Positions 1-55,573 of a stretch of 55,573 nucleotides of DNA are shown here, one piece after another. Position numbers and translations under genes: made by a program. This DNA comes from a virus. The DNA is taken from positions 1 through 55,573 of IMG/VR virus record IMGVR_UViG_3300046000_004360; one strand, given 5' to 3'. The notes beneath the pieces were generated by a model that worked only from the letters and a program-made list of their open reading frames with translations, was not told the origin of the DNA and did no database searches. Each line of letters opens with the position of its first letter. The first letter of the stretch is position 1.

Positions 1-407
1 GTGGCATGAGGCTGCATGTTAATTCCGATGGTGTCTGTGCCAACTTGCGTCTGTGGAAACTCAATATTCAGGCAAATTGACGTGCCGCCCGGTACTGTGT
101 CGTAGACATCGCAATGTATACCTGCTGCCCAAAATGCACCATTTTTAACGGCTGTGCCATGTACCCCAACAATATCGTGTACACCCCATGAACCGACGTT
201 ACCATTGCCTCTAGCTATGCCGTACATGCTGAAATTTGCGCCTGCTGACCCGCTGCTAAAATCCATCGAAGTATCAGACTTGATACCTGTATGCAATCCA
301 TTGGCAGCCGAGAAATTACCTGTAATCTTGTACTGGTCAACACTGCTTGAATTCTCTGCCTGCGCGGGATATAAAATCCACAGGAGTAAAAACAATATTC
401 CTCTCAT
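1..407 (-). CDS. Secreted protein of unknown function (3' end off window)
   Basis: The reading frame opens at ATG 407 and stays open to base 1, giving 135 codons. The first 17-18 residues (MRGILFLLLWILYPAQA) form a classic signal peptide: Arg2, a Leu/Ile-rich core, then AQA before the likely cut. The mature part is Gly/Ala/Asn/Thr-rich with alternating hydrophobic residues, like a beta-structured phage surface domain. I do not recognise a family. It lies 3 bp after the stop of the 411-863 gene in the late block. If the window is circular the frame ends one codon later (Thr-TAA) beside the holin candidate. That makes it the first gene of the lysis side, and a secreted or periplasmic role is possible. 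Only a weak SD is visible. Confidence 0.75.
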   Translation of the reverse strand, partial: MRGILFLLLWILYPAQAENSSSVDQYKITGNFSAANGLHTGIKSDTSMDFSSGSAGANFSMYGIARGNGNVGSWGVHDIVGVHGTAVKNGAFWAAGIHCDVYDTVPGGTSICLNIEFPQTQVGTDTIGINMQPHA

Positions 408-410
408 TAC

Positions 411-863
411 TTACGCTATTCTAATGATAGCAGTGCTGCTGTCGCCTACAGGCCACACAATAGTAAAGTTCCCTGCAGTAGAGGTCTTATCTGCGCCAAA
501 GTCCAGCACCATCACCGTGTTCTTACCTGAAGCCGTAAAGTTATATACCATCATACCCCGAGCGGTAACAGTAGATGTAGACCATGTAGTATCAGTAAAG
601 TCCATCCATGCGGTTGTACTCGTTGAAGTAGGCGCCTGAACAATAGCAATCGCCATACCCCCCGCAGTGTACCCAGTGCCTGACGATTCATTAGTTACGG
701 TATATGCCGTAGTAGTCGCGTCCATTGTAGCACTTGAGGTATATAAGGCGGCATAGAAGGTATCGGCGGCAGTACCCGCACGGGTGACGGATGTGCCGAA
801 GGCGTGAAGCCCTTTTAGTATGTCTACTTTAAAGCTGGTAGCGGTTGCGGAAGTGATTGCCAT
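411..863 (-). CDS. Putative virion structural protein, Thr/Ser/Ala-rich
   Basis: This 150-residue protein starts at ATG 863 behind GGAG eight bases upstream. It is rich in Thr, Ser, Ala and Gly with a regular alternation of hydrophobic residues, has almost no charged residues and no Cys, and shows no signal peptide. This composition is typical of small beta-sandwich capsid-decoration or tail proteins. It follows the 92-residue gene by one base in the late operon. No family is recognised, and the structural role is inferred from composition and position. Confidence 0.7.
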   Translation of the reverse strand: MAITSATATSFKVDILKGLHAFGTSVTRAGTAADTFYAALYTSSATMDATTTAYTVTNESSGTGYTAGGMAIAIVQAPTSTSTTAWMDFTDTTWSTSTVTARGMMVYNFTASGKNTVMVLDFGADKTSTAGNFTIVWPVGDSSTAIIRIA

Positions 864-864
864 A

Positions 865-1143
865 TTACATCTCCAATAATTTAGTTAGTTCGGGGTGCCC
901 TGCTTGTCTAAGCCTATGTGATATAGTGTCCCGATCACACTTTACTGCCCGGGTTAGATACTCCACTAACACACCATGTATGCGCTCTTTAAATGCCTCT
1001 GCTTGGTCGCGGATGATAGGGTGGGCATCTCTACCTACGTACATGATTTTACCCACTGCCATATTAGCCAATTCTACTGGCGTATGACCTCGATAACTGG
1101 TAGTATGCACCTCTACCCCACCCGCGCTTATAGCTCCTATCAT
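865..1143 (-). CDS. Conserved phage hypothetical protein (92 aa)
   Basis: It starts at ATG 1143 after a good AAAGGAGAG site. The 92-residue protein is soluble with a helical second half (DQAEAFKERIHGVLVEYLTRAVKCDRD). It resembles small proteins often found between the adaptor and tail genes of uncultured podovirus-like genomes, but I know of no function. It sits between the adaptor gene (1154-1783) and the 411-863 gene with almost no spacing, so it is probably co-translated with them. Confidence 0.7.
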   Translation of the reverse strand: MIGAISAGGVEVHTTSYRGHTPVELANMAVGKIMYVGRDAHPIIRDQAEAFKERIHGVLVEYLTRAVKCDRDTISHRLRQAGHPELTKLLEM

Positions 1144-1153
1144 CTGCTCTCCT

Positions 1154-1783
1154 TTAACTTATTCCGACGCGGAGCTGCCCAGACCTATAGGCGTCCCTGC
1201 GGTCTTTACCATCTCCTAGCTGCTTAAGCAACATCAAGGCTTCGTCGTACCGCTTCTGGTACATTGCAACCACTTCAGGCTCCCCCTTCATAAAGGTATA
1301 AGCCTCCAACAGCGCCCCATACAATAGAGTAGAGTCAAAATTATCCCCCAGCCAAGTAGTAGAAGCAGTAACAATAGACTCAGGCAGGTAAAAATAATGC
1401 AGCTCAGTAGTGTAGCTCGCATCGGGGGTGGGCCCCAGCAGGAACGTAGTGTCGTCGAATTGCGCATAGTGTGCTGGAGTCCCTGTAGTCGAGGGGTTGG
1501 GGTAAGCCTCACGGATAAAGTTCACATCCTTATTCAGTAAAAACTCATAATCCCCCGCAGCGGTAACTATAGCAAGTGAGAACGTAGCCAGCCAATCTGA
1601 AGGGCAGGTCAGGTATTTATTTCCCGATGCTACCGTGCCCGTCATGTTCTTGCGCAGGTTAGGAAGCTGTACACTGTTATATATTCGCTGCTCGGCCTGT
1701 TTTATAAAGGTGTCAACAGTCGTAGTAGAAAAAGAATCCTCTACGTAACTATTAATTGCGACTACTAGCTGTGCATAATTCAT
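1154..1783 (-). CDS. Phage adaptor (head-tail connector) protein
   Basis: This 209-residue protein begins MNYAQLVVAINSYVED and continues with a helix ending in FIKQAEQRIYNSV. A beta-rich middle containing YLTCPSDWL and a C-terminal helical stretch (LLYGALLEAYTFMKGEPEVVAMYQKRYDEA) follow. This order (N-terminal helices, beta insertion, C-terminal helices with a FMKGEPE-like motif) fits the SU10/P22 gp4-like adaptor family that sits below the portal. It starts 5 bp after the stop of a 49-residue ORF and has no clear SD, so it probably depends on translational coupling. Family assignment is by motif recall and has not been searched. Confidence 0.7.
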   Translation of the reverse strand: MNYAQLVVAINSYVEDSFSTTTVDTFIKQAEQRIYNSVQLPNLRKNMTGTVASGNKYLTCPSDWLATFSLAIVTAAGDYEFLLNKDVNFIREAYPNPSTTGTPAHYAQFDDTTFLLGPTPDASYTTELHYFYLPESIVTASTTWLGDNFDSTLLYGALLEAYTFMKGEPEVVAMYQKRYDEALMLLKQLGDGKDRRDAYRSGQLRVGIS

Positions 1784-1788
1784 TGGGG

Positions 1789-1938
1789 CTACTGGCTATT
1801 CTTAGAGTATGTAGTGCCCTTGGTTGCCGCGCCCGTACCCCGAATTGGTTTTGTGTTGGTAGCGGCAAGCTTATTAGGATACCCACCAACGGTAGGCACT
1901 GGGCATGATTTAGGCTCTGGTAATTTAGTCTTACTCAT
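1789..1938 (-). CDS. Small late protein (49 aa)
   Basis: It runs from ATG 1938 to TAG 1789 with an AGAAAGG ribosome site directly upstream. The protein is Pro/Thr/Lys-rich (starts MSKTKLPEPKSCPVPTVGG) with no membrane segment. It fills the gap between the 57-residue gene and the adaptor gene in the same direction with 2-5 bp spacing, which supports it being real despite its length. Function unknown. Confidence 0.6.
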   Translation of the reverse strand: MSKTKLPEPKSCPVPTVGGYPNKLAATNTKPIRGTGAATKGTTYSKNSQ

Positions 1939-1940
1939 GG

Positions 1941-2114
1941 TTAGCCTTTCTTCTGAAGCATTACTCGCGCCATGTTGCGTCCGTAAGTTTTTCTGTCGTC
2001 GTTAGTAACCCCACCACTACCTTTGCCCCCCTTCTGGATACCTACACTTGCCCCAGTAGCGTTAATGGTTCCTTGGGTCTTGCCCTTCTTCTCAATTCCG
2101 TTGCCTCTTGCCAT
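1941..2114 (-). CDS. Small basic late protein (57 aa)
   Basis: It starts at ATG 2114 after AGGAG. The protein is Gly/Lys/Arg-rich and basic (begins MARGNGIEKKGKTQGTINAT, ends RVMLQKKG), which suggests nucleic-acid or virion binding. It is tightly packed between the zinc-ribbon gene and the 49-residue gene. The IEKKGKTQG segment recalls the KGxTKGKFR tails of two nearby late proteins. Function unknown. Confidence 0.6.
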   Translation of the reverse strand: MARGNGIEKKGKTQGTINATGASVGIQKGGKGSGGVTNDDRKTYGRNMARVMLQKKG

Positions 2115-2123
2115 AATAATCTC

Positions 2124-2468
2124 CTATGATGTAACTACTGTAACAGTTCCTAATGATATAATTGATTCTGTCGCGCTCTGTATTTGTCCTAGTGGATCGG
2201 TATAACCTACAGGGTCCCACCCCCACTGTATTTCCCTGCTTGCTGCTGTCTGGTCTGGACGGGGGTTACGCAATGCCTGTGGGTCTGTAAAAGTATACAT
2301 CCCTAGCTGTAATTGAGGATGGTCAGGACTCCAACACTCAGGGCAAGCTAACGTGGCGGTTACTTTTGTCTTTACTACCAGTGCGCGAAGTTGGCTAAGC
2401 TTATAGTGGAACCCACACACATCACATAGCCCAAGCGCCGATTTACCTGCTGCAAAATTAGAACTCAT
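2124..2468 (-). CDS. Zinc-ribbon phage protein (114 aa)
   Basis: The protein carries a four-cysteine zinc ribbon, CDVC at about residues 15-18 and CPEC at about 42-45. A basic linker and a Trp/Pro-rich middle that includes NPRPDQTAASREIQW follow. Short zinc-ribbon proteins of this type are common in podovirus structural clusters, but their role is not established. It overlaps the TAA of the preceding neck gene, has no clear SD, and is probably translationally coupled. Confidence 0.7.
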   Translation of the reverse strand: MSSNFAAGKSALGLCDVCGFHYKLSQLRALVVKTKVTATLACPECWSPDHPQLQLGMYTFTDPQALRNPRPDQTAASREIQWGWDPVGYTDPLGQIQSATESIISLGTVTVVTS

Positions 2469-3182
2469 TTATATAAACTGCTGCCTTGGTACCATTCTTA
2501 GGGGGGCTTTCTCACGGTCTTCTTCCGCCGCTCTTTGAAATTCCTCTTCATAATCAGCTTTGAGCATAGGGATCCGTGGCATCGCTTCAGGCAGTTTCAT
2601 ACTCAAGTAATATGCCAATCCCGCTACCAGAGCGGGTAAGAAACGATAAGGCACGTCTTGGGTATTAACACCACTACCTGCATCTTGAATCCTGCGAAGC
2701 CGCCAATATTGAAAAGTATAGGTATCATTATCAGGTACGGGCCACACAGTAATTGTAGGGTAAGAAATAGTGCTTGTGGGTGTGGGCCCAGTAGCACCCG
2801 ATTGTCGGTCTATGTAAACTTGTAATGGTCGGCCTGTAGAGTTCTTGTTTGGTAGCGTCGCATAGGTTGACACGCTAATACGACTTATGTTAATATCTAC
2901 CTGTGTAGTGGTCGTACCTGTACGTACAACGTGATCCAATAAATCAACCGTATCCAAAGGCAAGTTATAGGTAGCGGTGCCCGACACAAGCGGGATAGAC
3001 CCCTGCTCTACAGTCCATAAATTTATTCCGCGATTTTGCCACGCGATTAACATTATATTCAAAGACCTACGAGCGGTCTTTAAGTCGTAACCTGAGCGGC
3101 TTTCTGATCCGCAGCGCTCAAAACTTTCCTCTACTAAATTAACTAAGTCTAGGTTGAATGTAGTTGTGTCGGTAGTTGCCAT
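2469..3182 (-). CDS. Putative neck / head-completion protein
   Basis: This 237-residue protein begins with helices (NLVEESFERCGSESRSGYDL, KTARRSLNIMLIAWQNRGIN). A beta-rich centre contains TYNLPLDTVDLLDHVV and TVWPVPDNDTYTFQYWR. It ends with two long helices (RFLPALVAGLAYYLSMKLPE) and a charged tail. This layout resembles head-to-tail connector or tail-tubular-like proteins in environmental podovirus genomes. It lies upstream of the zinc-ribbon and adaptor genes, consistent with neck assembly. Family name uncertain. Confidence 0.65.
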   Translation of the reverse strand: MATTDTTTFNLDLVNLVEESFERCGSESRSGYDLKTARRSLNIMLIAWQNRGINLWTVEQGSIPLVSGTATYNLPLDTVDLLDHVVRTGTTTTQVDINISRISVSTYATLPNKNSTGRPLQVYIDRQSGATGPTPTSTISYPTITVWPVPDNDTYTFQYWRLRRIQDAGSGVNTQDVPYRFLPALVAGLAYYLSMKLPEAMPRIPMLKADYEEEFQRAAEEDREKAPLRMVPRQQFI

Positions 3183-3329
3183 TTACTTACCCATGCGGCT
3201 TGTCGCCCGCTCTGCTTTAACCAACTTATCAAGTGCCGTAACGGAGCCACCCTTAGCTAGTTTCTTAGCTGGTTTACGCCCCGGAACCTTTAGTGGGTTT
3301 ATATCCCCCATGCCGCGTGATGGTCTCAC
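3183..3329 (-). CDS. Small basic late protein with LAKGG motif (48 aa, GTG start)
   Basis: A GTG at 3329 overlaps the TGA of the preceding gene (GTGA) and has AAGGGGAA seven bases upstream, so I prefer it to the ATG at 3311, which would give 42 residues. The protein is Lys/Arg-rich and contains KKLAKGGSVTALDKL, one of the FAxGG-like motifs that recur in late proteins of this phage. Its TAA abuts the ATG of the neck gene. Function unknown. Confidence 0.6.
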   Translation of the reverse strand: MRPSRGMGDINPLKVPGRKPAKKLAKGGSVTALDKLVKAERATSRMGK

Positions 3330-3775
3330 CGGAACTTCCCCTTAGTGTGTCCCTTCTTTGCTATGCCATTAATGCCTTTGCTTTTTACCGCCCCGCCTTT
3401 TTTATACCCTGTTAGATTGCCATCTTCATCAAACGACTTATCCGTGTATAGGGGTTTGTTTTTGAAGTCCTCAACATCTTTAGCCGTGCCAAAACCCTCA
3501 ACTATTGCTTTAGGTTGTGGTTTACCTCTTCGTTCTAGCTCCCTCACGTTATCGTCTACTTTGGCTGCCCTATATAACGCCTTATCCGCCGCTACATCCC
3601 CCGACAATAACCTCTCATACATGATCTTGGAATCTGGATCTGTGGGCCGCTTTCTTTTTTCATAGGCTGATTTAAGCCCCTCATAATCATCCTTAAATCC
3701 ATCAGCGGTCCAGCCAGCTATATGTTCCCGTTTGGCTTCAAGTTTAGCCGCCGCGCTCATCTTAAATGGTTTCAC
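3326..3775 (-). CDS. Late protein with C-terminal KGHTKGKFR motif (149 aa)
   Basis: The 149-residue protein is highly charged and largely helical, with many Lys, Asp and Glu residues. The last third is Gly/Lys-rich and contains GYKKGGAVKSKGINGIAKKG before a terminal HTKGKFR. The same ending is found in the upstream neighbour (CKGKTKGKFR), so the tail appears to be a shared module. Start ATG 3775 overlaps the upstream stop (ATGA). Probably a virion-associated protein; no family recognised. Confidence 0.65.
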   Translation of the reverse strand: MKPFKMSAAAKLEAKREHIAGWTADGFKDDYEGLKSAYEKRKRPTDPDSKIMYERLLSGDVAADKALYRAAKVDDNVRELERRGKPQPKAIVEGFGTAKDVEDFKNKPLYTDKSFDEDGNLTGYKKGGAVKSKGINGIAKKGHTKGKFR

Positions 3776-4464
3776 CTAAATTTCCCCTTTGTTTTGCCTT
3801 TGCACTCAATGCCGCCGCCTTTAGCGAACTTCATCTCGCTACTAGCTGCATCATACGCACCTTTTCTAGCCTTCTGTTCGCGGGCTTCGTCACGCATTTT
3901 GCGCATTTCTTCTTGCTCTTTAGCGGAAGGGGTGCCATCGTCTTTAGTGGGCGCGGGTTTTATTGGCCCCCCTCCATTAAACCGCCTTATCGTACCCCCA
4001 GTAACAGGAATAGGATTTTGCGGCATTCCTCGCGAAGCTAACCTAGCATTAACCAGCGTCTGCCCGGATAGCGGCTTATCAGGAGGAGGTGCGCGTCTGC
4101 TGTCAGCCGTAACTGGAGTTGGCGTAACAGGGTATTGTGGTGGCAACCCCCGCGAAGCTAACCTAGCATTAACCAAATCCCCCCCTCCAGCGAACTTCTT
4201 AACCTTACCCCCTTTCTTCATCCCCATGTTGCCCATATCTTGCTTGGTAGGAACTCCGCCAGCCTTTAGTCCTTTGATATAATCCCCTACGGAGAGGGCA
4301 CCAGACTTAAGAGCTTTACCTTTATCCATTGCGCCACGCGCATGGCCTTCGGATTTCTCCCCTTTAGCATATTGTTTAGGTGAAATCTTCCCGGACTTAA
4401 CTGCACGGGCTTCGCTGGATTCTTCCGCCTTTGATTCCTTACCTTTAAACATCTTGGTAGCCAT
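3772..4464 (-). CDS. Late Gly/Lys-rich protein with repeated motifs (230 aa)
   Basis: I take ATG 4464 as the start because GGGGAAA lies eight bases upstream. The longer frame opening at 4554 would run through the preceding gene. The protein is basic and low-complexity, with two copies of LVNARLASRG (also direct repeats in the DNA near 4035 and 4150). It has FAxGG-type motifs (KKFAGGGDL, RRFNGGGPI, KFAKGGGIE) and the C-terminus CKGKTKGKFR. It is probably a disordered virion protein. Its function is unknown. Confidence 0.65.
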   Translation of the reverse strand: MATKMFKGKESKAEESSEARAVKSGKISPKQYAKGEKSEGHARGAMDKGKALKSGALSVGDYIKGLKAGGVPTKQDMGNMGMKKGGKVKKFAGGGDLVNARLASRGLPPQYPVTPTPVTADSRRAPPPDKPLSGQTLVNARLASRGMPQNPIPVTGGTIRRFNGGGPIKPAPTKDDGTPSAKEQEEMRKMRDEAREQKARKGAYDAASSEMKFAKGGGIECKGKTKGKFR

Positions 4465-4466
4465 AA

Positions 4467-4709
4467 TTATTTCCCCGCTAAATAGTGAATTGCCTGCATA
4501 GTAAGCGCCCCTACAGTTCCTGAAGCACCCCCAACAAGCATAAGCATCTTCCATCCCCCCTTAGCTTCCGAGAGGGTTAGGCTGATGGTATTTAATACTT
4601 TCTTCATCGCTTCCATATCCGCCATCAATCTATCCATATCATCCTGTAGATGTCTTATGTCTGATCCATGCACTGCTAATTCCCGCTCCGCGTTTATTAT
4701 GGATTCCAT
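4467..4709 (-). CDS. XhlA/holin-like small membrane protein
   Basis: The 80-residue protein has an N-terminal coiled coil (residues about 10-50, DIRHLQDDMDRLMADMEAMK) followed by one hydrophobic segment near the C-terminus (about 55-77, MLMLVGGASGTVGALTMQ). This matches the architecture of haemolysin XhlA-type phage proteins, which act with holins at the inner membrane. It sits among structural genes rather than beside Rz/Rz1. The role is inferred from architecture only; it could also be a virion membrane protein. Confidence 0.55.
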   Translation of the reverse strand: MESIINAERELAVHGSDIRHLQDDMDRLMADMEAMKKVLNTISLTLSEAKGGWKMLMLVGGASGTVGALTMQAIHYLAGK

Positions 4710-4712
4710 GAG

Positions 4713-5003
4713 TTATCCGTAAAAGAAAGTTACAGACGTTGCGTTAGTAATGGTTACATAGGGGTCTGCTTGAAACAACACCCCCTCGCCGGGGAATAAC
4801 AAATATCCAGTGAGTGTGGCGCCAGCAGGGGTATCTAATTTTATACGCTCTGTGCCGCCAGAGCCGCCATCCTTAAATGACAACGAACCTGCAAGCGCCC
4901 CCGATACCCAATAAACTGCCCTAACTCTGGCTCTGGGCACCCCGATAGCTGATGCAGCCGTGGCTGTAAGGTTCTTAGCCTTTACGTCAGTTTGCATAGT
5001 CAT
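4713..5003 (-). CDS. Putative small structural protein (96 aa)
   Basis: It starts at ATG 5003 after a GGGGG ribosome site; ATG at residue 3 is an alternative. The protein is beta-rich with Gly/Ala/Thr runs and few charges (ARVRAVYWVSGALAGSLSFK, ending SVTFFYG). This fits a small capsid-surface or tail component. It lies between the 150-residue structural gene and the coiled-coil membrane protein. No family recognised. Confidence 0.65.
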   Translation of the reverse strand: MTMQTDVKAKNLTATAASAIGVPRARVRAVYWVSGALAGSLSFKDGGSGGTERIKLDTPAGATLTGYLLFPGEGVLFQADPYVTITNATSVTFFYG

Positions 5004-5015
5004 AAGAACCCCCTA

Positions 5016-5468
5016 TTACAGCAAGTTCAGATTTTGTACGTATCTTACTGTGATAGCCCCGACACCTGCGCCAGTATTAGTCGAAGTTACAGCAATCTTA
5101 ACATCCGATGTACCTACGTCAATAAATGCAGCGGTCCTAGTAGCATCGGTACTTGGGACGATATTGACCACGCCGACAGTGCCTCCCTCCGCTGCTGCCG
5201 CTGCGGTAAATTTAGTAGCTAGGACAGTCGTCCCAACCCCGAACGTAGAAGCAACCCCATCCCAAGCAGTTGTTACATATACGAGGATGTCTATGATTTG
5301 GCTGTTAGCTGGAATTACAATTGTGGTTGCTGCAGAGGCTTGGGTGATGGTGTTGGACTGAGCCATAACGACTTGCCCGGTATTCTTTACGTTTGTACCT
5401 AGAGTGGTACCTGTAGTAACTACGATAGTACCTGCTTTGATTGGACCGGAGAAAGTAGAGCTTGACAT
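5016..5468 (-). CDS. Putative head-decoration / structural protein (150 aa)
   Basis: The 150-residue protein is Thr/Ala/Val/Gly-rich with no Cys and few charges, an all-beta pattern seen in capsid decoration and tail proteins. It starts at ATG 5468 with AAGGAA nine bases upstream. It is the first gene after a minus-strand promoter (5558-5586) placed behind a terminator. It may therefore be made at a different level from the capsid gene. Function inferred. Confidence 0.65.
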   Translation of the reverse strand: MSSSTFSGPIKAGTIVVTTGTTLGTNVKNTGQVVMAQSNTITQASAATTIVIPANSQIIDILVYVTTAWDGVASTFGVGTTVLATKFTAAAAAEGGTVGVVNIVPSTDATRTAAFIDVGTSDVKIAVTSTNTGAGVGAITVRYVQNLNLL

Positions 5469-5557
5469 AATTGGATTCCTTTATACGAAGTAAGGTTCAT
5501 TAGTCTCGTATACGTCTGCCGGGACAGTCTAATAAACCGGGGTGCCCGGATACACTC

Positions 5558-5586
5558 TTTATACCATGTTTATCGGGGGTTGTCAA
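5558..5586 (-). promoter_or_regulatory. Sigma70-type promoter for the downstream late genes
   Basis: On the minus strand, TTGACA (5581-5586) and TATAAA (5558-5563) are separated by exactly 17 bp. The element is 12 bp below the terminator at 5599-5622 and drives toward the 5016-5468 gene through a leader of about 80 nt. That leader contains a small GC hairpin (CCGGG/CCCGG). Confidence 0.75.
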
Positions 5587-5598
5587 GGTATTATGGAC

Positions 5599-5622
5599 AA
5601 ATAAAAGCCCTCCGAAGAGGGC
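5599..5622 (-). terminator. Rho-independent terminator (copy 2) after the GIY-YIG gene
   Basis: The minus strand reads GCCCTC-TTCG-GAGGGC followed by TTTTATTT: a perfect 6-bp stem closed by a UUCG tetraloop, then a T tract. It lies about 47 bp after the GIY-YIG stop. It duplicates the terminator at 6599-6623 almost base for base. Confidence 0.85.
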
Positions 5623-5668
5623 AACCTTGTCGGGGTTTGACTCATTATATGTTTATATATGGGGGAGG

Positions 5669-6526
5669 TCAAGCATATAGGAAACTCCATCCTTTATATA
5701 TTCCTTTGCTTATTGGCTTACCTGACTTGAGGGCACGGTTGATTGTGGGTGGCGCTAACGACAATACCGCTCGTAAATTAGTAATACTGTCATATATGAC
5801 AGTTTCTTCGCTCGGGTTAATAGCCACTACCTTCTTACTCATCTTCAGCTTGCTTTCTTCCGTGTGGGTTCTACCTAGCCAGTGGCCGTAGTGCCCAGCG
5901 GCTGCAGCTACCTTTATCTTCTCCATACCTTCTGGAGATACTTTGCGCCCCGGACCTTTTGGCACCCCTCGCTGTGCATCGCCTATTTTGCGCTTTACTT
6001 CGTCTGGTTGTTTCTTTCCATATAAATAGTGGTTTTCGCCTGCGTGAAGGCCGACGCGATTTTCGCTCATTTTTTGTTTGGCCTCTTTGGTGTGGTTTAT
6101 TCCATACATAGGATGTTTTTCTGGGGCCTTGAAGTAATAGGATTTTAGGGTGCCTGAAATTGCCTGTTTATGTTCCTCGGTTCTCGGGATGCCAAATAAC
6201 GGATTATCTTCCCCAAATAACCCCCGCATAGGTGCATCAGAATATCGACTTAAATTATAGCAGTGATCTTTTCCTACGTGTTCTGCCAACCATACATCTT
6301 CTGCGGCTTGTAGTGATTCACCTTCCGGCACGGTTTCAACTATACGGAAAATAAAGTTCTGTTCCCCATACTTATTCCATGCGGCTTGCAGATGTTTTGC
6401 GTGGTGTTGGTTAGTTCTAAGTCTATTTCTATGGCACCTAAACCTATCCTTGTGTTTTACTGTACTCCCTACATAGAACTTTCCGTTTACGAGATTAATT
6501 ATTTTGTATATGTACTGTTCTCTCAT
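5669..6526 (-). CDS. GIY-YIG homing endonuclease with NUMOD3 repeats
   Basis: The N-terminal GIY-YIG nuclease domain (about residues 1-90) shows YIYKI then KFYVGS, with the downstream Arg (KDRFRCHRNR) and a Glu (AAEDVWLAEHV). Four or so NUMOD3 DNA-binding motifs follow, e.g. NPLFGIPRTEEHKQAISG, HPMYGINHTKEAKQKMSEN, YLYGKKQPDEVKRKIG and HWLGRTHTEESKLKMSK. A NUMOD1-like C-terminus ends in SKGIYKGWSFLYA. I choose ATG 6526 (285 aa) because GGGGG is properly spaced, and the longer frame's ATG 6562 lies inside the -10 of the gene's own promoter. It is free-standing between the capsid gene and the next late gene. It should cut an intronless or unoccupied allele nearby and promote its own spread. Confidence 0.9.
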   Translation of the reverse strand: MREQYIYKIINLVNGKFYVGSTVKHKDRFRCHRNRLRTNQHHAKHLQAAWNKYGEQNFIFRIVETVPEGESLQAAEDVWLAEHVGKDHCYNLSRYSDAPMRGLFGEDNPLFGIPRTEEHKQAISGTLKSYYFKAPEKHPMYGINHTKEAKQKMSENRVGLHAGENHYLYGKKQPDEVKRKIGDAQRGVPKGPGRKVSPEGMEKIKVAAAAGHYGHWLGRTHTEESKLKMSKKVVAINPSEETVIYDSITNLRAVLSLAPPTINRALKSGKPISKGIYKGWSFLYA

Positions 6527-6560
6527 ACTTACCCCCATAGTTATTAACCTACTAAAAATC

Positions 6561-6588
6561 ATTATACGCGCTTTGGCGCGTTTGTCAA
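6561..6588 (-). promoter_or_regulatory. Consensus promoter of the GIY-YIG gene with palindromic spacer
   Basis: The minus strand has a perfect TTGACA (6583-6588) and a perfect TATAAT (6561-6566) with a 16-bp spacer. The spacer region forms an inverted repeat ACGCGC-CAAA-GCGCGT (6566-6581) that could be an operator. It lies 11 bp below the capsid-gene terminator and 35 bp above the chosen GIY-YIG start. Confidence 0.85.
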
Positions 6589-6598
6589 TAAAATAGGC

Positions 6599-6623
6599 AA
6601 ATAAAAAGCCCTCCGAAGAGGGC
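6599..6623 (-). terminator. Rho-independent terminator (copy 1) after the major capsid gene
   Basis: The minus strand carries GCCCTC-TTCG-GAGGGC followed by TTTTTATTT, a 6-bp GC-rich stem with a UUCG loop. It is about 28 bp after the capsid gene stop and is the partner of the copy at 5599-5622. Confidence 0.88.
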
Positions 6624-6651
6624 TAGTTTCCTACATAACTACTTGATTCTA

Positions 6652-7560
6652 CTAAGCTCCTGCGGAACCGTAAATTCCCAAGGGCTCGCTGAAGCCAAAA
6701 GAATACCTCTCACGCGCCTTATAACGTACATTTCCAGTCTCAAAATCTCCGAGGAAATCTGTAGACAGTGGCGACCTAATAAAATGCTTCAGGCCGTTTG
6801 GAACGTCAGTTGTCAGGAACCACGCGTTAGTGTCGGTCAGGTAGTGGTTGATGGTATAACCTTCTGGAATCGAGCCGTTGTTCTTCAGCGCGTTGAGGTC
6901 ATTATCAGTAGTACCTACCCTGAGTGAAGTCTCCAACAAACGAGTTGCAACAAACTGCAACGCAGGAGGAATCACCAACTTCTTAGGTTTAGCAGCGATC
7001 AACAGCCCTTGCTCGTCAGTCCAAGCAGCGATCTGAATAACAGCGTTTTCCAAAGCAGTCTCGTTAAGATCTACGGCTACTGCAGGGATGTTGCTGTTCG
7101 TGGCTCCATTCACCAGCGGGTGCGAAGCAGAGCAAAGCGCCACACCGTCACCACCCAAATAAGAAGAAGAGAACGCATTGTTCAGCACATTAGCGCCCTT
7201 CACTTGCTTGGTGTATGCCATACTACGTGCCAATGCTTTAGTGTAGCGAGCAGACAGAGTATCATACAGGTTATCTTCAACCGCTTCTTCCGTCAGGGAG
7301 AACCCCAAGGCGATAGTTTCGTGGTTGTAACGAGCGGTCCATGCTTCCTGCGCATTTTGATACGCGATAGAGCTGCCTTCATTTTTGGTTGGCGCGGCGG
7401 AGAAACCAGACAGCTTAGTTTCTTCTTCAAAACTCCGCTCAGAGGTTTCGATTTCATAAATCTCTTTATGTTCCTCGCCATACCGTTTGTATTCCAGACC
7501 GAACAAGGCGTTCAGGCCGGGTAAAAGTTCTTTCTTTAGCTGTGCGCGACTAATTGCCAT
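6652..7560 (-). CDS. Major capsid protein (Mu gpT-like)
   Basis: The 302-residue protein resembles the Mu gpT-like major head subunit group, which has the HK97 fold. Features include an N-terminal LPGLNALFGLEYKRY segment, the ERSFEEETKLSGFSAAP region and the long central helix with ALARSMAYTKQ. A CSASHPLVNG loop, the strand LVIPPALQFVATRLL and a C-terminal YKARERYSFGFSEPLGIYGS strand complete the pattern. The gene order scaffold, two small genes, then this gene also supports the call. SD AAGGAG is eight bases upstream. A strong terminator follows the gene, as is usual for highly expressed capsid genes. Confidence 0.85.
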   Translation of the reverse strand: MAISRAQLKKELLPGLNALFGLEYKRYGEEHKEIYEIETSERSFEEETKLSGFSAAPTKNEGSSIAYQNAQEAWTARYNHETIALGFSLTEEAVEDNLYDTLSARYTKALARSMAYTKQVKGANVLNNAFSSSYLGGDGVALCSASHPLVNGATNSNIPAVAVDLNETALENAVIQIAAWTDEQGLLIAAKPKKLVIPPALQFVATRLLETSLRVGTTDNDLNALKNNGSIPEGYTINHYLTDTNAWFLTTDVPNGLKHFIRSPLSTDFLGDFETGNVRYKARERYSFGFSEPLGIYGSAGA

Positions 7561-7573
7561 GATTTATTTCTCC

Positions 7574-8185
7574 TTAGATGCCTGTAGGGTTTGTATATGA
7601 ATGAGATAGCGGGTTGAACTTAACCAATACATCGGTATAAGCATCACCAACTGCTGAACCCGGAGCATCTACAAAGTCTACAATCCTGAAAGCAATCCCA
7701 GAAGTTACGGCGGTAGTTGCACTCAATGCCGAAGTTGAGTTACCTGTAGTAAGCGAACCCGTAGAGGTAGACTGTACTGCAGCCAAAGGCACGTTACTCC
7801 CCAATTCGGCCTGAACTAGCGAACCCGCAGATTGCGCTTGGAACAACACGTTTGGATCATCAACTACATAAGCCATCGCATCAGCCGCGACAGTGCCTGT
7901 AGGCCAGTACTGAGAGAAAATCTTGTACTTCAAGTTAGGGTCAGTGTACGTACAACCTACAAATACGCCTACGGTGCCTGCTGGAAGTGGATTAGCTGCA
8001 CTACCAACTACGGGGGTAACTGCTGCTTCAATTGTCCCTGCGGTAACAATAATAACGATGCTGCCTGTGTATATATTAAGGGCGTAACCAGAGGCAATTT
8101 TAATCTGCCTAGTGCTGCCTGCGTATGGTAAACCACCAATAAGGTTTACGGGGCGTAGCCCGTATGGGGTTGCTGCTGAAGCCAT
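7574..8185 (-). CDS. Capsid-associated structural protein (203 aa)
   Basis: The 203-residue protein begins ASAATPYGLRPVNLIGGLPY and is all-beta in pattern, rich in Ala, Thr, Val and Gly. This 'PYGLRPVN' type of protein is found next to the major capsid gene in many environmental phages and is probably a decoration or minor capsid protein. It has a good AGGAG site and sits 13 bp before the capsid gene. The role is inferred. Confidence 0.7.
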   Translation of the reverse strand: MASAATPYGLRPVNLIGGLPYAGSTRQIKIASGYALNIYTGSIVIIVTAGTIEAAVTPVVGSAANPLPAGTVGVFVGCTYTDPNLKYKIFSQYWPTGTVAADAMAYVVDDPNVLFQAQSAGSLVQAELGSNVPLAAVQSTSTGSLTTGNSTSALSATTAVTSGIAFRIVDFVDAPGSAVGDAYTDVLVKFNPLSHSYTNPTGI

Positions 8186-8194
8186 TTAATTCTC

Positions 8195-8668
8195 CTATTT
8201 ATTTCCTGATCCAAATGATGTGCTGGATTTATTTTCCTTGAATAAAGGCATTCTTCCATCACTCTCTTTCATAAAGTTATTATCAATCGCATTGGTTTGA
8301 TCCCGCGTCTGTTTCTGATAGTGGGCCTTGCGCTGATCCATAAACTCTTCTGGTATTTTACATAACATCAACCCACCAATTTCGATAGTCCCCTTCTTAG
8401 CGGTATCGGAAGTAGCGAGAAGTGACATTTCTGGGTGGTCAGCTAACTGTACTGGCTCCCAACCTTCGCGCATTTTTGAAGACACATTCATGGCATCTGC
8501 CTGCCCCAACATGCTAGTACGAACCCAACGATACGCCCAACCCGGTGTTTTATTGAACTCCGGCAGTAACTGCGCGGGTGCCCATGCTGCGGCCCTCTGG
8601 AATTCACTTCGGACTTCTGTATCTCTCGGCGTCCTATTTTCTGTACTGGTTGTAGTAGTTTTAACCAT
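8195..8668 (-). CDS. Conserved phage protein between scaffold and capsid genes (157 aa)
   Basis: I choose ATG 8668 (MVKTTTTSTENRTPRDTEVR) because GGAG is well spaced; the frame could extend to 8701. The protein has an N-terminal disordered stretch and a central region with WAPAQLLPEFNKTPGWAYRW and SSKMREGWEPVQL. It has a conserved-looking GGLMLCKIPEEFMDQRKAHY helix and a Ser/Lys-rich tail. Proteins of this pattern occur between scaffold and capsid genes and may be minor head components. It overlaps the scaffold stop by 8 bp. Confidence 0.65.
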   Translation of the reverse strand: MVKTTTTSTENRTPRDTEVRSEFQRAAAWAPAQLLPEFNKTPGWAYRWVRTSMLGQADAMNVSSKMREGWEPVQLADHPEMSLLATSDTAKKGTIEIGGLMLCKIPEEFMDQRKAHYQKQTRDQTNAIDNNFMKESDGRMPLFKENKSSTSFGSGNK

Positions 8669-9617
8669 TTCTGTTCTCCAATTTAATTTGCTCGCGGGCA
8701 TATTGCTCAGGGGTCAACCCGAACTTTTTAGCTATCGCTAGTTGTGTTGTGCTTAGGTGTACTTTTTTAGGTGCAGTACTACGAGTAGCTGACGCCACTA
8801 CATTAGCTGGTCGGGTGCGTGATGTGTGAGTTGCCCCACCATCCGTGTTGTCATTCTCAAACTTCTCTGGAAACCGCTTGCGCATTGCTTTATCAATGCG
8901 ATTATAATATTCGTCAGAACCCGCAGTCATGCCCTCATCTAGTACTAAGGATTCATGTATGCCTTTAGCTAGACTCGTCATCGCTTTATCCGTCTGAAAC
9001 CAAGGATTTTTAGCATGCCAAACCAAGGCTTTATGGTCAGGCGACGGAGCTTGCCGTTGTTCTGATTGTATATATACACTATTTTCTGGCGTTTGTAAAG
9101 GATTTTCGAACTGTAACCTATAATTATCTGCCTGTAATTTCTGTAGCTGCGCAGAATTAAGTCTTACTTGAGCAGAGATAACCTTATCAGCATCGCCAGA
9201 ATCATACGCCTCCTTGTAGTCCTTCTTAGCCGCCTCCATCTCCCCAACAGTTGCGTGTTTCAAAGTGTTGGCGTATGCTTGCTCACCATAACTAAGGCTG
9301 GTCTTGAGTTGTTTGTTCTCCTCTATGATTGATGAGGCAAACCTTACCGCCTCAGTTCTCTCCCTATCAGCGACCTCTTTTGCGCGTCGCTCGTCATGCC
9401 AAACCTTTTTGAGTTGTGACATTCGCTCTTTAACTTTAGCGGAGTATTCCTGAAGGTCGTCATCCTCTAGTTTGTCCACCAACGCTTTCGGCAGGGGGGT
9501 CTTATTTCTATCCTCCGCAGGGGTATCGTCAACTTCTACTACCTCAACACCAGCATCGTCGTCCGTAGTAATCACAATACTATCTTCTAGTTCTGCTTCT
9601 TTATTATCTACAAGCAT
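8661..9617 (-). CDS. Capsid scaffold protein
   Basis: This 318-residue protein starts with a very acidic stretch (residues 1-40, many Asp/Glu) and continues with a long helical coiled coil (about 50-190, KVKERMSQLKKVWHDERRAK). It ends in a basic C-terminus (VHLSTTQLAIAKKFGLTPEQ). Acidic start, coiled-coil body and a small basic helix that binds the coat protein are the hallmarks of podovirus scaffold proteins. Its place between portal and capsid genes agrees. SD AAAGGAG is present. About 110 bp upstream of it hold no gene I can support. Confidence 0.8.
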   Translation of the reverse strand: MLVDNKEAELEDSIVITTDDDAGVEVVEVDDTPAEDRNKTPLPKALVDKLEDDDLQEYSAKVKERMSQLKKVWHDERRAKEVADRERTEAVRFASSIIEENKQLKTSLSYGEQAYANTLKHATVGEMEAAKKDYKEAYDSGDADKVISAQVRLNSAQLQKLQADNYRLQFENPLQTPENSVYIQSEQRQAPSPDHKALVWHAKNPWFQTDKAMTSLAKGIHESLVLDEGMTAGSDEYYNRIDKAMRKRFPEKFENDNTDGGATHTSRTRPANVVASATRSTAPKKVHLSTTQLAIAKKFGLTPEQYAREQIKLENRNG

Positions 9618-9726
9618 TTACTTCTCCTTTATGCACAACTGATGGTTGTGGGGTTACGCCAAAAAATCTACTACTATGCCGATTACTTTTCCGCATGTTT
9701 TTCTTCATTGCAGGACATACATGTTT

Positions 9727-10146
9727 TTAGCATCTTTGATACCCTCTAGGATCGTCAACCACTGCTTCAACTGAGTCGTCATTAATAATTCTGAACTCAA
9801 CTCCATGTATCTTAATCCTTGTGCCAGTGTAGGCTCTAGTTAGGATGAAATCATTAACTTGGCACCACGCCCCCGTAGGGAACTTAGTCTCGTCCTTATA
9901 TGCCATATCCCCCATCTTCAGCACATACAGCACCACCGTAGAGTTTTCTTCTACCTGCTTAACTTTGTCCGACTTGATGATGCCGCCTTGATATGTGTCT
10001 TCTATCTTGGGGATAGCACACAGTATCTTATACCCTTTCGGAGCGGGGAGTTGTGTCGGAGATGTGATCTCCTCTTCTGGTAGTAGGCCCACTTCAGCCA
10101 CTTCCTTGGGGGCGCTCTTATCCCACTGAGAGGTCTTTTTATTCAT
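9727..10146 (-). CDS. GroES-like co-chaperonin
   Basis: After a 35-residue N-terminal extension the protein matches the GroES fold. A PKGYKILCAIPKIEDTYQGG strand and mobile loop span about residues 37-60, with the conserved GGI of the loop tip (GGIIKSD). A central strand VVLYVLKMGD and a domed-roof region are followed by GTRIKIHGVEFRIINDDSVE (about 108-127), equivalent to the GTEIKxxGxEYxIxxExDI pattern. Phage co-chaperonins such as T4 gp31 replace host GroES to fold capsid protein. The location between portal and scaffold supports that job. It overlaps the 65-residue gene by 8 bp and has an AGGAGG site. Confidence 0.78.
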   Translation of the reverse strand: MNKKTSQWDKSAPKEVAEVGLLPEEEITSPTQLPAPKGYKILCAIPKIEDTYQGGIIKSDKVKQVEENSTVVLYVLKMGDMAYKDETKFPTGAWCQVNDFILTRAYTGTRIKIHGVEFRIINDDSVEAVVDDPRGYQRC

Positions 10147-10336
10147 TGCCGTCCTCCTCTCTTAAGTTGCGCAGCATATCTACAATCAAGCCTTGCACCG
10201 ACATAAACCCTAGTACCTTACCTGCGGCGTTCTGGTACTGCGCGTAGTCTTTAGCCCTACCCATACCCAAATCCTCGATTATTACTTTGCGCTCTTCCTC
10301 GATCTTATCTGATAGGATTCTTAGCGTTTCATTCAT
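10139..10336 (-). CDS. Small helical protein (65 aa)
   Basis: The protein is helical and charged (MNETLRILSDKIEEERKVII... VDMLRNLREEDGNE). It starts at ATG 10336 behind AAGGAG, 3 bp after the portal stop. No known family. Short helical proteins are common just downstream of podovirus portal genes; function unknown. Confidence 0.65.
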   Translation of the reverse strand: MNETLRILSDKIEEERKVIIEDLGMGRAKDYAQYQNAAGKVLGFMSVQGLIVDMLRNLREEDGNE

Positions 10337-10339
10337 TTA

Positions 10340-12826
10340 TTACTCTCCTTTTGGTTGTCGTTGCGTGTGAATCTGCTCCCGTTGCACTACTATTTGCTGC
10401 TGGTTGTGTGCTATATCCGCACCTTGTTTATGCCCTTTCAACATGGCGTCTGCTTGTAATTTCTGCTCCTCCAGTTGGGTTTTATATTTGGCTGCGCTCG
10501 CCTGTTGCCCCAATGTGGCTCCTGCAATATGCTCTTGAGATGCCATCTTATCCCTATCAAGCTGCAATCTCTCCCGTTCTAACTCAATATCCGCAGTAAT
10601 CTTCTTGTCCTTTATCTGCACTTCTTGTTGCTTGATTTGGAGCTCTTGCTGTTGCATCTGGACAAGCGGATCTTGTTGTTGCTGCTGCGCTTGCTGCTGC
10701 GCCGCTGCCGCTTGGTTCTTCTGCATTAGTTGCTGCGCTGCTACCGCCATCATCCTAGATACTTCCACCTCTACATCTTCTGGCAGTGGTTCATCCATCC
10801 CGGGCAGGGGCACCCCAAGCTGCTCCTCAATCTGCTTCCTATACTTGAACGCAGTATGCTCGTTGAGGTGGGCTAGCGCCGCAGCCATAATAGCCTGCCC
10901 TTGTGGATTCTGCCCGATAAGCTGCGCGGTTGTTGGGTCTTGGATGAAGCTCTGCACTACCGTTATATGTGCATCGTGGTCTTGGTTGAGGAACGCTTTC
11001 ACGGGTTTCCCGTTAAGCAAGTCCATGTTCTCCGCTACTGGGTCTTTAGGTCTCCGCTCTTCTGTGGATGGTATGAGTTTACTCACATTCTTGACCCCCA
11101 ACACTTCCAGCATCTGCCTGTTAAGTTCGGGTAAATCATATATCTGTGGGTTAGATTGCGCCATTTGCATAACTGCTTGATACTGCACAACCTTCTGGCT
11201 CATTGTAGCTGCATTAGGGTCGCTGACAGGGATAACTTCTACCATATCATAGTCGGACTGCCGTGCTTTACGCTCCCCCGCTTCAGGGTCAAACTCATAA
11301 TCGTCTGGCGCATAGTCTCTAATGATGGCGGATAGCAACTTAAACTCTTGCCTCATCGATATATGTGTCCGAGCCTGCACCGCTCCCATGACTTTCAAGC
11401 TGCGTTCAAGAATGGCTAGCGTGGTGCCTACTGGTGAATTTGCCGACATATCTGCAATCGCTACATCTGCCGAACCTGCCAACCTACGCCCATCTTCTAC
11501 GATTTCGTTTTTCAGCATGATGAGGGCTTGCGAAGGTTCTTTATATGGCAGCGGCATAATGTTGTCGCGCAAAGCCCCACTCGGCACATCTACATCTCTA
11601 AACTCCCCGGGGGATATGGGAGTATCATCGCCCTTAATGCGTAGCCCTCGGGTCTTGTACCCGCCCGATAAATTAGACAATGTGCCCGAATCAACCACCT
11701 GCCTAGTCAGGGACGTAGCACTCTTAGCCGACCCGCCAATAAGATGAATCAAACCAAGATGATAGAACCCAAAACTAGGTACGTATCCGTAGTGGACGAA
11801 GTGCTGCCTCTTCTGTTTGGTTGTATCCTTCTCATTCCAGTTACGGCGAATAGCCAGAACCGTGTCACCGCCTTGTTCGATGGTAACTACATACGGAAGT
11901 GCGATACCTGTAGGCTCCCCCTCATCATCCTCATCCTCAAACCCCGGAAGGTCTATATCTACATGCATCTCCAACAGCTTATAGCGGTCATCCATCGTCG
12001 CGCTGAACCCCATCTTTTCCGCTATCTTCTTCTCCACGGACTCGATGGTATGTGATGGCTCGCCTAAATCTATGTCGCAATAAAACCCTGCAACCTGTAG
12101 TTTGCGTACCTCATTCTCGGTTTTACGCATGATATGAGTCACACGAGGAGAAGTAGCTAAACTAGAGGCTCCATAGGGCACAACAATATCCTCTGCAGGC
12201 ACAAATATAGATACCTGCCTTTCTAAACTAGGGTCAAAGTATACCTTCTTGAACGCATTACCTGCCAACCCCAATCCCCACAACATCTTCTCATGCTCGG
12301 GGCGATACTCAGGCATCTTCTCAGTAAGCTGATAGTTCATATCCTCTTTTACGCGAGCGGCGGCTTCATTCTTTTCTTTAGTCTGTTTACCTATAATCTG
12401 GGTTTTCACGGGGCCAGCAGCAGGGAATGTTTCTGTGATAGTCTCTGCTTGGAACTTAACCAACGCCTCAGTGAGTAATGGGTGGAATACTGCACAAGCT
12501 CCGGGCCACGGCTCTGTGCGATCTTCTAACTTAAGTCCTAGTAACTGCAGCCCATCTACGTATGTGTTTATCCAGTCCTTGCGGGAGTTATCATCACTCT
12601 TAAAATCTGCTACTAAGTCGGACGCTAAAGATGCGAGGACACCATCATCAATATAATCAGCAAGATTAGCATCAAAATCATCAGCAGTTTCCTCCTCAGG
12701 CTCTAAAATTACCGTCATCCCACCAGCATGAATAGCCACACTTTCCGGGTCTTCTACCTCAATTTCTATGGGTTGTTGTTCGGGAATACTCCCCTGTGGT
12801 GCGGCGTAAAGCCCTTTTTCTATCAT
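10340..12826 (-). CDS. Portal protein (P22-type, 828 aa)
   Basis: At 828 residues it is in the size range of large podovirus portals. The central part has typical portal features, including WPGACAVFHPLLTEALVKFQ, MNYQLTEKMPEYRPEHEKML and a segment with RRNWNEKD. The last about 140 residues are a Gln-rich coiled coil (QQQAQQQQQDPLVQMQQQEL), like the extended barrel region of P22-type portals. An acidic N-terminal extension precedes the core. It lies 25 bp after the large terminase gene. It would form the dodecameric DNA gate at one capsid vertex. Confidence 0.88.
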   Translation of the reverse strand: MIEKGLYAAPQGSIPEQQPIEIEVEDPESVAIHAGGMTVILEPEEETADDFDANLADYIDDGVLASLASDLVADFKSDDNSRKDWINTYVDGLQLLGLKLEDRTEPWPGACAVFHPLLTEALVKFQAETITETFPAAGPVKTQIIGKQTKEKNEAAARVKEDMNYQLTEKMPEYRPEHEKMLWGLGLAGNAFKKVYFDPSLERQVSIFVPAEDIVVPYGASSLATSPRVTHIMRKTENEVRKLQVAGFYCDIDLGEPSHTIESVEKKIAEKMGFSATMDDRYKLLEMHVDIDLPGFEDEDDEGEPTGIALPYVVTIEQGGDTVLAIRRNWNEKDTTKQKRQHFVHYGYVPSFGFYHLGLIHLIGGSAKSATSLTRQVVDSGTLSNLSGGYKTRGLRIKGDDTPISPGEFRDVDVPSGALRDNIMPLPYKEPSQALIMLKNEIVEDGRRLAGSADVAIADMSANSPVGTTLAILERSLKVMGAVQARTHISMRQEFKLLSAIIRDYAPDDYEFDPEAGERKARQSDYDMVEVIPVSDPNAATMSQKVVQYQAVMQMAQSNPQIYDLPELNRQMLEVLGVKNVSKLIPSTEERRPKDPVAENMDLLNGKPVKAFLNQDHDAHITVVQSFIQDPTTAQLIGQNPQGQAIMAAALAHLNEHTAFKYRKQIEEQLGVPLPGMDEPLPEDVEVEVSRMMAVAAQQLMQKNQAAAAQQQAQQQQQDPLVQMQQQELQIKQQEVQIKDKKITADIELERERLQLDRDKMASQEHIAGATLGQQASAAKYKTQLEEQKLQADAMLKGHKQGADIAHNQQQIVVQREQIHTQRQPKGE

Positions 12827-12851
12827 ATTTTAGTTTCCTGTTGTGACTGCA

Positions 12852-14417
12852 TTAATAATACCCCTCGTGTCGGGAACTGCGGAACTGTTTTGGTTCATCC
12901 TCAGCGTCTGACGGTAGGGTAATAAACCCGCCTGTGCGGAACCTGCGCATTGCCAAAGTAACACTGTCGACCATATCATCGAACTGACCCACGGGGAAAT
13001 TCGCACATTCTGTGATGACCTCTTGCGCCCAGATCCGATCTTTTGGTGCCCAAACTAACCCACAAGAGAATATATCACTGACTGCGTGGACTCGGGCTAT
13101 CTTGTTATCCCCTTTACCCGGCGTGAAATCAGATACTGGTATGCCCATCGCCCTAAATTCCTGTACGATCTGCGCCCCAGCGCTTTTCTTCTCTACAATA
13201 AATGTATCCGGCTCCCATTCCTTATACTCAGCGATCATTTTAGCCTTCAGTTCCGGGAACTCCATGCGGGATTTCCAAGCATTTAACAATATAATGTTAG
13301 CAATGGGCTTACCTGTCTCATTACTGTTCAAATAGAACACACCCCATAGGGTAACTGCGCTATAATCCGCCCTATTATGTGATTCTTGTGCTGCATCTAG
13401 CGACATTATGGTGTAATCACAGTCTGGTGGGTCCTCTTCTTCCCAATGCCGCCACCATTCGCGCTTTAAAAGCTGTGCCCCCTCAGAAGATGGGTTCTGC
13501 ATGTACTGCGCAGACCAATAACGCACATCCATACCCGCACGTTTCTTCTTTAACTCCTCAAGAGGCCAGAATTCAGGCCAAAGTGACCGTTCCTTCTCCT
13601 CATTTTCATTTAAAATCGCTGGAAACTCAACAACTTCCCACTGATCTGCGTCAGGGTTCTTAATCATGTGGTTCACAAGCTGCCCTGTGAGGTCCAACAT
13701 ACTCCACCGCGTCATAACTACTATAATAACCCCGTTAGGCATGAGTCGTTGTAGTGGTCCTGACTGAAACCAGTCCCATGCGGGCAAGAATGCTGTCGGA
13801 TTATTTGTTTTCGCCTGCTGTTCGTTGTGTGGGTCATCAATTACGAACACATCTGCGCCCCGACCAGCGAGCGCGCCGCCAACCCCAACCGCATAATACT
13901 GCCCGCCAGCACTTGTATTCCACTGCCCCGCAGCTTTAGCATCGGGATTCAACGCTAGTTTGGGAAATATCTCCCTATAATCCTCGGAGTCTACTAAATC
14001 TCGCACCCGTCTACCAAATGTGATGGATAGGTCGGCTGTATGGGTCGCCATGATGATTTTCTTGTCGGGGTATTGCCCCAGAAACCATGCAGGGAATAGA
14101 TATGATGCCATCTCTGACTTCCCCATACGTGGGGCTATATTGACTATAATGCGTTTTTTATCCCCTCTTATAGCATTCTCAAGTAATGCAGCGAGTCGTC
14201 TGTGGTGGGCACCTATCTTATATCCCGGATACACGGCCTTGATGAAGTCCAGAAACCCACCTTGCGCGGCATCCCGCTTAGTGCGCTTATCAATCTCTGA
14301 GAGCAGCGTGAGTAGTTCAGCCTTTTCTCTTTCAGGCATCTTGCTAAGATTGCTCAGTACCTGCTGTTGTTGGTGCGCAGGTAAAGCACTAATCTGTTCT
14401 TTAATTGCTTCTATCAA
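12852..14417 (-). CDS. Terminase large subunit
   Basis: The ATPase half has a Walker A variant APRMGKS at about 95-101, Walker B VFVIDD at about 190-195, and a coupling motif near VVMTRWSMLD (about 233). The C-terminal nuclease half has catalytic acidic positions in IMSLDAAQ (about Asp341), FIVEKKSAG (about Glu409) and FDDMVDSVTLAM. The 521-residue length is normal. It overlaps the small subunit gene by 17 bp. The protein packages DNA into the prohead through the portal and cuts it. Confidence 0.93.
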   Translation of the reverse strand: MIEAIKEQISALPAHQQQQVLSNLSKMPEREKAELLTLLSEIDKRTKRDAAQGGFLDFIKAVYPGYKIGAHHRRLAALLENAIRGDKKRIIVNIAPRMGKSEMASYLFPAWFLGQYPDKKIIMATHTADLSITFGRRVRDLVDSEDYREIFPKLALNPDAKAAGQWNTSAGGQYYAVGVGGALAGRGADVFVIDDPHNEQQAKTNNPTAFLPAWDWFQSGPLQRLMPNGVIIVVMTRWSMLDLTGQLVNHMIKNPDADQWEVVEFPAILNENEEKERSLWPEFWPLEELKKKRAGMDVRYWSAQYMQNPSSEGAQLLKREWWRHWEEEDPPDCDYTIMSLDAAQESHNRADYSAVTLWGVFYLNSNETGKPIANIILLNAWKSRMEFPELKAKMIAEYKEWEPDTFIVEKKSAGAQIVQEFRAMGIPVSDFTPGKGDNKIARVHAVSDIFSCGLVWAPKDRIWAQEVITECANFPVGQFDDMVDSVTLAMRRFRTGGFITLPSDAEDEPKQFRSSRHEGYY

Positions 14418-15096
14418 ACCTATCCTCGGGATATGTCTCTTGCATCATGTTAGCAAGGTCTATGGCATCAATGTCTGGGACGTCAGCTAGGGGCACTACT
14501 CCTTGTACCTTTAATATATCATCTCGTTTGGGTAGTGGGTCCACGTCGGATATGTCGCCCTGAATAAGTAACCCCAACTTTTCTTGCAGTTGTTTCTGTA
14601 AGTCTTCCGCCGACTGTTGTTTATATGTAACCTCTTGTTTATCCACGAACATACCCACATCAGCTAGTTTGCCTAATAGTTCTACCGCCTTCAACTGCAC
14701 TCTCGGGTCTTTATTATCACTCAAGTCCAGTAACTTATTTGTTACCAAGAACCGTATTTGATCTGCGTGTTGTATCACCCGCCAGTCGTACTCAGAGACT
14801 AAGGCTTCAAGTTTGAGGATAGTTGCAGGTTTCTGTACGACGAGTTGGGCCTTTGTTAGCGGCGCTTTGTGCATGTGGTTAGTGAACATGCTTTGCGCAT
14901 TGGCTACGTCGTCGTCGGATATTTCTATGGTGGGTGCCCCAGAGCGCTTTAAAATGTCTTGGGCAGTTTTGGCAGTTGCTTTGAATAGTTCGTCGTCAGG
15001 TATGGGAGCATCTGACGGTATTGGCACTCGCATTAATGCAGGCTCGTAGGGAACGACGCCTTCCAAGGTAGTATCTAGGTCAATGCTTTGCGCCAT
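14401..15096 (-). CDS. Putative terminase small subunit
   Basis: The 231-residue protein is the first gene behind the late promoter and overlaps the large terminase, the usual place for the small subunit. It is mainly helical, with a central block containing LTKAQLVVQKPATILKLEAL and KDPRVQLKAVELLGKLADVG that resembles oligomerisation helices. No sure helix-turn-helix is visible. The ATG at 15096 has no SD, which fits a leader-controlled or weakly initiated first gene. The call rests mainly on context. Confidence 0.6.
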   Translation of the reverse strand: MAQSIDLDTTLEGVVPYEPALMRVPIPSDAPIPDDELFKATAKTAQDILKRSGAPTIEISDDDVANAQSMFTNHMHKAPLTKAQLVVQKPATILKLEALVSEYDWRVIQHADQIRFLVTNKLLDLSDNKDPRVQLKAVELLGKLADVGMFVDKQEVTYKQQSAEDLQKQLQEKLGLLIQGDISDVDPLPKRDDILKVQGVVPLADVPDIDAIDLANMMQETYPEDRFDRSN

Positions 15097-15124
15097 AATT
15101 TATGGTGTATTGTTGCGTGTAGTA

Positions 15125-15172
15125 ACCCCGAATGGTGCGCTTAGTCTTTGGAGTACTAGAGGCGTTCGGGGT
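15125..15172 (-). promoter_or_regulatory. Inverted repeat in the late leader
   Basis: ACCCCGAA (15125-15132) and TTCGGGGT (15165-15172) form a perfect 8-bp stem with a 32-nt loop. It lies wholly within the minus-strand leader between the late promoter and the SD-less small terminase start. No T tract follows, so it is more likely a 5' UTR structure than a terminator. Confidence 0.5.
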
Positions 15173-15183
15173 GTTGTTAATTA

Positions 15184-15212
15184 CTTATACTACAAAGTTT
15201 GCCTATTGTCAA
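15184..15212 (-). promoter_or_regulatory. Main late/packaging promoter
   Basis: The minus strand shows TTGACA (15207-15212), a 17-bp spacer and TATAAG (15184-15189), a near-consensus sigma70 promoter. It points to the small terminase gene 88 bp downstream and is the only strong promoter seen before the packaging and head genes. Confidence 0.85.
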
Positions 15213-15250
15213 GGGTTTCTGTGATTTTTTGGGGTCCTTTATGTGGGGAA

Positions 15251-15317
15251 CTAGGGTAGTATCGCCCGCACCTTCACAGACCATCCGCTCGTAATCCAAC
15301 GCGCTTCACTACCCTAG
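15251..15317. other. 67-bp element bounded by a perfect 10-bp inverted repeat
   Basis: CTAGGGTAGT (15251-15260) and its exact complement ACTACCCTAG (15308-15317) enclose 47 bp in the divergent control region, upstream of the promoters on both strands. The length and 7-bp end pairing recall a tRNA, but there is no T-arm consensus on either strand. It could be an operator, a small structured RNA or a packaging/replication site. Confidence 0.5.
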
Positions 15318-15722
15318 CAATATTATTATACCCTAATGATGTACTAAGTCAAGCTAAATACCAAAAATTTTATAAAATATTTTTAATGGGGGCGATTCTT
15401 ATTGGGGTGGGGGTGTTGAAGAGGGGCGAAGCGGAGCGAAGTTATTTTGTGGTCTATGAAAGTCTAAAACTCAATGCATAGCGCGCGAGCGGGCTGGAAA
15501 ATTTTTGGGGGGGTCGGGGATGGGTGGGGTCGCGTCATGTTCCGGATGCTCACTTGTTGGGGCGGATCGCACTTCACATACAGATTAGATGCGCGCTACA
15601 TAATAACGATGCGAACATAATCTTGCGTAGTGTACGAACCCGCCCGTGGTGTATGCTGTACTGTTAGGCTATAGCGCAATGCCTGTGCATATGCCGCGGA
15701 TTGAATCGTTTGTAAATATATA
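15318..15722. other. Divergent control region without a recognisable gene
   Basis: This stretch between the two transcription units has an AT-rich patch (about 15355-15390) and then G-rich stretches (15390-15420 and 15495-15540). A near-repeat GGGGCGAAGC / GGAGCGAAG lies near 15425-15440. I see no ORF with a ribosome site in either direction. It probably holds binding sites for early/late control. Confidence 0.45.
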
Positions 15723-15752
15723 TTGACACGCTGCGAATAATTGTGACATGAT
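15723..15752 (+). promoter_or_regulatory. Early promoter (TTGACA, extended -10)
   Basis: TTGACA at 15723-15728 is followed after 18 bp by CATGAT (15747-15752), preceded by TGA, an extended -10 pattern. Transcription would begin near 15758 and read into the first plus-strand gene. Confidence 0.65.
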
Positions 15753-15797
15753 GTGATTGTCGTAATGTTGCGATAACTTATTAAGGAGTAGATGAAC

Positions 15798-16013
15798 ATG
15801 GATGATATGAATACTAATGATGGATACGCTGTAAAACTGAGCGCAGTTAAGGCTGGCGACTATGTTAGGCGTACATCGTCAGCGAACGCCGTTTATATCC
15901 GTGGTGATTATGACCGAGCAAGCAAGTGCTACAGCCTGATTGATACTGAGGATCATTGTCGTGAGATATTCATTAAAGGCGACAAGATTGTTTATATTGG
16001 CTTCACTTATTAA
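15798..16013 (+). CDS. Conserved phage/plasmid small protein (71 aa)
   Basis: First gene of the early block. AAGGAG at 15783-15788 gives better spacing to ATG 15798 than to ATG 15792, so I use the second. The protein has the pattern VKLSAVKAGDYVRR ... VYIRGDYDRASKCYSLID ... REIFIKGDKIVYIGFTY. I recall this from many phage and plasmid accessory proteins of unknown function; a small beta-barrel is likely. Its position suggests early action in the host. Confidence 0.75.
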   Translation: MDDMNTNDGYAVKLSAVKAGDYVRRTSSANAVYIRGDYDRASKCYSLIDTEDHCREIFIKGDKIVYIGFTY

Positions 16014-16025
16014 GGGGAATAGATC

Positions 16026-16235
16026 ATGATAACAAAAAGTATTGCACTATCCGCAAGCCGCTTCGAACATGTGAGCGCAACCAACGCTGATGGCACTCCA
16101 GTAAGATGTCGTGCAATGGGCAAGTGTAAAACGTGGAAAACCAGACCTGCCGATTTTAAACTGCCAGTGAAGTATGGAATGTATAACAGCTTTTACATTG
16201 ATAACGTCAATGCCAGCGAATGGGTTGCGGCATAA
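16026..16235 (+). CDS. Conserved small protein (69 aa)
   Basis: It starts at ATG 16026 with AAGGGG eight bases upstream. The sequence contains RCRAMGKCKTWKTRPADFKL and PVKYGMYNSFYIDNVNASEW, a pattern seen in phage and plasmid small ORFs that travel with the neighbouring genes. No Zn ligand set is complete. Function unknown. Confidence 0.7.
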   Translation: MITKSIALSASRFEHVSATNADGTPVRCRAMGKCKTWKTRPADFKLPVKYGMYNSFYIDNVNASEWVAA

Positions 16236-16262
16236 CTTAATTATATAGAGGAGTAGATGAGC

Positions 16263-16415
16263 ATGTGGACTATTAAATATAAAGGCGCATATATCAACGG
16301 GTACTGTGATATGTTGGAATGTAATGTAGTATCTACCAAAGGCCATAAGAGATGCAGATCATTACATGCGGCAAAAATAGCCATAACTAAACTAAACTTA
16401 ACCTATACGCTATAA
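16263..16415 (+). CDS. Small early protein (50 aa)
   Basis: GGAG is best spaced for ATG 16263; ATG 16257 is an alternative and repeats the double-ATG arrangement of the first early gene. The protein (MWTIKYKGAYINGYCDMLEC..., ending KIAITKLNLTYTL) is basic with three Cys. It looks like a member of the same set of small phage/plasmid proteins. Function unknown. Confidence 0.6.
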   Translation: MWTIKYKGAYINGYCDMLECNVVSTKGHKRCRSLHAAKIAITKLNLTYTL

Positions 16416-16489
16416 CATCTTTGATTATATTTATTTAACGCGCTGGATAGGGTTTTATATGTCCGGCGCATAATTGAAAGGGTATGAAA

Positions 16490-16717
16490 ATGAGCACCCT
16501 AAGCACAAAAACTGACGTAGAAATTCGCAAGGCCGCAAAGCAAATATTTGGTGCATCAAATGCCAAGGTCACAAAAAATGGTGAGGTGCATATAAAAGGC
16601 GTTATGCCAAATGCTAATCAAACAGGATGGTATCTACTCGGATTTACCGGACAAGTAGAGCTTGATAGCAAATTATTTAATGATGACGGCTCGATAAAGT
16701 CACAATGGAAAGGATAG
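16490..16717 (+). CDS. Small early protein (75 aa)
   Basis: GAAAGGG at 16476-16482 sets ATG 16490 as the likely start rather than ATG 16484. The first 25 residues look helical (TKTDVEIRKAAKQIFGASNA). The rest contains KNGEVHIKGVMPNANQTGWY and could form a small beta unit. No family known to me. Confidence 0.6.
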   Translation: MSTLSTKTDVEIRKAAKQIFGASNAKVTKNGEVHIKGVMPNANQTGWYLLGFTGQVELDSKLFNDDGSIKSQWKG

Positions 16718-16721
16718 GAAA

Positions 16722-16811
16722 ATGAAAATTGCACACTATTTAATACAACTCGCCGCGATGGTTTTAATGGTTATATGGCTTATGATATTCGTGGCTTTTT
16801 TGTGGGCGTGA
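16722..16811 (+). CDS. Tiny single-span membrane protein (29 aa)
   Basis: ATG 16722 follows an AGGATAGGA site. The peptide is one hydrophobic helix (ILxQLAAMVLMVIWLMIF-type, residues about 7-28) with a short basic/polar N-terminus. Early phage membrane micropeptides often affect host membrane or exclusion functions, but nothing specific can be said. It is the last gene before the repeat-rich region. Confidence 0.5.
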   Translation: MKIAHYLIQLAAMVLMVIWLMIFVAFLWA

Positions 16812-16868
16812 CTGTATTCTTGTGATAATACGATTTTTCTATGATGCCTGTGGATAACTTTTTTCCTA

Positions 16869-16989
16869 CCCGCGAAGCCTTGGTATCATTGATGAGTTGC
16901 TTCGACGTATAGTGCTGGCTTGGCTTCGCGGGGTTTTTCTGGCTGGGATGCCAAGCCAGCACCATGCGGCACGTCAACTCGTCAATGAT
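16869..16989 (+). other. Nested inverted repeats: attenuator/terminator-like structure
   Basis: Three inverted repeats overlap here. CCCGCGAAGCC (16869-16879) pairs with GGCTTCGCGGG (16922-16932), followed by TTTTT as in a terminator. GTGCTGGCTTGG (16912-16923) pairs with CCAAGCCAGCAC (16951-16962). ATCATTGATGAGTTG (16885-16899) pairs 14/15 with CAACTCGTCAATGAT (16975-16989). The first and second share bases and exclude each other, as in attenuators. It ends the first early operon or borders the putative origin. Confidence 0.6.
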
Positions 16990-17025
16990 AGCAGGCTTTC
17001 CAGCGGATTTAGGTTGGATAAAATA

Positions 17026-17577
17026 CAGTTAGAATCCCACTGACTGCCACTGACTACACGTTTTTAACTGTTTATTTTCACTGACAACGGATTTTAACTG
17101 TATTTTTGCTTATCTGAATCAGTGAAAAAAACGCTGGGATGCCGTGTATAGTGGAAAAGTCAGTGAAAATTAACTGCGCGTGTTGGAAGTTAACTGTTCG
17201 TGATTCGCTGGGATGCCTGATATGAGGGGCAGGGGAGGGAAAAGCCAGTGAGTTGATATATATATTACTATTACTATAAAATATATATAAGCATATACAC
17301 ACACCAACACACCATAACGCGTTTTTTCTATGATTGCAAAAATGGCTTTTGGGGCGGATAGTTCAATGTTTTAAAAGTTGATACAGTGAAGGAAAAACAG
17401 GCTGCAACCACTGCTACCATTGAGTTCTTCACTAAAAATGAACAGATAATTCCAACACGCGCAGTTAAGCTCTATTTTAGGCCTTGGTATCAGGGGCGCG
17501 CAAGGCAGGTTAGTGAAAATAAAGCAACACGTACAGTTAAAAGCCGACACAGTGAAAATATCAGTAGCTTTTAACTG
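17026..17577. repeat. Iteron-like repeat cluster, candidate replication origin
   Basis: The gene-free stretch 16812-17623 holds many copies of CAGT(T/G)AA(AA) in both directions. The TTAACTG form occurs near 17062, 17092, 17170, 17190, 17462 (reverse), 17534 (reverse) and 17569. The CAGTGAA form occurs near 17075 (reverse), 17120, 17161, 17384 and 17550. GCTGGGATGCC occurs three times (16942, 17133, 17207) and GCCTTGGTATCA twice (16877, 17481). An AT-only tract (about 17255-17290) resembles a DNA-unwinding element. Together these suggest an origin or a multi-site operator. Confidence 0.6.
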
Positions 17578-17623
17578 TATTGCGTGATAGGATGCAGTTT
17601 CTAACTTAATGAAGGGGTATAAA

Positions 17624-18028
17624 ATGAATAAGCAAACAGCAATAGACTTACTACGGGAATCATTATATTTTTTATCTAGCACGGTAAGGGCAAGAACTGC
17701 GGGCGATATAGAAAACCATGACTGGCAAGGGCATGGAGAATTGATTGCCGAAATAGACTCCGCACTCAATGATATTGACGCACCAAAACCTGCACCAAAG
17801 AAAAAAGCACTCTCAGCGGAGCACAAGCGCAGAATATCCGCGTCAATGAGAGGGAACAAAAATTACACCATAGGGCAAGAACTAAAGAATGCTCCAATGC
17901 GATATGTACCAGATGCCGACGGCGCGCTAGTGTTGCAACGAGTAATCAAACCACGGCAGCCAATGACGCAAGAAACAAAGGCAAAAATTGCCGAATCAAT
18001 GAAGGGCAACAAAAACAACTTGCGTTAA
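17624..18028 (+). CDS. NUMOD3-motif DNA-binding protein without nuclease domain (134 aa)
   Basis: ATG 17624 has GAAGGGG seven bases upstream, so the earlier ATG 17609 is not used. The N-terminal half is helical and acidic. The C-terminal half has two NUMOD3-like motifs, LSAEHKRRISASMRGNKN and MTQETKAKIAESMKGNKN, separated by about 45 residues. Such motifs normally bind DNA in homing endonucleases, but no GIY-YIG or HNH domain is present. It is the first gene after the repeat cluster and may bind it. It could also be a remnant of a homing endonuclease. Confidence 0.65.
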   Translation: MNKQTAIDLLRESLYFLSSTVRARTAGDIENHDWQGHGELIAEIDSALNDIDAPKPAPKKKALSAEHKRRISASMRGNKNYTIGQELKNAPMRYVPDADGALVLQRVIKPRQPMTQETKAKIAESMKGNKNNLR

Positions 18029-18089
18029 TTTAAAACGTGTAGTAACATAATATCAGAAACATAAACAACTAACCAAAAGGGGAACTAAA

Positions 18090-18350
18090 ATGAACGTACA
18101 AAACATGATAAGCAGTAAACATAACCCAATAGCGAATCAATTTATTATAACGGACGGCAACAGCACGATTTTCCAGTCATATCGCAGTGTCATAGCAAAA
18201 ATTCAGGATGGCAAAACATATCTGGATGAAAAGTATTGGAATTATAGCAACACAACATCAAAATACCGGAATAAGTTTTTGAGACTGACAACGAAAGAAG
18301 CAGAGCACAAGATAGCCTCAGGCGAAATAATACTAACCGACCTAAACTAA
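18090..18350 (+). CDS. Conserved phage protein, DUF8033-like (86 aa)
   Basis: The pattern NQFIITDGNSTIFQSYRSVI ... YLDEKYWNYSNTTSKYRNKF ... GEIILTDLN matches a small family I recall across phages and plasmids (DUF8033-like; the number is from memory). Function unknown. GGGGAA precedes ATG 18090. Confidence 0.75.
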   Translation: MNVQNMISSKHNPIANQFIITDGNSTIFQSYRSVIAKIQDGKTYLDEKYWNYSNTTSKYRNKFLRLTTKEAEHKIASGEIILTDLN

Positions 18351-18362
18351 AGGGGAACTAAA

Positions 18363-18965
18363 ATGAGAGACAATGCCTATAAAACCGAAACAATTGAGCA
18401 TAACGACCATGTATTTAAAGTGGAATACCTGCGCGATGATAGGCGCGAAACACCGTGGGAATGCTCAGACGGTCATGGCGCGGTCAGCGAGTGGACAAGC
18501 AGGGATAAAAAATCGGGTGAAGTCGTGTTATGCTCAGACCGCAACCGCGAACGATTTTACGACATGCGAGGCGCGATTAAAAAAGCAAAAGCTGAGGGCT
18601 GGAGCTGTGCTAGTGTACTGCCAACAGACACCCAAGGCCAAAAAGCCGTTAAAGCTGCCCAAGCTGATTTTGATTACTTGCGCTCGTGGTGCAATGACGA
18701 TTGGGGTTATGCTTGTTTACATGTTACCCTACTAGATGCAGACGGGGACGAGTTAGATGATTATGACGACTATCTAGGCGGGGTTGAAGACGGGTACACA
18801 ATAAGAAATGGTAAAATGTATGCATTAGGCGGCCATGCGAACGAGTGCGCCCTTGTGCTGGCAGACAAAATCCTAGACAGCTACAAAAAAGACCAAGACA
18901 CAGAACTAACAGCGGCACTTCACAGCGTAAAAGATGACGCAATGTATCAATCAGGCATAATTTAA
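18363..18965 (+). CDS. Conserved phage/plasmid protein (200 aa)
   Basis: The protein begins with a strand-rich part (HVFKVEYLRDDRRETPWECS, DGHGAVSEW), then RERFYDMRGAIKKAKAEGWS and a helical part with AQADFDYLRSWCNDDWGYAC. It belongs to a family common in plasmids and phages and usually found next to the acidic protein and the 91-residue protein that follow here. The function is not known to me. A role in evading host defence is only a guess from the company it keeps. Confidence 0.7.
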   Translation: MRDNAYKTETIEHNDHVFKVEYLRDDRRETPWECSDGHGAVSEWTSRDKKSGEVVLCSDRNRERFYDMRGAIKKAKAEGWSCASVLPTDTQGQKAVKAAQADFDYLRSWCNDDWGYACLHVTLLDADGDELDDYDDYLGGVEDGYTIRNGKMYALGGHANECALVLADKILDSYKKDQDTELTAALHSVKDDAMYQSGII

Positions 18966-18994
18966 AACAACTAAACTAAATTAGGAGAATTAAC

Positions 18995-19420
18995 ATGACA
19001 AATACAATCAGCAACCAAGACAACGTAATCGATAGCCGTGATGTAATCGAGTGGATTGAAGAGCTGGAAGGGGAACGCGACACACTTCAGGAAGCCTATG
19101 ACGAAGCGGAAGACGAGAGTGAAGAGCAACGGATCGCACAAAACGAACTAGACGCATGGAATACCAGTGAAGAGGGCGAGGAACTAACAGCACTAAAAAC
19201 ACTAGCAGAACAAGGAGAGAATTATTGCTCAGACTGGAAGCACGGCGATGCACTAATTAAGGATAGCTATTTTAACGAGTATATGGACGATCTGCTGGAA
19301 GACATTGGCGACATTCCAAAAGATTTACCGTGTTATCTAACTATAACAGTGGACTATGACATACTAAAACAAGACTATATGAGCGTAGATTTTGATGGCG
19401 AAACCTATTGGGTAAGGTAA
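18995..19420 (+). CDS. Acidic protein, possibly antirestriction-like (141 aa)
   Basis: The protein is very acidic (Asp/Glu-rich throughout) and starts with a coiled-coil-like helix (SRDVIEWIEELEGERDTLQE). Its end, KQDYMSVDFDGETYWVR, is a recurring signature of a phage/plasmid family whose members are sometimes labelled antirestriction. High acidity would suit DNA mimicry, but ArdA homology is not evident to me. AGGAG precedes ATG 18995. Confidence 0.6.
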   Translation: MTNTISNQDNVIDSRDVIEWIEELEGERDTLQEAYDEAEDESEEQRIAQNELDAWNTSEEGEELTALKTLAEQGENYCSDWKHGDALIKDSYFNEYMDDLLEDIGDIPKDLPCYLTITVDYDILKQDYMSVDFDGETYWVR

Positions 19421-19443
19421 CAATTAAACTAAAGGAGAACAAA

Positions 19444-19719
19444 ATGCACTGGTCAAGCTCATGCGGTAGAATCACGCTACAAATAACTAAGGCGCAAGCG
19501 GCGCAAGGGTCACACCAAGGGCAATGCGATGGCGACATCGAAGCACTACGCAATATACCTGCTATCAGGAGGCAACTAAACAAACTCAACCAGACGGATG
19601 TGGTTAAAGTTCTGGAGATGTTTGGGGCATGGGACGACCAAGACCTTGCCGACCATGATGATAACCTGAACCGCTTGCTATGGATTGCCTGCGGCGATAT
19701 TGTTGAAGGGAATAATTAA
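19444..19719 (+). CDS. Conserved phage/plasmid protein (91 aa)
   Basis: ATG 19444 has AAGGAG seven bases upstream; the frame's upstream ATG 19408 lies inside the preceding gene. The pattern MHWSSSCGRITLQITKAQAA ... GQCDGDIEALRNIPAIRRQL ... ADHDDNLNRLLWIACGDI is a family I have seen beside the two previous genes in plasmids and phages. Function unknown. Confidence 0.7.
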   Translation: MHWSSSCGRITLQITKAQAAQGSHQGQCDGDIEALRNIPAIRRQLNKLNQTDVVKVLEMFGAWDDQDLADHDDNLNRLLWIACGDIVEGNN

Positions 19720-19720
19720 A

Positions 19721-19903
19721 ATGACAACAAGACATAGAAATAAGCAGAATAAAAAATCTACCCACATCGAACGTAAAGATGTTAAGATAAGCAATGCATG
19801 GTTTTTGAAGTATCAAGAGTGCATCATCGAACGGCGGGAAGTATGGATTGGACTGTACACATTACCACGGCACAACAGGCAGATTGATTTAGTAACTTTT
19901 TAG
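19721..19903 (+). CDS. Small basic protein (60 aa)
   Basis: ATG 19721 is the plausible start, 2 bp after the previous stop with GAAGGG 10 bp upstream. The N-terminus is very basic (TTRHRNKQNKKSTHIERKDV), and the C-terminal half has ISNAWFLKYQECIIERREVW. It could bind nucleic acid. No family recognised. Confidence 0.55.
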   Translation: MTTRHRNKQNKKSTHIERKDVKISNAWFLKYQECIIERREVWIGLYTLPRHNRQIDLVTF

Positions 19904-19912
19904 GGGGTAGTT

Positions 19913-20125
19913 ATGACTGAGGTAGAGAGAGCATTTTTATTGCATCTAGTAGTAGAGCATGGGGATAGACCATTCGCCTATACATGGGCAAAAGAGCCGA
20001 TGATGTCCTTGCGGCGTGAGGGGATGATTGAAGTAACTGAGTTTGTGACAGATGTGAAAACCAGTGACGCCAGAGTGACTGCGGCGGGATTAAACTTTTT
20101 AAAAGGGGGACAAAATGAGCAGTAG
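19913..20125 (+). CDS. Winged-helix-like paralogue 1 (70 aa)
   Basis: It shares the pattern 'xxLLxLVVEHGDRxF ... L...G.I ... VTAAGLNFLK' with five other small proteins of this window (23661, 40175, 40353, 41101, 41267). The pattern resembles a minimal winged-helix fold whose last motif (ITPAGLEYLK) is typical of MarR/PadR-like wings. It overlaps the MoxR ATPase gene by 11 bp, suggesting co-translation with the triad. DNA binding is inferred. Confidence 0.65.
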   Translation: MTEVERAFLLHLVVEHGDRPFAYTWAKEPMMSLRREGMIEVTEFVTDVKTSDARVTAAGLNFLKGGQNEQ

Positions 20126-21227
20126 CATGAACATGTATAATTTTGCAGTAAACCACGATGAAGCGGCAACATTAGTCCGTGCTAATGGGAGCAATATAAC
20201 ATACATAATCGAGGGAGAGCCGGGATCATCGAAAAGCAGCATCCTGAAAACCATCGAATCACTTGAAGGTGACAGATATGAGTATATTTATATTGATGCG
20301 CCCCTTAAGGATATACCAGACATTGCATTAACCATGCCACACCACGAATCGCAAACTACTAGAGCATATATAAATCAGATATGGATGGGTAAAGATGCCA
20401 ACAAACCTAAGATCGTGATGATAGACGAGGTATTCAAATGCACCCCTTATGTGCAGCTAATGCTTAACAGGCTGATGCTTGACCATTACGTGGGGGATTA
20501 TCAACTGCCAGCGGGAAGTATTGTTTTCGGTACTACTAATTTCGCAACTGATGGTGTAGGCGATAAGACTAACGGACACACTAACAGCCGCGTGGCACGG
20601 ATACCCATGCGTAAACCAAATCAAGTTGAGTGGACTAAATGGGCGGTGAACAATAACATCAATCCATTTATTCTCACATGGATAGGCCAGAATCCCGCGA
20701 TATTTAGTAGCTACAAAGACCCGGCGACAACATCATTCGATGCAAAATTACACGCTGATGGGCAGGGTATATTTCAGTATATCTATCACCCTCAACACAA
20801 TGCACAAGCGTATGTTTGCCCTCGTACACTGGAGTTGGCATCGCACCAGTTGAACAATCTCGACAAACTGGGGGAAGAGCTAACCATTAAAGCGTTAATT
20901 GGCACAGTAGGGGGAAAAGCGGCGTTAGATATGGGGGCATTACTTGCGCTAGGTGCAGACTTGCCAAGTCCCGATGAGGTAATGAGTAACCCAACTAAAT
21001 GCAAACTCCCTAAATCGGTCGGGGCGCAGATGATACTGGTATATAAAAGCCTGAATTACATCACTGCGGGTACCATAGATGCTTGGGCGGAGTACATCGG
21101 GCGCATGGGGTTAGAGGTGAGAGCAGTATGGGTAAAAACGATGCGACACCAGCCTGAGCTACTCGATATTATGTCGCGCAATAGACAACTCGTGGACTGG
21201 GTTGTGGACAATAGTATAGTGCTTTAA
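20115..21227 (+). CDS. MoxR-type AAA+ ATPase
   Basis: The AAA+ core is at about residues 25-260. The Walker A region is GEPGSSKS (34-41), with Ser in place of the usual Gly before Lys40. Walker B is IVMIDE with Asp104-Glu105, sensor 1 is FGTTN with Asn142, and a likely Arg-finger region is NSRVARIPMR. MoxR-type ATPases work with a VWA-domain partner to remodel or activate target proteins, and such a partner is encoded two genes downstream (22112-23281). Length 370 aa is normal. The three genes are closely spaced (13 and 10 bp), pointing to one operon. Confidence 0.82.
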   Translation: MSSSMNMYNFAVNHDEAATLVRANGSNITYIIEGEPGSSKSSILKTIESLEGDRYEYIYIDAPLKDIPDIALTMPHHESQTTRAYINQIWMGKDANKPKIVMIDEVFKCTPYVQLMLNRLMLDHYVGDYQLPAGSIVFGTTNFATDGVGDKTNGHTNSRVARIPMRKPNQVEWTKWAVNNNINPFILTWIGQNPAIFSSYKDPATTSFDAKLHADGQGIFQYIYHPQHNAQAYVCPRTLELASHQLNNLDKLGEELTIKALIGTVGGKAALDMGALLALGADLPSPDEVMSNPTKCKLPKSVGAQMILVYKSLNYITAGTIDAWAEYIGRMGLEVRAVWVKTMRHQPELLDIMSRNRQLVDWVVDNSIVL

Positions 21228-21240
21228 TAATGGGGATAAA

Positions 21241-22101
21241 ATGAAAACGGATATAATGTTATTAAATGCAGTGATTGTAGAGCTAAACTTTTCGTGTTGG
21301 AGTGCCAAGAAGCATGACAGGAAAGCATCCAAGGATGTTACGGACAACAATGGGGCTAACAGTAGTGATGCTGCCAAGGTACAGAAAAACTTGATGGCTG
21401 GTATGGGGAACTTGAAAAAAGTAACTGACTTTATCGCTAATACCCGCAATGAATTTTATGGTATGACTTTGCCGTGGTCAGATGGTGGACAGCGTATGCT
21501 ACCGATGGCTGGATTTTTTGATATGAAACAGTGGTTGGATGATAAAGAGACAGAGTTCAACAGTCTGGTGCAGCAGTTCCTAATTGATTATCCGCTGATT
21601 ATTGGGGCGCAAGCATTTCAGTTAGGCGCGTTGTTTGACCGTAGCGAGTACCCGACAGTCGATGACGTTAAGCATAAATTTAAGTTTAGTGTGGGTTTTC
21701 TGCCCCTGCCAACATCGGGTGATTTTAGAGTAGATGCGCCAGCCGAGGCACTCAAGGAGATGCGAGGCGACTACGAAAAAGCGATGGGGGAACGAGTGAG
21801 AGGAATAAATAAGCACTTGTGGGATCTGCTGCATGACTGCTTGACTAAAATGAGCGAGCGACTAGGCACTGATGCCGAGGGAAAGAAAAAAGTCTTTAGA
21901 GATACACTTGTTGACAATGCCGTTGACCTATGCGACACTCTCAAAACGCTGAACGTAACTAATGATAGTAAGCTGGAAGATAAGCGGCGACTGCTGGAAA
22001 AGGCACTGACTGGAGTTGATCCTAACCTGCTGAGGGAATCAGACGGAGCGCGGATAGAGGTTAAAAAACAAGTTGACTCGGTATTATCGTCATGGATATA
22101 G
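21241..22101 (+). CDS. DUF3150-like middle protein of the MoxR-VWA triad (286 aa)
   Basis: The protein is mostly helical, with two coiled-coil-like zones (about 160-210 and 230-275). It has a conserved-looking segment ATRNEFYGMTLPWSDGG-like near residues 65-85 (IANTRNEFYGMTLPW). Middle genes of phage ATPase/VWA clusters often encode DUF3150 proteins of this size and position. I assign it on context and general look, not by domain search. SD GGGGA precedes ATG 21241. Confidence 0.55.
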   Translation: MKTDIMLLNAVIVELNFSCWSAKKHDRKASKDVTDNNGANSSDAAKVQKNLMAGMGNLKKVTDFIANTRNEFYGMTLPWSDGGQRMLPMAGFFDMKQWLDDKETEFNSLVQQFLIDYPLIIGAQAFQLGALFDRSEYPTVDDVKHKFKFSVGFLPLPTSGDFRVDAPAEALKEMRGDYEKAMGERVRGINKHLWDLLHDCLTKMSERLGTDAEGKKKVFRDTLVDNAVDLCDTLKTLNVTNDSKLEDKRRLLEKALTGVDPNLLRESDGARIEVKKQVDSVLSSWI

Positions 22102-22111
22102 GGAGAAAATA

Positions 22112-23281
22112 ATGGATAGTAAATACACAGCGGAGCAGCAAATAAGTAGGGCTAAAATCTGGTGCATGACTTCACCAGAGTGGCGTTGGGGCGCGAGCGT
22201 GTACATGATGGGGGAGACTGCGTTTGTATCAGGAGCAGATGCCCTATGCCAGACCGCTGGAACGGATGGGATAAATGAAATGTATAATCGGGATTTCCTT
22301 GCTACGCTGTGTGATGGGGAGACTAGGTTCCTCGTACTACATGAGGGAATGCACAAGATACTGCGCCATATGTTTGTCTGGCGCGCCTTGGCAGATGATA
22401 ACGCGAAGCTGGCTAATATAGCGATGGATGCCGTAATTAATAATCAATACCTGATGGGCAAGGAGGGGCTTAAGTTCCCAACGGGTGGGGTGGATATGCC
22501 ACAGTACGCCGATAGTAGCAAGTGGAATGCTAAGTCTATATTTGAAGACCTTAAAAAGAACGGCGCAGGCAAACAAACCAGCACCGATTACCACGACTGG
22601 GAAGCGGCAAAAGCCCTAACACCAGAGCAGGCTAAAGAAGTTGAGAAGCAGATCGACACAGCAATAAGACAGGCGGCACTTACTGGCGCGGGGCTGCCTA
22701 GGGGGGTTGAGGCAATGCTTGTGCCAGAGGTAGACTGGAAGATGCACCTAGCGGAATTTGTTAAGGCGCAATGCGCCGGGGCGGATAAACAGACGTGGAG
22801 AAAACCACACAGAACGTATATTGCTTATGACTTATACATGCCCACACCATACGCAGATAGGGTAGGTAAGCTGCTGTTATGCGGGGATACGTCAGGATCA
22901 ATTGGCGATAGGGAGCTATCGCACTTTTTAGGACATATGCAGCACCTGTGCGATGAAGTCAACCCTGATGGAATTGATTTGGCTTGGTGGGATACCGAGA
23001 TAAGGGGCGTAGATGTATTCACCGCCAGCACCATGGGCTGCCTCGCAGCGGCAGTAAAGCCAAAGGGCGGCGGTGGAACTGACCCTCGATGCATAACTGA
23101 GTGGTTGACAGAGCAAAGGAACGAGTACGTTTGTGCGGTGGTGGTTACAGATGGTGAGTTTGACACTAAAAACGTAGGCGACTGGGGCGCGCTGCCTGTG
23201 TTGTGGCTAGTAGTGAATAATAGCAGCACCGGGGGCATCGCCAGCGGGGTAACTATACGGGTGCGAGAGTTGAGCGCGTGA
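22112..23281 (+). CDS. Metallopeptidase-like (DUF2201) plus VWA domain protein
   Basis: I choose ATG 22112 (389 aa) because GGGAG is seven bases upstream. The N-terminal domain has a zincin-like HEGMH (residues 77-81) followed by IAMDAVINN (104-112), typical of the DUF2201 N-terminal putative metallopeptidase. The C-terminal VWA-like domain has all MIDAS elements: DTSGS (259-263), Thr in GGGGTD (about 323) and VTDG (about 346-348). It should pair with the MoxR ATPase at 20115. The target is unknown: proteolysis, metal insertion or complex remodelling are all possible. Confidence 0.83.
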   Translation: MDSKYTAEQQISRAKIWCMTSPEWRWGASVYMMGETAFVSGADALCQTAGTDGINEMYNRDFLATLCDGETRFLVLHEGMHKILRHMFVWRALADDNAKLANIAMDAVINNQYLMGKEGLKFPTGGVDMPQYADSSKWNAKSIFEDLKKNGAGKQTSTDYHDWEAAKALTPEQAKEVEKQIDTAIRQAALTGAGLPRGVEAMLVPEVDWKMHLAEFVKAQCAGADKQTWRKPHRTYIAYDLYMPTPYADRVGKLLLCGDTSGSIGDRELSHFLGHMQHLCDEVNPDGIDLAWWDTEIRGVDVFTASTMGCLAAAVKPKGGGGTDPRCITEWLTEQRNEYVCAVVVTDGEFDTKNVGDWGALPVLWLVVNNSSTGGIASGVTIRVRELSA

Positions 23282-23469
23282 GAGCGACTAAAACACTATT
23301 ACAGCTAAGTATCGATATGGAGGCTGCCTCTGCCGCCTATGCTGCCCGTGATGCCCGTGATGCCTGTGATGACTATACTACTGCCTCTGCTGCATGGTTT
23401 GCTGCCCATGGTGCCTATGTTGCTGCCTATGGTGCCTATATCAATGTCCTCAAGGAGAACCATGAATAA
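23278..23469 (+). CDS. Ala-rich repeat protein, copy 1 (63 aa, GTG start)
   Basis: GTG 23278 overlaps the TGA of the VWA gene (GTGA). The first 20 residues (RATKTLLQLSIDMEAASAAY) are nearly identical to copy 2 at 23462. The rest is an Ala-rich degenerate repeat (DARDACDD, SAAWFAAHGAYVAAYGAY) ending INVLKE. It probably forms an amphipathic helix. The duplication and Ala repeats suggest fast length evolution. Function unknown. Confidence 0.6.
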   Translation: MRATKTLLQLSIDMEAASAAYAARDARDACDDYTTASAAWFAAHGAYVAAYGAYINVLKENHE

Positions 23470-23660
23470 AACACTATTACAGCTAAGTATCGATATGGAG
23501 GCTGCCTCTGCCGCCTATAGAGCATCCCGAGCTGCTGCCCGTGGTGCCCGTGGTGCCCGTGGTGCCTATGTTGCTGCCCATGGTGCCTGTGCTGCTGCCT
23601 CTGCTGCATGGTTTGCTGCCTGTGATGCCTATATCAATACCCTCAAGGAGTACCTGAAAA
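23286..23660 (+). repeat. Tandem gene duplication with Ala-codon repeats
   Basis: The DNA from about 23290 is repeated from about 23469, identical for about 50 bp (ACACTATTACAGCTAAGTAT start) and again near the C-termini. Between these lie degenerate repeats built from GCTGCC / GGTGCC / GATGCC units. This is a recent tandem duplication of a small gene followed by repeat expansion and loss. Confidence 0.75.
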
Positions 23661-23674
23661 ATGTGCGACCATAA
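23462..23674 (+). CDS. Ala-rich repeat protein, copy 2 (70 aa)
   Basis: It starts at ATG 23462 inside the end of copy 1, with AAGGAG upstream. It repeats the N-terminus of copy 1 (KTLLQLSIDMEAASAAY) and the C-terminal pattern (AAWFAACDAYINTLKE), but has a longer Arg/Gly/Ala middle (RAAARGARGARGAYVAA). Both copies would be helical and Ala-rich. It overlaps the next wHTH-like gene by 14 bp. Function unknown. Confidence 0.6.
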   Translation: MNKTLLQLSIDMEAASAAYRASRAAARGARGARGAYVAAHGACAAASAAWFAACDAYINTLKEYLKNVRP

Positions 23675-23858
23675 AGCGAAATTGCGCAGTTACTTACTTA
23701 TGTTGCTGGTGGCTCATGGGGATAGTTATTTTAACTATATAAGTGATGAATACTGGTTACGATTAGTCCGGGGGGAATATATAAAATATGATTTAGGGAT
23801 CGGGTACAAAATAACCCCAAAAGGGCTGGAATTTTTAAAACAAGGAGGATCAACATGA
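23661..23858 (+). CDS. Winged-helix-like paralogue 2 (65 aa)
   Basis: The sequence LRSYLLMLLVAHGDSYFNYI ... LVRGEYIKYD ... GYKITPKGLEFLK matches the small winged-helix-like family of the window. It lies just downstream of the MoxR-VWA triad, mirroring paralogue 1 just upstream. Probably a small DNA-binding or adaptor protein (inference). It is followed by an ATGA overlap with the next gene. Confidence 0.65.
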   Translation: MCDHKAKLRSYLLMLLVAHGDSYFNYISDEYWLRLVRGEYIKYDLGIGYKITPKGLEFLKQGGST

Positions 23859-24070
23859 TTAACGACAAAGGGCAACTGATAATAACATGGGACATTGCTG
23901 ATGTTATAAACCTAGCAACAGATAGAGGGCGCGAGAAAATACCAACCCGAGCGCAGGCTATGGAAGTACTGGAGATGGCGGATAAGTATCACGATTGCTG
24001 CATAGGGATTAGTTGGGATGTTTTAGACGTGTACTTAGACGTGTACTTAGACGAAGTGATGGATGAATAA
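23855..24070 (+). CDS. Small acidic protein (71 aa)
   Basis: ATG 23855 overlaps the preceding TGA and has AAGGAGG upstream. The protein has QLIITWDIADVINLATDRGR, a helix with AQAMEVLEMADKYHDCC, and an acidic tail with a fresh in-frame duplication (DVYLDVYLD, 15-bp DNA direct repeat near 24028-24057). No family recognised. Confidence 0.6.
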   Translation: MINDKGQLIITWDIADVINLATDRGREKIPTRAQAMEVLEMADKYHDCCIGISWDVLDVYLDVYLDEVMDE

Positions 24071-24085
24071 AACAAGGAGAATGAT

Positions 24086-24241
24086 ATGAAAAGAAACTAT
24101 GTAGTAGTGATAGGCGAACCCAACGCGGGGGATTTCGTTGGGGTGTTTACAAGTTTGGCACAGGCGCAAGCATACATCGAGGAAGACCCATACAAGGGTG
24201 AGATAGAGCTAAGTATTGTGGAGTTGGCGACTCCAGCGTAG
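24086..24241 (+). CDS. Small protein (51 aa)
   Basis: ATG 24086 is seven bases after AAGGAG. The protein reads MKRNYVVVIGEPNAGDFVGV then a helix (TSLAQAQAYIEE) and a strand (GEIELSIVELAT), a compact alpha/beta unit. It ends the operon before a promoter at 24268. Function unknown. Confidence 0.55.
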   Translation: MKRNYVVVIGEPNAGDFVGVFTSLAQAQAYIEEDPYKGEIELSIVELATPA

Positions 24242-24267
24242 ATGGTAGACAAACCAAAATAAAACAC

Positions 24268-24296
24268 TTGCATACATCGACCAGATGTAGTAAGAT
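24268..24296 (+). promoter_or_regulatory. Possible early promoter
   Basis: TTGCAT (24268-24273), a 17-bp spacer and TAAGAT (24291-24296) lie in an 85-bp gap between two genes. The match is moderate, but the spacing and position are right for driving the replication module. Confidence 0.45.
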
Positions 24297-24326
24297 AGAA
24301 GCCCAACAAATAATATAGGAGCAAGG

Positions 24327-24548
24327 ATGAAACCAAAAGCAGATATGGTAAACTCGCCACCACACTACACAACAGGCGGGATTGAGTGTATAGATTACAT
24401 ACAGGCAAAGCTAACAATAGATGAGTTCAGGGGGTATTTGATTGGAAATGGACTTAAGTATTTGAGCAGGTTGGGTAATAAAGGGGCAGCAACAGAAGAC
24501 GCGCAGAAAGCGGCGTGGTATATTAACAAACTATCGGAGACAATATGA
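24327..24548 (+). CDS. DUF3310 protein (phage SaV-like)
   Basis: The pattern VNSPPHYTTGGIECIDYIQA ... LTIDEFRGYLIGNGLKYLSR ... AQKAAWYINKL is the DUF3310 family found in many phages (73 aa here). In some phages the domain is fused to or sits beside nucleotide-metabolism genes; its own biochemical role is unclear. GGAGCAAGG precedes ATG 24327, and it is the first gene behind the likely promoter at 24268. Confidence 0.85.
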   Translation: MKPKADMVNSPPHYTTGGIECIDYIQAKLTIDEFRGYLIGNGLKYLSRLGNKGAATEDAQKAAWYINKLSETI

Positions 24549-25108
24549 GAGAATTATTTGAATTAGATGTAGATGAGTGTACCGCGTTCGGGGTATTGGA
24601 CACCGATGACGATGACTTACGATTGATGACCCCGGCATATACTGATGATGATGGTCGGCAAGCACAGAATAAAAGTGTATACATAATAGGGCGGATAGCA
24701 CTCAAGCAGTTGCGCGACATATTGATAGAATCATACCCCCCAGATGAAGAAACCCCAGAGGAAGAAACCCCAGAAATATCCCACTTAGAGCTTAGGCAGC
24801 AGTGGCTAGACGATATGAAGAAAGACCCAAGCATTGTTTGGCAGGCTAGACTGCGGGAAAAAGGGCAGTTGTCGGATAATGGGTGGATAGATTCCGCAGC
24901 ACCGCTATGGTTTGAAGAGTTAGAATACCGCCGCAAACCAAAGACTTACACCATGTATATGTGTTTAGTGAGACACTTACACACAGCAGGGCTTTCACCA
25001 TTTTCACTGTCGTTTAGGACAGTCAGTGAGCTTGACATCCACTGCAATCAGTTTGGCCTAGTTAAGGTGGGTGAAGTAGTGGCGCGGGAAATAGGGGAGG
25101 GTATATAG
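24545..25108 (+). CDS. Hypothetical acidic protein (187 aa)
   Basis: The N-terminal 40 residues are rich in Asp (DVDECTAFGVLDTDDDDLRL). A linker with repeated EETPEE units (DNA repeat near 24745-24775) follows. The remainder, with LELRQQWLDDMKKDPSIVWQ and TYTMYMCLVRHLHTAGLSPF, looks globular. No family recognised. It overlaps both neighbours by a few bases. Confidence 0.6.
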   Translation: MRELFELDVDECTAFGVLDTDDDDLRLMTPAYTDDDGRQAQNKSVYIIGRIALKQLRDILIESYPPDEETPEEETPEISHLELRQQWLDDMKKDPSIVWQARLREKGQLSDNGWIDSAAPLWFEELEYRRKPKTYTMYMCLVRHLHTAGLSPFSLSFRTVSELDIHCNQFGLVKVGEVVAREIGEGI

Positions 25109-25431
25109 TGGCTATGACACCAGAGGGCAGGGTTAAAAACACCATAAAAAAGATACTCAAAGATTATAAAGTGGTATATGCTATGCCAGCGACAGGGGGG
25201 TTTGGTAAGAGTGGGGTTAGTGACTTCCTTGTATGCCACAGGGGGTATTTTATATCCATAGAGGCTAAGTCAGGGAGCAGCCAGCCTACGGCACTGCAAA
25301 AGAAGTGGCTAAAAGAAGTAGCTGAAGCAGGGGGGTGGGGGCTTGTAATCAACGAGGACAACATGGATGAGATAACGGACTTGTTTGATAGTATTGACGA
25401 GGTGGATGATGCTATCACTAGACTACACTAG
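25108..25431 (+). CDS. VRR-NUC domain nuclease
   Basis: The 107-residue protein is a minimal VRR-NUC (PD-(D/E)XK) domain. It has an N-terminal helix (EGRVKNTIKKILKD), GVSDFLV with the catalytic Asp, then YFISIEAKSG supplying Glu and Lys, and QPTALQKKWLKEVAEAGGWG. Such phage nucleases act on branched DNA, possibly as junction resolvases. GTG 25108 fits the GGGGAGG site; ATG 25114 is an alternative. Confidence 0.85.
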   Translation: MAMTPEGRVKNTIKKILKDYKVVYAMPATGGFGKSGVSDFLVCHRGYFISIEAKSGSSQPTALQKKWLKEVAEAGGWGLVINEDNMDEITDLFDSIDEVDDAITRLH

Positions 25432-25765
25432 ATGTAAAAAGTGTGGGGGCGAGTTAGCCCCCGGCAAGGCTATAGAAAATACATATACAGGACTGCCCGA
25501 CTTTCCCGGAGATAAACATCCAGTAACAATGTCCCCCGGAGGGAAAGGCACACTGATAGACTGTATGAAGTGTGAGAAGTGTGGCTGGAGTATATATAGC
25601 GGGGAATCGCTCGAAGCGGTAACAGTCAGGCTGATGTTAGTGGCAACAAATAAACCGCCGCACAAAAGTGAGATAGCTAGGCTATCGGTAGTGATGCGCG
25701 ATAGTGAGGCATTTAAATTTAATTGTAAGTTGGTTGAGTTAGCACTTAAGGAGAGAAAGATATGA
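25409..25765 (+). CDS. Zinc-ribbon hypothetical protein (118 aa)
   Basis: I take ATG 25409, with GAGG six bases upstream, inside the end of the nuclease gene. Two CxxC pairs (CKKC near residue 9 and CMKCEKC near 50) can form a zinc ribbon around a Gly/Pro-rich loop. A C-terminal helical stretch (FKFNCKLVELALKERK) follows. Function unknown; DNA or RNA binding is possible. Confidence 0.6.
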   Translation: MLSLDYTRCKKCGGELAPGKAIENTYTGLPDFPGDKHPVTMSPGGKGTLIDCMKCEKCGWSIYSGESLEAVTVRLMLVATNKPPHKSEIARLSVVMRDSEAFKFNCKLVELALKERKI

Positions 25766-25965
25766 GCTACCAAAAAGATAAAGCGTTCTGCGATGCGTTG
25801 TTTGCCGACACAATCAGGGAAACACACAGGAACAAGTTAGCAGAGGAGTTTAAGCAGCCTGCAGTTAGTACTGAGGAAACGTTAGTAAGGGGACACCGCA
25901 AGTATCCACAACCAACTAAGACATACTACGCAGGAGAAGGGAGAAGACATGGACGCTGCGGATAG
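25762..25965 (+). CDS. Small hypothetical protein (67 aa)
   Basis: It starts at ATG 25762 in an ATGA overlap with GGAGAG upstream. It is basic and polar (YQKDKAFCDALFADTIRETH ... RGHRKYPQPTKTYYAGEGRR) with no clear domain. It overlaps the next gene by 17 bp. Confidence 0.5.
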   Translation: MSYQKDKAFCDALFADTIRETHRNKLAEEFKQPAVSTEETLVRGHRKYPQPTKTYYAGEGRRHGRCG

Positions 25966-26134
25966 TGCGCAACAACAAATGGAGCAGTTAGAAAAACTGC
26001 GGAGGCAACAGAAACCCCCAATGGTAGCAGAGCCGAAGGGGTATTGCCTGAACTGCGGCAACACAGACATTAAAAAGGGGCTGCGGTGGTGTGATGTTGA
26101 TTGCCGCACGGATTGGCAGAGGAGGAACGAGTGA
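25949..26134 (+). CDS. Small C4 zinc-finger protein (61 aa)
   Basis: An N-terminal Gln/Glu helix (DAADSAQQQMEQLEKLRRQQ) leads to a C4 finger CLNC ... WCDVDC (about residues 33-52). It resembles short DksA/TraR-like or DUF2116-like zinc fingers found in phages. The role is unknown. AGGAGAAGGGAG lies upstream of ATG 25949. Confidence 0.65.
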   Translation: MDAADSAQQQMEQLEKLRRQQKPPMVAEPKGYCLNCGNTDIKKGLRWCDVDCRTDWQRRNE

Positions 26135-26346
26135 ATAAGTGGGATTGGATGATATTGTTTGGGGTTGGGTGCACCATAGGGATTGTTTTTTCCTTGATGC
26201 CGCGACCAGACACAGAAATAAAATATCCGTATTATACTTGCACTAAGGATCAGGTTAGTGAGATAATATATAACCAACCTAATGGTATGCTGGAAGCTAT
26301 TAAGGCGCGCTGTACGACCCACGCGGGGGGGGACATAACCGTATGA
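26131..26346 (+). CDS. Single-span membrane protein (71 aa, GTG start)
   Basis: GTG 26131 overlaps the preceding TGA and has GGAGGAA four bases upstream, so the frame's earlier ATG is not used. One membrane helix lies at about residues 5-22 (WMILFGVGCTIGIVFSLM). A periplasmic-looking domain with two Cys (YYTCTKDQVSEIIYN, KARCTTH) follows. Function unknown. Confidence 0.6.
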   Translation: MNKWDWMILFGVGCTIGIVFSLMPRPDTEIKYPYYTCTKDQVSEIIYNQPNGMLEAIKARCTTHAGGDITV

Positions 26347-28208
26347 ACATTAATATTATTGCTTGCGACATAGAGACTTTTTACTCAAAAGAGTATGGGC
26401 TGACTAAGTGCACTACCGAAGAATACATACGCTCTCCGTTGTTTCAGACAATTGGTGTAGCTACAAAAATTAACGATGGGTCTATTGAGTGGGTGTCAGG
26501 TACGCATGAGTATGTTAAGGAATATTTAGAGTCTTTACCGTGGGATACACATCTATTACTAGCGCAGAACACAGCGTTTGATGGGGCGATACTTAACTGG
26601 ATTTATGGTATCAAACCCAGAGGTTATTTAGATACGATGAGCATGGCAAACGCGCTGCATGGGGTGTCGGAATCATCATCACTGGCAAACCTATGCAAGC
26701 TATATAAGTCGCGGCCTAAAGGGGATGAAGTATTGAATGCGTTGGGCAAGCGGAGGGAAGATTTTACCCCCACAGAACTGGCGACATACGGAGAGTACTG
26801 CCGCGATGACGTTTTTTCAACGCATGATATATTTCACAAGATGCTACCGATCTTCCCAAAGTCGGAGCTAAAAGTAATTGATCTAACCATAAGGATGTTT
26901 GCACAACCAATAATAGAAATAGATGCGCCGATGCTGGTGGAAGACTTGATAAACATAAAGAGAACGAAGCGCGAATCACTAGAGAAACTGCAAACGGCTT
27001 TGGGGGTGGGTAGTGAAGCGGAACTAAAAATTAAAGTAATGAGCAACCCCAAGTTTGCTGAGTTGCTTAAGGCGCAGGGGGTGGAGCCGCCCACCAAGAT
27101 CAGTGCCAAGACGGGTAAGACTGCATGGGCGTTCGCCAAGACAGACGAGGAGTTTACCAATCTGCTTGAGAGTGATGACCCTATTGTGGCTACACTTGTA
27201 TCTACACGGCTGGAGAATAAGTCTACCATAGGAGAAACAAGAACAGAGGCGTATATCGGTATAGCGGGGCGGGGCACTTACCCATTCTCACTGTCATATT
27301 CAGGCGCGAAGATAACGCACCGTTGGAGTGGCTTTGGGACTAACCCCCAAAATCTGCCTCGCGGGTCGACATTACGCAGGGCACTCGTGGCACCAGACGG
27401 GCGCACGCTGGTAGTGGCAGACTCAAGTAACATCGAGCTACGCTCAGGGATGTGGTTGGCGGGGCAGCAAGACGCACTACAGCAGATTAGGGATGGGTTG
27501 GACTTGTATCGGGTGTTTGCATCGGAATCATTTAACTTGGATTATGATAGTATAGGTAAAACCAGTGATGAAAGGTTTATTGGAAAGGTCTGCCAGCTCT
27601 CACTTTTGTACCAGACAGGGCATGTAAAATTGCAGAATACAATTCGCATACAAAGTAAAGGCAAGATAACTATCACGCTCAAAGAGGCAGAAAGATTAAA
27701 GTATTTATACCGTGATACATATGATAAGATAGTTGATGCTTGGGGTGATGGAGAAGAGGTACTTTCGTGGATTGCTAATGATGAAGAACACACAGCGTTC
27801 GAGTTTTTACCTGTACATGGTAAGAAAGGTATTCTTAAACCTAGTGGGTTATACTTACCATATCCGGGGTTAAGAAAAGAAAACACAGAAAAAGGGAACG
27901 AGTGGCAATATGATACAAGGAGAGGATGCAGCATATTAAAAGATAAAGCTTACGGGGGAAAATGTTTCCAAAGAATAAATCAAAGTTTGGCGCGGGATAT
28001 TATATCAACACAGACGATGGAAATAAATAAACGATATTGGGTTGCAGGATTGGTACATGATGAGGTAATATGTGTAGTTCCAGATGCTGAAGTAGAAGAA
28101 GCCAAGATATTTATACAAGAAGTTATGAGGAAGCCCCCATCATGGGCATTGGATTTACCACTGGATTGTGAAGTAGGATCAGGGAAACGATATGGCGACG
28201 CCAAATAA
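26343..28208 (+). CDS. polA: Family A DNA polymerase with 3'-5' exonuclease
   Basis: The N-terminal DnaQ-like exonuclease keeps DIE (Asp9, Glu11), NTAFD (Asp80) and YCRDD (about 152-156). The polymerase domain has motif A with Asp360 (VVADSSNIELR). Motif B has Arg411, Lys415, Leu419 and Tyr423, equivalent to E. coli Arg754, Lys758, Phe762 and Tyr766. Motif C is VHDEV with Asp573. The 621 aa lack a 5'-3' exonuclease domain, as in other phage enzymes. Leu at the 762 position is a known phage PolA variant linked by others to slower or more accurate synthesis. It is the replicative polymerase of the phage. Confidence 0.95.
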   Translation: MNINIIACDIETFYSKEYGLTKCTTEEYIRSPLFQTIGVATKINDGSIEWVSGTHEYVKEYLESLPWDTHLLLAQNTAFDGAILNWIYGIKPRGYLDTMSMANALHGVSESSSLANLCKLYKSRPKGDEVLNALGKRREDFTPTELATYGEYCRDDVFSTHDIFHKMLPIFPKSELKVIDLTIRMFAQPIIEIDAPMLVEDLINIKRTKRESLEKLQTALGVGSEAELKIKVMSNPKFAELLKAQGVEPPTKISAKTGKTAWAFAKTDEEFTNLLESDDPIVATLVSTRLENKSTIGETRTEAYIGIAGRGTYPFSLSYSGAKITHRWSGFGTNPQNLPRGSTLRRALVAPDGRTLVVADSSNIELRSGMWLAGQQDALQQIRDGLDLYRVFASESFNLDYDSIGKTSDERFIGKVCQLSLLYQTGHVKLQNTIRIQSKGKITITLKEAERLKYLYRDTYDKIVDAWGDGEEVLSWIANDEEHTAFEFLPVHGKKGILKPSGLYLPYPGLRKENTEKGNEWQYDTRRGCSILKDKAYGGKCFQRINQSLARDIISTQTMEINKRYWVAGLVHDEVICVVPDAEVEEAKIFIQEVMRKPPSWALDLPLDCEVGSGKRYGDAK

Positions 28209-28452
28209 AGATGATGATTACGCTGCTTGGCTACTAAAAGAGATACTGGCGCATGGGGTTGATAATGCGTCAGCATGGTACCCAAGTATGCCGCCATGCG
28301 AGTTCGGCTGGCGCATAGAGGCCGTAAGACACGGGCATCGCCTCATTGATGAGTCTAACCGCAAGCTGCGCAATAAATACGATCATACATTTTGGTACTC
28401 CCCCAAAGCAGTTGAGTGGCTAAAGGATTACAACGAGAGGAGAAATAAATGA
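28192..28452 (+). CDS. Small hypothetical protein, distant to the winged-helix family (86 aa)
   Basis: It overlaps the polymerase end by 17 bp and has AGGGAAA upstream. The order WLLKEILAHGVDNAS ... EFGWRIEAVRHGHRLIDESN ... FWYSPKAVEWLKDY follows the same plan as the window's small winged-helix-like proteins (helix, G.R.I, SPxxVEWLK). Homology is not certain. Function unknown. Confidence 0.55.
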   Translation: MATPNKDDDYAAWLLKEILAHGVDNASAWYPSMPPCEFGWRIEAVRHGHRLIDESNRKLRNKYDHTFWYSPKAVEWLKDYNERRNK

Positions 28453-28661
28453 GTAAATTTAAGAAGTTACCGCAGCATGAGTTGGATGGAATGTCTCGCA
28501 AGGAGCTGGACGATTATTTTGAGGCGGAGGATAACAATAGGCTGAGAGACAAGTTCGCTATGGCTGCGATGTCTGTGGATTTAAGGGGTAGTAGTGTTGA
28601 AGCAATTGCTGAGATGTGTTTCCTGTTGGCAGATGCGATGATGATAGAAAGGGATAAATAA
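28449..28661 (+). CDS. Small conserved phage protein (70 aa)
   Basis: The second half (RDKFAMAAMSVDLRGSSVEA ... FLLADAMMIERDK) is the common phage pattern 'DEFAKAAM ... YxxADAMLxxR' of unknown function. It starts at ATG 28449 overlapping the preceding TGA. Confidence 0.65.
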   Translation: MSKFKKLPQHELDGMSRKELDDYFEAEDNNRLRDKFAMAAMSVDLRGSSVEAIAEMCFLLADAMMIERDK

Positions 28662-28753
28662 TGAAGAGAATACTTACCGCAATAAGAGCAAAACTAAAGA
28701 GCTGGCAAGATGCATTAGAACAAAAAATAAAGAAAATAACCGATGGCCTATAG
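28661..28753 (+). CDS. Tiny basic helical peptide (30 aa)
   Basis: ATG 28661 shares a base with the preceding TAA (TAATG) and has GAAAGGG upstream. The peptide is one Lys-rich amphipathic helix (KRILTAIRAKLKSWQDALEQ). It overlaps the next gene by 11 bp. Real translation is plausible but unproven. Confidence 0.45.
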   Translation: MKRILTAIRAKLKSWQDALEQKIKKITDGL

Positions 28754-29408
28754 TTACTCAGCGTTGAAGGAATTTTCCCAGTGCCCTAGGAAATACCATG
28801 AGAATCGGGTGCTAAAAAAGTGGCCTTTCCCTAAGACAGATGCTATAATGTATGGCGAGGAGGTACACAAGGCACTAGAGGACTATATAGGTAGCGGGGT
28901 TGATTTAGGTAAGCATAGCAGATTCAAGGACATTGCTGATTCATTGCTCAGGCTGGAGGGGGAGAAGCTAGTCGAGTTTAAGATGGCGTTGGATCACTCT
29001 CTACAGCCGTGTGATTTCTTTGATAAAGATGTTTATCTGCGTGGGGTTGCTGATATTGTCGTGTTGAATAAGGCGACAAGCAAGGCGTATATAGGAGACT
29101 ATAAAACTGGCGGGGATAAGTACCCCGACAAAGACCAGTTAGAGCTTATGGCGTTGATGATATTCAGGTACTTCCCGGAGATAACATACGTGAAGGCCGC
29201 GCTGTTGTTTGTGGTGCATGATACGATTGTTACTGCTGAGTACCACAAGAAGGAAGCCAAGCCCACATGGTTAAAGTGGATAGGTAAGATTAACGAAGTA
29301 GAGGCGGCACATGAAGCGGGGGTATGGAACGAAAAGCCCACGGCACTATGCCCGTGGTGCCCTGTGAATGATTGCCCGCACTGGTCAGAGAAAAGGAAAA
29401 GTAAATAA
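28743..29408 (+). CDS. RecB/Cas4-like PD-(D/E)XK nuclease with Fe-S cysteines
   Basis: The nuclease core has YSALKEFSQCPRKYH near the start, His42 (GEEVHKALEDY), Asp104 (RGVADIVV), the D-x-K pair Asp119/Lys121 (IGDYKTG) and a following Gln-rich helix (KDQLELMALM). Cys14 plus Cys203, Cys206 and Cys211 (LCPWCPVNDCPHW) match the 4Fe-4S cluster arrangement of Cas4/AddB nucleases. It likely trims or recombines DNA in the replication module. There are no Cas1/Cas2 genes or CRISPR arrays, so it is not a CRISPR component. Confidence 0.88.
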   Translation: MAYSYSALKEFSQCPRKYHENRVLKKWPFPKTDAIMYGEEVHKALEDYIGSGVDLGKHSRFKDIADSLLRLEGEKLVEFKMALDHSLQPCDFFDKDVYLRGVADIVVLNKATSKAYIGDYKTGGDKYPDKDQLELMALMIFRYFPEITYVKAALLFVVHDTIVTAEYHKKEAKPTWLKWIGKINEVEAAHEAGVWNEKPTALCPWCPVNDCPHWSEKRKSK

Positions 29409-29674
29409 TGCCTAGAAAACCTAATATACCTAAAGGTTCGCCGTACTGGAAAGAAGAATGGAAAAAGATGCAGGCTAATGGGGAAGACAAGAAGCAGCTT
29501 GAAAGGGCTAAGGCCAGAAGGATGGTCGATAAGGCGGGAATTAATAGGAAGGGTAAAGATGTAGGGCACATCAAGCCAGTGGAGGATGGGGGTAAGAGCG
29601 TGATGAGCAACTTACGTATTGAGGACTCCAGTAAAAACCAGAGTAATAATTTGCATAAGAAGGGGGAGAAATGA
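29408..29674 (+). CDS. HNH-like endonuclease / DNA-binding protein (88 aa)
   Basis: A basic N-terminus (SPYWKEEWKKMQANGEDKKQ, AKARRMVDKAG) precedes GKDVGHIKPVEDGGKSVMSN and LRIEDSSKNQSNN. The order G-H-x-x-P...GG...NLR...N fits a cysteine-free HNH motif seen in small phage proteins. Activity is not certain. It starts in TAATG overlap with the preceding stop and overlaps thyX by 4 bp. Confidence 0.65.
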   Translation: MPRKPNIPKGSPYWKEEWKKMQANGEDKKQLERAKARRMVDKAGINRKGKDVGHIKPVEDGGKSVMSNLRIEDSSKNQSNNLHKKGEK

Positions 29675-31332
29675 ATGTAAAACTAATAAGCCATTCAGTA
29701 CCTACAGGCCCAAAGATAGAAGGTATGCAGGGGTTAGTAGCCTTCTGTGCTAGGGTGAGTAATCCAAGCAACCAACATAACCAGAGTACGGAGAAGTTAA
29801 TTACATACTTGCTGGATAATAAACACTTCTCGCCACTGGAAATGGTTAATGTTTGTCTGGAAATTGAAACGACTCGCGATATTGGTAGGCAGATACTTAG
29901 GCATAGATCATTTACGTTTCAGGAATTTTGTGTTACTGGGGATAGTTTAATTACTACGGTTACTAAAGGAGGTAGGACAAAAAAAGTATCTATTGAGAAG
30001 CTATATGCGCGGCATAAGTCCGACCAATATAGAGGTATAAGTGATAATTTAGTTCGTGTGTATGATGAGAAGAGCAGGTTTCTATCCTCGGCCAAGATAA
30101 AAGAAGTATTTAAAACTGGCAAAAAGGACGTGTATGAACTAACCCTAGAAAACGGAAAGAAAATACAATCCACTATGGATCATAAATTTCTTACTTACGC
30201 CGGGTTTAAACCGCTTAAAGCGATAACCATAGATTCTTTCGTTGGATGCAATGGGATTCCAGTCCATCAAGAGCATAGCTGGTTGCAACAAGCGAAGATA
30301 GAATCAATAGAAGCGGGGGTAGGGATACCATACATAGCTCACAAAGCGCAAATAAGCTACCATACTGTTAGGAAGTGGCTAAGAATACACAAACTGCAGT
30401 ACTCTAAAAAAGAGGTCGCGACATATACTAGTATATGGAATAAAGGCATACCGAAGGAATACCAACCTAATTTTGGTGGTTTCCACAGCAAAGAAACACG
30501 GGAAAAGATGTCTGCTAGTGCTATGAAGGGGGTTGATTCTAACTTATATAAAAATGGTAAGTACACAACGGACACTATGAGGTGGAGGAATTTAGTCGCT
30601 CAGAAGTGTAAAGGATACCATTCAGAAATTCTACAAAAGCAAAATAACAGGTGTGCCATAAGTGGGGCCCGTATTAATTTGAGTAATAGTGAAGTAGACC
30701 ATATACACCCAGTATACAGCCACCCTAGTTTAGCGTTTGAAAAAACAAACTTACAGGTATTATGTAAAGAAGCGCATAGAGTAAAATCAGGCAAAGAAAG
30801 AAAAGAAGCAAAGTACACAGCAAGGTTTTCAAAAGTGAAGTCTATTTTTTACATAGGGGAGAAAGAGACGTATGATATTGAGGTTGAGCATCATAGTCAT
30901 AATTACATAGCTAACGGGATCGTTACTCATAACTCACAAAGATACGCCGACCCAGTTAAGGAACTAAATTTTGAATTACGCGAAGCAAGGTTGCAGGACG
31001 CGAAGAACAGGCAGAACTCTATGGATACCACAGATAGAGACTTAAAAGAGTACTGGCACATGAAGCAAATGGAGGTGATTAACTTAGCTAAAAAGAATTA
31101 CCAGTGGGCGTTATATAACGGTTTAGCTAAGGAATGTGCCAGAGTAGTGCTGCCAGAGGGGAATACATTATCTAGGATGTATGTGAATGGCACTATGAGA
31201 AGCTGGTTACACTACTGCGACTTGCGGGGTAGTAACGGCACACAGAAAGAACATATGGACATAGCACGAGAATGTGTAGAAGTTATAAGCACGGTGTTTC
31301 CATTGATAAAACAAAAAGAAAGCCCTACATGA
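29671..31332 (+). CDS. thyX: Flavin-dependent thymidylate synthase with intein
   Basis: The exteins (residues 1-86 and 422-553) join to a 218-residue ThyX. The ThyX signature RHR-x7-S reads RHRSFTFQEF before and SQRY after the insert, so the intein splits the signature exactly before its Ser. The C-extein has the usual KECARVVLPEG and RSWLHYCDLR. ThyX makes dTMP from dUMP using FAD, NADPH and methylenetetrahydrofolate. It is encoded just before the ribonucleotide reductase genes (ATGA overlap with the alpha gene), so it forms one dNTP-supply unit with them. Confidence 0.95.
   Translation: MNVKLISHSVPTGPKIEGMQGLVAFCARVSNPSNQHNQSTEKLITYLLDNKHFSPLEMVNVCLEIETTRDIGRQILRHRSFTFQEFCVTGDSLITTVTKGGRTKKVSIEKLYARHKSDQYRGISDNLVRVYDEKSRFLSSAKIKEVFKTGKKDVYELTLENGKKIQSTMDHKFLTYAGFKPLKAITIDSFVGCNGIPVHQEHSWLQQAKIESIEAGVGIPYIAHKAQISYHTVRKWLRIHKLQYSKKEVATYTSIWNKGIPKEYQPNFGGFHSKETREKMSASAMKGVDSNLYKNGKYTTDTMRWRNLVAQKCKGYHSEILQKQNNRCAISGARINLSNSEVDHIHPVYSHPSLAFEKTNLQVLCKEAHRVKSGKERKEAKYTARFSKVKSIFYIGEKETYDIEVEHHSHNYIANGIVTHNSQRYADPVKELNFELREARLQDAKNRQNSMDTTDRDLKEYWHMKQMEVINLAKKNYQWALYNGLAKECARVVLPEGNTLSRMYVNGTMRSWLHYCDLRGSNGTQKEHMDIARECVEVISTVFPLIKQKESPT
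29929..30933 (+). mobile_element. Intein with HNH homing endonuclease in ThyX
   Basis: The 335-residue insert begins with Cys (CVTGDSLITT, block A) and has block B TMDHKFLTYAG. It ends NGIVTHN before Ser+1 (blocks F/G), so all splicing residues are present. The middle has a helix-turn-helix-like part, a NUMOD3 motif (FHSKETREKMSASAMKG), and an HNH domain: NRCAISGARI, VDHIHP, NLQVLCKEAH. It should splice from ThyX and spread by cutting intein-free thyX alleles. Confidence 0.92.
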
Positions 31333-33095
31333 CAATAAAAAAAGATTATATCAGGGATGCACTATTCGATACCCTTGGGTTACTGAGGCTTAAGAATAGT
31401 TATATGATGGCGGGGGAGAATAGCCCCCAAGATAGGTTCGCTTATGTGTCAGAGAAGTTTAGTAGTAACCCAGACCATGCACAGCGGCTGTATGATTATG
31501 CTTCAAAACACTGGCTGTCTTACTCCACCCCAATACTGTCATATAACGAGGATAAGCGGGGGTTTGGGATTGCTTGTTTCTTGAACACCATAGCGGATAC
31601 AGCCGAAGGGTTGGTTGAGAACTTATCAGAAACAAACAGGTTCTCTATGTTGGGCGGGGGGGTCGGTATTAACTTTGGGATACGTTCCGCAGATGAGAAG
31701 TCTACAGGGGTTATGCCACACCTCAAGATATATGACGCTTCCGCATTGGCATACAAGCAAGGGAAAACTAGGAGGGGCAGCTACGCAGCGTACTTGGATA
31801 TTAGTCACCCAGATATTAAGTTGTTCTTGGAGATGCGCAAACCAACGGGGGATCAGAATCTGAGAGCCTTGAATATGCACCACGGGATTAACATATCAGA
31901 CAGTTTCATGGAGTTGATTGACCGATGCACACAAGACCCAGACGCTGATGATTCATGGGATCTCAAAGACCCTAACAGCCCAGAAGTGCGCGAAGTAGTC
32001 TCAGCTAAAGAACTTTGGCAGCGTATATTAGAAACACGGATGCAGACTGGGGAGCCATACCTACACTTCATTGATGAGTCTAACCGCAAGCTGCCTTATT
32101 GGTTGAAGGATAAAGGGCTTGAAGTTAAGCAGTCGAATTTGTGTTCTGAGATCGTACTCCCAACAAACGAAGAAAGAACTGCGGTATGCTGCTTGTCCTC
32201 AGTGAACTTGGAGTATTATGATGAGTGGAAAGGCGACCCGCAGTTCTTGCTGGATATAGCGGAGATGCTGGATAATGTATTGCAGCACTTCATTGATAAT
32301 GCACCAGACAGCGTAGAGCGGGCTAAGTTTTCAGCGCGGAGTGAGCGTAGCATTGGTGTAGGGGCGTTGGGATTCCATGCTTACCTACAGAAGAACTATA
32401 TCCCTTGGGAATCTGCGCAGGCGGTAGGCAAGAACTTAGCGATGTTTAAGCATATAAGGTGCCATTTAGATTTAGCTAACGGGGTGTTAGGAAAAGAAAG
32501 AGGGGAGGCTCCAGACGCGGTTGGTACAGGGCGTAGATTTTCACACCTTATGGCAATTGCCCCCAATGCCTCCAGTTCTATTATTATGGGTAATACAAGC
32601 CCATCAATTGAGCCTTATAGAGCTAATACCTACAGACAGGACACACTATCAGGTTCTCATTTAGTCAAGAACAGGTGGCTAGATAAGGTGCTTAAAAGTA
32701 AGGTGTTGCTTGAAGAAGAATTACCTGATATATGGGCAAGTATCATCGCAAATAATGGGTCGGTTCAACACCTAGCAATCCTGACTGAGTGGGAGAAGGA
32801 TACATTTAAAACGGCAATGGAACTTGACCAGCGATGGGTGATACAACACGCTTCGGACAGGCAGCCGTTTATAGACCAAGCGCAGTCGGTTAATGTGTTC
32901 TTCAGACCTGATGCTAACATCAAGTATATCCACGCAGTACACATGCAGGCATGGAGGCAGAAACTAAAGACCCTATACTACTGCAGGTCGGAGAAGATTA
33001 ACAAAGGGGATAAGTTGTATCACAAGGTAGAACGTGATATAATTAAAGAGATTGACGCGGGTGGGGATGATAGTTGTCTTGCCTGTGAAGGATAG
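31329..33095 (+). CDS. nrdA: Ribonucleotide reductase alpha subunit, class I
   Basis: ATG 31329 overlaps the thyX stop (ATGA), giving 588 aa. Redox and radical residues are present: Cys83 (GIACFLN), Asn270/Cys272/Glu274 (SNLCSEI), Cys287-Cys288 (AVCCLS), Tyr550-Tyr551 (LYYCRSE) and a C-terminal CLAC pair (583-586). The protein is shorter than E. coli NrdA at the N-terminus and lacks the ATP-cone, so dATP inhibition is likely absent. It reduces ribonucleotides to deoxyribonucleotides with the beta subunit encoded 8 bp downstream. Confidence 0.93.
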   Translation: MTIKKDYIRDALFDTLGLLRLKNSYMMAGENSPQDRFAYVSEKFSSNPDHAQRLYDYASKHWLSYSTPILSYNEDKRGFGIACFLNTIADTAEGLVENLSETNRFSMLGGGVGINFGIRSADEKSTGVMPHLKIYDASALAYKQGKTRRGSYAAYLDISHPDIKLFLEMRKPTGDQNLRALNMHHGINISDSFMELIDRCTQDPDADDSWDLKDPNSPEVREVVSAKELWQRILETRMQTGEPYLHFIDESNRKLPYWLKDKGLEVKQSNLCSEIVLPTNEERTAVCCLSSVNLEYYDEWKGDPQFLLDIAEMLDNVLQHFIDNAPDSVERAKFSARSERSIGVGALGFHAYLQKNYIPWESAQAVGKNLAMFKHIRCHLDLANGVLGKERGEAPDAVGTGRRFSHLMAIAPNASSSIIMGNTSPSIEPYRANTYRQDTLSGSHLVKNRWLDKVLKSKVLLEEELPDIWASIIANNGSVQHLAILTEWEKDTFKTAMELDQRWVIQHASDRQPFIDQAQSVNVFFRPDANIKYIHAVHMQAWRQKLKTLYYCRSEKINKGDKLYHKVERDIIKEIDAGGDDSCLACEG

Positions 33096-33103
33096 GGGAG
33101 AAG

Positions 33104-34081
33104 ATGAAACAAAAACATAATTTACTAGAAGAACGACAGTGCTTTAAGCCGTTTAATTATCCTTGGGCGTACAACGCTTGGTTGGAGCATGAGCAGAGCC
33201 ACTGGGGGCCTTGGGAGGCGAAACTGGGGGAGGATGTAAAGGACTGGAATAAGAACTTAACCGCAGCAGAGAAGAACTTATTGACCCATATTTTCAGGTT
33301 CTTTACCCAAGCGGATATTGATGTGGCGGGCGCATATGTCAAGAACTACCTACCCTATTTTCCACAACCAGAAATACGTATGATGTTGTTGGGGTTTGCT
33401 AATAGGGAAGCGGTACATATCGCAGCTTATTCACACTTGATTGAGACTCTGGGACTACCGGAGACTACCTACAATGAGTTTGCGCAGTATCAGGAAATGA
33501 AAGAGAAGCATGAGTACTTGGTGGATATATCTAATACGCAATGTGACAAGGCAGATACTGCAGTGCATATGGCAGTGTTCTCAGGGTTTACCGAAGGGAT
33601 GCAGTTGTTCTCGTCGTTTATTATGCTGCTGAACTTCTCTAGGCAAGGCAAGATGCGGGGGATGAAGGACATTATTACTTGGTCTATTCAGGATGAGATG
33701 ATGCACTGTGATGGGATGATTAAGTTGTTCCGTGAGTATGTTAAGGAGAACCTTGATATATGGAACGACGAGACTAAGGAGAGGATATACGCAGCCGCTG
33801 AGAAGATGGTAGAACTGGAAGATAAGTTTATTGATTTGGCGTTTGCTATGGGGGATTTAATTGATTTAACTAAAGAGCAAGTTAAGGTGTATATCCGGTA
33901 CATTACTGACAGACGCTTGATTGGTTTGGGCTTGAAGGGTATTAACAAAGTGAAGCGCAATCCACTACCGTGGGTAGAAGAAATTATTAACAGCCCGATA
34001 CATGGTAATATGTTTGAGACAGTAATAACAGACTATGCCAAAGGCGCATTAACAGGATCATGGGAGGAAGTATGGGCATAA
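33104..34081 (+). CDS. nrdB: Ribonucleotide reductase beta subunit, class I
   Basis: All metal ligands and the radical site fall with E. coli spacing: Asp71, Glu102, His105, Tyr109, Glu164, Glu198 and His201 (QAD, REAVHIAAY, TEGMQ, QDEMMH). Tyr109 is at the place of E. coli Tyr122, so it should be a tyrosyl-radical enzyme. The C-terminus (WEEVWA) is the likely alpha-binding tail. It works with NrdA at 31329. GGGGAG precedes ATG 33104. Confidence 0.94.
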   Translation: MKQKHNLLEERQCFKPFNYPWAYNAWLEHEQSHWGPWEAKLGEDVKDWNKNLTAAEKNLLTHIFRFFTQADIDVAGAYVKNYLPYFPQPEIRMMLLGFANREAVHIAAYSHLIETLGLPETTYNEFAQYQEMKEKHEYLVDISNTQCDKADTAVHMAVFSGFTEGMQLFSSFIMLLNFSRQGKMRGMKDIITWSIQDEMMHCDGMIKLFREYVKENLDIWNDETKERIYAAAEKMVELEDKFIDLAFAMGDLIDLTKEQVKVYIRYITDRRLIGLGLKGINKVKRNPLPWVEEIINSPIHGNMFETVITDYAKGALTGSWEEVWA

Positions 34082-34263
34082 CATTTACAGATAAAGGACC
34101 GTGGCGGGTGGAGAGTTTGTTAGGCGCGGTGGATGTAATTAGCAGTGATCCGACTAACGCGGTAGGACTAAGCGTAGGGGGAGAGTGGGCAACATTAGAG
34201 GATAAAATTAAATACGCGCATGGGCTGGCGGAATTACTGAACAGACATAATGGAAATAATTGA
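34072..34263 (+). CDS. Small hypothetical protein (63 aa)
   Basis: GGAGG four bases upstream and the overlap with nrdB's stop point to ATG 34072. The protein has TDKGPWRVESLLGAVDVISS, then GGEWATLEDKIKYAHGLAEL and a polar end. It looks like a short phage protein of the 'ADxxYAHxLAxLLN' kind, function unknown. It overlaps the helicase gene by 14 bp. Confidence 0.6.
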   Translation: MGITFTDKGPWRVESLLGAVDVISSDPTNAVGLSVGGEWATLEDKIKYAHGLAELLNRHNGNN

Positions 34264-35806
34264 AAACAAAGCACTTCTCATTAATGTCAGAGATCCGGGA
34301 AAGTACACATCGCTTATTGGGACTAGCAAGTATGTGCGGCAAGTATCGGATGACCTGCATGAGGTGCTGGTTAAGTGGGATTATGACAATGTAGCTACAT
34401 TAACTGCGCTTGGGGTTCATAAGGTACCGTCGACTATATACAAGGACTACGCTTGGAGTGGCAGGTTTACTCCGATGATACACCAGAAGGATACGGCTTC
34501 GTTTATTGTGGCTAATCCTAAGTGTTTTGTGTTTAGCGAGATGGGTGTGGGTAAGACAGCAAGTACGGCATGGGCGGTTGATTATCTTTTGCGGCATAAG
34601 AAGGTGAAACGGGTACTGATTGTGTGCCCCCTGTCTATTATGAAGGCAGCATGGCAGAAAGATCTATTCTCTGTGTTGCCCCACAGGTCGGTAGGGATTG
34701 CACATGGTTCAGTTAAGACGCGGAGATGTATTATTCGTGGTAAGTATGAGTTAGTGATTATTAATTATGATGGCATACTGACGGTACTACCCGAACTACT
34801 GGAGGCGGGGTTTGACTTTATTGTAGCAGACGAAGCAACAGCGTTAAAAAATATCGGGACGGACAGATGGAAGGCATTTAATAAGTTAGCTGTGGTAAGT
34901 CCTAGGTTAGCCCTACTGACAGGAACTCCCGCCGCGCAGTCACCAGAAGATGCGTATGGGTTAGCTAAGTTAGTTTGTCCTGACAGGGTGCCTAGGTTTT
35001 TTGGGGCGTGGCGTGATACCGTGATGCAGAAGTTATCTATGTTTAGGTATATACCAAAGCCTAACGCAAACGAGATAGTTTTCGCGGCGCTACAACCAGC
35101 GATACGCTACACAAAGGCTGAATGCTTAGACCTGCCAGATATGATGTACGAAACGCGGGACGTGCCTATGACCCCACAGCAGGAGAAGTATTACAATATG
35201 CTGAAGAAACAGATGCTTATTACTGCGGCGGGGGAAACAATCACTGCGGTTAACGCTGCGGTACAGATGACACGGCTCTTGCAAATTAGTTGCGGCGCGT
35301 GTTACAGTGATGATGGGGCGCCTATATATTTCGATATAACAAATAGGTTGACGGAATTAGAGAATGTTATTGACGAGAGCCTACAAAAGGTGATAGTATT
35401 TGTACCCTACACTCACACAATAGAAGTTATTGAGGCATATTTACAGAAGAAAAAAATAGCTTGTGCGGTCATTAATGGCAAGGTATCAGCGACAAAACGC
35501 GCAGCAATTATTGACAGTTTCCAAGAAAGTGATACACTAAGAGTAGTGATTATCCAACCGAAAGCTGCGGCACATGGGATTACTTTGACTGCGGCTAATA
35601 CGGTAGTGTGGTTCGGGCCAACGGCTAGTGTGGAAACGTACTTACAGGCTAACGCCCGCGCACACAGGAACGGACAGCAGCATAAAGTTACTGTTATAAT
35701 GATACAAGGCAGCCCAGCGGAGGAAAAGATGTATAAAATGTTAAATGCGAAGGTAGACCACCACATGAAGTTGATTGACTTATATGATGAGGTGTTACAT
35801 GAATAG
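34250..35806 (+). CDS. SNF2-like DEAD-box helicase / translocase
   Basis: Two RecA-like domains are present. The first has Walker A SEMGVGKT (about 96-103), motif II DEAT (194-197) and motif III LLTGTPAAQ. The second has IVFVPYTHTI, a motif V-like AAAHGITLTAAN and the motif VI region QANARAHRNGQ. The 518-aa length suits a compact phage SNF2-type protein. It lies in the replication module and probably remodels or unwinds DNA there. Confidence 0.88.
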   Translation: MEIIENKALLINVRDPGKYTSLIGTSKYVRQVSDDLHEVLVKWDYDNVATLTALGVHKVPSTIYKDYAWSGRFTPMIHQKDTASFIVANPKCFVFSEMGVGKTASTAWAVDYLLRHKKVKRVLIVCPLSIMKAAWQKDLFSVLPHRSVGIAHGSVKTRRCIIRGKYELVIINYDGILTVLPELLEAGFDFIVADEATALKNIGTDRWKAFNKLAVVSPRLALLTGTPAAQSPEDAYGLAKLVCPDRVPRFFGAWRDTVMQKLSMFRYIPKPNANEIVFAALQPAIRYTKAECLDLPDMMYETRDVPMTPQQEKYYNMLKKQMLITAAGETITAVNAAVQMTRLLQISCGACYSDDGAPIYFDITNRLTELENVIDESLQKVIVFVPYTHTIEVIEAYLQKKKIACAVINGKVSATKRAAIIDSFQESDTLRVVIIQPKAAAHGITLTAANTVVWFGPTASVETYLQANARAHRNGQQHKVTVIMIQGSPAEEKMYKMLNAKVDHHMKLIDLYDEVLHE

Positions 35807-36206
35807 TGAAACGGAGTATAATTTAGAGCAGTTGGTTATGGTAGATAAAAAGATGGGGGTGAAGATCGATGAGCTAGAAGAGGAAGTAAAAACGATAGCG
35901 GAAAAAAGGAAGCAGGTGCGAGAAGCAATAGGCGATTTGATGAAGGAGCAGGGAGTAGAGTCAAGCCGTACTAAGTATGGTACGGTGACTAGAGGTGTTA
36001 CTGAGAGGTATTGGACAGGAGATTGGATCGCGCTGCACCAGTATATCGCAGACCACGGAGCGTTAGAGTTGCTAGAAAAGCGGGTATCACAGACTAACAT
36101 GAAGGAATGGATATTAACCCATCCAGATGACTTCCCTCCCGGCTTGAACTTGTCGAGAGAATATACAATTAAAATTACTAAACCAAGAAAGACTACAGGA
36201 GAATAA
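35799..36206 (+). CDS. Coiled-coil phage protein next to the helicase (135 aa)
   Basis: I take ATG 35799 (GAGG six bases upstream) over the longer frame. Residues about 8-50 form a coiled coil (VKIDELEEEVKTIAEKRKQV). Then comes a beta-like part (SSRTKYGTVTRGVTERYWTG) and a helical/Pro-rich end with MKEWILTHPDDFPPGLNLSR. This kind of protein often neighbours phage helicase and SSB-like genes. Function not known. Confidence 0.6.
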   Translation: MNSETEYNLEQLVMVDKKMGVKIDELEEEVKTIAEKRKQVREAIGDLMKEQGVESSRTKYGTVTRGVTERYWTGDWIALHQYIADHGALELLEKRVSQTNMKEWILTHPDDFPPGLNLSREYTIKITKPRKTTGE

Positions 36207-36209
36207 ATT

Positions 36210-37085
36210 ATGAGCAACGACATTACATTGTTTGACGGTAACACAGCAGTACCAGCACACATCGCAGCAAGGGCAGCAAGCGCAGCAACACTTGCTTTGG
36301 CAGGTAAAGGGGCATCAAGTAAGCGTATATCAATCGAAGGCGGTACGTTCAGGATGATTGTCGATGGTAAGGAAATTGCCAAGACTAAAGCTAGGGATAT
36401 GAACATCGTTATTGTTCGCCCTGCCCCTGCCACCAGTCGCGCTTATTATGACCCAACAGTAGTATACCAACGGGGGGTTGCGGTAGCGCCACTATGTACT
36501 TCTCTAAGCGGCGATAAACCAGACGCGCAGAGCGAGGAACCCCAAGCCTCTAAATGCCAAGAGTGCCCACAGAATATCGCGGGGTCGGGTAAAAACAACT
36601 CGAGGGCGTGTCGGTTCTTTAGGCGGTTGGCGGTGGTGCAAGAGAGTGATATGGAGGGGGCGGTGTATCAGCTTAATATCCCTGCGACTTCCCTGTTCGG
36701 GGATGGGGTTAATGGGCAACAGCTACCACTGGAAGCCTACGCTAAGATGCTGAAGTCCAATAATGTAAACGTGGATGATGTTGTGACTAACATGGAGTTC
36801 GATACGGATGCCGCGACACCAAAGCTGACGTTCTCGGCTAATAGGTTCCTGACCCCCCAAGAGCTGGTAGTTATCACAGAGCAGGGAGACACTAAAGAAG
36901 CACGACAAGCTACGGGAGAAATTGCATATGGTGCAGAAAGTACGCAACAAAAGAAACTCGCTCCTGTGGTGGAGCAGAGGGCAGTGGAAGAAACCCCTGT
37001 TGCAGAGCCTACCAAGAAGCCTAAAGTGGTTGAACGAGACACCAAAAAAATCAATTCCGTAATTGATGAGTGGGAAAATATGTAA
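36210..37085 (+). CDS. Putative single-stranded DNA-binding protein (291 aa)
   Basis: The central domain has four conserved-looking Cys (APLCTSLSG, KCQECPQN, RACRFFRR) that could bind zinc. A beta-rich stretch and a disordered Glu/Pro/Lys linker follow, ending in an acidic aromatic tip (SVIDEWENM). An acidic C-terminal tip is typical of phage SSB-like proteins. The gene lies between the helicase and the primase-helicase and ends at a strong terminator, suggesting high expression. The call is an inference from these features. Confidence 0.5.
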   Translation: MSNDITLFDGNTAVPAHIAARAASAATLALAGKGASSKRISIEGGTFRMIVDGKEIAKTKARDMNIVIVRPAPATSRAYYDPTVVYQRGVAVAPLCTSLSGDKPDAQSEEPQASKCQECPQNIAGSGKNNSRACRFFRRLAVVQESDMEGAVYQLNIPATSLFGDGVNGQQLPLEAYAKMLKSNNVNVDDVVTNMEFDTDAATPKLTFSANRFLTPQELVVITEQGDTKEARQATGEIAYGAESTQQKKLAPVVEQRAVEETPVAEPTKKPKVVERDTKKINSVIDEWENM

Positions 37086-37102
37086 GTATTGGGGTTTACG
37101 CG

Positions 37103-37135
37103 CCCCCATCATATTGGTGGGGGTTTTATTTTCTT
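37103..37135 (+). terminator. Rho-independent terminator
   Basis: CCCCCATC (37103-37110) pairs with GGTGGGGG (37116-37123) around a 5-nt loop, followed by TTTTATTTTCTT. It ends the operon after the SSB-like gene. Confidence 0.85.
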
Positions 37136-37147
37136 GGGGGTAAACAG

Positions 37148-37342
37148 ATGAGCAACGAAGATTACGGGAACGACCAAGCCGGGTTAGTGGAGGAAATCGA
37201 GGAACAGCTCGACGAACTGGCCTCATACGGATATGTGTTTACTGAGGCGGAACAAGCAGCGGTTATCCGCTACCTCTGTGTGCTAGATGAGTGTGGGATG
37301 ATGGAAGAATACGAAGAAAACCAACAGGATATGATTGACTGA
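37148..37342 (+). CDS. Small acidic protein (64 aa)
   Basis: ATG 37148 follows GGGGG seven bases upstream, beyond the terminator. The protein is very acidic and helical (QAGLVEEIEEQLDELASYGY ... MMEEYEENQQDMID). It is co-transcribed with and overlaps the primase-helicase region. Function unknown. Confidence 0.6.
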   Translation: MSNEDYGNDQAGLVEEIEEQLDELASYGYVFTEAEQAAVIRYLCVLDECGMMEEYEENQQDMID

Positions 37343-37343
37343 T

Positions 37344-40175
37344 ATGGATACGCTAATTAAAAGCGTGGTGCCACAGCAGGGGGTGTATTGCCTTAACACA
37401 ATACTAGAGGGTTCGGTACACCAGACTTTCCACGATACCCCAGATGAGCTAGTTACTGAAGGTGTGATAGCATCTTTATCTGGAAGAAACGCCTATTATG
37501 CAATGGCTTCGTTTAAGGATAGTTCTTCTCGCGGGCAGCAGAACGTGCGGGCAGTTAAGTCTTTCTGGCTTGATGTGGACTGCAAGGATATGCTACCTAA
37601 TAAGGACTATGCCAATAAGGATGAAGGCAAGCAAGCTATAATAGACTTCGTTAAAGCGCAAAAGTTCCCTCGGCCTACTATTGTCGACTCGGGTAACGGC
37701 TGGCATGTGTACTGGATATTGGAAGAAGAAGTGACCCCGGAGTTGTGGCAACCCCTCGCAGATAAACTAAAGACCGTATGCCTCAAGACAGGATTACGGA
37801 TAGACCCAGCGTGTACGGCTGACAGCGCGAGGATACTGCGCATACCAGATACCTATAACTACCGTTTTAACCCACCATCTAAGGTGGAACTAATCAGACA
37901 TAGCCCTGTAGTAAGTTTCAGTGAGTTTAGTAGCGTAGTCGAGGCAGCATACGAGCCGTTTCGCGCTTTACAGAACCCCCATAAACGCGGGGTAAGCGCC
38001 GCAACTCAAGCCCTATTGGGGAACACCGAATCTAGTTTCAAGAAGATTTTAGTGCGTAGCACTGCAGGCACAGGATGTGAGCAGATATTGTTAGGGGTGC
38101 AGAATCAAGCAGAGATTGAAGAGCCTTTATGGAGGGGGATGCTCTCGATAGCACAGCAGTGTTCGGACAGGGAAAAGGCAATACCGTTTGTATCTAACAA
38201 ACACCCTGAATATGATATGGATGAGTCGTTCAAGAAGGCAGAGCAAACTAAAGGACCCTACACTTGTGCCACATTAGATAGTATTAACGCAGGGGTATGT
38301 AGTTCATGCACTCATTGGGGGCGCATTACAAGCCCCATACAGCTCGGCAAAGAGATTATAGCTATCAAAGCCCCAATAACGGTAAACATCGCGCCTGAAG
38401 TGGTTGTGGAGCCTGTGGATGACGCCGTAGAAACAACACCAGACCAGAACCTAGAGGCCTACGAACAGGAAGAACTGAAGGTAGTAATACCCGTGCCTCC
38501 TGCACCATATTCACGCGGGGTACATGGGGGTATTTATAAACGAACTAAATGCGAAGATGGCACTTTTGATGACGTACTAATTTATGAGAATGATTTTTAT
38601 GCCCATGCGAGATTATATGACCCGGCTGACGGGCAAGTTCTGGCTTGTAGACTACATCTACCCCTTGATGGCGTTAGAAACTTTAATATCCCGCTACAGT
38701 CAGTAGGCTCCAAGGATAGGTTAAGAGATGTTATTTGTAAGCAGGGGGTTGCGGCGTCAGATAAAACTGTGGTAGAATTAAGCAACTACTTAATATTGAT
38801 GGCGAAGGAGCTACAGAGGATGAGCAAAGAAGAGCAGGCACGGACGCAGATGGGGTGGCAAGATGATGATAGCTTTGTGATAGGCGCTAGGGAATACTCT
38901 AAGGATGGAATAAGGCACTGCCCCCCATCAAATGCGACTACTAATTACCAACACATGTTCAGGATGGAAGGCGACATAAAAGAATGGAGAAAAGTAATTG
39001 ACATATATAAACTGCCGGGGTTTGACATACATCAGTTTATATTCTTTACCGCGCTAAGTTCGCCGTTCTTGAAGCATATTGAAGTTGAGGGCATGATGAC
39101 CTCCATGATTTCCGATGAGTCTGGGATTGGTAAGACTACGCTATGTATGGCATGTAATAGTATTTGGGGGCACCCTAAAGAAATGATGAGTATGCCGCAT
39201 GATACTGTTGCCGCGCTTATTAATCGGATGGGGGTATTTCATAGTATGGCGGTAGTAGTAGATGAGCTTACCAATAAAGAAGCGAAGCCCTGCAGTGACA
39301 TTCTGTATATGGCTACCCACGGCAAAGGCCCCGCTAGAATGACAAGTGGCGCTAATGTGGAACGAGTGAATAATACAACATGGAACCTAAACGTACTCAC
39401 AACGGCTAACGCATCAATCCGTGATAAGGTTTCCGCATATAAGGCATCAGCAGAGGGGGAGAACATGCGCCTGTTCGAGTTTGATATGCGCGGAACTCCG
39501 GTAATCCCCAAGGCAGAAGCGGATGCTGTGTTCTCGAAGATGAACGATAACTATGGGGTAGCGGGGCATATATTCACATCATGGCTGGTTAAGAATGTTA
39601 AAGATATTAAAAGGATAGTATTACAGACACAAGCCATCATGGATAAACGGTTTGCCTTCACTAGCAAGGAGCGTAAATGGTCATCCTGTGTAGCTGCTGC
39701 ATATACAGTAGCGTATATTGCCAAGAGTTTAGGACTCCATGACTTTGATATAGAGCGTAATATTCTGTTCATGGTTGCCTACGTGCAACGGATGCGTGGG
39801 GAAGTCAAAGAAGGGGTTACGCAGCACTGCGACTTGATCGCTAATTTCATGGGGGAGAATCACAGCAGTATCTTGATAATCAACGGATACCCCGACCCAA
39901 AAACAGGGCTGTTTGATGCCCCGCGCAACAAGAATATTAATAAAATCATAGGCAGATACGAGCCAGATACAGGTAAGTTAAGCCTATCCGCAGCGGTATT
40001 AAGGGAATACTGTGCCAAAAAACAGTACTCGTTTAGCAGCTTGACTGCACTATCTGGCGGTAAAATAGAGTCTCGCAGGCTGGCGGTAGGTACGGGTATT
40101 GTAGCAGCATCAGTCAGGGTTATTACCTTCGATACCAAGATGGCTGGGCTTGATATGTCTATGTGGGAGGATTGA
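37344..40175 (+). CDS. AEP primase fused to DUF927 helicase
   Basis: ATG 37344 is taken; a TTG at 37335 has better SD spacing and is possible. The N-terminal primase has the AEP motifs SFWLDVDCKD (Asp77, Asp79), SGNGWHVYW with His121, and ADSARILRIPDTYNYR. A linker leads to a DUF927-type helicase at about 390-900, with Walker A ESGIGKTT (about 590-597), Walker B AVVVDE (about 636-641) and a following NASIRDKVSA / MRLFEFDMRG region. At about 944 aa it is a full primase-helicase, and no separate DnaB or DnaG is seen. It likely starts replication forks. Confidence 0.87.
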   Translation: MDTLIKSVVPQQGVYCLNTILEGSVHQTFHDTPDELVTEGVIASLSGRNAYYAMASFKDSSSRGQQNVRAVKSFWLDVDCKDMLPNKDYANKDEGKQAIIDFVKAQKFPRPTIVDSGNGWHVYWILEEEVTPELWQPLADKLKTVCLKTGLRIDPACTADSARILRIPDTYNYRFNPPSKVELIRHSPVVSFSEFSSVVEAAYEPFRALQNPHKRGVSAATQALLGNTESSFKKILVRSTAGTGCEQILLGVQNQAEIEEPLWRGMLSIAQQCSDREKAIPFVSNKHPEYDMDESFKKAEQTKGPYTCATLDSINAGVCSSCTHWGRITSPIQLGKEIIAIKAPITVNIAPEVVVEPVDDAVETTPDQNLEAYEQEELKVVIPVPPAPYSRGVHGGIYKRTKCEDGTFDDVLIYENDFYAHARLYDPADGQVLACRLHLPLDGVRNFNIPLQSVGSKDRLRDVICKQGVAASDKTVVELSNYLILMAKELQRMSKEEQARTQMGWQDDDSFVIGAREYSKDGIRHCPPSNATTNYQHMFRMEGDIKEWRKVIDIYKLPGFDIHQFIFFTALSSPFLKHIEVEGMMTSMISDESGIGKTTLCMACNSIWGHPKEMMSMPHDTVAALINRMGVFHSMAVVVDELTNKEAKPCSDILYMATHGKGPARMTSGANVERVNNTTWNLNVLTTANASIRDKVSAYKASAEGENMRLFEFDMRGTPVIPKAEADAVFSKMNDNYGVAGHIFTSWLVKNVKDIKRIVLQTQAIMDKRFAFTSKERKWSSCVAAAYTVAYIAKSLGLHDFDIERNILFMVAYVQRMRGEVKEGVTQHCDLIANFMGENHSSILIINGYPDPKTGLFDAPRNKNINKIIGRYEPDTGKLSLSAAVLREYCAKKQYSFSSLTALSGGKIESRRLAVGTGIVAASVRVITFDTKMAGLDMSMWED

Positions 40176-40360
40176 TGAGGGAGAGGTTACTGCGCTGGGT
40201 GCTTGAAAATGGCGAGGGGTATGGGCATTATAGCCCTTATGGGCCTTATGGGGGGGATACGCACTACGGAGACCTACTAGAGCATAGTTATATAATATGG
40301 AAGGAACGTTTGGGGTACAAAATAACCCCGGCTGGACTGGAGTACCTGAAAAATGCGTGA
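40175..40360 (+). CDS. Winged-helix-like paralogue 3 (61 aa)
   Basis: ATG 40175 shares a base with the primase stop (TGATG) and has GGAGG four bases upstream. The sequence RERLLRWVLENGEGYGHYSP ... LLEHSYIIWK ... GYKITPAGLEYLKNA fits the small winged-helix-like family. It has a Tyr/Gly-rich insertion in the middle. Its last codons provide the SD and start of the next gene. Confidence 0.65.
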   Translation: MRERLLRWVLENGEGYGHYSPYGPYGGDTHYGDLLEHSYIIWKERLGYKITPAGLEYLKNA

Positions 40361-40550
40361 GACACTGATGAAACTGCTACTGGAGCACGGGGATAGGGAG
40401 TTTGATTATAAGCTGTTACAGCCTATACCTTGGTTTAAATTAATTGACTCGGGGTATTTAGTCCGGCATGGGGTTAGGCCCAACCCCCCAATAACTATGC
40501 TAAAAATAACCCCCGCTGGACTGGAGTACCTGAAATCCGATGCTGATTGA
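40353..40550 (+). CDS. Winged-helix-like paralogue 4 (65 aa)
   Basis: It starts at ATG 40353 inside the end of paralogue 3. The sequence ETLMKLLLEHGDREFDYKLL ... LIDSGYLVRHG ... ITPAGLEYLKSD matches the family closely. The repeated gene junction (GGAGTACCTGAAAAATGCG) supplies both the end of one gene and the start of the next. Confidence 0.7.
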   Translation: MRETLMKLLLEHGDREFDYKLLQPIPWFKLIDSGYLVRHGVRPNPPITMLKITPAGLEYLKSDAD

Positions 40551-40746
40551 GTTGCCTGATGGGGGGCATATTGACATACCGATTGAGCATATGATAGTTA
40601 AGGACAGCATATTTATTCCCACGCTGGAGGCGGGCAAGGCCAAGAAGTTAATAAATAAAGTGTCAGATGAGTTAGAAATACAGACAAAATGTAAACAAGT
40701 AGTGTATAATGGGTATTTAGGGGTAATAATTTGGAGAGTCGCATGA
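40540..40746 (+). CDS. Small hypothetical protein (68 aa)
   Basis: ATG 40540 lies in the end of paralogue 4, whose GGAGTACC codons act as SD. The protein looks alpha/beta (IELPDGGHIDIPIEHMIVKD ... TLEAGKAKKLINKVSDELEI ... GYLGVIIWRVA). It is not a member of the winged-helix-like family. Confidence 0.55.
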   Translation: MLIELPDGGHIDIPIEHMIVKDSIFIPTLEAGKAKKLINKVSDELEIQTKCKQVVYNGYLGVIIWRVA

Positions 40747-41108
40747 ATATAGACAAAGCCGTGGCAGCGATAGAAGCCATTATATCCCCACCAGATGAGA
40801 CCCCGGTGCTACCCACGAATATTTATTCTATACTGAACGCAATTAGGCGCGGTTTATATACCAATATAGATGAAAATAAGCCAGAGCATAGGCTGGCTGT
40901 AGGGGTCATTATGCAGGCCATCTCGGATTACTGCAACGGCGATGCGTATATACCTACCCCAATATATAAGCGGAAAGAGGCATATATATCAGGCACTCAG
41001 TTCTTAACGGGGGAAGGGTTGAGGTACTGGGCAGCGGTGGCGGGGCTATCCCACGAAGACATATATAGGGCGGCGGCTAAGACTAAGGAGTACCTGAAAA
41101 ATGCGTGA
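40743..41108 (+). CDS. Small protein with family-type C-terminal junction (121 aa)
   Basis: ATG 40743 follows GGAGAG, so the longer TTG frame is not used. The protein is helical (NIDKAVAAIEAIISPPDETP, RRGLYTNIDENKPEHRLAVG). It ends in KEYLKNA, encoded by the same DNA junction that ends the winged-helix-like genes although the rest is unrelated. This suggests recombination at the junction. Function unknown. Confidence 0.6.
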   Translation: MNIDKAVAAIEAIISPPDETPVLPTNIYSILNAIRRGLYTNIDENKPEHRLAVGVIMQAISDYCNGDAYIPTPIYKRKEAYISGTQFLTGEGLRYWAAVAGLSHEDIYRAAAKTKEYLKNA

Positions 41109-41274
41109 CTTATTGTTGAAGCTGCTACTGGAGCACGGGGATAGGGAGTTTGAGTGGCCCCACTGGCACCAAGATGAGTATTTTTCTATGATTCGTGCGG
41201 GTTATTTAGGCCTTGGAGAACTAGAAAAATATAACATAACCCCACAAGGACTGGAGTACCTGAAAAATGCGTGA
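41101..41274 (+). CDS. Winged-helix-like paralogue 5 (57 aa)
   Basis: ATG 41101 to TGA 41274. The sequence RDLLLKLLLEHGDREFEWPH ... MIRAGYLGLG ... YNITPQGLEYLKNA is a close paralogue of the genes at 40353 and 41267; the first 50 bp are identical in DNA to paralogue 6. The gene starts in the previous gene's end. It lies in a tandem array of about 170-bp units. Confidence 0.68.
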   Translation: MRDLLLKLLLEHGDREFEWPHWHQDEYFSMIRAGYLGLGELEKYNITPQGLEYLKNA

Positions 41275-41479
41275 CTTATTGTTGAAGCTGCTACTGGAGC
41301 ATGGGGATAGGGGGTTTATTGGAGTTAGGCAGCGTGGGGGGTTAGGGCTGCTATGGAAAGCAGGGTTAATTAGTATTGATAGTGAGGCGGTGCCACCCGC
41401 AAACTTTGAAATATCCCCCATGACATTCAAAATATCCCCAAAAGGACTAGAATATCTCAAAAACATTGACAATCCGTGA
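41267..41479 (+). CDS. Winged-helix-like paralogue 6 (70 aa)
   Basis: It starts at ATG 41267 in the same junction. The first 16 residues (RDLLLKLLLEHGDRGF) repeat paralogue 5; the middle has diverged and the end is ISPKGLEYLKNIDN. This is the last plus-strand gene before the convergent terminator. Confidence 0.68.
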   Translation: MRDLLLKLLLEHGDRGFIGVRQRGGLGLLWKAGLISIDSEAVPPANFEISPMTFKISPKGLEYLKNIDNP

Positions 41480-41524
41480 TTTATAAGCTATTCTATCCAT
41501 GCAACATTCTCTGTAAGTCTTTTT

Positions 41525-41555
41525 ACCCCCGTGCAATGCGGGGGTTTGTTATTTG
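41525..41555 (+). terminator. Terminator between converging operons
   Basis: CCCCCG (41526-41531) and CGGGGG (41539-41544) form a perfect 6-bp stem extended by A-T, with a 7-nt loop, then TTTGTTATTT on the plus strand. It ends the early block and lies just before the end of the minus-strand 1819-codon gene. Confidence 0.82.
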
Positions 41556-44500
41556 CCTAGTTCTTTTCTTATCGCTGGTAGTTCTTTTTCCAGTATCTTA
41601 TTAGCCATCGCATCTAGCCTGCTGATTTCCGCTCTTGCGGTTGCCGGGTTCTCCCGTACCGCAGCTTTCTTAGCTTCTCGCATTTCATTCAACAGCGAGG
41701 TCATATCTTTCAGGCTGTCATGCACCCTAAGCAGTGGGAGATTCGCTTTTTGATACGCTTCAGCTTTTTCTGGGTGGTGTTTCTCTAGGTCAGCTAAGGT
41801 ATTCCACGCCCTATTGGATTCGTCTGCCAGATCATACAGGTCAGATACACGAGCATTGCCTTCCTTATCGTAAAATATCCCGCCAACTAGGGGCAGACGG
41901 TTCGCTTTTTGCGCAGGTTTGTCACCTACTAACATATCTACGGTGTACAAGGCGTCGCGCCCCACGCTACCGAACCACCCCTTGATGAGGTTGTCTATCT
42001 TTATCGGACTCATGTTGGCTGTGTTACCGCCCAACTTCTGTAACTCATCGCTTATAGCTTTGGAGAACTCGCTAGTACTGTCACCAAACTGCATGTTAAC
42101 ATCTTTCTGTTGCAGCGTGTACCCAACTAACGGCTTCCCAGTAAGGGTAGAGTGATTAAATGCGTTTTCTACCAGTGGCTTAATCGCCGTGGGGTTTATG
42201 TCACTTGGGCCAACGAGCAGATTTTTAGCGGCGTTGCTCACAGCTTGAGCAAACTTCCCTTTGGTTTCGTTAATGTTACCTGCCATCATCCGGTAGCTTT
42301 TCTCTATGGCTATTTTCAGTGGTAGAAACTCAGGCGTAGCGGGTATTTTTACTCCCCCCAACAAAAAGTTATTGTTCGCGGTATTCTCGTCTGCACGTTC
42401 CCGGTCATCACTGCCCGAGGTAGCCATAGTGTACATCATTGTGTACGCCGCAAACGTAAGTATCTTTTTCGCAACTAGCTTCTTAGCCTCAGCTTTAGTT
42501 ACCCCCGGAAGGCGCCCCTGCAGGGCCATAAGCACCCTATAATCCCCCTGAACCCGGCAATTTATGAACGGAGCAAGGGCCATAAGCACACTAACATGCT
42601 GCCCCTGACCGCGATTCTGGTAGTTGTACATCATAATAGCCCGGGCAGTAGCGTCGTTCTGCGTACCCCCATGATCCATAACGTCTTTGTACACGGCAAG
42701 GCGGTTGGATAAATCTTGCGCCCGTGCTATTCGCTCGGCCTTCTCAAACCACTTGGATATACCCGTGCGCGTCGCCCCACGGACTTCTTTGTTCCAGTTA
42801 TCATAAGTATCCTGATAATCAATAGCGCCTACTATACCTGCCGCACGGCCTTCTCTAGCAAGGGGGGATTCTCCACCAAAAGCGTTCTTGCGAAACTCCG
42901 GCAGGGAAGTTTTGGCTAACCCTAATACACCTGACGTAGTGCCCGCAGTGAAGGAAGCCCGTTGGGGGTCTTGTAGTAGCTGGTTATAGGTAAATGTAGG
43001 CATCAGGGTAATGCCTTTACGCAGCATACCTGTAGCTGTTCTGGCTATACGCACCGCTATATTGTTTACAACTGGAGCCGCATGGAATATTGCCGCGTCA
43101 TTCCTATTTAGAACTTTGAACCACTGCGACTGCCCCTGCTTGAGATATTCTACGTTGTTGCCCTGTTTGTCATCGCGGGGTATTTCAAACCCACCTTGCG
43201 TGTTATCATCTTTATTCATGCGCATCATATCATCAGCAACGAGATTAGCTGTATTATTAGCCATGCCGCGCTTAATCAAAAACACTTGATTATTAATGAT
43301 ATTTTCCATCACATCTTTTATTTCCAGCCCGCCAGCACCTTTGATATGATGCTCTTTTTTAGCTGATAGCAGCCCGCGCAAGTGCGCTCCTGTAGACTCA
43401 CCGGGGGGAATCTCACGATTGAACGGCACATACTCCATCCTGTCAAGGAACTCGCGGGCTTTCTTAGGGGTAAATAAGTTGGTATCAACCAAGAACTGCA
43501 TGGTCTTTTCCCTTATCTTCTGGTGCATATCCCGCCACGCCCGGAACTGTGCAGCATACTTAGCCTGCATCTTCTTACCATAAAGATACTCAGCGTTGGT
43601 AATGCCTGTATCTATGCCCATTGCCTCTAGCTCTTTATGTCGGTCTGCTATGAGCATATAATCAATGGACGTATCCGCTAAGGCATCTGACATCCCATCG
43701 GCCTTCATATCAGCGCGTATCTGTGTGGATATACCAGCCAAAGCCCTCATATTACTGGCAGCGGGTATTACATGCGCCACGCCTTCTTTGTCTAGTTGCG
43801 GGAACCCACGATTCACTGCCTCCATAGCGATGTTATCCGCCTGTAGGGTTCTATGTAGGTTTACAAACCCAACCTCTTTCCCAGTAAGGGGGTTCAGTCG
43901 CTCTCCAGTACCATACATCGTTCCGTGTTTGAGTGCGTGGGCTTCCCCAGCACCTACATTCTTCTGCGCTAAGTACCCCCAAAGGTCATTATCTGTTATC
44001 TCATTGAACCGAGCTTTAAGTTTAGCTATCACGCCCTCTTGTGTTAGTCGTTTTGGGAGGCGGATACCATTTTGCGCAGCGATAGCCTTATCTGCTGGTG
44101 ATGGAGGAATTTGTTTTTCAAATGAAAACTGCGCAGGGGCATCGGCTGTTGTCTTTTCCGCTGTGGGGGTTGTTTTGGTATCAGGCATTGCTTCTACCCG
44201 AGCGGCGCCCATGACTAAATCAACTATGTCTTTAGCTTTTAGTGTCTCTGGGGCGTAGCGGAGTTTGTGCAATGAATCAGTAATACCCGCCCAAAGATCA
44301 CGAAGCCAGCCGACAACTTTATCGAATTCTTTTGGTTGTGTTTCAAGCGGGTCAATCCCGTATTTATTAACGGCAATTTCTGTGAAATAGGCAACAACTT
44401 CTTGGTTATATCGGTCAGAGCCTACAGGCTCCCCAGACGCATTAGCTCGCGCTATAGCTTCTTTAGCTATAGTTATTTCAGCCTTTTCCTTACCAAACAT

Positions 44501-47008
44501 AGGGGAAGTGGCTGATGTAGCCCACGTATTAACACGATTAGCTAAGGCTTTGATTCTGCTCGCACCTATCAGTTTAGTCAGCCCTAAGTGGCCTCCTTTT
44601 TCGTGCAGGATCGTACCTTTCGCATTTCCTTTAGGTATATGGCTGGCGATATAATAATCTTGCCCTTTATGAACGAATGCCTTAGCGCCTCCTGCCTTAA
44701 CGTCTGCTATTACATCGCTGGGGAGAATCCCCTCAAGGCCTGAAAGGTCGTTTACTACGATAGGTGGTTTACGCGCTATTTGGTTGGGGGTAAGCAACTC
44801 CCCCATAGCTTGATTTACTTCTTCTGTTGTGCTTGGTTCTACGGGCGGTACGTCTTCCTTGGACTCATCCTTGGATTCTTTGGAAAGTTGCGAATTTCTG
44901 CGCCTAATCTGCGCAGCCACAGCCTGCATCGGTGATACATCATCTTCATGGGACTGCCCTTTCTCGTATGCTTTTACAACCCGCGATTGGTCAGCGGGGG
45001 TCAGTGATTCAAATGGAACATCGCTTAGGCTTGCCCACTCTTCCTGCGCTGCTAGTGTATCTTGCCTGCTTCCCTCGCGAACTCCACTGACCGCATTGTT
45101 TGTGTTAGCATCCCCGCTAGGAACTCCCACTCCCCCGGACTCAGTGACTTGAGTTTCTTGAGTTGTGGTTGGTGCCCGCTGTGTAGGCAATGGAACGCTC
45201 GGCTCAGTTCGTGATCCGACAGCATCACTTGTGTTTCCACTCGTTTGAGTATTAGGGCTGGGGCGGTTGGTTGACTCATTCATTACCTCCGATTGTTGGC
45301 GAAGCTTAGATTCTATCACATCTAACCGCTCTAATGCAAGTTGGGCAGCTTGTTGTCTAGCTTCAGATAAATTACCCTTGCCGTTTGCCTCGTCGGTTAG
45401 AATGTCTTTAAAAGCGTCGATGTTCTCCTGAGTGGATAAGTCCCCCACCTTTTTGAGCGCATTGCGCACCTTCTTATCACTCGGGCGCACCCCCAAATCA
45501 GTAAGCATAGCGTCATTTATTACTGTAGATTGCGCGGCATCTTGCGCAAAGGGCGCGGCTGTAGGTTGTGGGTCTGTTGGTATTCTTGTTGGGTCAAAAC
45601 CAGTAGGCTGCAGCGCATCTACATATCTACGGTACGCTGCAGGATCACTACTACCTGTGTTCCGCTTCCATTCATCAAAGGAACTAGGGGTTGTAGGTTG
45701 TGGGTCTGTTGGTATTCTTGTTGGGTCAAAACCAGTAGGCTGCAGCGCATCTACATATCTACGGTACGCTGCAGGATCACTACTACCTGTGTTCCGCTTC
45801 CATTCATCAAAGGAACTAGGGGTTGTAGGTTGTGGGTCTGTTGGTATTCTTGTTGGGTCATAGTCTGGCGGCGGGGGAGTAATATCCGCGTCTTGGTTTG
45901 CCATTTCCGCTTGGGCCATATCTCGCCCTTGAACATCCGTTTCGTCTATTATATCTTGCTGCCTCTGCTCTTCCTCCTGCCCCGCTTTCATTACTTCCGC
46001 ACGGGCTTTGGCTGCTTCTTGGAGTTTGTATTCCTGCAGGTCTTTTTTTGCTTGCCTTATATCATGTATTCCCGAAGCCGCCCGCATAGGTGCGCCGCCA
46101 GCAACACCCCCAGCAAACTCATTTTCGTAGTCTTCATACGCATCTGGTGAGGTTAATGGAAGCCCCGCCTGCGCCCTCTCCAATACTTTCTGCGCTACAC
46201 TTACTGGACCTTCAACCGCAGCGCCTTTTATGGGGAGTAATGCGTACCCCGCGACGGTTTCTTTCGCCGCTTTCAGCAGGTTTTGTTCAGTTACGTCTTT
46301 TATCGGGGCGCCAACTATCTTGCTAACTATCCGCTTACCCAACACATAACCAACTCCAGTCGCTTCCAGCGCCGATTCCCCTACAGCAGAAGCAACAGTT
46401 CCGGGGGTAACAAGAGGTCCGGGCGTTTTTGCTTCAATCTTAGCCTCGATGTTAGACCCGATAAACTGAGGAACGCCTGCGATGACTGCACCAACCCCTC
46501 CAGCAACCAATGCTCCTTTAGGACCCGCGCCGCGAGAGAGCGCAGCAGCAGCAGCAGCTTCCGCCCCTGCAACACTAGGCCCCATTGCTGGGAATGACTG
46601 CAGTATAGCATCTTTTGAAAACTTAGCCGCTTCCGCCAACCCCGGAATAACACCAGTGACCCCCGGTTCTTCCAGTGTAATAGGGGGATGTTCCCCCGCC
46701 CCAAACGCCTTTTTAACGTCAGGCCAGCTAGTTGTTTTTATGTTCGCATCTTTATTAGCGGCGGCGTTACGCTCCGCTTGCGCCCTAGTTTCTTCATCAG
46801 TCCTACCTAAACTACCAAGCCCCAACTCAACTTGCTGAACTGTGCTAGCCAAACCCTGCTGTAAGGGGGCAAAGAAGTTCGTATTTTCAGGGTGTTCCGC
46901 TTTGTATTGGGGGATTATGTCGTCTTCAATAGCGGCAATGATTTGCTCCTGACTCATCGAGTCAGGGAAGTTTACGCGCCCTATTCCTTTTATATTAACC
47001 GCAGGCAT
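41549..47008 (-). CDS. Giant ejected virion protein with zincin and LPD38-like domains (1819 aa)
   Basis: The N-terminus has GRVNFPDSMSQEQIIAAIE, a short motif common at the start of podovirus internal proteins, then Ala/Gly-rich hydrophobic segments (about 140-260). Two 44-residue repeats (FDPTRIPTDPQPTTPSSFDE start) fall near 390-480. A metallopeptidase-like HEKGGHLGL lies at about 802-810. A large helical C-terminal part contains LAPFINCRVQG (about 1475), the pattern of polyvalent-protein domain LPD38. Such giant proteins are carried in the head and injected with DNA to help cross the cell envelope. It is the last late gene. Confidence 0.78.
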   Translation of the reverse strand: MPAVNIKGIGRVNFPDSMSQEQIIAAIEDDIIPQYKAEHPENTNFFAPLQQGLASTVQQVELGLGSLGRTDEETRAQAERNAAANKDANIKTTSWPDVKKAFGAGEHPPITLEEPGVTGVIPGLAEAAKFSKDAILQSFPAMGPSVAGAEAAAAAALSRGAGPKGALVAGGVGAVIAGVPQFIGSNIEAKIEAKTPGPLVTPGTVASAVGESALEATGVGYVLGKRIVSKIVGAPIKDVTEQNLLKAAKETVAGYALLPIKGAAVEGPVSVAQKVLERAQAGLPLTSPDAYEDYENEFAGGVAGGAPMRAASGIHDIRQAKKDLQEYKLQEAAKARAEVMKAGQEEEQRQQDIIDETDVQGRDMAQAEMANQDADITPPPPDYDPTRIPTDPQPTTPSSFDEWKRNTGSSDPAAYRRYVDALQPTGFDPTRIPTDPQPTTPSSFDEWKRNTGSSDPAAYRRYVDALQPTGFDPTRIPTDPQPTAAPFAQDAAQSTVINDAMLTDLGVRPSDKKVRNALKKVGDLSTQENIDAFKDILTDEANGKGNLSEARQQAAQLALERLDVIESKLRQQSEVMNESTNRPSPNTQTSGNTSDAVGSRTEPSVPLPTQRAPTTTQETQVTESGGVGVPSGDANTNNAVSGVREGSRQDTLAAQEEWASLSDVPFESLTPADQSRVVKAYEKGQSHEDDVSPMQAVAAQIRRRNSQLSKESKDESKEDVPPVEPSTTEEVNQAMGELLTPNQIARKPPIVVNDLSGLEGILPSDVIADVKAGGAKAFVHKGQDYYIASHIPKGNAKGTILHEKGGHLGLTKLIGASRIKALANRVNTWATSATSPMFGKEKAEITIAKEAIARANASGEPVGSDRYNQEVVAYFTEIAVNKYGIDPLETQPKEFDKVVGWLRDLWAGITDSLHKLRYAPETLKAKDIVDLVMGAARVEAMPDTKTTPTAEKTTADAPAQFSFEKQIPPSPADKAIAAQNGIRLPKRLTQEGVIAKLKARFNEITDNDLWGYLAQKNVGAGEAHALKHGTMYGTGERLNPLTGKEVGFVNLHRTLQADNIAMEAVNRGFPQLDKEGVAHVIPAASNMRALAGISTQIRADMKADGMSDALADTSIDYMLIADRHKELEAMGIDTGITNAEYLYGKKMQAKYAAQFRAWRDMHQKIREKTMQFLVDTNLFTPKKAREFLDRMEYVPFNREIPPGESTGAHLRGLLSAKKEHHIKGAGGLEIKDVMENIINNQVFLIKRGMANNTANLVADDMMRMNKDDNTQGGFEIPRDDKQGNNVEYLKQGQSQWFKVLNRNDAAIFHAAPVVNNIAVRIARTATGMLRKGITLMPTFTYNQLLQDPQRASFTAGTTSGVLGLAKTSLPEFRKNAFGGESPLAREGRAAGIVGAIDYQDTYDNWNKEVRGATRTGISKWFEKAERIARAQDLSNRLAVYKDVMDHGGTQNDATARAIMMYNYQNRGQGQHVSVLMALAPFINCRVQGDYRVLMALQGRLPGVTKAEAKKLVAKKILTFAAYTMMYTMATSGSDDRERADENTANNNFLLGGVKIPATPEFLPLKIAIEKSYRMMAGNINETKGKFAQAVSNAAKNLLVGPSDINPTAIKPLVENAFNHSTLTGKPLVGYTLQQKDVNMQFGDSTSEFSKAISDELQKLGGNTANMSPIKIDNLIKGWFGSVGRDALYTVDMLVGDKPAQKANRLPLVGGIFYDKEGNARVSDLYDLADESNRAWNTLADLEKHHPEKAEAYQKANLPLLRVHDSLKDMTSLLNEMREAKKAAVRENPATARAEISRLDAMANKILEKELPAIRKELGK
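45561..45860 (-). repeat. 132-bp tandem repeat inside the giant virion gene
   Basis: Two perfect 132-bp units (45561-45692, 45693-45824) and a partial third (to 45860) encode the 44-residue repeat with DPTRIPTDPQP and SSDPAAYRRYVDAL. The units appear identical, so the duplication is very recent or kept by recombination. The reading frame is kept. Confidence 0.9.
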
Positions 47009-47019
47009 AATTACTCCAA

Positions 47020-49398
47020 TTAGGTTTTGGGGGTGTAGTCAAACGAAGATGGCCCTGTCTTTTTTAGGCCGCCTTTTGGGGTGGTATCAGGGGCGGAGGT
47101 TTCCACATCACCAATATCCTCTCCACGACCTAGAGCCTCCATACGGAGGCGGTTTTTAGTCTGCAAGTTTGTAAGCTGAATTATAGCCGCCTTGTCTTCT
47201 GCGGTCTGTTTAAATGAATTCTTCTTACTGATTACCTTTATGGCCTTGTCATATGAGGCATCTAGGGCGGTTAGCTTTTTCAGTTTCTTCGTATCCGCAT
47301 CCTTACCAGCGCCTACAACCGAAGCACGTACCCCTGCCGCCCCAATCTGGCCTTCTTTAGCCAGTTCTGCCCCTCGGATATGTGCGTCATTAGTGGCTTT
47401 GTGTATAGCTGCTTCATTCTCGTGTTTCAGTTTAGCTGCTTCTTTAGTGTCTGCCCTTGCTTGGTCGGCTTGGGCGCTATCCACACCGAACTTCCCTATA
47501 GCTATATTTTCTGCGCGCTCTGCCTGATTCAGTTGTTGCTGTAGGGCGAAGCGTTTTTCTTCCGCCGCGACTTTAGCGGCGCGGGCATCATCTAGGCTCT
47601 TCACACCTGCCTCGCCACCTGCGGCAACCGAGCCAAAGAATGTACCCCCCGGACGTGAAGCTGCTGCCATCATACCCAAACCCCCCTTAATCAAGGCGTC
47701 ATAATTCTTAGTCTTTTCCCTCGCGGCAGACACCTCATCTAGGCGCTTCATGTGCGCTCTGGCCTCGTTATGTGATACTACATCAGGCTGCATGGACGCT
47801 AGATATACTGCCCGCGCTTTTTCCAGTGGGGTTTGTGGTTTTGTGGATGTATCCTCTTTCGGTGCGCTTGCTATGGCAGCTATACCTTGTTGCGATTGTG
47901 GGGGAGCTTGTGGGGCGGTAGTTACCTCTTCCTCGTCATCTCCCTCTTCCGGTGCGCTTGCTATGGCAGCTATACCTTGTTGCGATTGTGGGGGAGCTTG
48001 TGTCATTAACTTACTAACTGCCCCCGGGGGGTACTCTGCTTCCTTCGGCGGTTCTTGTGCTTGGGCTTGGGCTTGGGCTTGGGCTTGGGCTTGGGCTTGG
48101 GCTTGGGCTTGGGCTTGGGCTTGGGCTTGGGCTTGGGCTTGGGCTTGGGCTTGGGCTTTGGAGTTCTTATCATATGAAGCATAATCAGCACCATAGGCAT
48201 CTTCATAAGGGAGATTTTTTATTGAGTCAATCCCTTGTGATTTAGTTGGCTCTGGTACAGCAGTTAGTGCTATATTCATTGGGGGGAGCACAGTAGCAAG
48301 CAGTGCCTCTGCTGTTTTGTTGTCCCCCGCTTCCCGCGCAGCGAAGACTTTCGCCATTGTTTCTCTCCGGGCGAGTATTTCTGGGGTTATTTGCGCTTCC
48401 TCCTGAGCTAGTATCGCGTCGTTGCCCCGCTGCCAACCGTCATCTTGGCGGGATTCAGGTATACCAGCTATCCCCGCCGCTGGCACTGCAACTGCTGGTG
48501 CCGCTACTACAGGTGAGGGTCTTTGCGGTGCTGGTGCTGGTGCTGGTGCTGGTGCTGGTGCTGGTGCTGGTGCTGGTGCTGGTGCTGGTGCTGGTGCTGG
48601 TGCAGCTATCGCATCTATTCCCTGTGGAGCCGTAGCAATTTCTTGCCTGTATGCAGCGTCGGGCGACACCCAACCTTGGCGCGGGAGCTGTTGTTGCGGG
48701 TGGGATGCATTAGCTATGGCTTCATAGGTCGGGTCCCGCGAGAGCCAAGGTTGGCGAGCGTTAGGTTCGTAGTTGCTAGGCGGGGCGGCGAATGTCGCCG
48801 TACTATCTAAAAGAGCGCTTGCCTGCTTATAAAGCTGATTTGCGCTAGTGGTATCTCCCCCGGCAGCGGCGCGGTCTGCTTGTTTTGCAATTGCCGCTGC
48901 TTGTTCCCGCACAGCATCGTTTTTAGACGGTATATTCCCATCATGGGGGGCGGATAGGGTAGCCATCAGCGAAAGACCCTGCCGATTCAACTTAATAGAG
49001 AGAGCAGAATCACCCGCCGCTGCCGCCGCGTCAGCTTGCTTAGATAGGTTACGCACTTTTGCCACCGTTGCCGCAGTTACATCACCCCCCTTATCAAAGG
49101 CAACAATACCGCCCTGAGCAAACCCTTGTTGAGGTTGCGCTTGTGGTTGCATCTGTTGGGGTATTGCTGCCAGCCCTTGTTGCATCTGAGGCTGGGGTAC
49201 TTGGGAAGTTAGTGACTGCGCTACAGACTGTTGAGGAGCTTGTTGTTGCTGCTGGTATTCTTCTCGGGTAGTCTTTCTACGCTGAAGCTCACTTAGCGCA
49301 AGATATGCAGGTACCTGCGCGTTGGGGTTCTGTACATACCCGGCAACAATGTGGTCGGGAAGCCCTTTAAGTTGGTTCTGTATTTGTATGATATTCAT
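47020..49398 (-). CDS. Large low-complexity virion protein with (QA)n and (PA)n tracts (792 aa)
   Basis: The N-terminus (IIQIQNQLKGLPDHIVAGYV, NPNAQVPAYLALSELQRR) is a recurring start of phage virion proteins. A Gln-rich linker and FAQGGIVAFDKGG (about 93) follow. Then there are disordered repeats, a Pro-Ala tract of about 26 residues, a Gln-Ala tract of about 33 residues, a duplicated APPQSQQGIAAIASAP segment, and a long coiled coil near the C-terminus (about 620-720). It probably is an ejected or internal protein. GGG-type SD precedes ATG 49398. Confidence 0.7.
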   Translation of the reverse strand: MNIIQIQNQLKGLPDHIVAGYVQNPNAQVPAYLALSELQRRKTTREEYQQQQQAPQQSVAQSLTSQVPQPQMQQGLAAIPQQMQPQAQPQQGFAQGGIVAFDKGGDVTAATVAKVRNLSKQADAAAAAGDSALSIKLNRQGLSLMATLSAPHDGNIPSKNDAVREQAAAIAKQADRAAAGGDTTSANQLYKQASALLDSTATFAAPPSNYEPNARQPWLSRDPTYEAIANASHPQQQLPRQGWVSPDAAYRQEIATAPQGIDAIAAPAPAPAPAPAPAPAPAPAPAPAPAPQRPSPVVAAPAVAVPAAGIAGIPESRQDDGWQRGNDAILAQEEAQITPEILARRETMAKVFAAREAGDNKTAEALLATVLPPMNIALTAVPEPTKSQGIDSIKNLPYEDAYGADYASYDKNSKAQAQAQAQAQAQAQAQAQAQAQAQAQAQAQAQAQEPPKEAEYPPGAVSKLMTQAPPQSQQGIAAIASAPEEGDDEEEVTTAPQAPPQSQQGIAAIASAPKEDTSTKPQTPLEKARAVYLASMQPDVVSHNEARAHMKRLDEVSAAREKTKNYDALIKGGLGMMAAASRPGGTFFGSVAAGGEAGVKSLDDARAAKVAAEEKRFALQQQLNQAERAENIAIGKFGVDSAQADQARADTKEAAKLKHENEAAIHKATNDAHIRGAELAKEGQIGAAGVRASVVGAGKDADTKKLKKLTALDASYDKAIKVISKKNSFKQTAEDKAAIIQLTNLQTKNRLRMEALGRGEDIGDVETSAPDTTPKGGLKKTGPSSFDYTPKT
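48061..48157 (-). repeat. (TTGGGC)n hexanucleotide microsatellite encoding Gln-Ala
   Basis: Sixteen perfect head-to-tail TTGGGC units read as (Gln-Ala)n on the coding strand. Slippage would change protein length in two-residue steps without a frameshift. Confidence 0.95.
48527..48603 (-). repeat. (GGTGCT)n hexanucleotide microsatellite encoding Pro-Ala
   Basis: About 13 perfect GGTGCT units encode a (Pro-Ala)n spacer in the same gene as the Gln-Ala tract. A Pro-Ala run is a stiff, extended linker. Length variation by slippage is likely. Confidence 0.95.
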
Positions 49399-49407
49399 AT
49401 ATTACCC

Positions 49408-51471
49408 TTACATCCCCATGCCATATAGGGTAGCCGCATCTGCAGCGGAGGTGTCCCCTGTCGCCCAATCCCATGCGCTTTTTAGCCCGCTGTTTATAGC
49501 CCCCGAGTTATTCCCGTACACCCCGCCCAATGTAGCTAACCCGCCCATTATCTGCCCGCCTAAGTTTGTTGGGGAGCTAGTTGTACCGATCCGCCCGACT
49601 GACTGCCCATTCAGTAAATTATTTAGCTGCCCTGCCCGCTGGATTCCATACTGCTGACCTGTGTAGTAATTTTGGGCATTTAGAGTGTCAATCTGCTGCT
49701 GCAAGGCTTGTTTTTGCGCCGCGCTACCCGATTGAGCTTGGAGTCTACTGAGGTTCGCTATTTGTTCTTGCCCAGACAAAGCCCCCAGATTAGTAGACGC
49801 CTGATTACCCGCGCCCAACCCCGCCAGCCCTATATCCCTGCCTAACCCTGCCTCAAACTGCTGCCCTTGCTGATACATTTTTTGTTGATCTAACGCGACA
49901 TTCTGATTCTGTGTTTGTACCCCGATGTTAGAGGCACGGTCAGCGTTAAACTGCGTCTGCGCGTTTTGGAACCCCGCCTGACTTCCAGCGGCCTGTATAT
50001 TAGCCATGTTCTGCGCGGAGTTTCTATCCGATTCAGACTGTATAAGCGCCTGTCTAGCCCCACCGAAAGTACCTCGCCCGATAGAACCCATAGCCCCCGC
50101 AGACCGCTGAATATCCGCTTGATGTTGGGCCTCACGCAACGCCACATCAGTAACCCCCTGCTGGTATTGAGACTGATACGCAGAAGAATCTGGCTGTTGT
50201 CCAAAGGGTGTTTTTGTGGTGGAGGCATTGGCATCATACGGCAGTCCATATACCAAGGGTGTTCCACTGCCTGTTCCACTGCCTGTTCCGCCACCTATAG
50301 TTCCTATCGCTCCACCACCACCCGTTGCTGGAGGTTGTGTAGTTGTTGGTGAAGGCTGTGTAGTTGTTGCTGGGGTTTGTGAAGGCGCCCCAAAGGTATA
50401 CTGCCCACCAACATTAGTAACCCCCATGCCTTGTTGGAACGCCTGTTGTTGTGATGGTGTTTGTGGAGTAATACGACTAGGTGGTGTAGTTGTTGGTGGG
50501 GTAGCAGAAGAAACTCCCGGAGGGGCGGTACCAGCAAAAGTTGATTGCCCACCAACATTAGTAACCCCCATACCTTGTTGGAACGCTAGTTGTTGTTCTG
50601 GTGTTTGTGGAGTCCTACGACTAGGAGGCACCATACCCCCCTCAGCAAAGCCGGGGGCAGTATAACCTATAGCTTTAAAGTAGTTAGCCATCGTCTCCCC
50701 GCGAGCCATGTGACTCTTTGGGATACCATACTTCGCTTCAATAGCAGCGTTTGACGCTTCATACGGGTCTGCTGGATGTTGTGTAGTTGTTGGTGGAGGT
50801 TGTGTAGTTGTTGGTTGTGTAGTTGTTGCTGGAGGTTGTGTAGTTGTTGGTGAAGGCTGTGTAGTTGTTGCTGGAGGTTGTGTAGTTGTTGGTGAAGGCT
50901 GTGTAGTTGTTGCTGGGGTTTGTGAAGGCGCCCCAAAGGTATACTGCCCATCCACAATATTAACCCCCATACCTTGTTGGAACGCCTGTTGTTGTGATGG
51001 TGTTTGTTGGGGCGACCTACTTACGCTTTGCATCCCTTGGTTAAAGGGGGGTTGGCTCGGCGGGGGCTGTTGTGTTTGTGGTTGATTCTGCTGTGTATTT
51101 GCCCCTGAAGGAAACCAATGCTGTTGAGGGATCGCTAGGCTTTGTTGGGGTTGCGCGTGATAGCTGAAGGCTTGGTTGAATCCTTGGTTGCCCGCAGCAT
51201 ACCCCATATTCTGCCCCTGCTGCAGCCCCGCAGCGCCTTGTTGAAACCCTTGTGGCGCTTGTAATTGGGCGAACTGTTGCTGATTAGCCAACTGTTCGGG
51301 GGTGAAACCTGCGATACTCTCACCAGAATAGGGCACATACGGTTTAATGCCTGTTACTACCCCGGCAGCGTCGCGTGTAAATATATCATTAGCCGACTGC
51401 GCTATGAGGTTCTGCGCAAAGGGCAGTGCCCACTCTGGTAGGCCGCTGGAGGTAGTGGTAGTAGTTGTCAT
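49408..51471 (-). CDS. Low-complexity virion protein with repeated modules (687 aa)
   Basis: It begins with a Thr run and LPEWALPFAQNLIAQSANDI, a start I associate with phage internal proteins. Three copies of a module (QQQAFQQGMGVTNVGGQYTF and variants) and Thr-Thr-Gln-Pro repeats follow. One PGFAEGGMV and a Gly-rich stretch (GGGGAIGTIGGGTGSGTGSG) come next. The C-terminal about 250 residues are a helical Gln/Ala-rich region (QALIQSESDRNSAQNMANIQ) with a final hydrophobic Gly-rich piece. Role likely internal virion or ejection; not proven. Confidence 0.65.
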   Translation of the reverse strand: MTTTTTTSSGLPEWALPFAQNLIAQSANDIFTRDAAGVVTGIKPYVPYSGESIAGFTPEQLANQQQFAQLQAPQGFQQGAAGLQQGQNMGYAAGNQGFNQAFSYHAQPQQSLAIPQQHWFPSGANTQQNQPQTQQPPPSQPPFNQGMQSVSRSPQQTPSQQQAFQQGMGVNIVDGQYTFGAPSQTPATTTQPSPTTTQPPATTTQPSPTTTQPPATTTQPTTTQPPPTTTQHPADPYEASNAAIEAKYGIPKSHMARGETMANYFKAIGYTAPGFAEGGMVPPSRRTPQTPEQQLAFQQGMGVTNVGGQSTFAGTAPPGVSSATPPTTTPPSRITPQTPSQQQAFQQGMGVTNVGGQYTFGAPSQTPATTTQPSPTTTQPPATGGGGAIGTIGGGTGSGTGSGTPLVYGLPYDANASTTKTPFGQQPDSSAYQSQYQQGVTDVALREAQHQADIQRSAGAMGSIGRGTFGGARQALIQSESDRNSAQNMANIQAAGSQAGFQNAQTQFNADRASNIGVQTQNQNVALDQQKMYQQGQQFEAGLGRDIGLAGLGAGNQASTNLGALSGQEQIANLSRLQAQSGSAAQKQALQQQIDTLNAQNYYTGQQYGIQRAGQLNNLLNGQSVGRIGTTSSPTNLGGQIMGGLATLGGVYGNNSGAINSGLKSAWDWATGDTSAADAATLYGMGM

Positions 51472-51483
51472 TGTATGCTATCC

Positions 51484-52791
51484 TTAATAAGGTAAAAATT
51501 TACTGGGGTTGATTTGTTTGCCTTGCTCGGCGGTGCCTGTGCGGGCTTTGCGTAGTTTACTTACCATGCCATCTAACCATTTAGCCCCTGCTTTAGAAGA
51601 GCCATTGCCTATATGAGATACAATATCACTTGACAAAACATATTCCCCGTCAGCGAGGGCAGCGGGTTGGGTTCCGTTTATAACGGCGGGGATTGAATCA
51701 CTCATACCATCCCCCGGACCATTGAGATACCCCCCTTTAGCCATACCATCAGGCGTTTCATATATATCACCAATACCTCCGCCTGCGGCGAAACGAGGTA
51801 AGTTAGGCGCGATAGGCAGCGGGGCATTAGGGTCATAAGGAGCTTGGGTATTGCCAGATCCATCACCTCCCCCGCTACCCCCACCTCCGCTACCCCCACC
51901 TCCGAGCAGTGCCCTACCTACGTTAACAACCTTCCTAGCTCGGTTTGCATTCTCGAGGGTAGCCCAATCTGGGAGTATACTACCCAGTCCCCCGACAGCC
52001 CCTGCTGTGGCTCCACCTACAGCCCCGACAGTTGTTAATGGGAATAGCCCTGCCTCCAACCCACTAGCCCCGACAGTTGTTAATGGGAAAGTCCCCGCCG
52101 CTGTGCCTACTCCCGGAACCCCTGCTAATCCGGGGATTGAAGAACCTCCGGCACCAGCTCCAACTCCAGCTCCAGCCGCGCCTACTCCAGCTCCAGCCGC
52201 GCCACTACCAAATCCCGCGCCTACAGTTCCAGCCATAGTGCCGGGGCCAAGCACCCCCGCAAGACCAAGCCCCATGCCCCCCAATACCGCACCCGTGATT
52301 AGCTTGGGCATCAGCCCCATGGTATTGACCCAGTTGGGGTCTTTCCCAGTAGTTACTTCTTTGCCGGGGAATCGTGGATCATATCTTTGCTTTTGCAGCG
52401 GAGCCATAACTATTTGCTGACCTATGCCACTAACGAGCCCCCTTATATCAACCGGCAAGCCCGTCGACTGGGGGCCCTGCAATTCTAGGATTTGCCCCAT
52501 CAACTCTTGAGGTGTTTTAAACGATGCATTGTTCCCTGTAGGTTTGCTCCATAACGATGCATTGTTCCCTGTAGGTTTGCCCCATCCTGTAGCAGCCTGT
52601 TGCTTCTCCAATGCTATGTTAAAGAAAGCAGAAGCATATTGCGCTTTTTGTTCGGGACTTAGTTTGGATACCTGATCGTCAGATAGCATATACCCGCCAC
52701 GGATTAATTCATCAATTGGAGTGCTCGTTGAGAATTTCTCGTCTGGTGTGTAGTAGCCCGCATCTCCGGGCTTTAAAGAGTATCCGCTCAT
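51484..52791 (-). CDS. Virion protein with GPGDGMSDSIPA C-terminal module (435 aa)
   Basis: The N-terminal part has short repeats (KPTGNNAS twice), a Gly/Ala-rich hydrophobic middle (about 165-280) and a Gly-Ser linker. The C-terminal 95 residues are a recurring module in environmental phages: FAAGGGIGDIYET, then GPGDGMSDSIPAVINGTQPA, ADGEYVLSSDIVSHIGNGSS, and QINPSKFLPY at the end. I do not know its function; it may mark or attach internal or tail proteins. It has AGGAAA upstream of ATG 52791. Confidence 0.65.
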   Translation of the reverse strand: MSGYSLKPGDAGYYTPDEKFSTSTPIDELIRGGYMLSDDQVSKLSPEQKAQYASAFFNIALEKQQAATGWGKPTGNNASLWSKPTGNNASFKTPQELMGQILELQGPQSTGLPVDIRGLVSGIGQQIVMAPLQKQRYDPRFPGKEVTTGKDPNWVNTMGLMPKLITGAVLGGMGLGLAGVLGPGTMAGTVGAGFGSGAAGAGVGAAGAGVGAGAGGSSIPGLAGVPGVGTAAGTFPLTTVGASGLEAGLFPLTTVGAVGGATAGAVGGLGSILPDWATLENANRARKVVNVGRALLGGGGSGGGGSGGGDGSGNTQAPYDPNAPLPIAPNLPRFAAGGGIGDIYETPDGMAKGGYLNGPGDGMSDSIPAVINGTQPAALADGEYVLSSDIVSHIGNGSSKAGAKWLDGMVSKLRKARTGTAEQGKQINPSKFLPY

Positions 52792-52801
52792 ATCGTATTT
52801 C

Positions 52802-53032
52802 CTATGGTACTATGTTAAGGACGTTGGCATTATTCCAAACACTACCAGTCGGCAAACCCGTAGCAGAAGTAGGAAGCGCTTTCAACGCTATTGTATCAAC
52901 AGTTATGGGTGTTGTCGAGCTTATTTGGGAAAAATATATGTTTAATACTCGCACTAATTGGTTCATATATTTCGCATCATAATCGTTGGGGGCTAGGGGT
53001 AGTACGGGCGCAGCAAACTTATTCATTGCCAT
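52802..53032 (-). CDS. Small conserved virion-cluster protein (76 aa)
   Basis: The sequence MNKFAAPVLPLAPNDYDAKY, MNQLVRVLNIYFSQISS is typical of short proteins that follow the gp10-like gene in podovirus-type clusters, usually containing 'NQLxRVLRLYFNQL'. Function unknown. SD AAAGGAG is eight bases upstream. Confidence 0.7.
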   Translation of the reverse strand: MAMNKFAAPVLPLAPNDYDAKYMNQLVRVLNIYFSQISSTTPITVDTIALKALPTSATGLPTGSVWNNANVLNIVP

Positions 53033-53044
53033 GTTATATCTCCT

Positions 53045-54991
53045 TTAGTTGCGCTTGCCATCAGGTCTTGCATCTACCCGAGGCGACCCCATCTGCCACT
53101 GCACACCCACCATATCAGAGGTTATTTTATAGTTCATCTGCCTACCCCTAGCGCGTAAAAATACTTGGTTAGTGAATAAATCTACCGTGGCTGAAGTTGT
53201 TACTGCACCGTATGTAGGTAGCCCTTCTGCATTTGTTATAGCACTAGATGCTCCGGGGAAGTTGCGCACCCCAACAGTAATAGTAACTGCAGGCACTAGG
53301 GGTGCTCCTGTAACGCTGTTTTCTGTGTCAGAACTAGCGAAATCAATATCGGGAATAACCCTACGAATTAGCATGTATTTATCCCCGTCGTCTATATCTA
53401 TATCAGCCGATTGTATGTAAGAAGTTATAGCTACAGGGGCAGCGCCTAACGGCTGCCCATCATCATGCCCATTCTCATGTGAGTACATCCACCCATTGTG
53501 TGCCGCTATGGGGTATGAGTTAATTCCACTTGCATCTACCCAAGCAGTTCTGGACAATAGCCCGTAATACCATATGTTGTCTGCGTAGTTGTATATCACA
53601 TATCTATCAATCTCGTTCGCCGTGGCGGAGCAGTAAAACCATATCACTTCGTTGAATTCGTTGTTAGTACCCGCGAAAAATATGGAGTCTTGGTCGTGGT
53701 TAATATCGTCAAATATATATCTTCGCAGGGTGCATGGGAGCGTATCTACCCTACCCGAATAGCTGTAGAACTTATCTCGCCCCATCCAGTAGGTTATGTT
53801 ATTTGCAAGGGCCACTACATTAGGCCCCGCAATAGTTATTGTGGCAGATATTTCCTGCGCGCTAAACACCTCTATAGTGCCGAGAAACTGTAGGGAATTC
53901 AGGGTAGAATCAGTCCATATAAGCACCTCTTGCCGCGCCCTAACCCCCGCAACTATCTTGTTCCCTGCCTGCAGCCGCAAGAACCCCGCCGAGTTAGTTA
54001 GCGTGGGTTGCCATACTTCGGGTTGCGGTCCTATAGTAGCATCGACGTTAGCCCAACGAACTAATAGCGGATCATACACCCCGAGGTAATCAGGCGCAGG
54101 TTCTGTTGATAAATACGCAGTGCATCCTAGCGCCAACAAGTGCCCAGAAGGGGCGAACATGGCTTTTGTTACTTGTTGGGGGACTGCGATAGCAGCAGCG
54201 GCGCTGGATAATAATACTGCGCGGGTAGCATAAGTATCGTCATATATCCAATAGTATATATCGCTGCCCCGTATATTAAATATGAGCGTATCGTTGGTCT
54301 TATCCTGAAATATAAGCCTAGCAGGGAACACTACCGCTATGGACGAACTGCTCCCATATGGACTGATGCCGTACCCCCCGGCACCGTAGCCATACCCTAA
54401 TGTAGTGACGGAATAGCCTGAGTTTATTTGGAACGCTGCGCTAATGCCCGTGCCCCCGCCAGCAGCTACAGTGGATGTAGCAGCACTGGGGACTGTGATA
54501 GTGAATGTGGCGCCTGTGGCGTTACCCACAACGAACTCGGCATTAAGATCCGCCGCAACTACCCCGCCAATATCCACCGCGCCACTAAAGGTAACATAGT
54601 CCCCATCAAGCGCCCCGTGCCCAGACAAATTAACCGTAACTGCCGTGGAGGATATGGTCGTGGCGAACATGTTATCTGTTGTGGGGGCAGTTGCGTGGGT
54701 AAAAGTCTCCCTAATGGGGGTTATGTCGTGGAGCACCGCGCCAGTCTGGATATATATTTTACTGTGCGTACCTAACCCAAATAAGGGATTCCCATTACTT
54801 GTCACCCACGGAAATACACTTCTATTGCTACCCGCGTACTGCTCAGTTGTGTCGACCTGCCACCCCCCTATTTTTTCAGGGTATCCCGAACGAAACCGAG
54901 CCATATTCATATCGTAAAAACCACCCTCACTAGAGTAGTTAGATTGGTCCAAATTTATCCCCGGCTTGAATACTAACTTACTAAGTGGCAT
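53045..54991 (-). CDS. P22 gp10-like head-completion / DNA stabilisation protein (648 aa)
   Basis: The start LSKLVFKPGINLDQSNYSSE then GGFYDMNMARFRSGYPEKIG, the WVTSNGNPLFGLGTHSKIYI segment and the beta-propeller-like repeats are typical of the gp10 family that plugs the portal-adaptor ring. Further segments are YWMGRDKFYSYSGRVDTLPC, YIFDDINHDQ and NRVIPD-type strands. A Gly/Ala/Thr insertion (about 100-190) resembles an added Ig-like domain. The 648-aa length is longer than P22 gp10 because of it. SD AGAGGAA precedes ATG 54991. Confidence 0.8.
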   Translation of the reverse strand: MPLSKLVFKPGINLDQSNYSSEGGFYDMNMARFRSGYPEKIGGWQVDTTEQYAGSNRSVFPWVTSNGNPLFGLGTHSKIYIQTGAVLHDITPIRETFTHATAPTTDNMFATTISSTAVTVNLSGHGALDGDYVTFSGAVDIGGVVAADLNAEFVVGNATGATFTITVPSAATSTVAAGGGTGISAAFQINSGYSVTTLGYGYGAGGYGISPYGSSSSIAVVFPARLIFQDKTNDTLIFNIRGSDIYYWIYDDTYATRAVLLSSAAAAIAVPQQVTKAMFAPSGHLLALGCTAYLSTEPAPDYLGVYDPLLVRWANVDATIGPQPEVWQPTLTNSAGFLRLQAGNKIVAGVRARQEVLIWTDSTLNSLQFLGTIEVFSAQEISATITIAGPNVVALANNITYWMGRDKFYSYSGRVDTLPCTLRRYIFDDINHDQDSIFFAGTNNEFNEVIWFYCSATANEIDRYVIYNYADNIWYYGLLSRTAWVDASGINSYPIAAHNGWMYSHENGHDDGQPLGAAPVAITSYIQSADIDIDDGDKYMLIRRVIPDIDFASSDTENSVTGAPLVPAVTITVGVRNFPGASSAITNAEGLPTYGAVTTSATVDLFTNQVFLRARGRQMNYKITSDMVGVQWQMGSPRVDARPDGKRN

Positions 54992-54993
54992 AC

Positions 54994-55464
54994 TTATTCC
55001 TCTGGCTTTAAGATGCTGACTATTCCGTTGTTATTGGCAGCACATTTTTTATACTGATCTTGTGCTCTGGCAATCCAGTTAACGATGTCGGTATCGGAGG
55101 CAACTCCTCCGGCACTTTCTTCAGCATGGTCGCGGGGACGTGGGGACAGACCAGAGACCTTAGTGGGTTTGTTGAGCAGCCTGACAGCATCAGCAGACAA
55201 GCAAGGCTTATTGGTAGTGATTTTAGCAACATTGATTAGTACCTCCGTTAATGCCTCAGCAGATGAGCGCTCTAGTTCTTGCACCTCGGCAGCTTTCTTG
55301 TTGCCGTAATCTACAGCTACTTTATACTCCTCAGCGGCTTTGGCTGCTACTTTAGCATTCTCTACTTTCACCTCATCGTCACGCGCTCCACGACCTTGAA
55401 AGTAAGCAGTGGTATGTGAGCCGACAAGGAAGAGTATCACTGCAAGCAGCACGTAGGGATTCAT
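54994..55464 (-). CDS. Rz-like inner-membrane spanin
   Basis: One N-terminal signal anchor (residues about 4-20, VLLAVILFLVGSHTTAYF) is followed by a long helical periplasmic part with coiled-coil character (VKVENAKVAAKAAEEYKVAV) and two Cys. This is the layout of i-spanins, which join with an outer-membrane lipoprotein to fuse the membranes at lysis. The partner is encoded inside this gene at 55020-55232. The start overlaps the small membrane gene (ATGA). Confidence 0.88.
   Translation of the reverse strand: MNPYVLLAVILFLVGSHTTAYFQGRGARDDEVKVENAKVAAKAAEEYKVAVDYGNKKAAEVQELERSSAEALTEVLINVAKITTNKPCLSADAVRLLNKPTKVSGLSPRPRDHAEESAGGVASDTDIVNWIARAQDQYKKCAANNNGIVSILKPEE
55020..55232 (-). CDS. Rz1-like outer-membrane lipoprotein spanin (embedded)
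   Basis: This 70-residue gene lies wholly inside the Rz gene in another frame. Its signal peptide MLLKSLPISLACLLMLSGC ends in the lipobox LSGC with Cys19. The mature part is Pro-rich (VPEELPPIPTSLTGLP), as in Rz1 proteins. A strong GGAGG lies seven bases before ATG 55232. The embedded arrangement is the lambda-type one and shows that the host has an outer membrane. Confidence 0.88.
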   Translation of the reverse strand: MLLKSLPISLACLLMLSGCSTNPLRSLVCPHVPATMLKKVPEELPPIPTSLTGLPEHKISIKNVLPITTE

Positions 55465-55568
55465 TCTTGATCTACCTTATCATGTATTGATTCAGTAGTC
55501 TTGCTTCTAAAGTAGGCTATCAACATTGCAATTATGATACCTATTCCAGCGAACATCTCCGGTGTCAT
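55461..55568 (-). CDS. Tiny membrane protein, holin candidate (35 aa)
   Basis: From ATG 55568 to TGA 55461, the peptide has one hydrophobic span (FAGIGIIIAMLIAYF, about residues 6-20) and a polar C-terminus (RSKTTESIHDKVDQE). It sits right before Rz/Rz1, the usual place of a holin. It is smaller than most holins. Only five bases lie upstream in this window, so its ribosome site cannot be judged. If the ends join, the preceding gene stops one base before this ATG. Confidence 0.6.
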   Translation of the reverse strand: MTPEMFAGIGIIIAMLIAYFRSKTTESIHDKVDQE

Positions 55569-55573
55569 TTTAT

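Follow-up and report, generated by a model that had tools for sequence, protein, structure and literature searches.

What might a phage do with a MoxR-type AAA+ ATPase, a DUF3150-family protein and a metallopeptidase-VWA protein encoded side by side? We addressed this question in a 55,573-base IMG/VR virus record, which was analysed as a whole stretch and is hereafter called the window.

Three adjacent genes and their products

The triad comprises the following genes:

20115..21227, + strand: MoxR-type AAA+ ATPase of 370 aa; Walker A at residues 34-41 with Ser39, Walker B residues D104 and E105, sensor N142, R159 and R237; Pfam AAA_5, phrog_1297
21241..22101, + strand: DUF3150-family protein of 286 aa, proposed adaptor of the ATPase; 26 of the 35 members of its alignment match PF11348
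22112..23281, + strand: DUF2201 protein of 389 aa; N-terminal HExxH metallopeptidase-like domain (H77, E78, H81) and C-terminal VWA domain with MIDAS (D259, S261, S263, T323, D347)

With the ATG of the VWA gene at 22112, the coordinates, motifs and residue numbers of the original prediction all proved correct. The intergenic gaps measure 13 and 10 nt; the ATPase start is overlapped by 11 nt by the preceding gene, and the stop of the VWA gene by a small Ala-rich ORF. The proposed co-translation of the triad is only partly borne out, given these gaps and the separate purine-rich stretch that precedes each of the three starts.

The ATPase matched AAA_5 (PF07728) at 27.2 bits against a cut-off of 22 (4.2e-6) and phrog_1297 at 2.8e-41, and a profile search of the PDB retrieved Midasin (1e-32) and NorQ (9e-6). 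Residues K40, D104, N142, R159 and R237 are conserved in all aligned members that cover the respective position. The Walker A motif with Ser in place of Gly that had been singled out (GEPGSSKS, residues 34-41) is real: Ser39 is unique to the window among the aligned members, all 52 others with a letter there carrying Gly39, and both Lys40 and Ser41 are intact. Judged by its sequence, this protein is an intact MoxR-type AAA+ ATPase.

The VWA protein matched DUF2201_N (9e-18) and DUF2201 (3.6e-11) in Pfam, scoring 65.3 and 43.7 bits against PF13203 and PF09967, whose curated cut-offs are 23.2 and 26.4, respectively. As predicted, it joins an HEGMH motif (residues 77-81) to a complete MIDAS (D259-T-S-G-S263, T323 and D347). 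H77, E78, H81, N102, D106 and N110 were invariant in all 52 members covering the region, and the five MIDAS residues in 53 out of 53, within a comparison set that includes gp25 of phage N4, Thermus phage phiFa, a jumbo phage, pSYSA and Burkholderia plasmids. Since the HExxH and MIDAS residues do not vary, the alignment points to strong selection on both the metal-peptidase site and the MIDAS, with D106 as a candidate third zinc ligand. Foldseek searches with an AlphaFold2 model of the protein (pLDDT 85.5) returned mostly VWA domains at low TM-scores, among them the MIDAS of Rea1/MDN1 and the VWA of NorD. No NorD-like finger was seen inside the VWA part of this model, which holds no 40-residue insertion; a conserved hairpin at approximately residues 225-248 precedes the VWA part.

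The middle protein of the window itself matched neither Pfam, PF11348 included, nor PHROG, yet its likeness to DUF3150 was borne out by the members of its alignment, some of which score above the PF11348 cut-off. Of the profiles that the original prediction had suggested searching, MoxR (as AAA_5) and DUF2201 were matched by the window directly and DUF3150 through these alignment members. The confident AlphaFold2 model of the middle protein (pLDDT 90.6) is mostly helical, as anticipated, but contains some strands too, and its best BFVD match is annotated as 'DUF3150 domain-containing' (1.2e-18, TM 0.83). No relative was found in the PDB by fold or by profile, so the fold suggests no function. 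In Tunturi_3, in a Manganitrophus plasmid (both with DUF1257) and in planctomycete contigs, DUF3150-type proteins are also encoded close to a PF00004 AAA ATPase. A genome scan with the DUF3150 profile yielded six planctomycete contigs encoding such a protein, most near a different AAA ATPase, together with one archaeal-MAG contig carrying the triad, which is probably viral because it is almost the same as two of the phage loci described below (L057 and L058). DUF3150 apparently partners AAA ATPases in two different kinds of system, and because it pairs elsewhere with a different AAA ATPase, it would suit the role of an adaptor that chooses the target or couples the parts.

Linkage and distribution of the triad

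Scans of viral contigs with the single AAA, VWA or middle protein retrieved only a near-identical contig. Searching with an alignment of the middle protein that included MinM2 and Tunturi_3 extended the yield of this family from one near-identical locus to 53 viral loci, in which triad genes were called by iterated profiles. All three genes occur on one strand in 45 viral loci, with a median span of 3.5 kb, which argues against a chance association; some of these loci are near-copies, and the independent cases are thus fewer. Twenty-three loci, all of them found through the middle protein, have flanks of 5 kb or more in each direction, and 21 of these carry the triad. The original prediction had named a lack of conserved linkage as grounds for its own rejection and had suggested surveying phage genomes for the same order. 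Linkage is conserved, in four orders: AAA-VWA-MID (n=25), MID-AAA-VWA (n=14), AAA-MID-VWA (n=5) and VWA-MID-AAA (n=1), MID being the middle protein. Its survival through these order changes is good evidence for a joint function of the three genes. The contigs of the two loci that depart from it, L062 and L064, lack a VWA gene altogether and carry a PF00004 AAA instead, and in L063 the genes are broken by frameshifts, which we read as sequencing error. Between the three families, distance matrices are correlated at r 0.78-0.90 (0 of 2000 permutations); this figure, like the linkage counts, comes from related phages and ignores shared ancestry.

The DUF3150 gene is not obligatory, since the AAA/VWA pair occurs without it in N4-like phages, Thermus phage phiFa and one jumbo phage; pSYSA likewise carries the pair only. 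On a tree of VWA proteins, the window copy has a long branch within a well-supported group of copies from aquatic phages, and the presence of DUF3150 requires three changes, so that its gains and losses in this sample would have been few.

Relatives of the VWA protein were detected in 450 phage and 36 plasmid records, and a query with a plasmid DUF3150 protein retrieved 42 plasmid records. AAA, DUF3150-type and VWA genes follow the window's order on plasmids of Burkholderia, Paraburkholderia, Cupriavidus, Variovorax and Rhodovastum. Two triad plasmids, of Burkholderia and Cupriavidus, were typed as conjugative, and some plasmid triads adjoin T4SS genes and follow a PRTRC ThiF gene that lies upstream of them. 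A record listed as an Acinetobacter 'plasmid' encodes a DNA-directed RNA polymerase and may in fact represent a phage.

The TerL of the window is nearest to that of Pelagibacter phage HTVC027P (48%), followed by DSL-LC04, 023Pt_psg01, HTVC023P and MinM2, and the portal matches the same five phages at 39-42%. All three triad genes are absent from HTVC027P, HTVC023P, DSL-LC04 and 023Pt_psg01, whose TerL and portal stand at 46-48% and 39-41% to the window, respectively, and whose virion structural protein is homologous too. Membership of the window phage in the Schitoviridae was considered and rejected, given this TerL affinity and the lack of an RNAP match among its large late proteins.

The genome is organized in two divergent arms, with direction and GC skew both switching at about 15 and 41 kb. 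The leftward arm encodes structural genes and the rightward arm replication genes (DNA polymerase A, ThyX, ribonucleotide reductase, helicase and primase). The triad lies in the latter, 5.7 kb from TerL, and in nine of the ten long relatives having both genes the VWA gene is located 5-9 kb from TerL on the opposite strand. Because the triad is located close to the beginning of the arm with the replication genes, and because its spacing from TerL is so widely kept, its position suggests that it is probably expressed early. A promoter scan revealed no excess over shuffles (15 vs 17.5). The small winged-helix-like genes predicted on both sides of the triad do exist, but they belong to a six-copy family dispersed over the genome and unlinked to it; as four further copies occur at 40-41.5 kb and none was detected in the loci retrieved from other phages, they were rejected as parts of the triad.

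Relation to known systems

A homologous MoxR ATPase (phrog_1297) and metallopeptidase-VWA protein (phrog_1314, labelled 'HNH endonuclease') are found in phage N4 and among the Schitoviridae, and N4 gp24 and gp25 are neighbours on one strand. However, N4, Pastis and VBP32 have no DUF3150 gene, whereas the window phage, which is not a schitovirus, has one. The main text of the CRISPRi-ART paper, which includes N4, contains nothing on gp24 or gp25. The same two-protein architecture was reported in group 2.2 jumbo phages as a MoxR and metallopeptidase-vWA pair, DUF3150 being unmentioned, and a role in virion assembly was proposed for it (Iyer et al. 2021, PMC7824862), Scheele 2011 being cited there for an archaeal virus. 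Also close to the window are Synechococcus phage MinM2, where MoxR, DUF3150 and VWA genes are annotated as such in the window's order, and Planktothrix phages Pag-Yong1 and Pra-JY27, which carry all three in MoxR-DUF3150-VWA order and share the DUF3150 match of MinM2. MinM2 differs in having small genes between the three, and its proteins are 20-28% identical to those of the window.

NorQ-NorD of Paracoccus and Midasin/Rea1 both combine a MoxR-clade AAA ring with a VWA/MIDAS arm, and the two halves of the window's set match these counterparts separately; the known clients of both systems are absent from the window. To our knowledge, neither of them includes an HExxH peptidase domain or a DUF3150 partner. 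In NorQD, a finger of the VWA domain enters the ring pore and the partner is twisted as ATP is hydrolysed (PMC13036017); for NorD, client binding via the MIDAS has been suggested (PMC9976466). The CobS/CobT likeness that had been noted holds at the level of MoxR plus VWA but not beyond, the VWA protein being of the DUF2201 type and lacking a CobT match in Pfam. We found no paper naming DUF3150 in a literature search that left out most subscription journals; within that same scope, the MoxR/metallopeptidase-VWA pair is already known, and DUF3150 as its third stable member and the plasmid-borne triad are undescribed.

A proposed remodelling machine and its target

On balance, we regard the triad as probably one ATP-driven remodelling machine with a built-in peptidase and DUF3150 as its adaptor, used early on an intracellular complex rather than as part of the virion. 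On the precedents of NorQ-NorD and Midasin, the MoxR protein would form a hexameric ring, on which the VWA protein would dock to grip the target via its MIDAS ion. ATP hydrolysis could then twist or pull the target, whereupon the zinc-type peptidase domain, presumably standing where NorD has its N-terminal domain, would cut it, or the clamped complex would come apart. The recurrence of the triad in dozens of water-borne phages and in bacterial plasmids suggests that the target probably lies within the host cell rather than in the virion. It would most likely be a host intracellular complex, or one shared by phage and plasmid cycles, for example a defence complex or the replication machinery. 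None of the neighbouring genes points to the target, and a PADLOC search had no hit to any protein of the window, a result that shows only their absence from that defence-gene library.

More tentatively, the triad may be a general ATP-driven counter-host protease of lytic phages and conjugative plasmids. DUF3150 would pick a host defence or housekeeping complex, the MIDAS would hold it, the ring would pull and the zinc site would cut, with N4 gp24/gp25 as a two-component form; we consider this generalization possible rather than probable.

We are doubtful that the triad is instead a replisome or replicon remodeller, acting in the loading, release or turnover of the element's own replication or recombination proteins, a role that would serve phages and plasmids alike. 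Several neighbours would fit it. Relatives of a 107-aa gene (25108-25431 in the window), VRR-NUC-like by eye and without a Pfam match, occur in 21 of 37 loci, and DNA polymerase A in 17 of the same 37, the flanks of which are limited; RNase H genes lie near the module in phage phiFa and a Variovorax plasmid, and one plasmid triad copy lies near ParB. However, the neighbouring genes vary greatly from element to element, unrelated genes are numerous in early regions, and four close relatives of the window phage replicate without the triad.

A virion-assembly chaperone, in which the MoxR/VWA pair would fold or assemble structural proteins and the peptidase domain would process them, is unlikely, even though this role has been proposed for the pair by analogy with the tail chaperone of the Acidianus two-tailed virus (PMC7824862). 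In the window, the triad occupies the arm opposite the structural genes. It is also found on conjugative plasmids, and the pair on pSYSA; we know of no virions made by either. Since plasmids carry the module, and the triad is missing from four phages despite their homologous terminase, portal and virion structural protein, virion assembly is disfavoured as a general role and these distributions argue for a function outside the virion. Insertion of a metal cofactor by an auxiliary metabolic set resembling CobS/CobT, NorQ/NorD or CoxD/CoxE is a common job of bacterial MoxR-VWA pairs (PMC13036017) but is highly improbable here, as no CobN/NorB-type client enzyme was found among the annotated ORFs and the VWA protein, a DUF2201 fusion, has no CobT match and an HExxH motif that is strictly conserved.

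The AAA/VWA pair is present in several hundred sequenced phages, the laboratory phage N4 among them, and we found no established function for it in the literature searched. The plasmid-borne triad, together with its absence from phages with homologous capsid genes, directs attention away from the virion and towards the host cell as the place to look for the target, a question that can be put to the test in laboratory strains with N4 gp24/gp25 and the Burkholderia plasmid triad.

Small paralogues and other genes of the window

Six winged-helix-like paralogues of 58-70 aa, all on the (+) strand, share the pattern MRxLLLKLLLEHGDREF...ITPxGLEYLK. Two of the six flank the triad of MoxR ATPase, DUF3150-family and metallopeptidase-VWA genes, and the remaining four form a cluster at the distal end of the rightward arm. 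No member was seen in the fetched loci of other phages. The paralogues and further genes of the window are as follows:

19913-20125, 23661-23858, 40163-40360, 40353-40550, 41098-41274 and 41267-41479, (+), winged-helix-like paralogues
23278-23469 and about 23462-23674, (+), pair of small ORFs in tandem, rich in Ala and Tyr
29671-31332, (+), thymidylate synthase ThyX (PF02511) with intein (PF14890)
41549-47008, (-), 1819-aa late protein with LPD38 domain

The Ala/Tyr-rich pair lies directly 3' of the VWA gene, and both ORFs contain KTLLQLSIDMEAASAAY. ThyX is split in frame by its intein, which bears an HNH domain. In the late protein, the LPD38 large-polyvalent-protein domain is located close to the C-terminus, and nothing matched beyond it.

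Triads elsewhere and public labels

In Cupriavidus and Burkholderia (L075, L076), a PRTRC ThiF gene lies a few kb upstream of the plasmid triads, and T4SS genes adjoin the Burkholderia one. In contig L063, frameshifts or stops break the triad genes (1591-4714), probably as a result of sequencing error. Public records (phrog_1314, INPHARED) name the metallopeptidase-VWA protein 'HNH endonuclease', 'DNA repair ATPase' or 'virion RNA polymerase', none of which is backed by sequence.

DUF3150 beside a PF00004 ATPase

DUF2201 VWA was not found with the DUF3150-type proteins of ten loci (L007, L062, L064, L068-L073 and L098), most of which have a PF00004 AAA ATPase (~500 aa) nearby. In Tunturi_3 and a Manganitrophus plasmid, DUF1257 accompanies this pair. 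Loci combining a DUF3150-type protein with a PF00004 AAA ATPase perhaps represent a second DUF3150 system.
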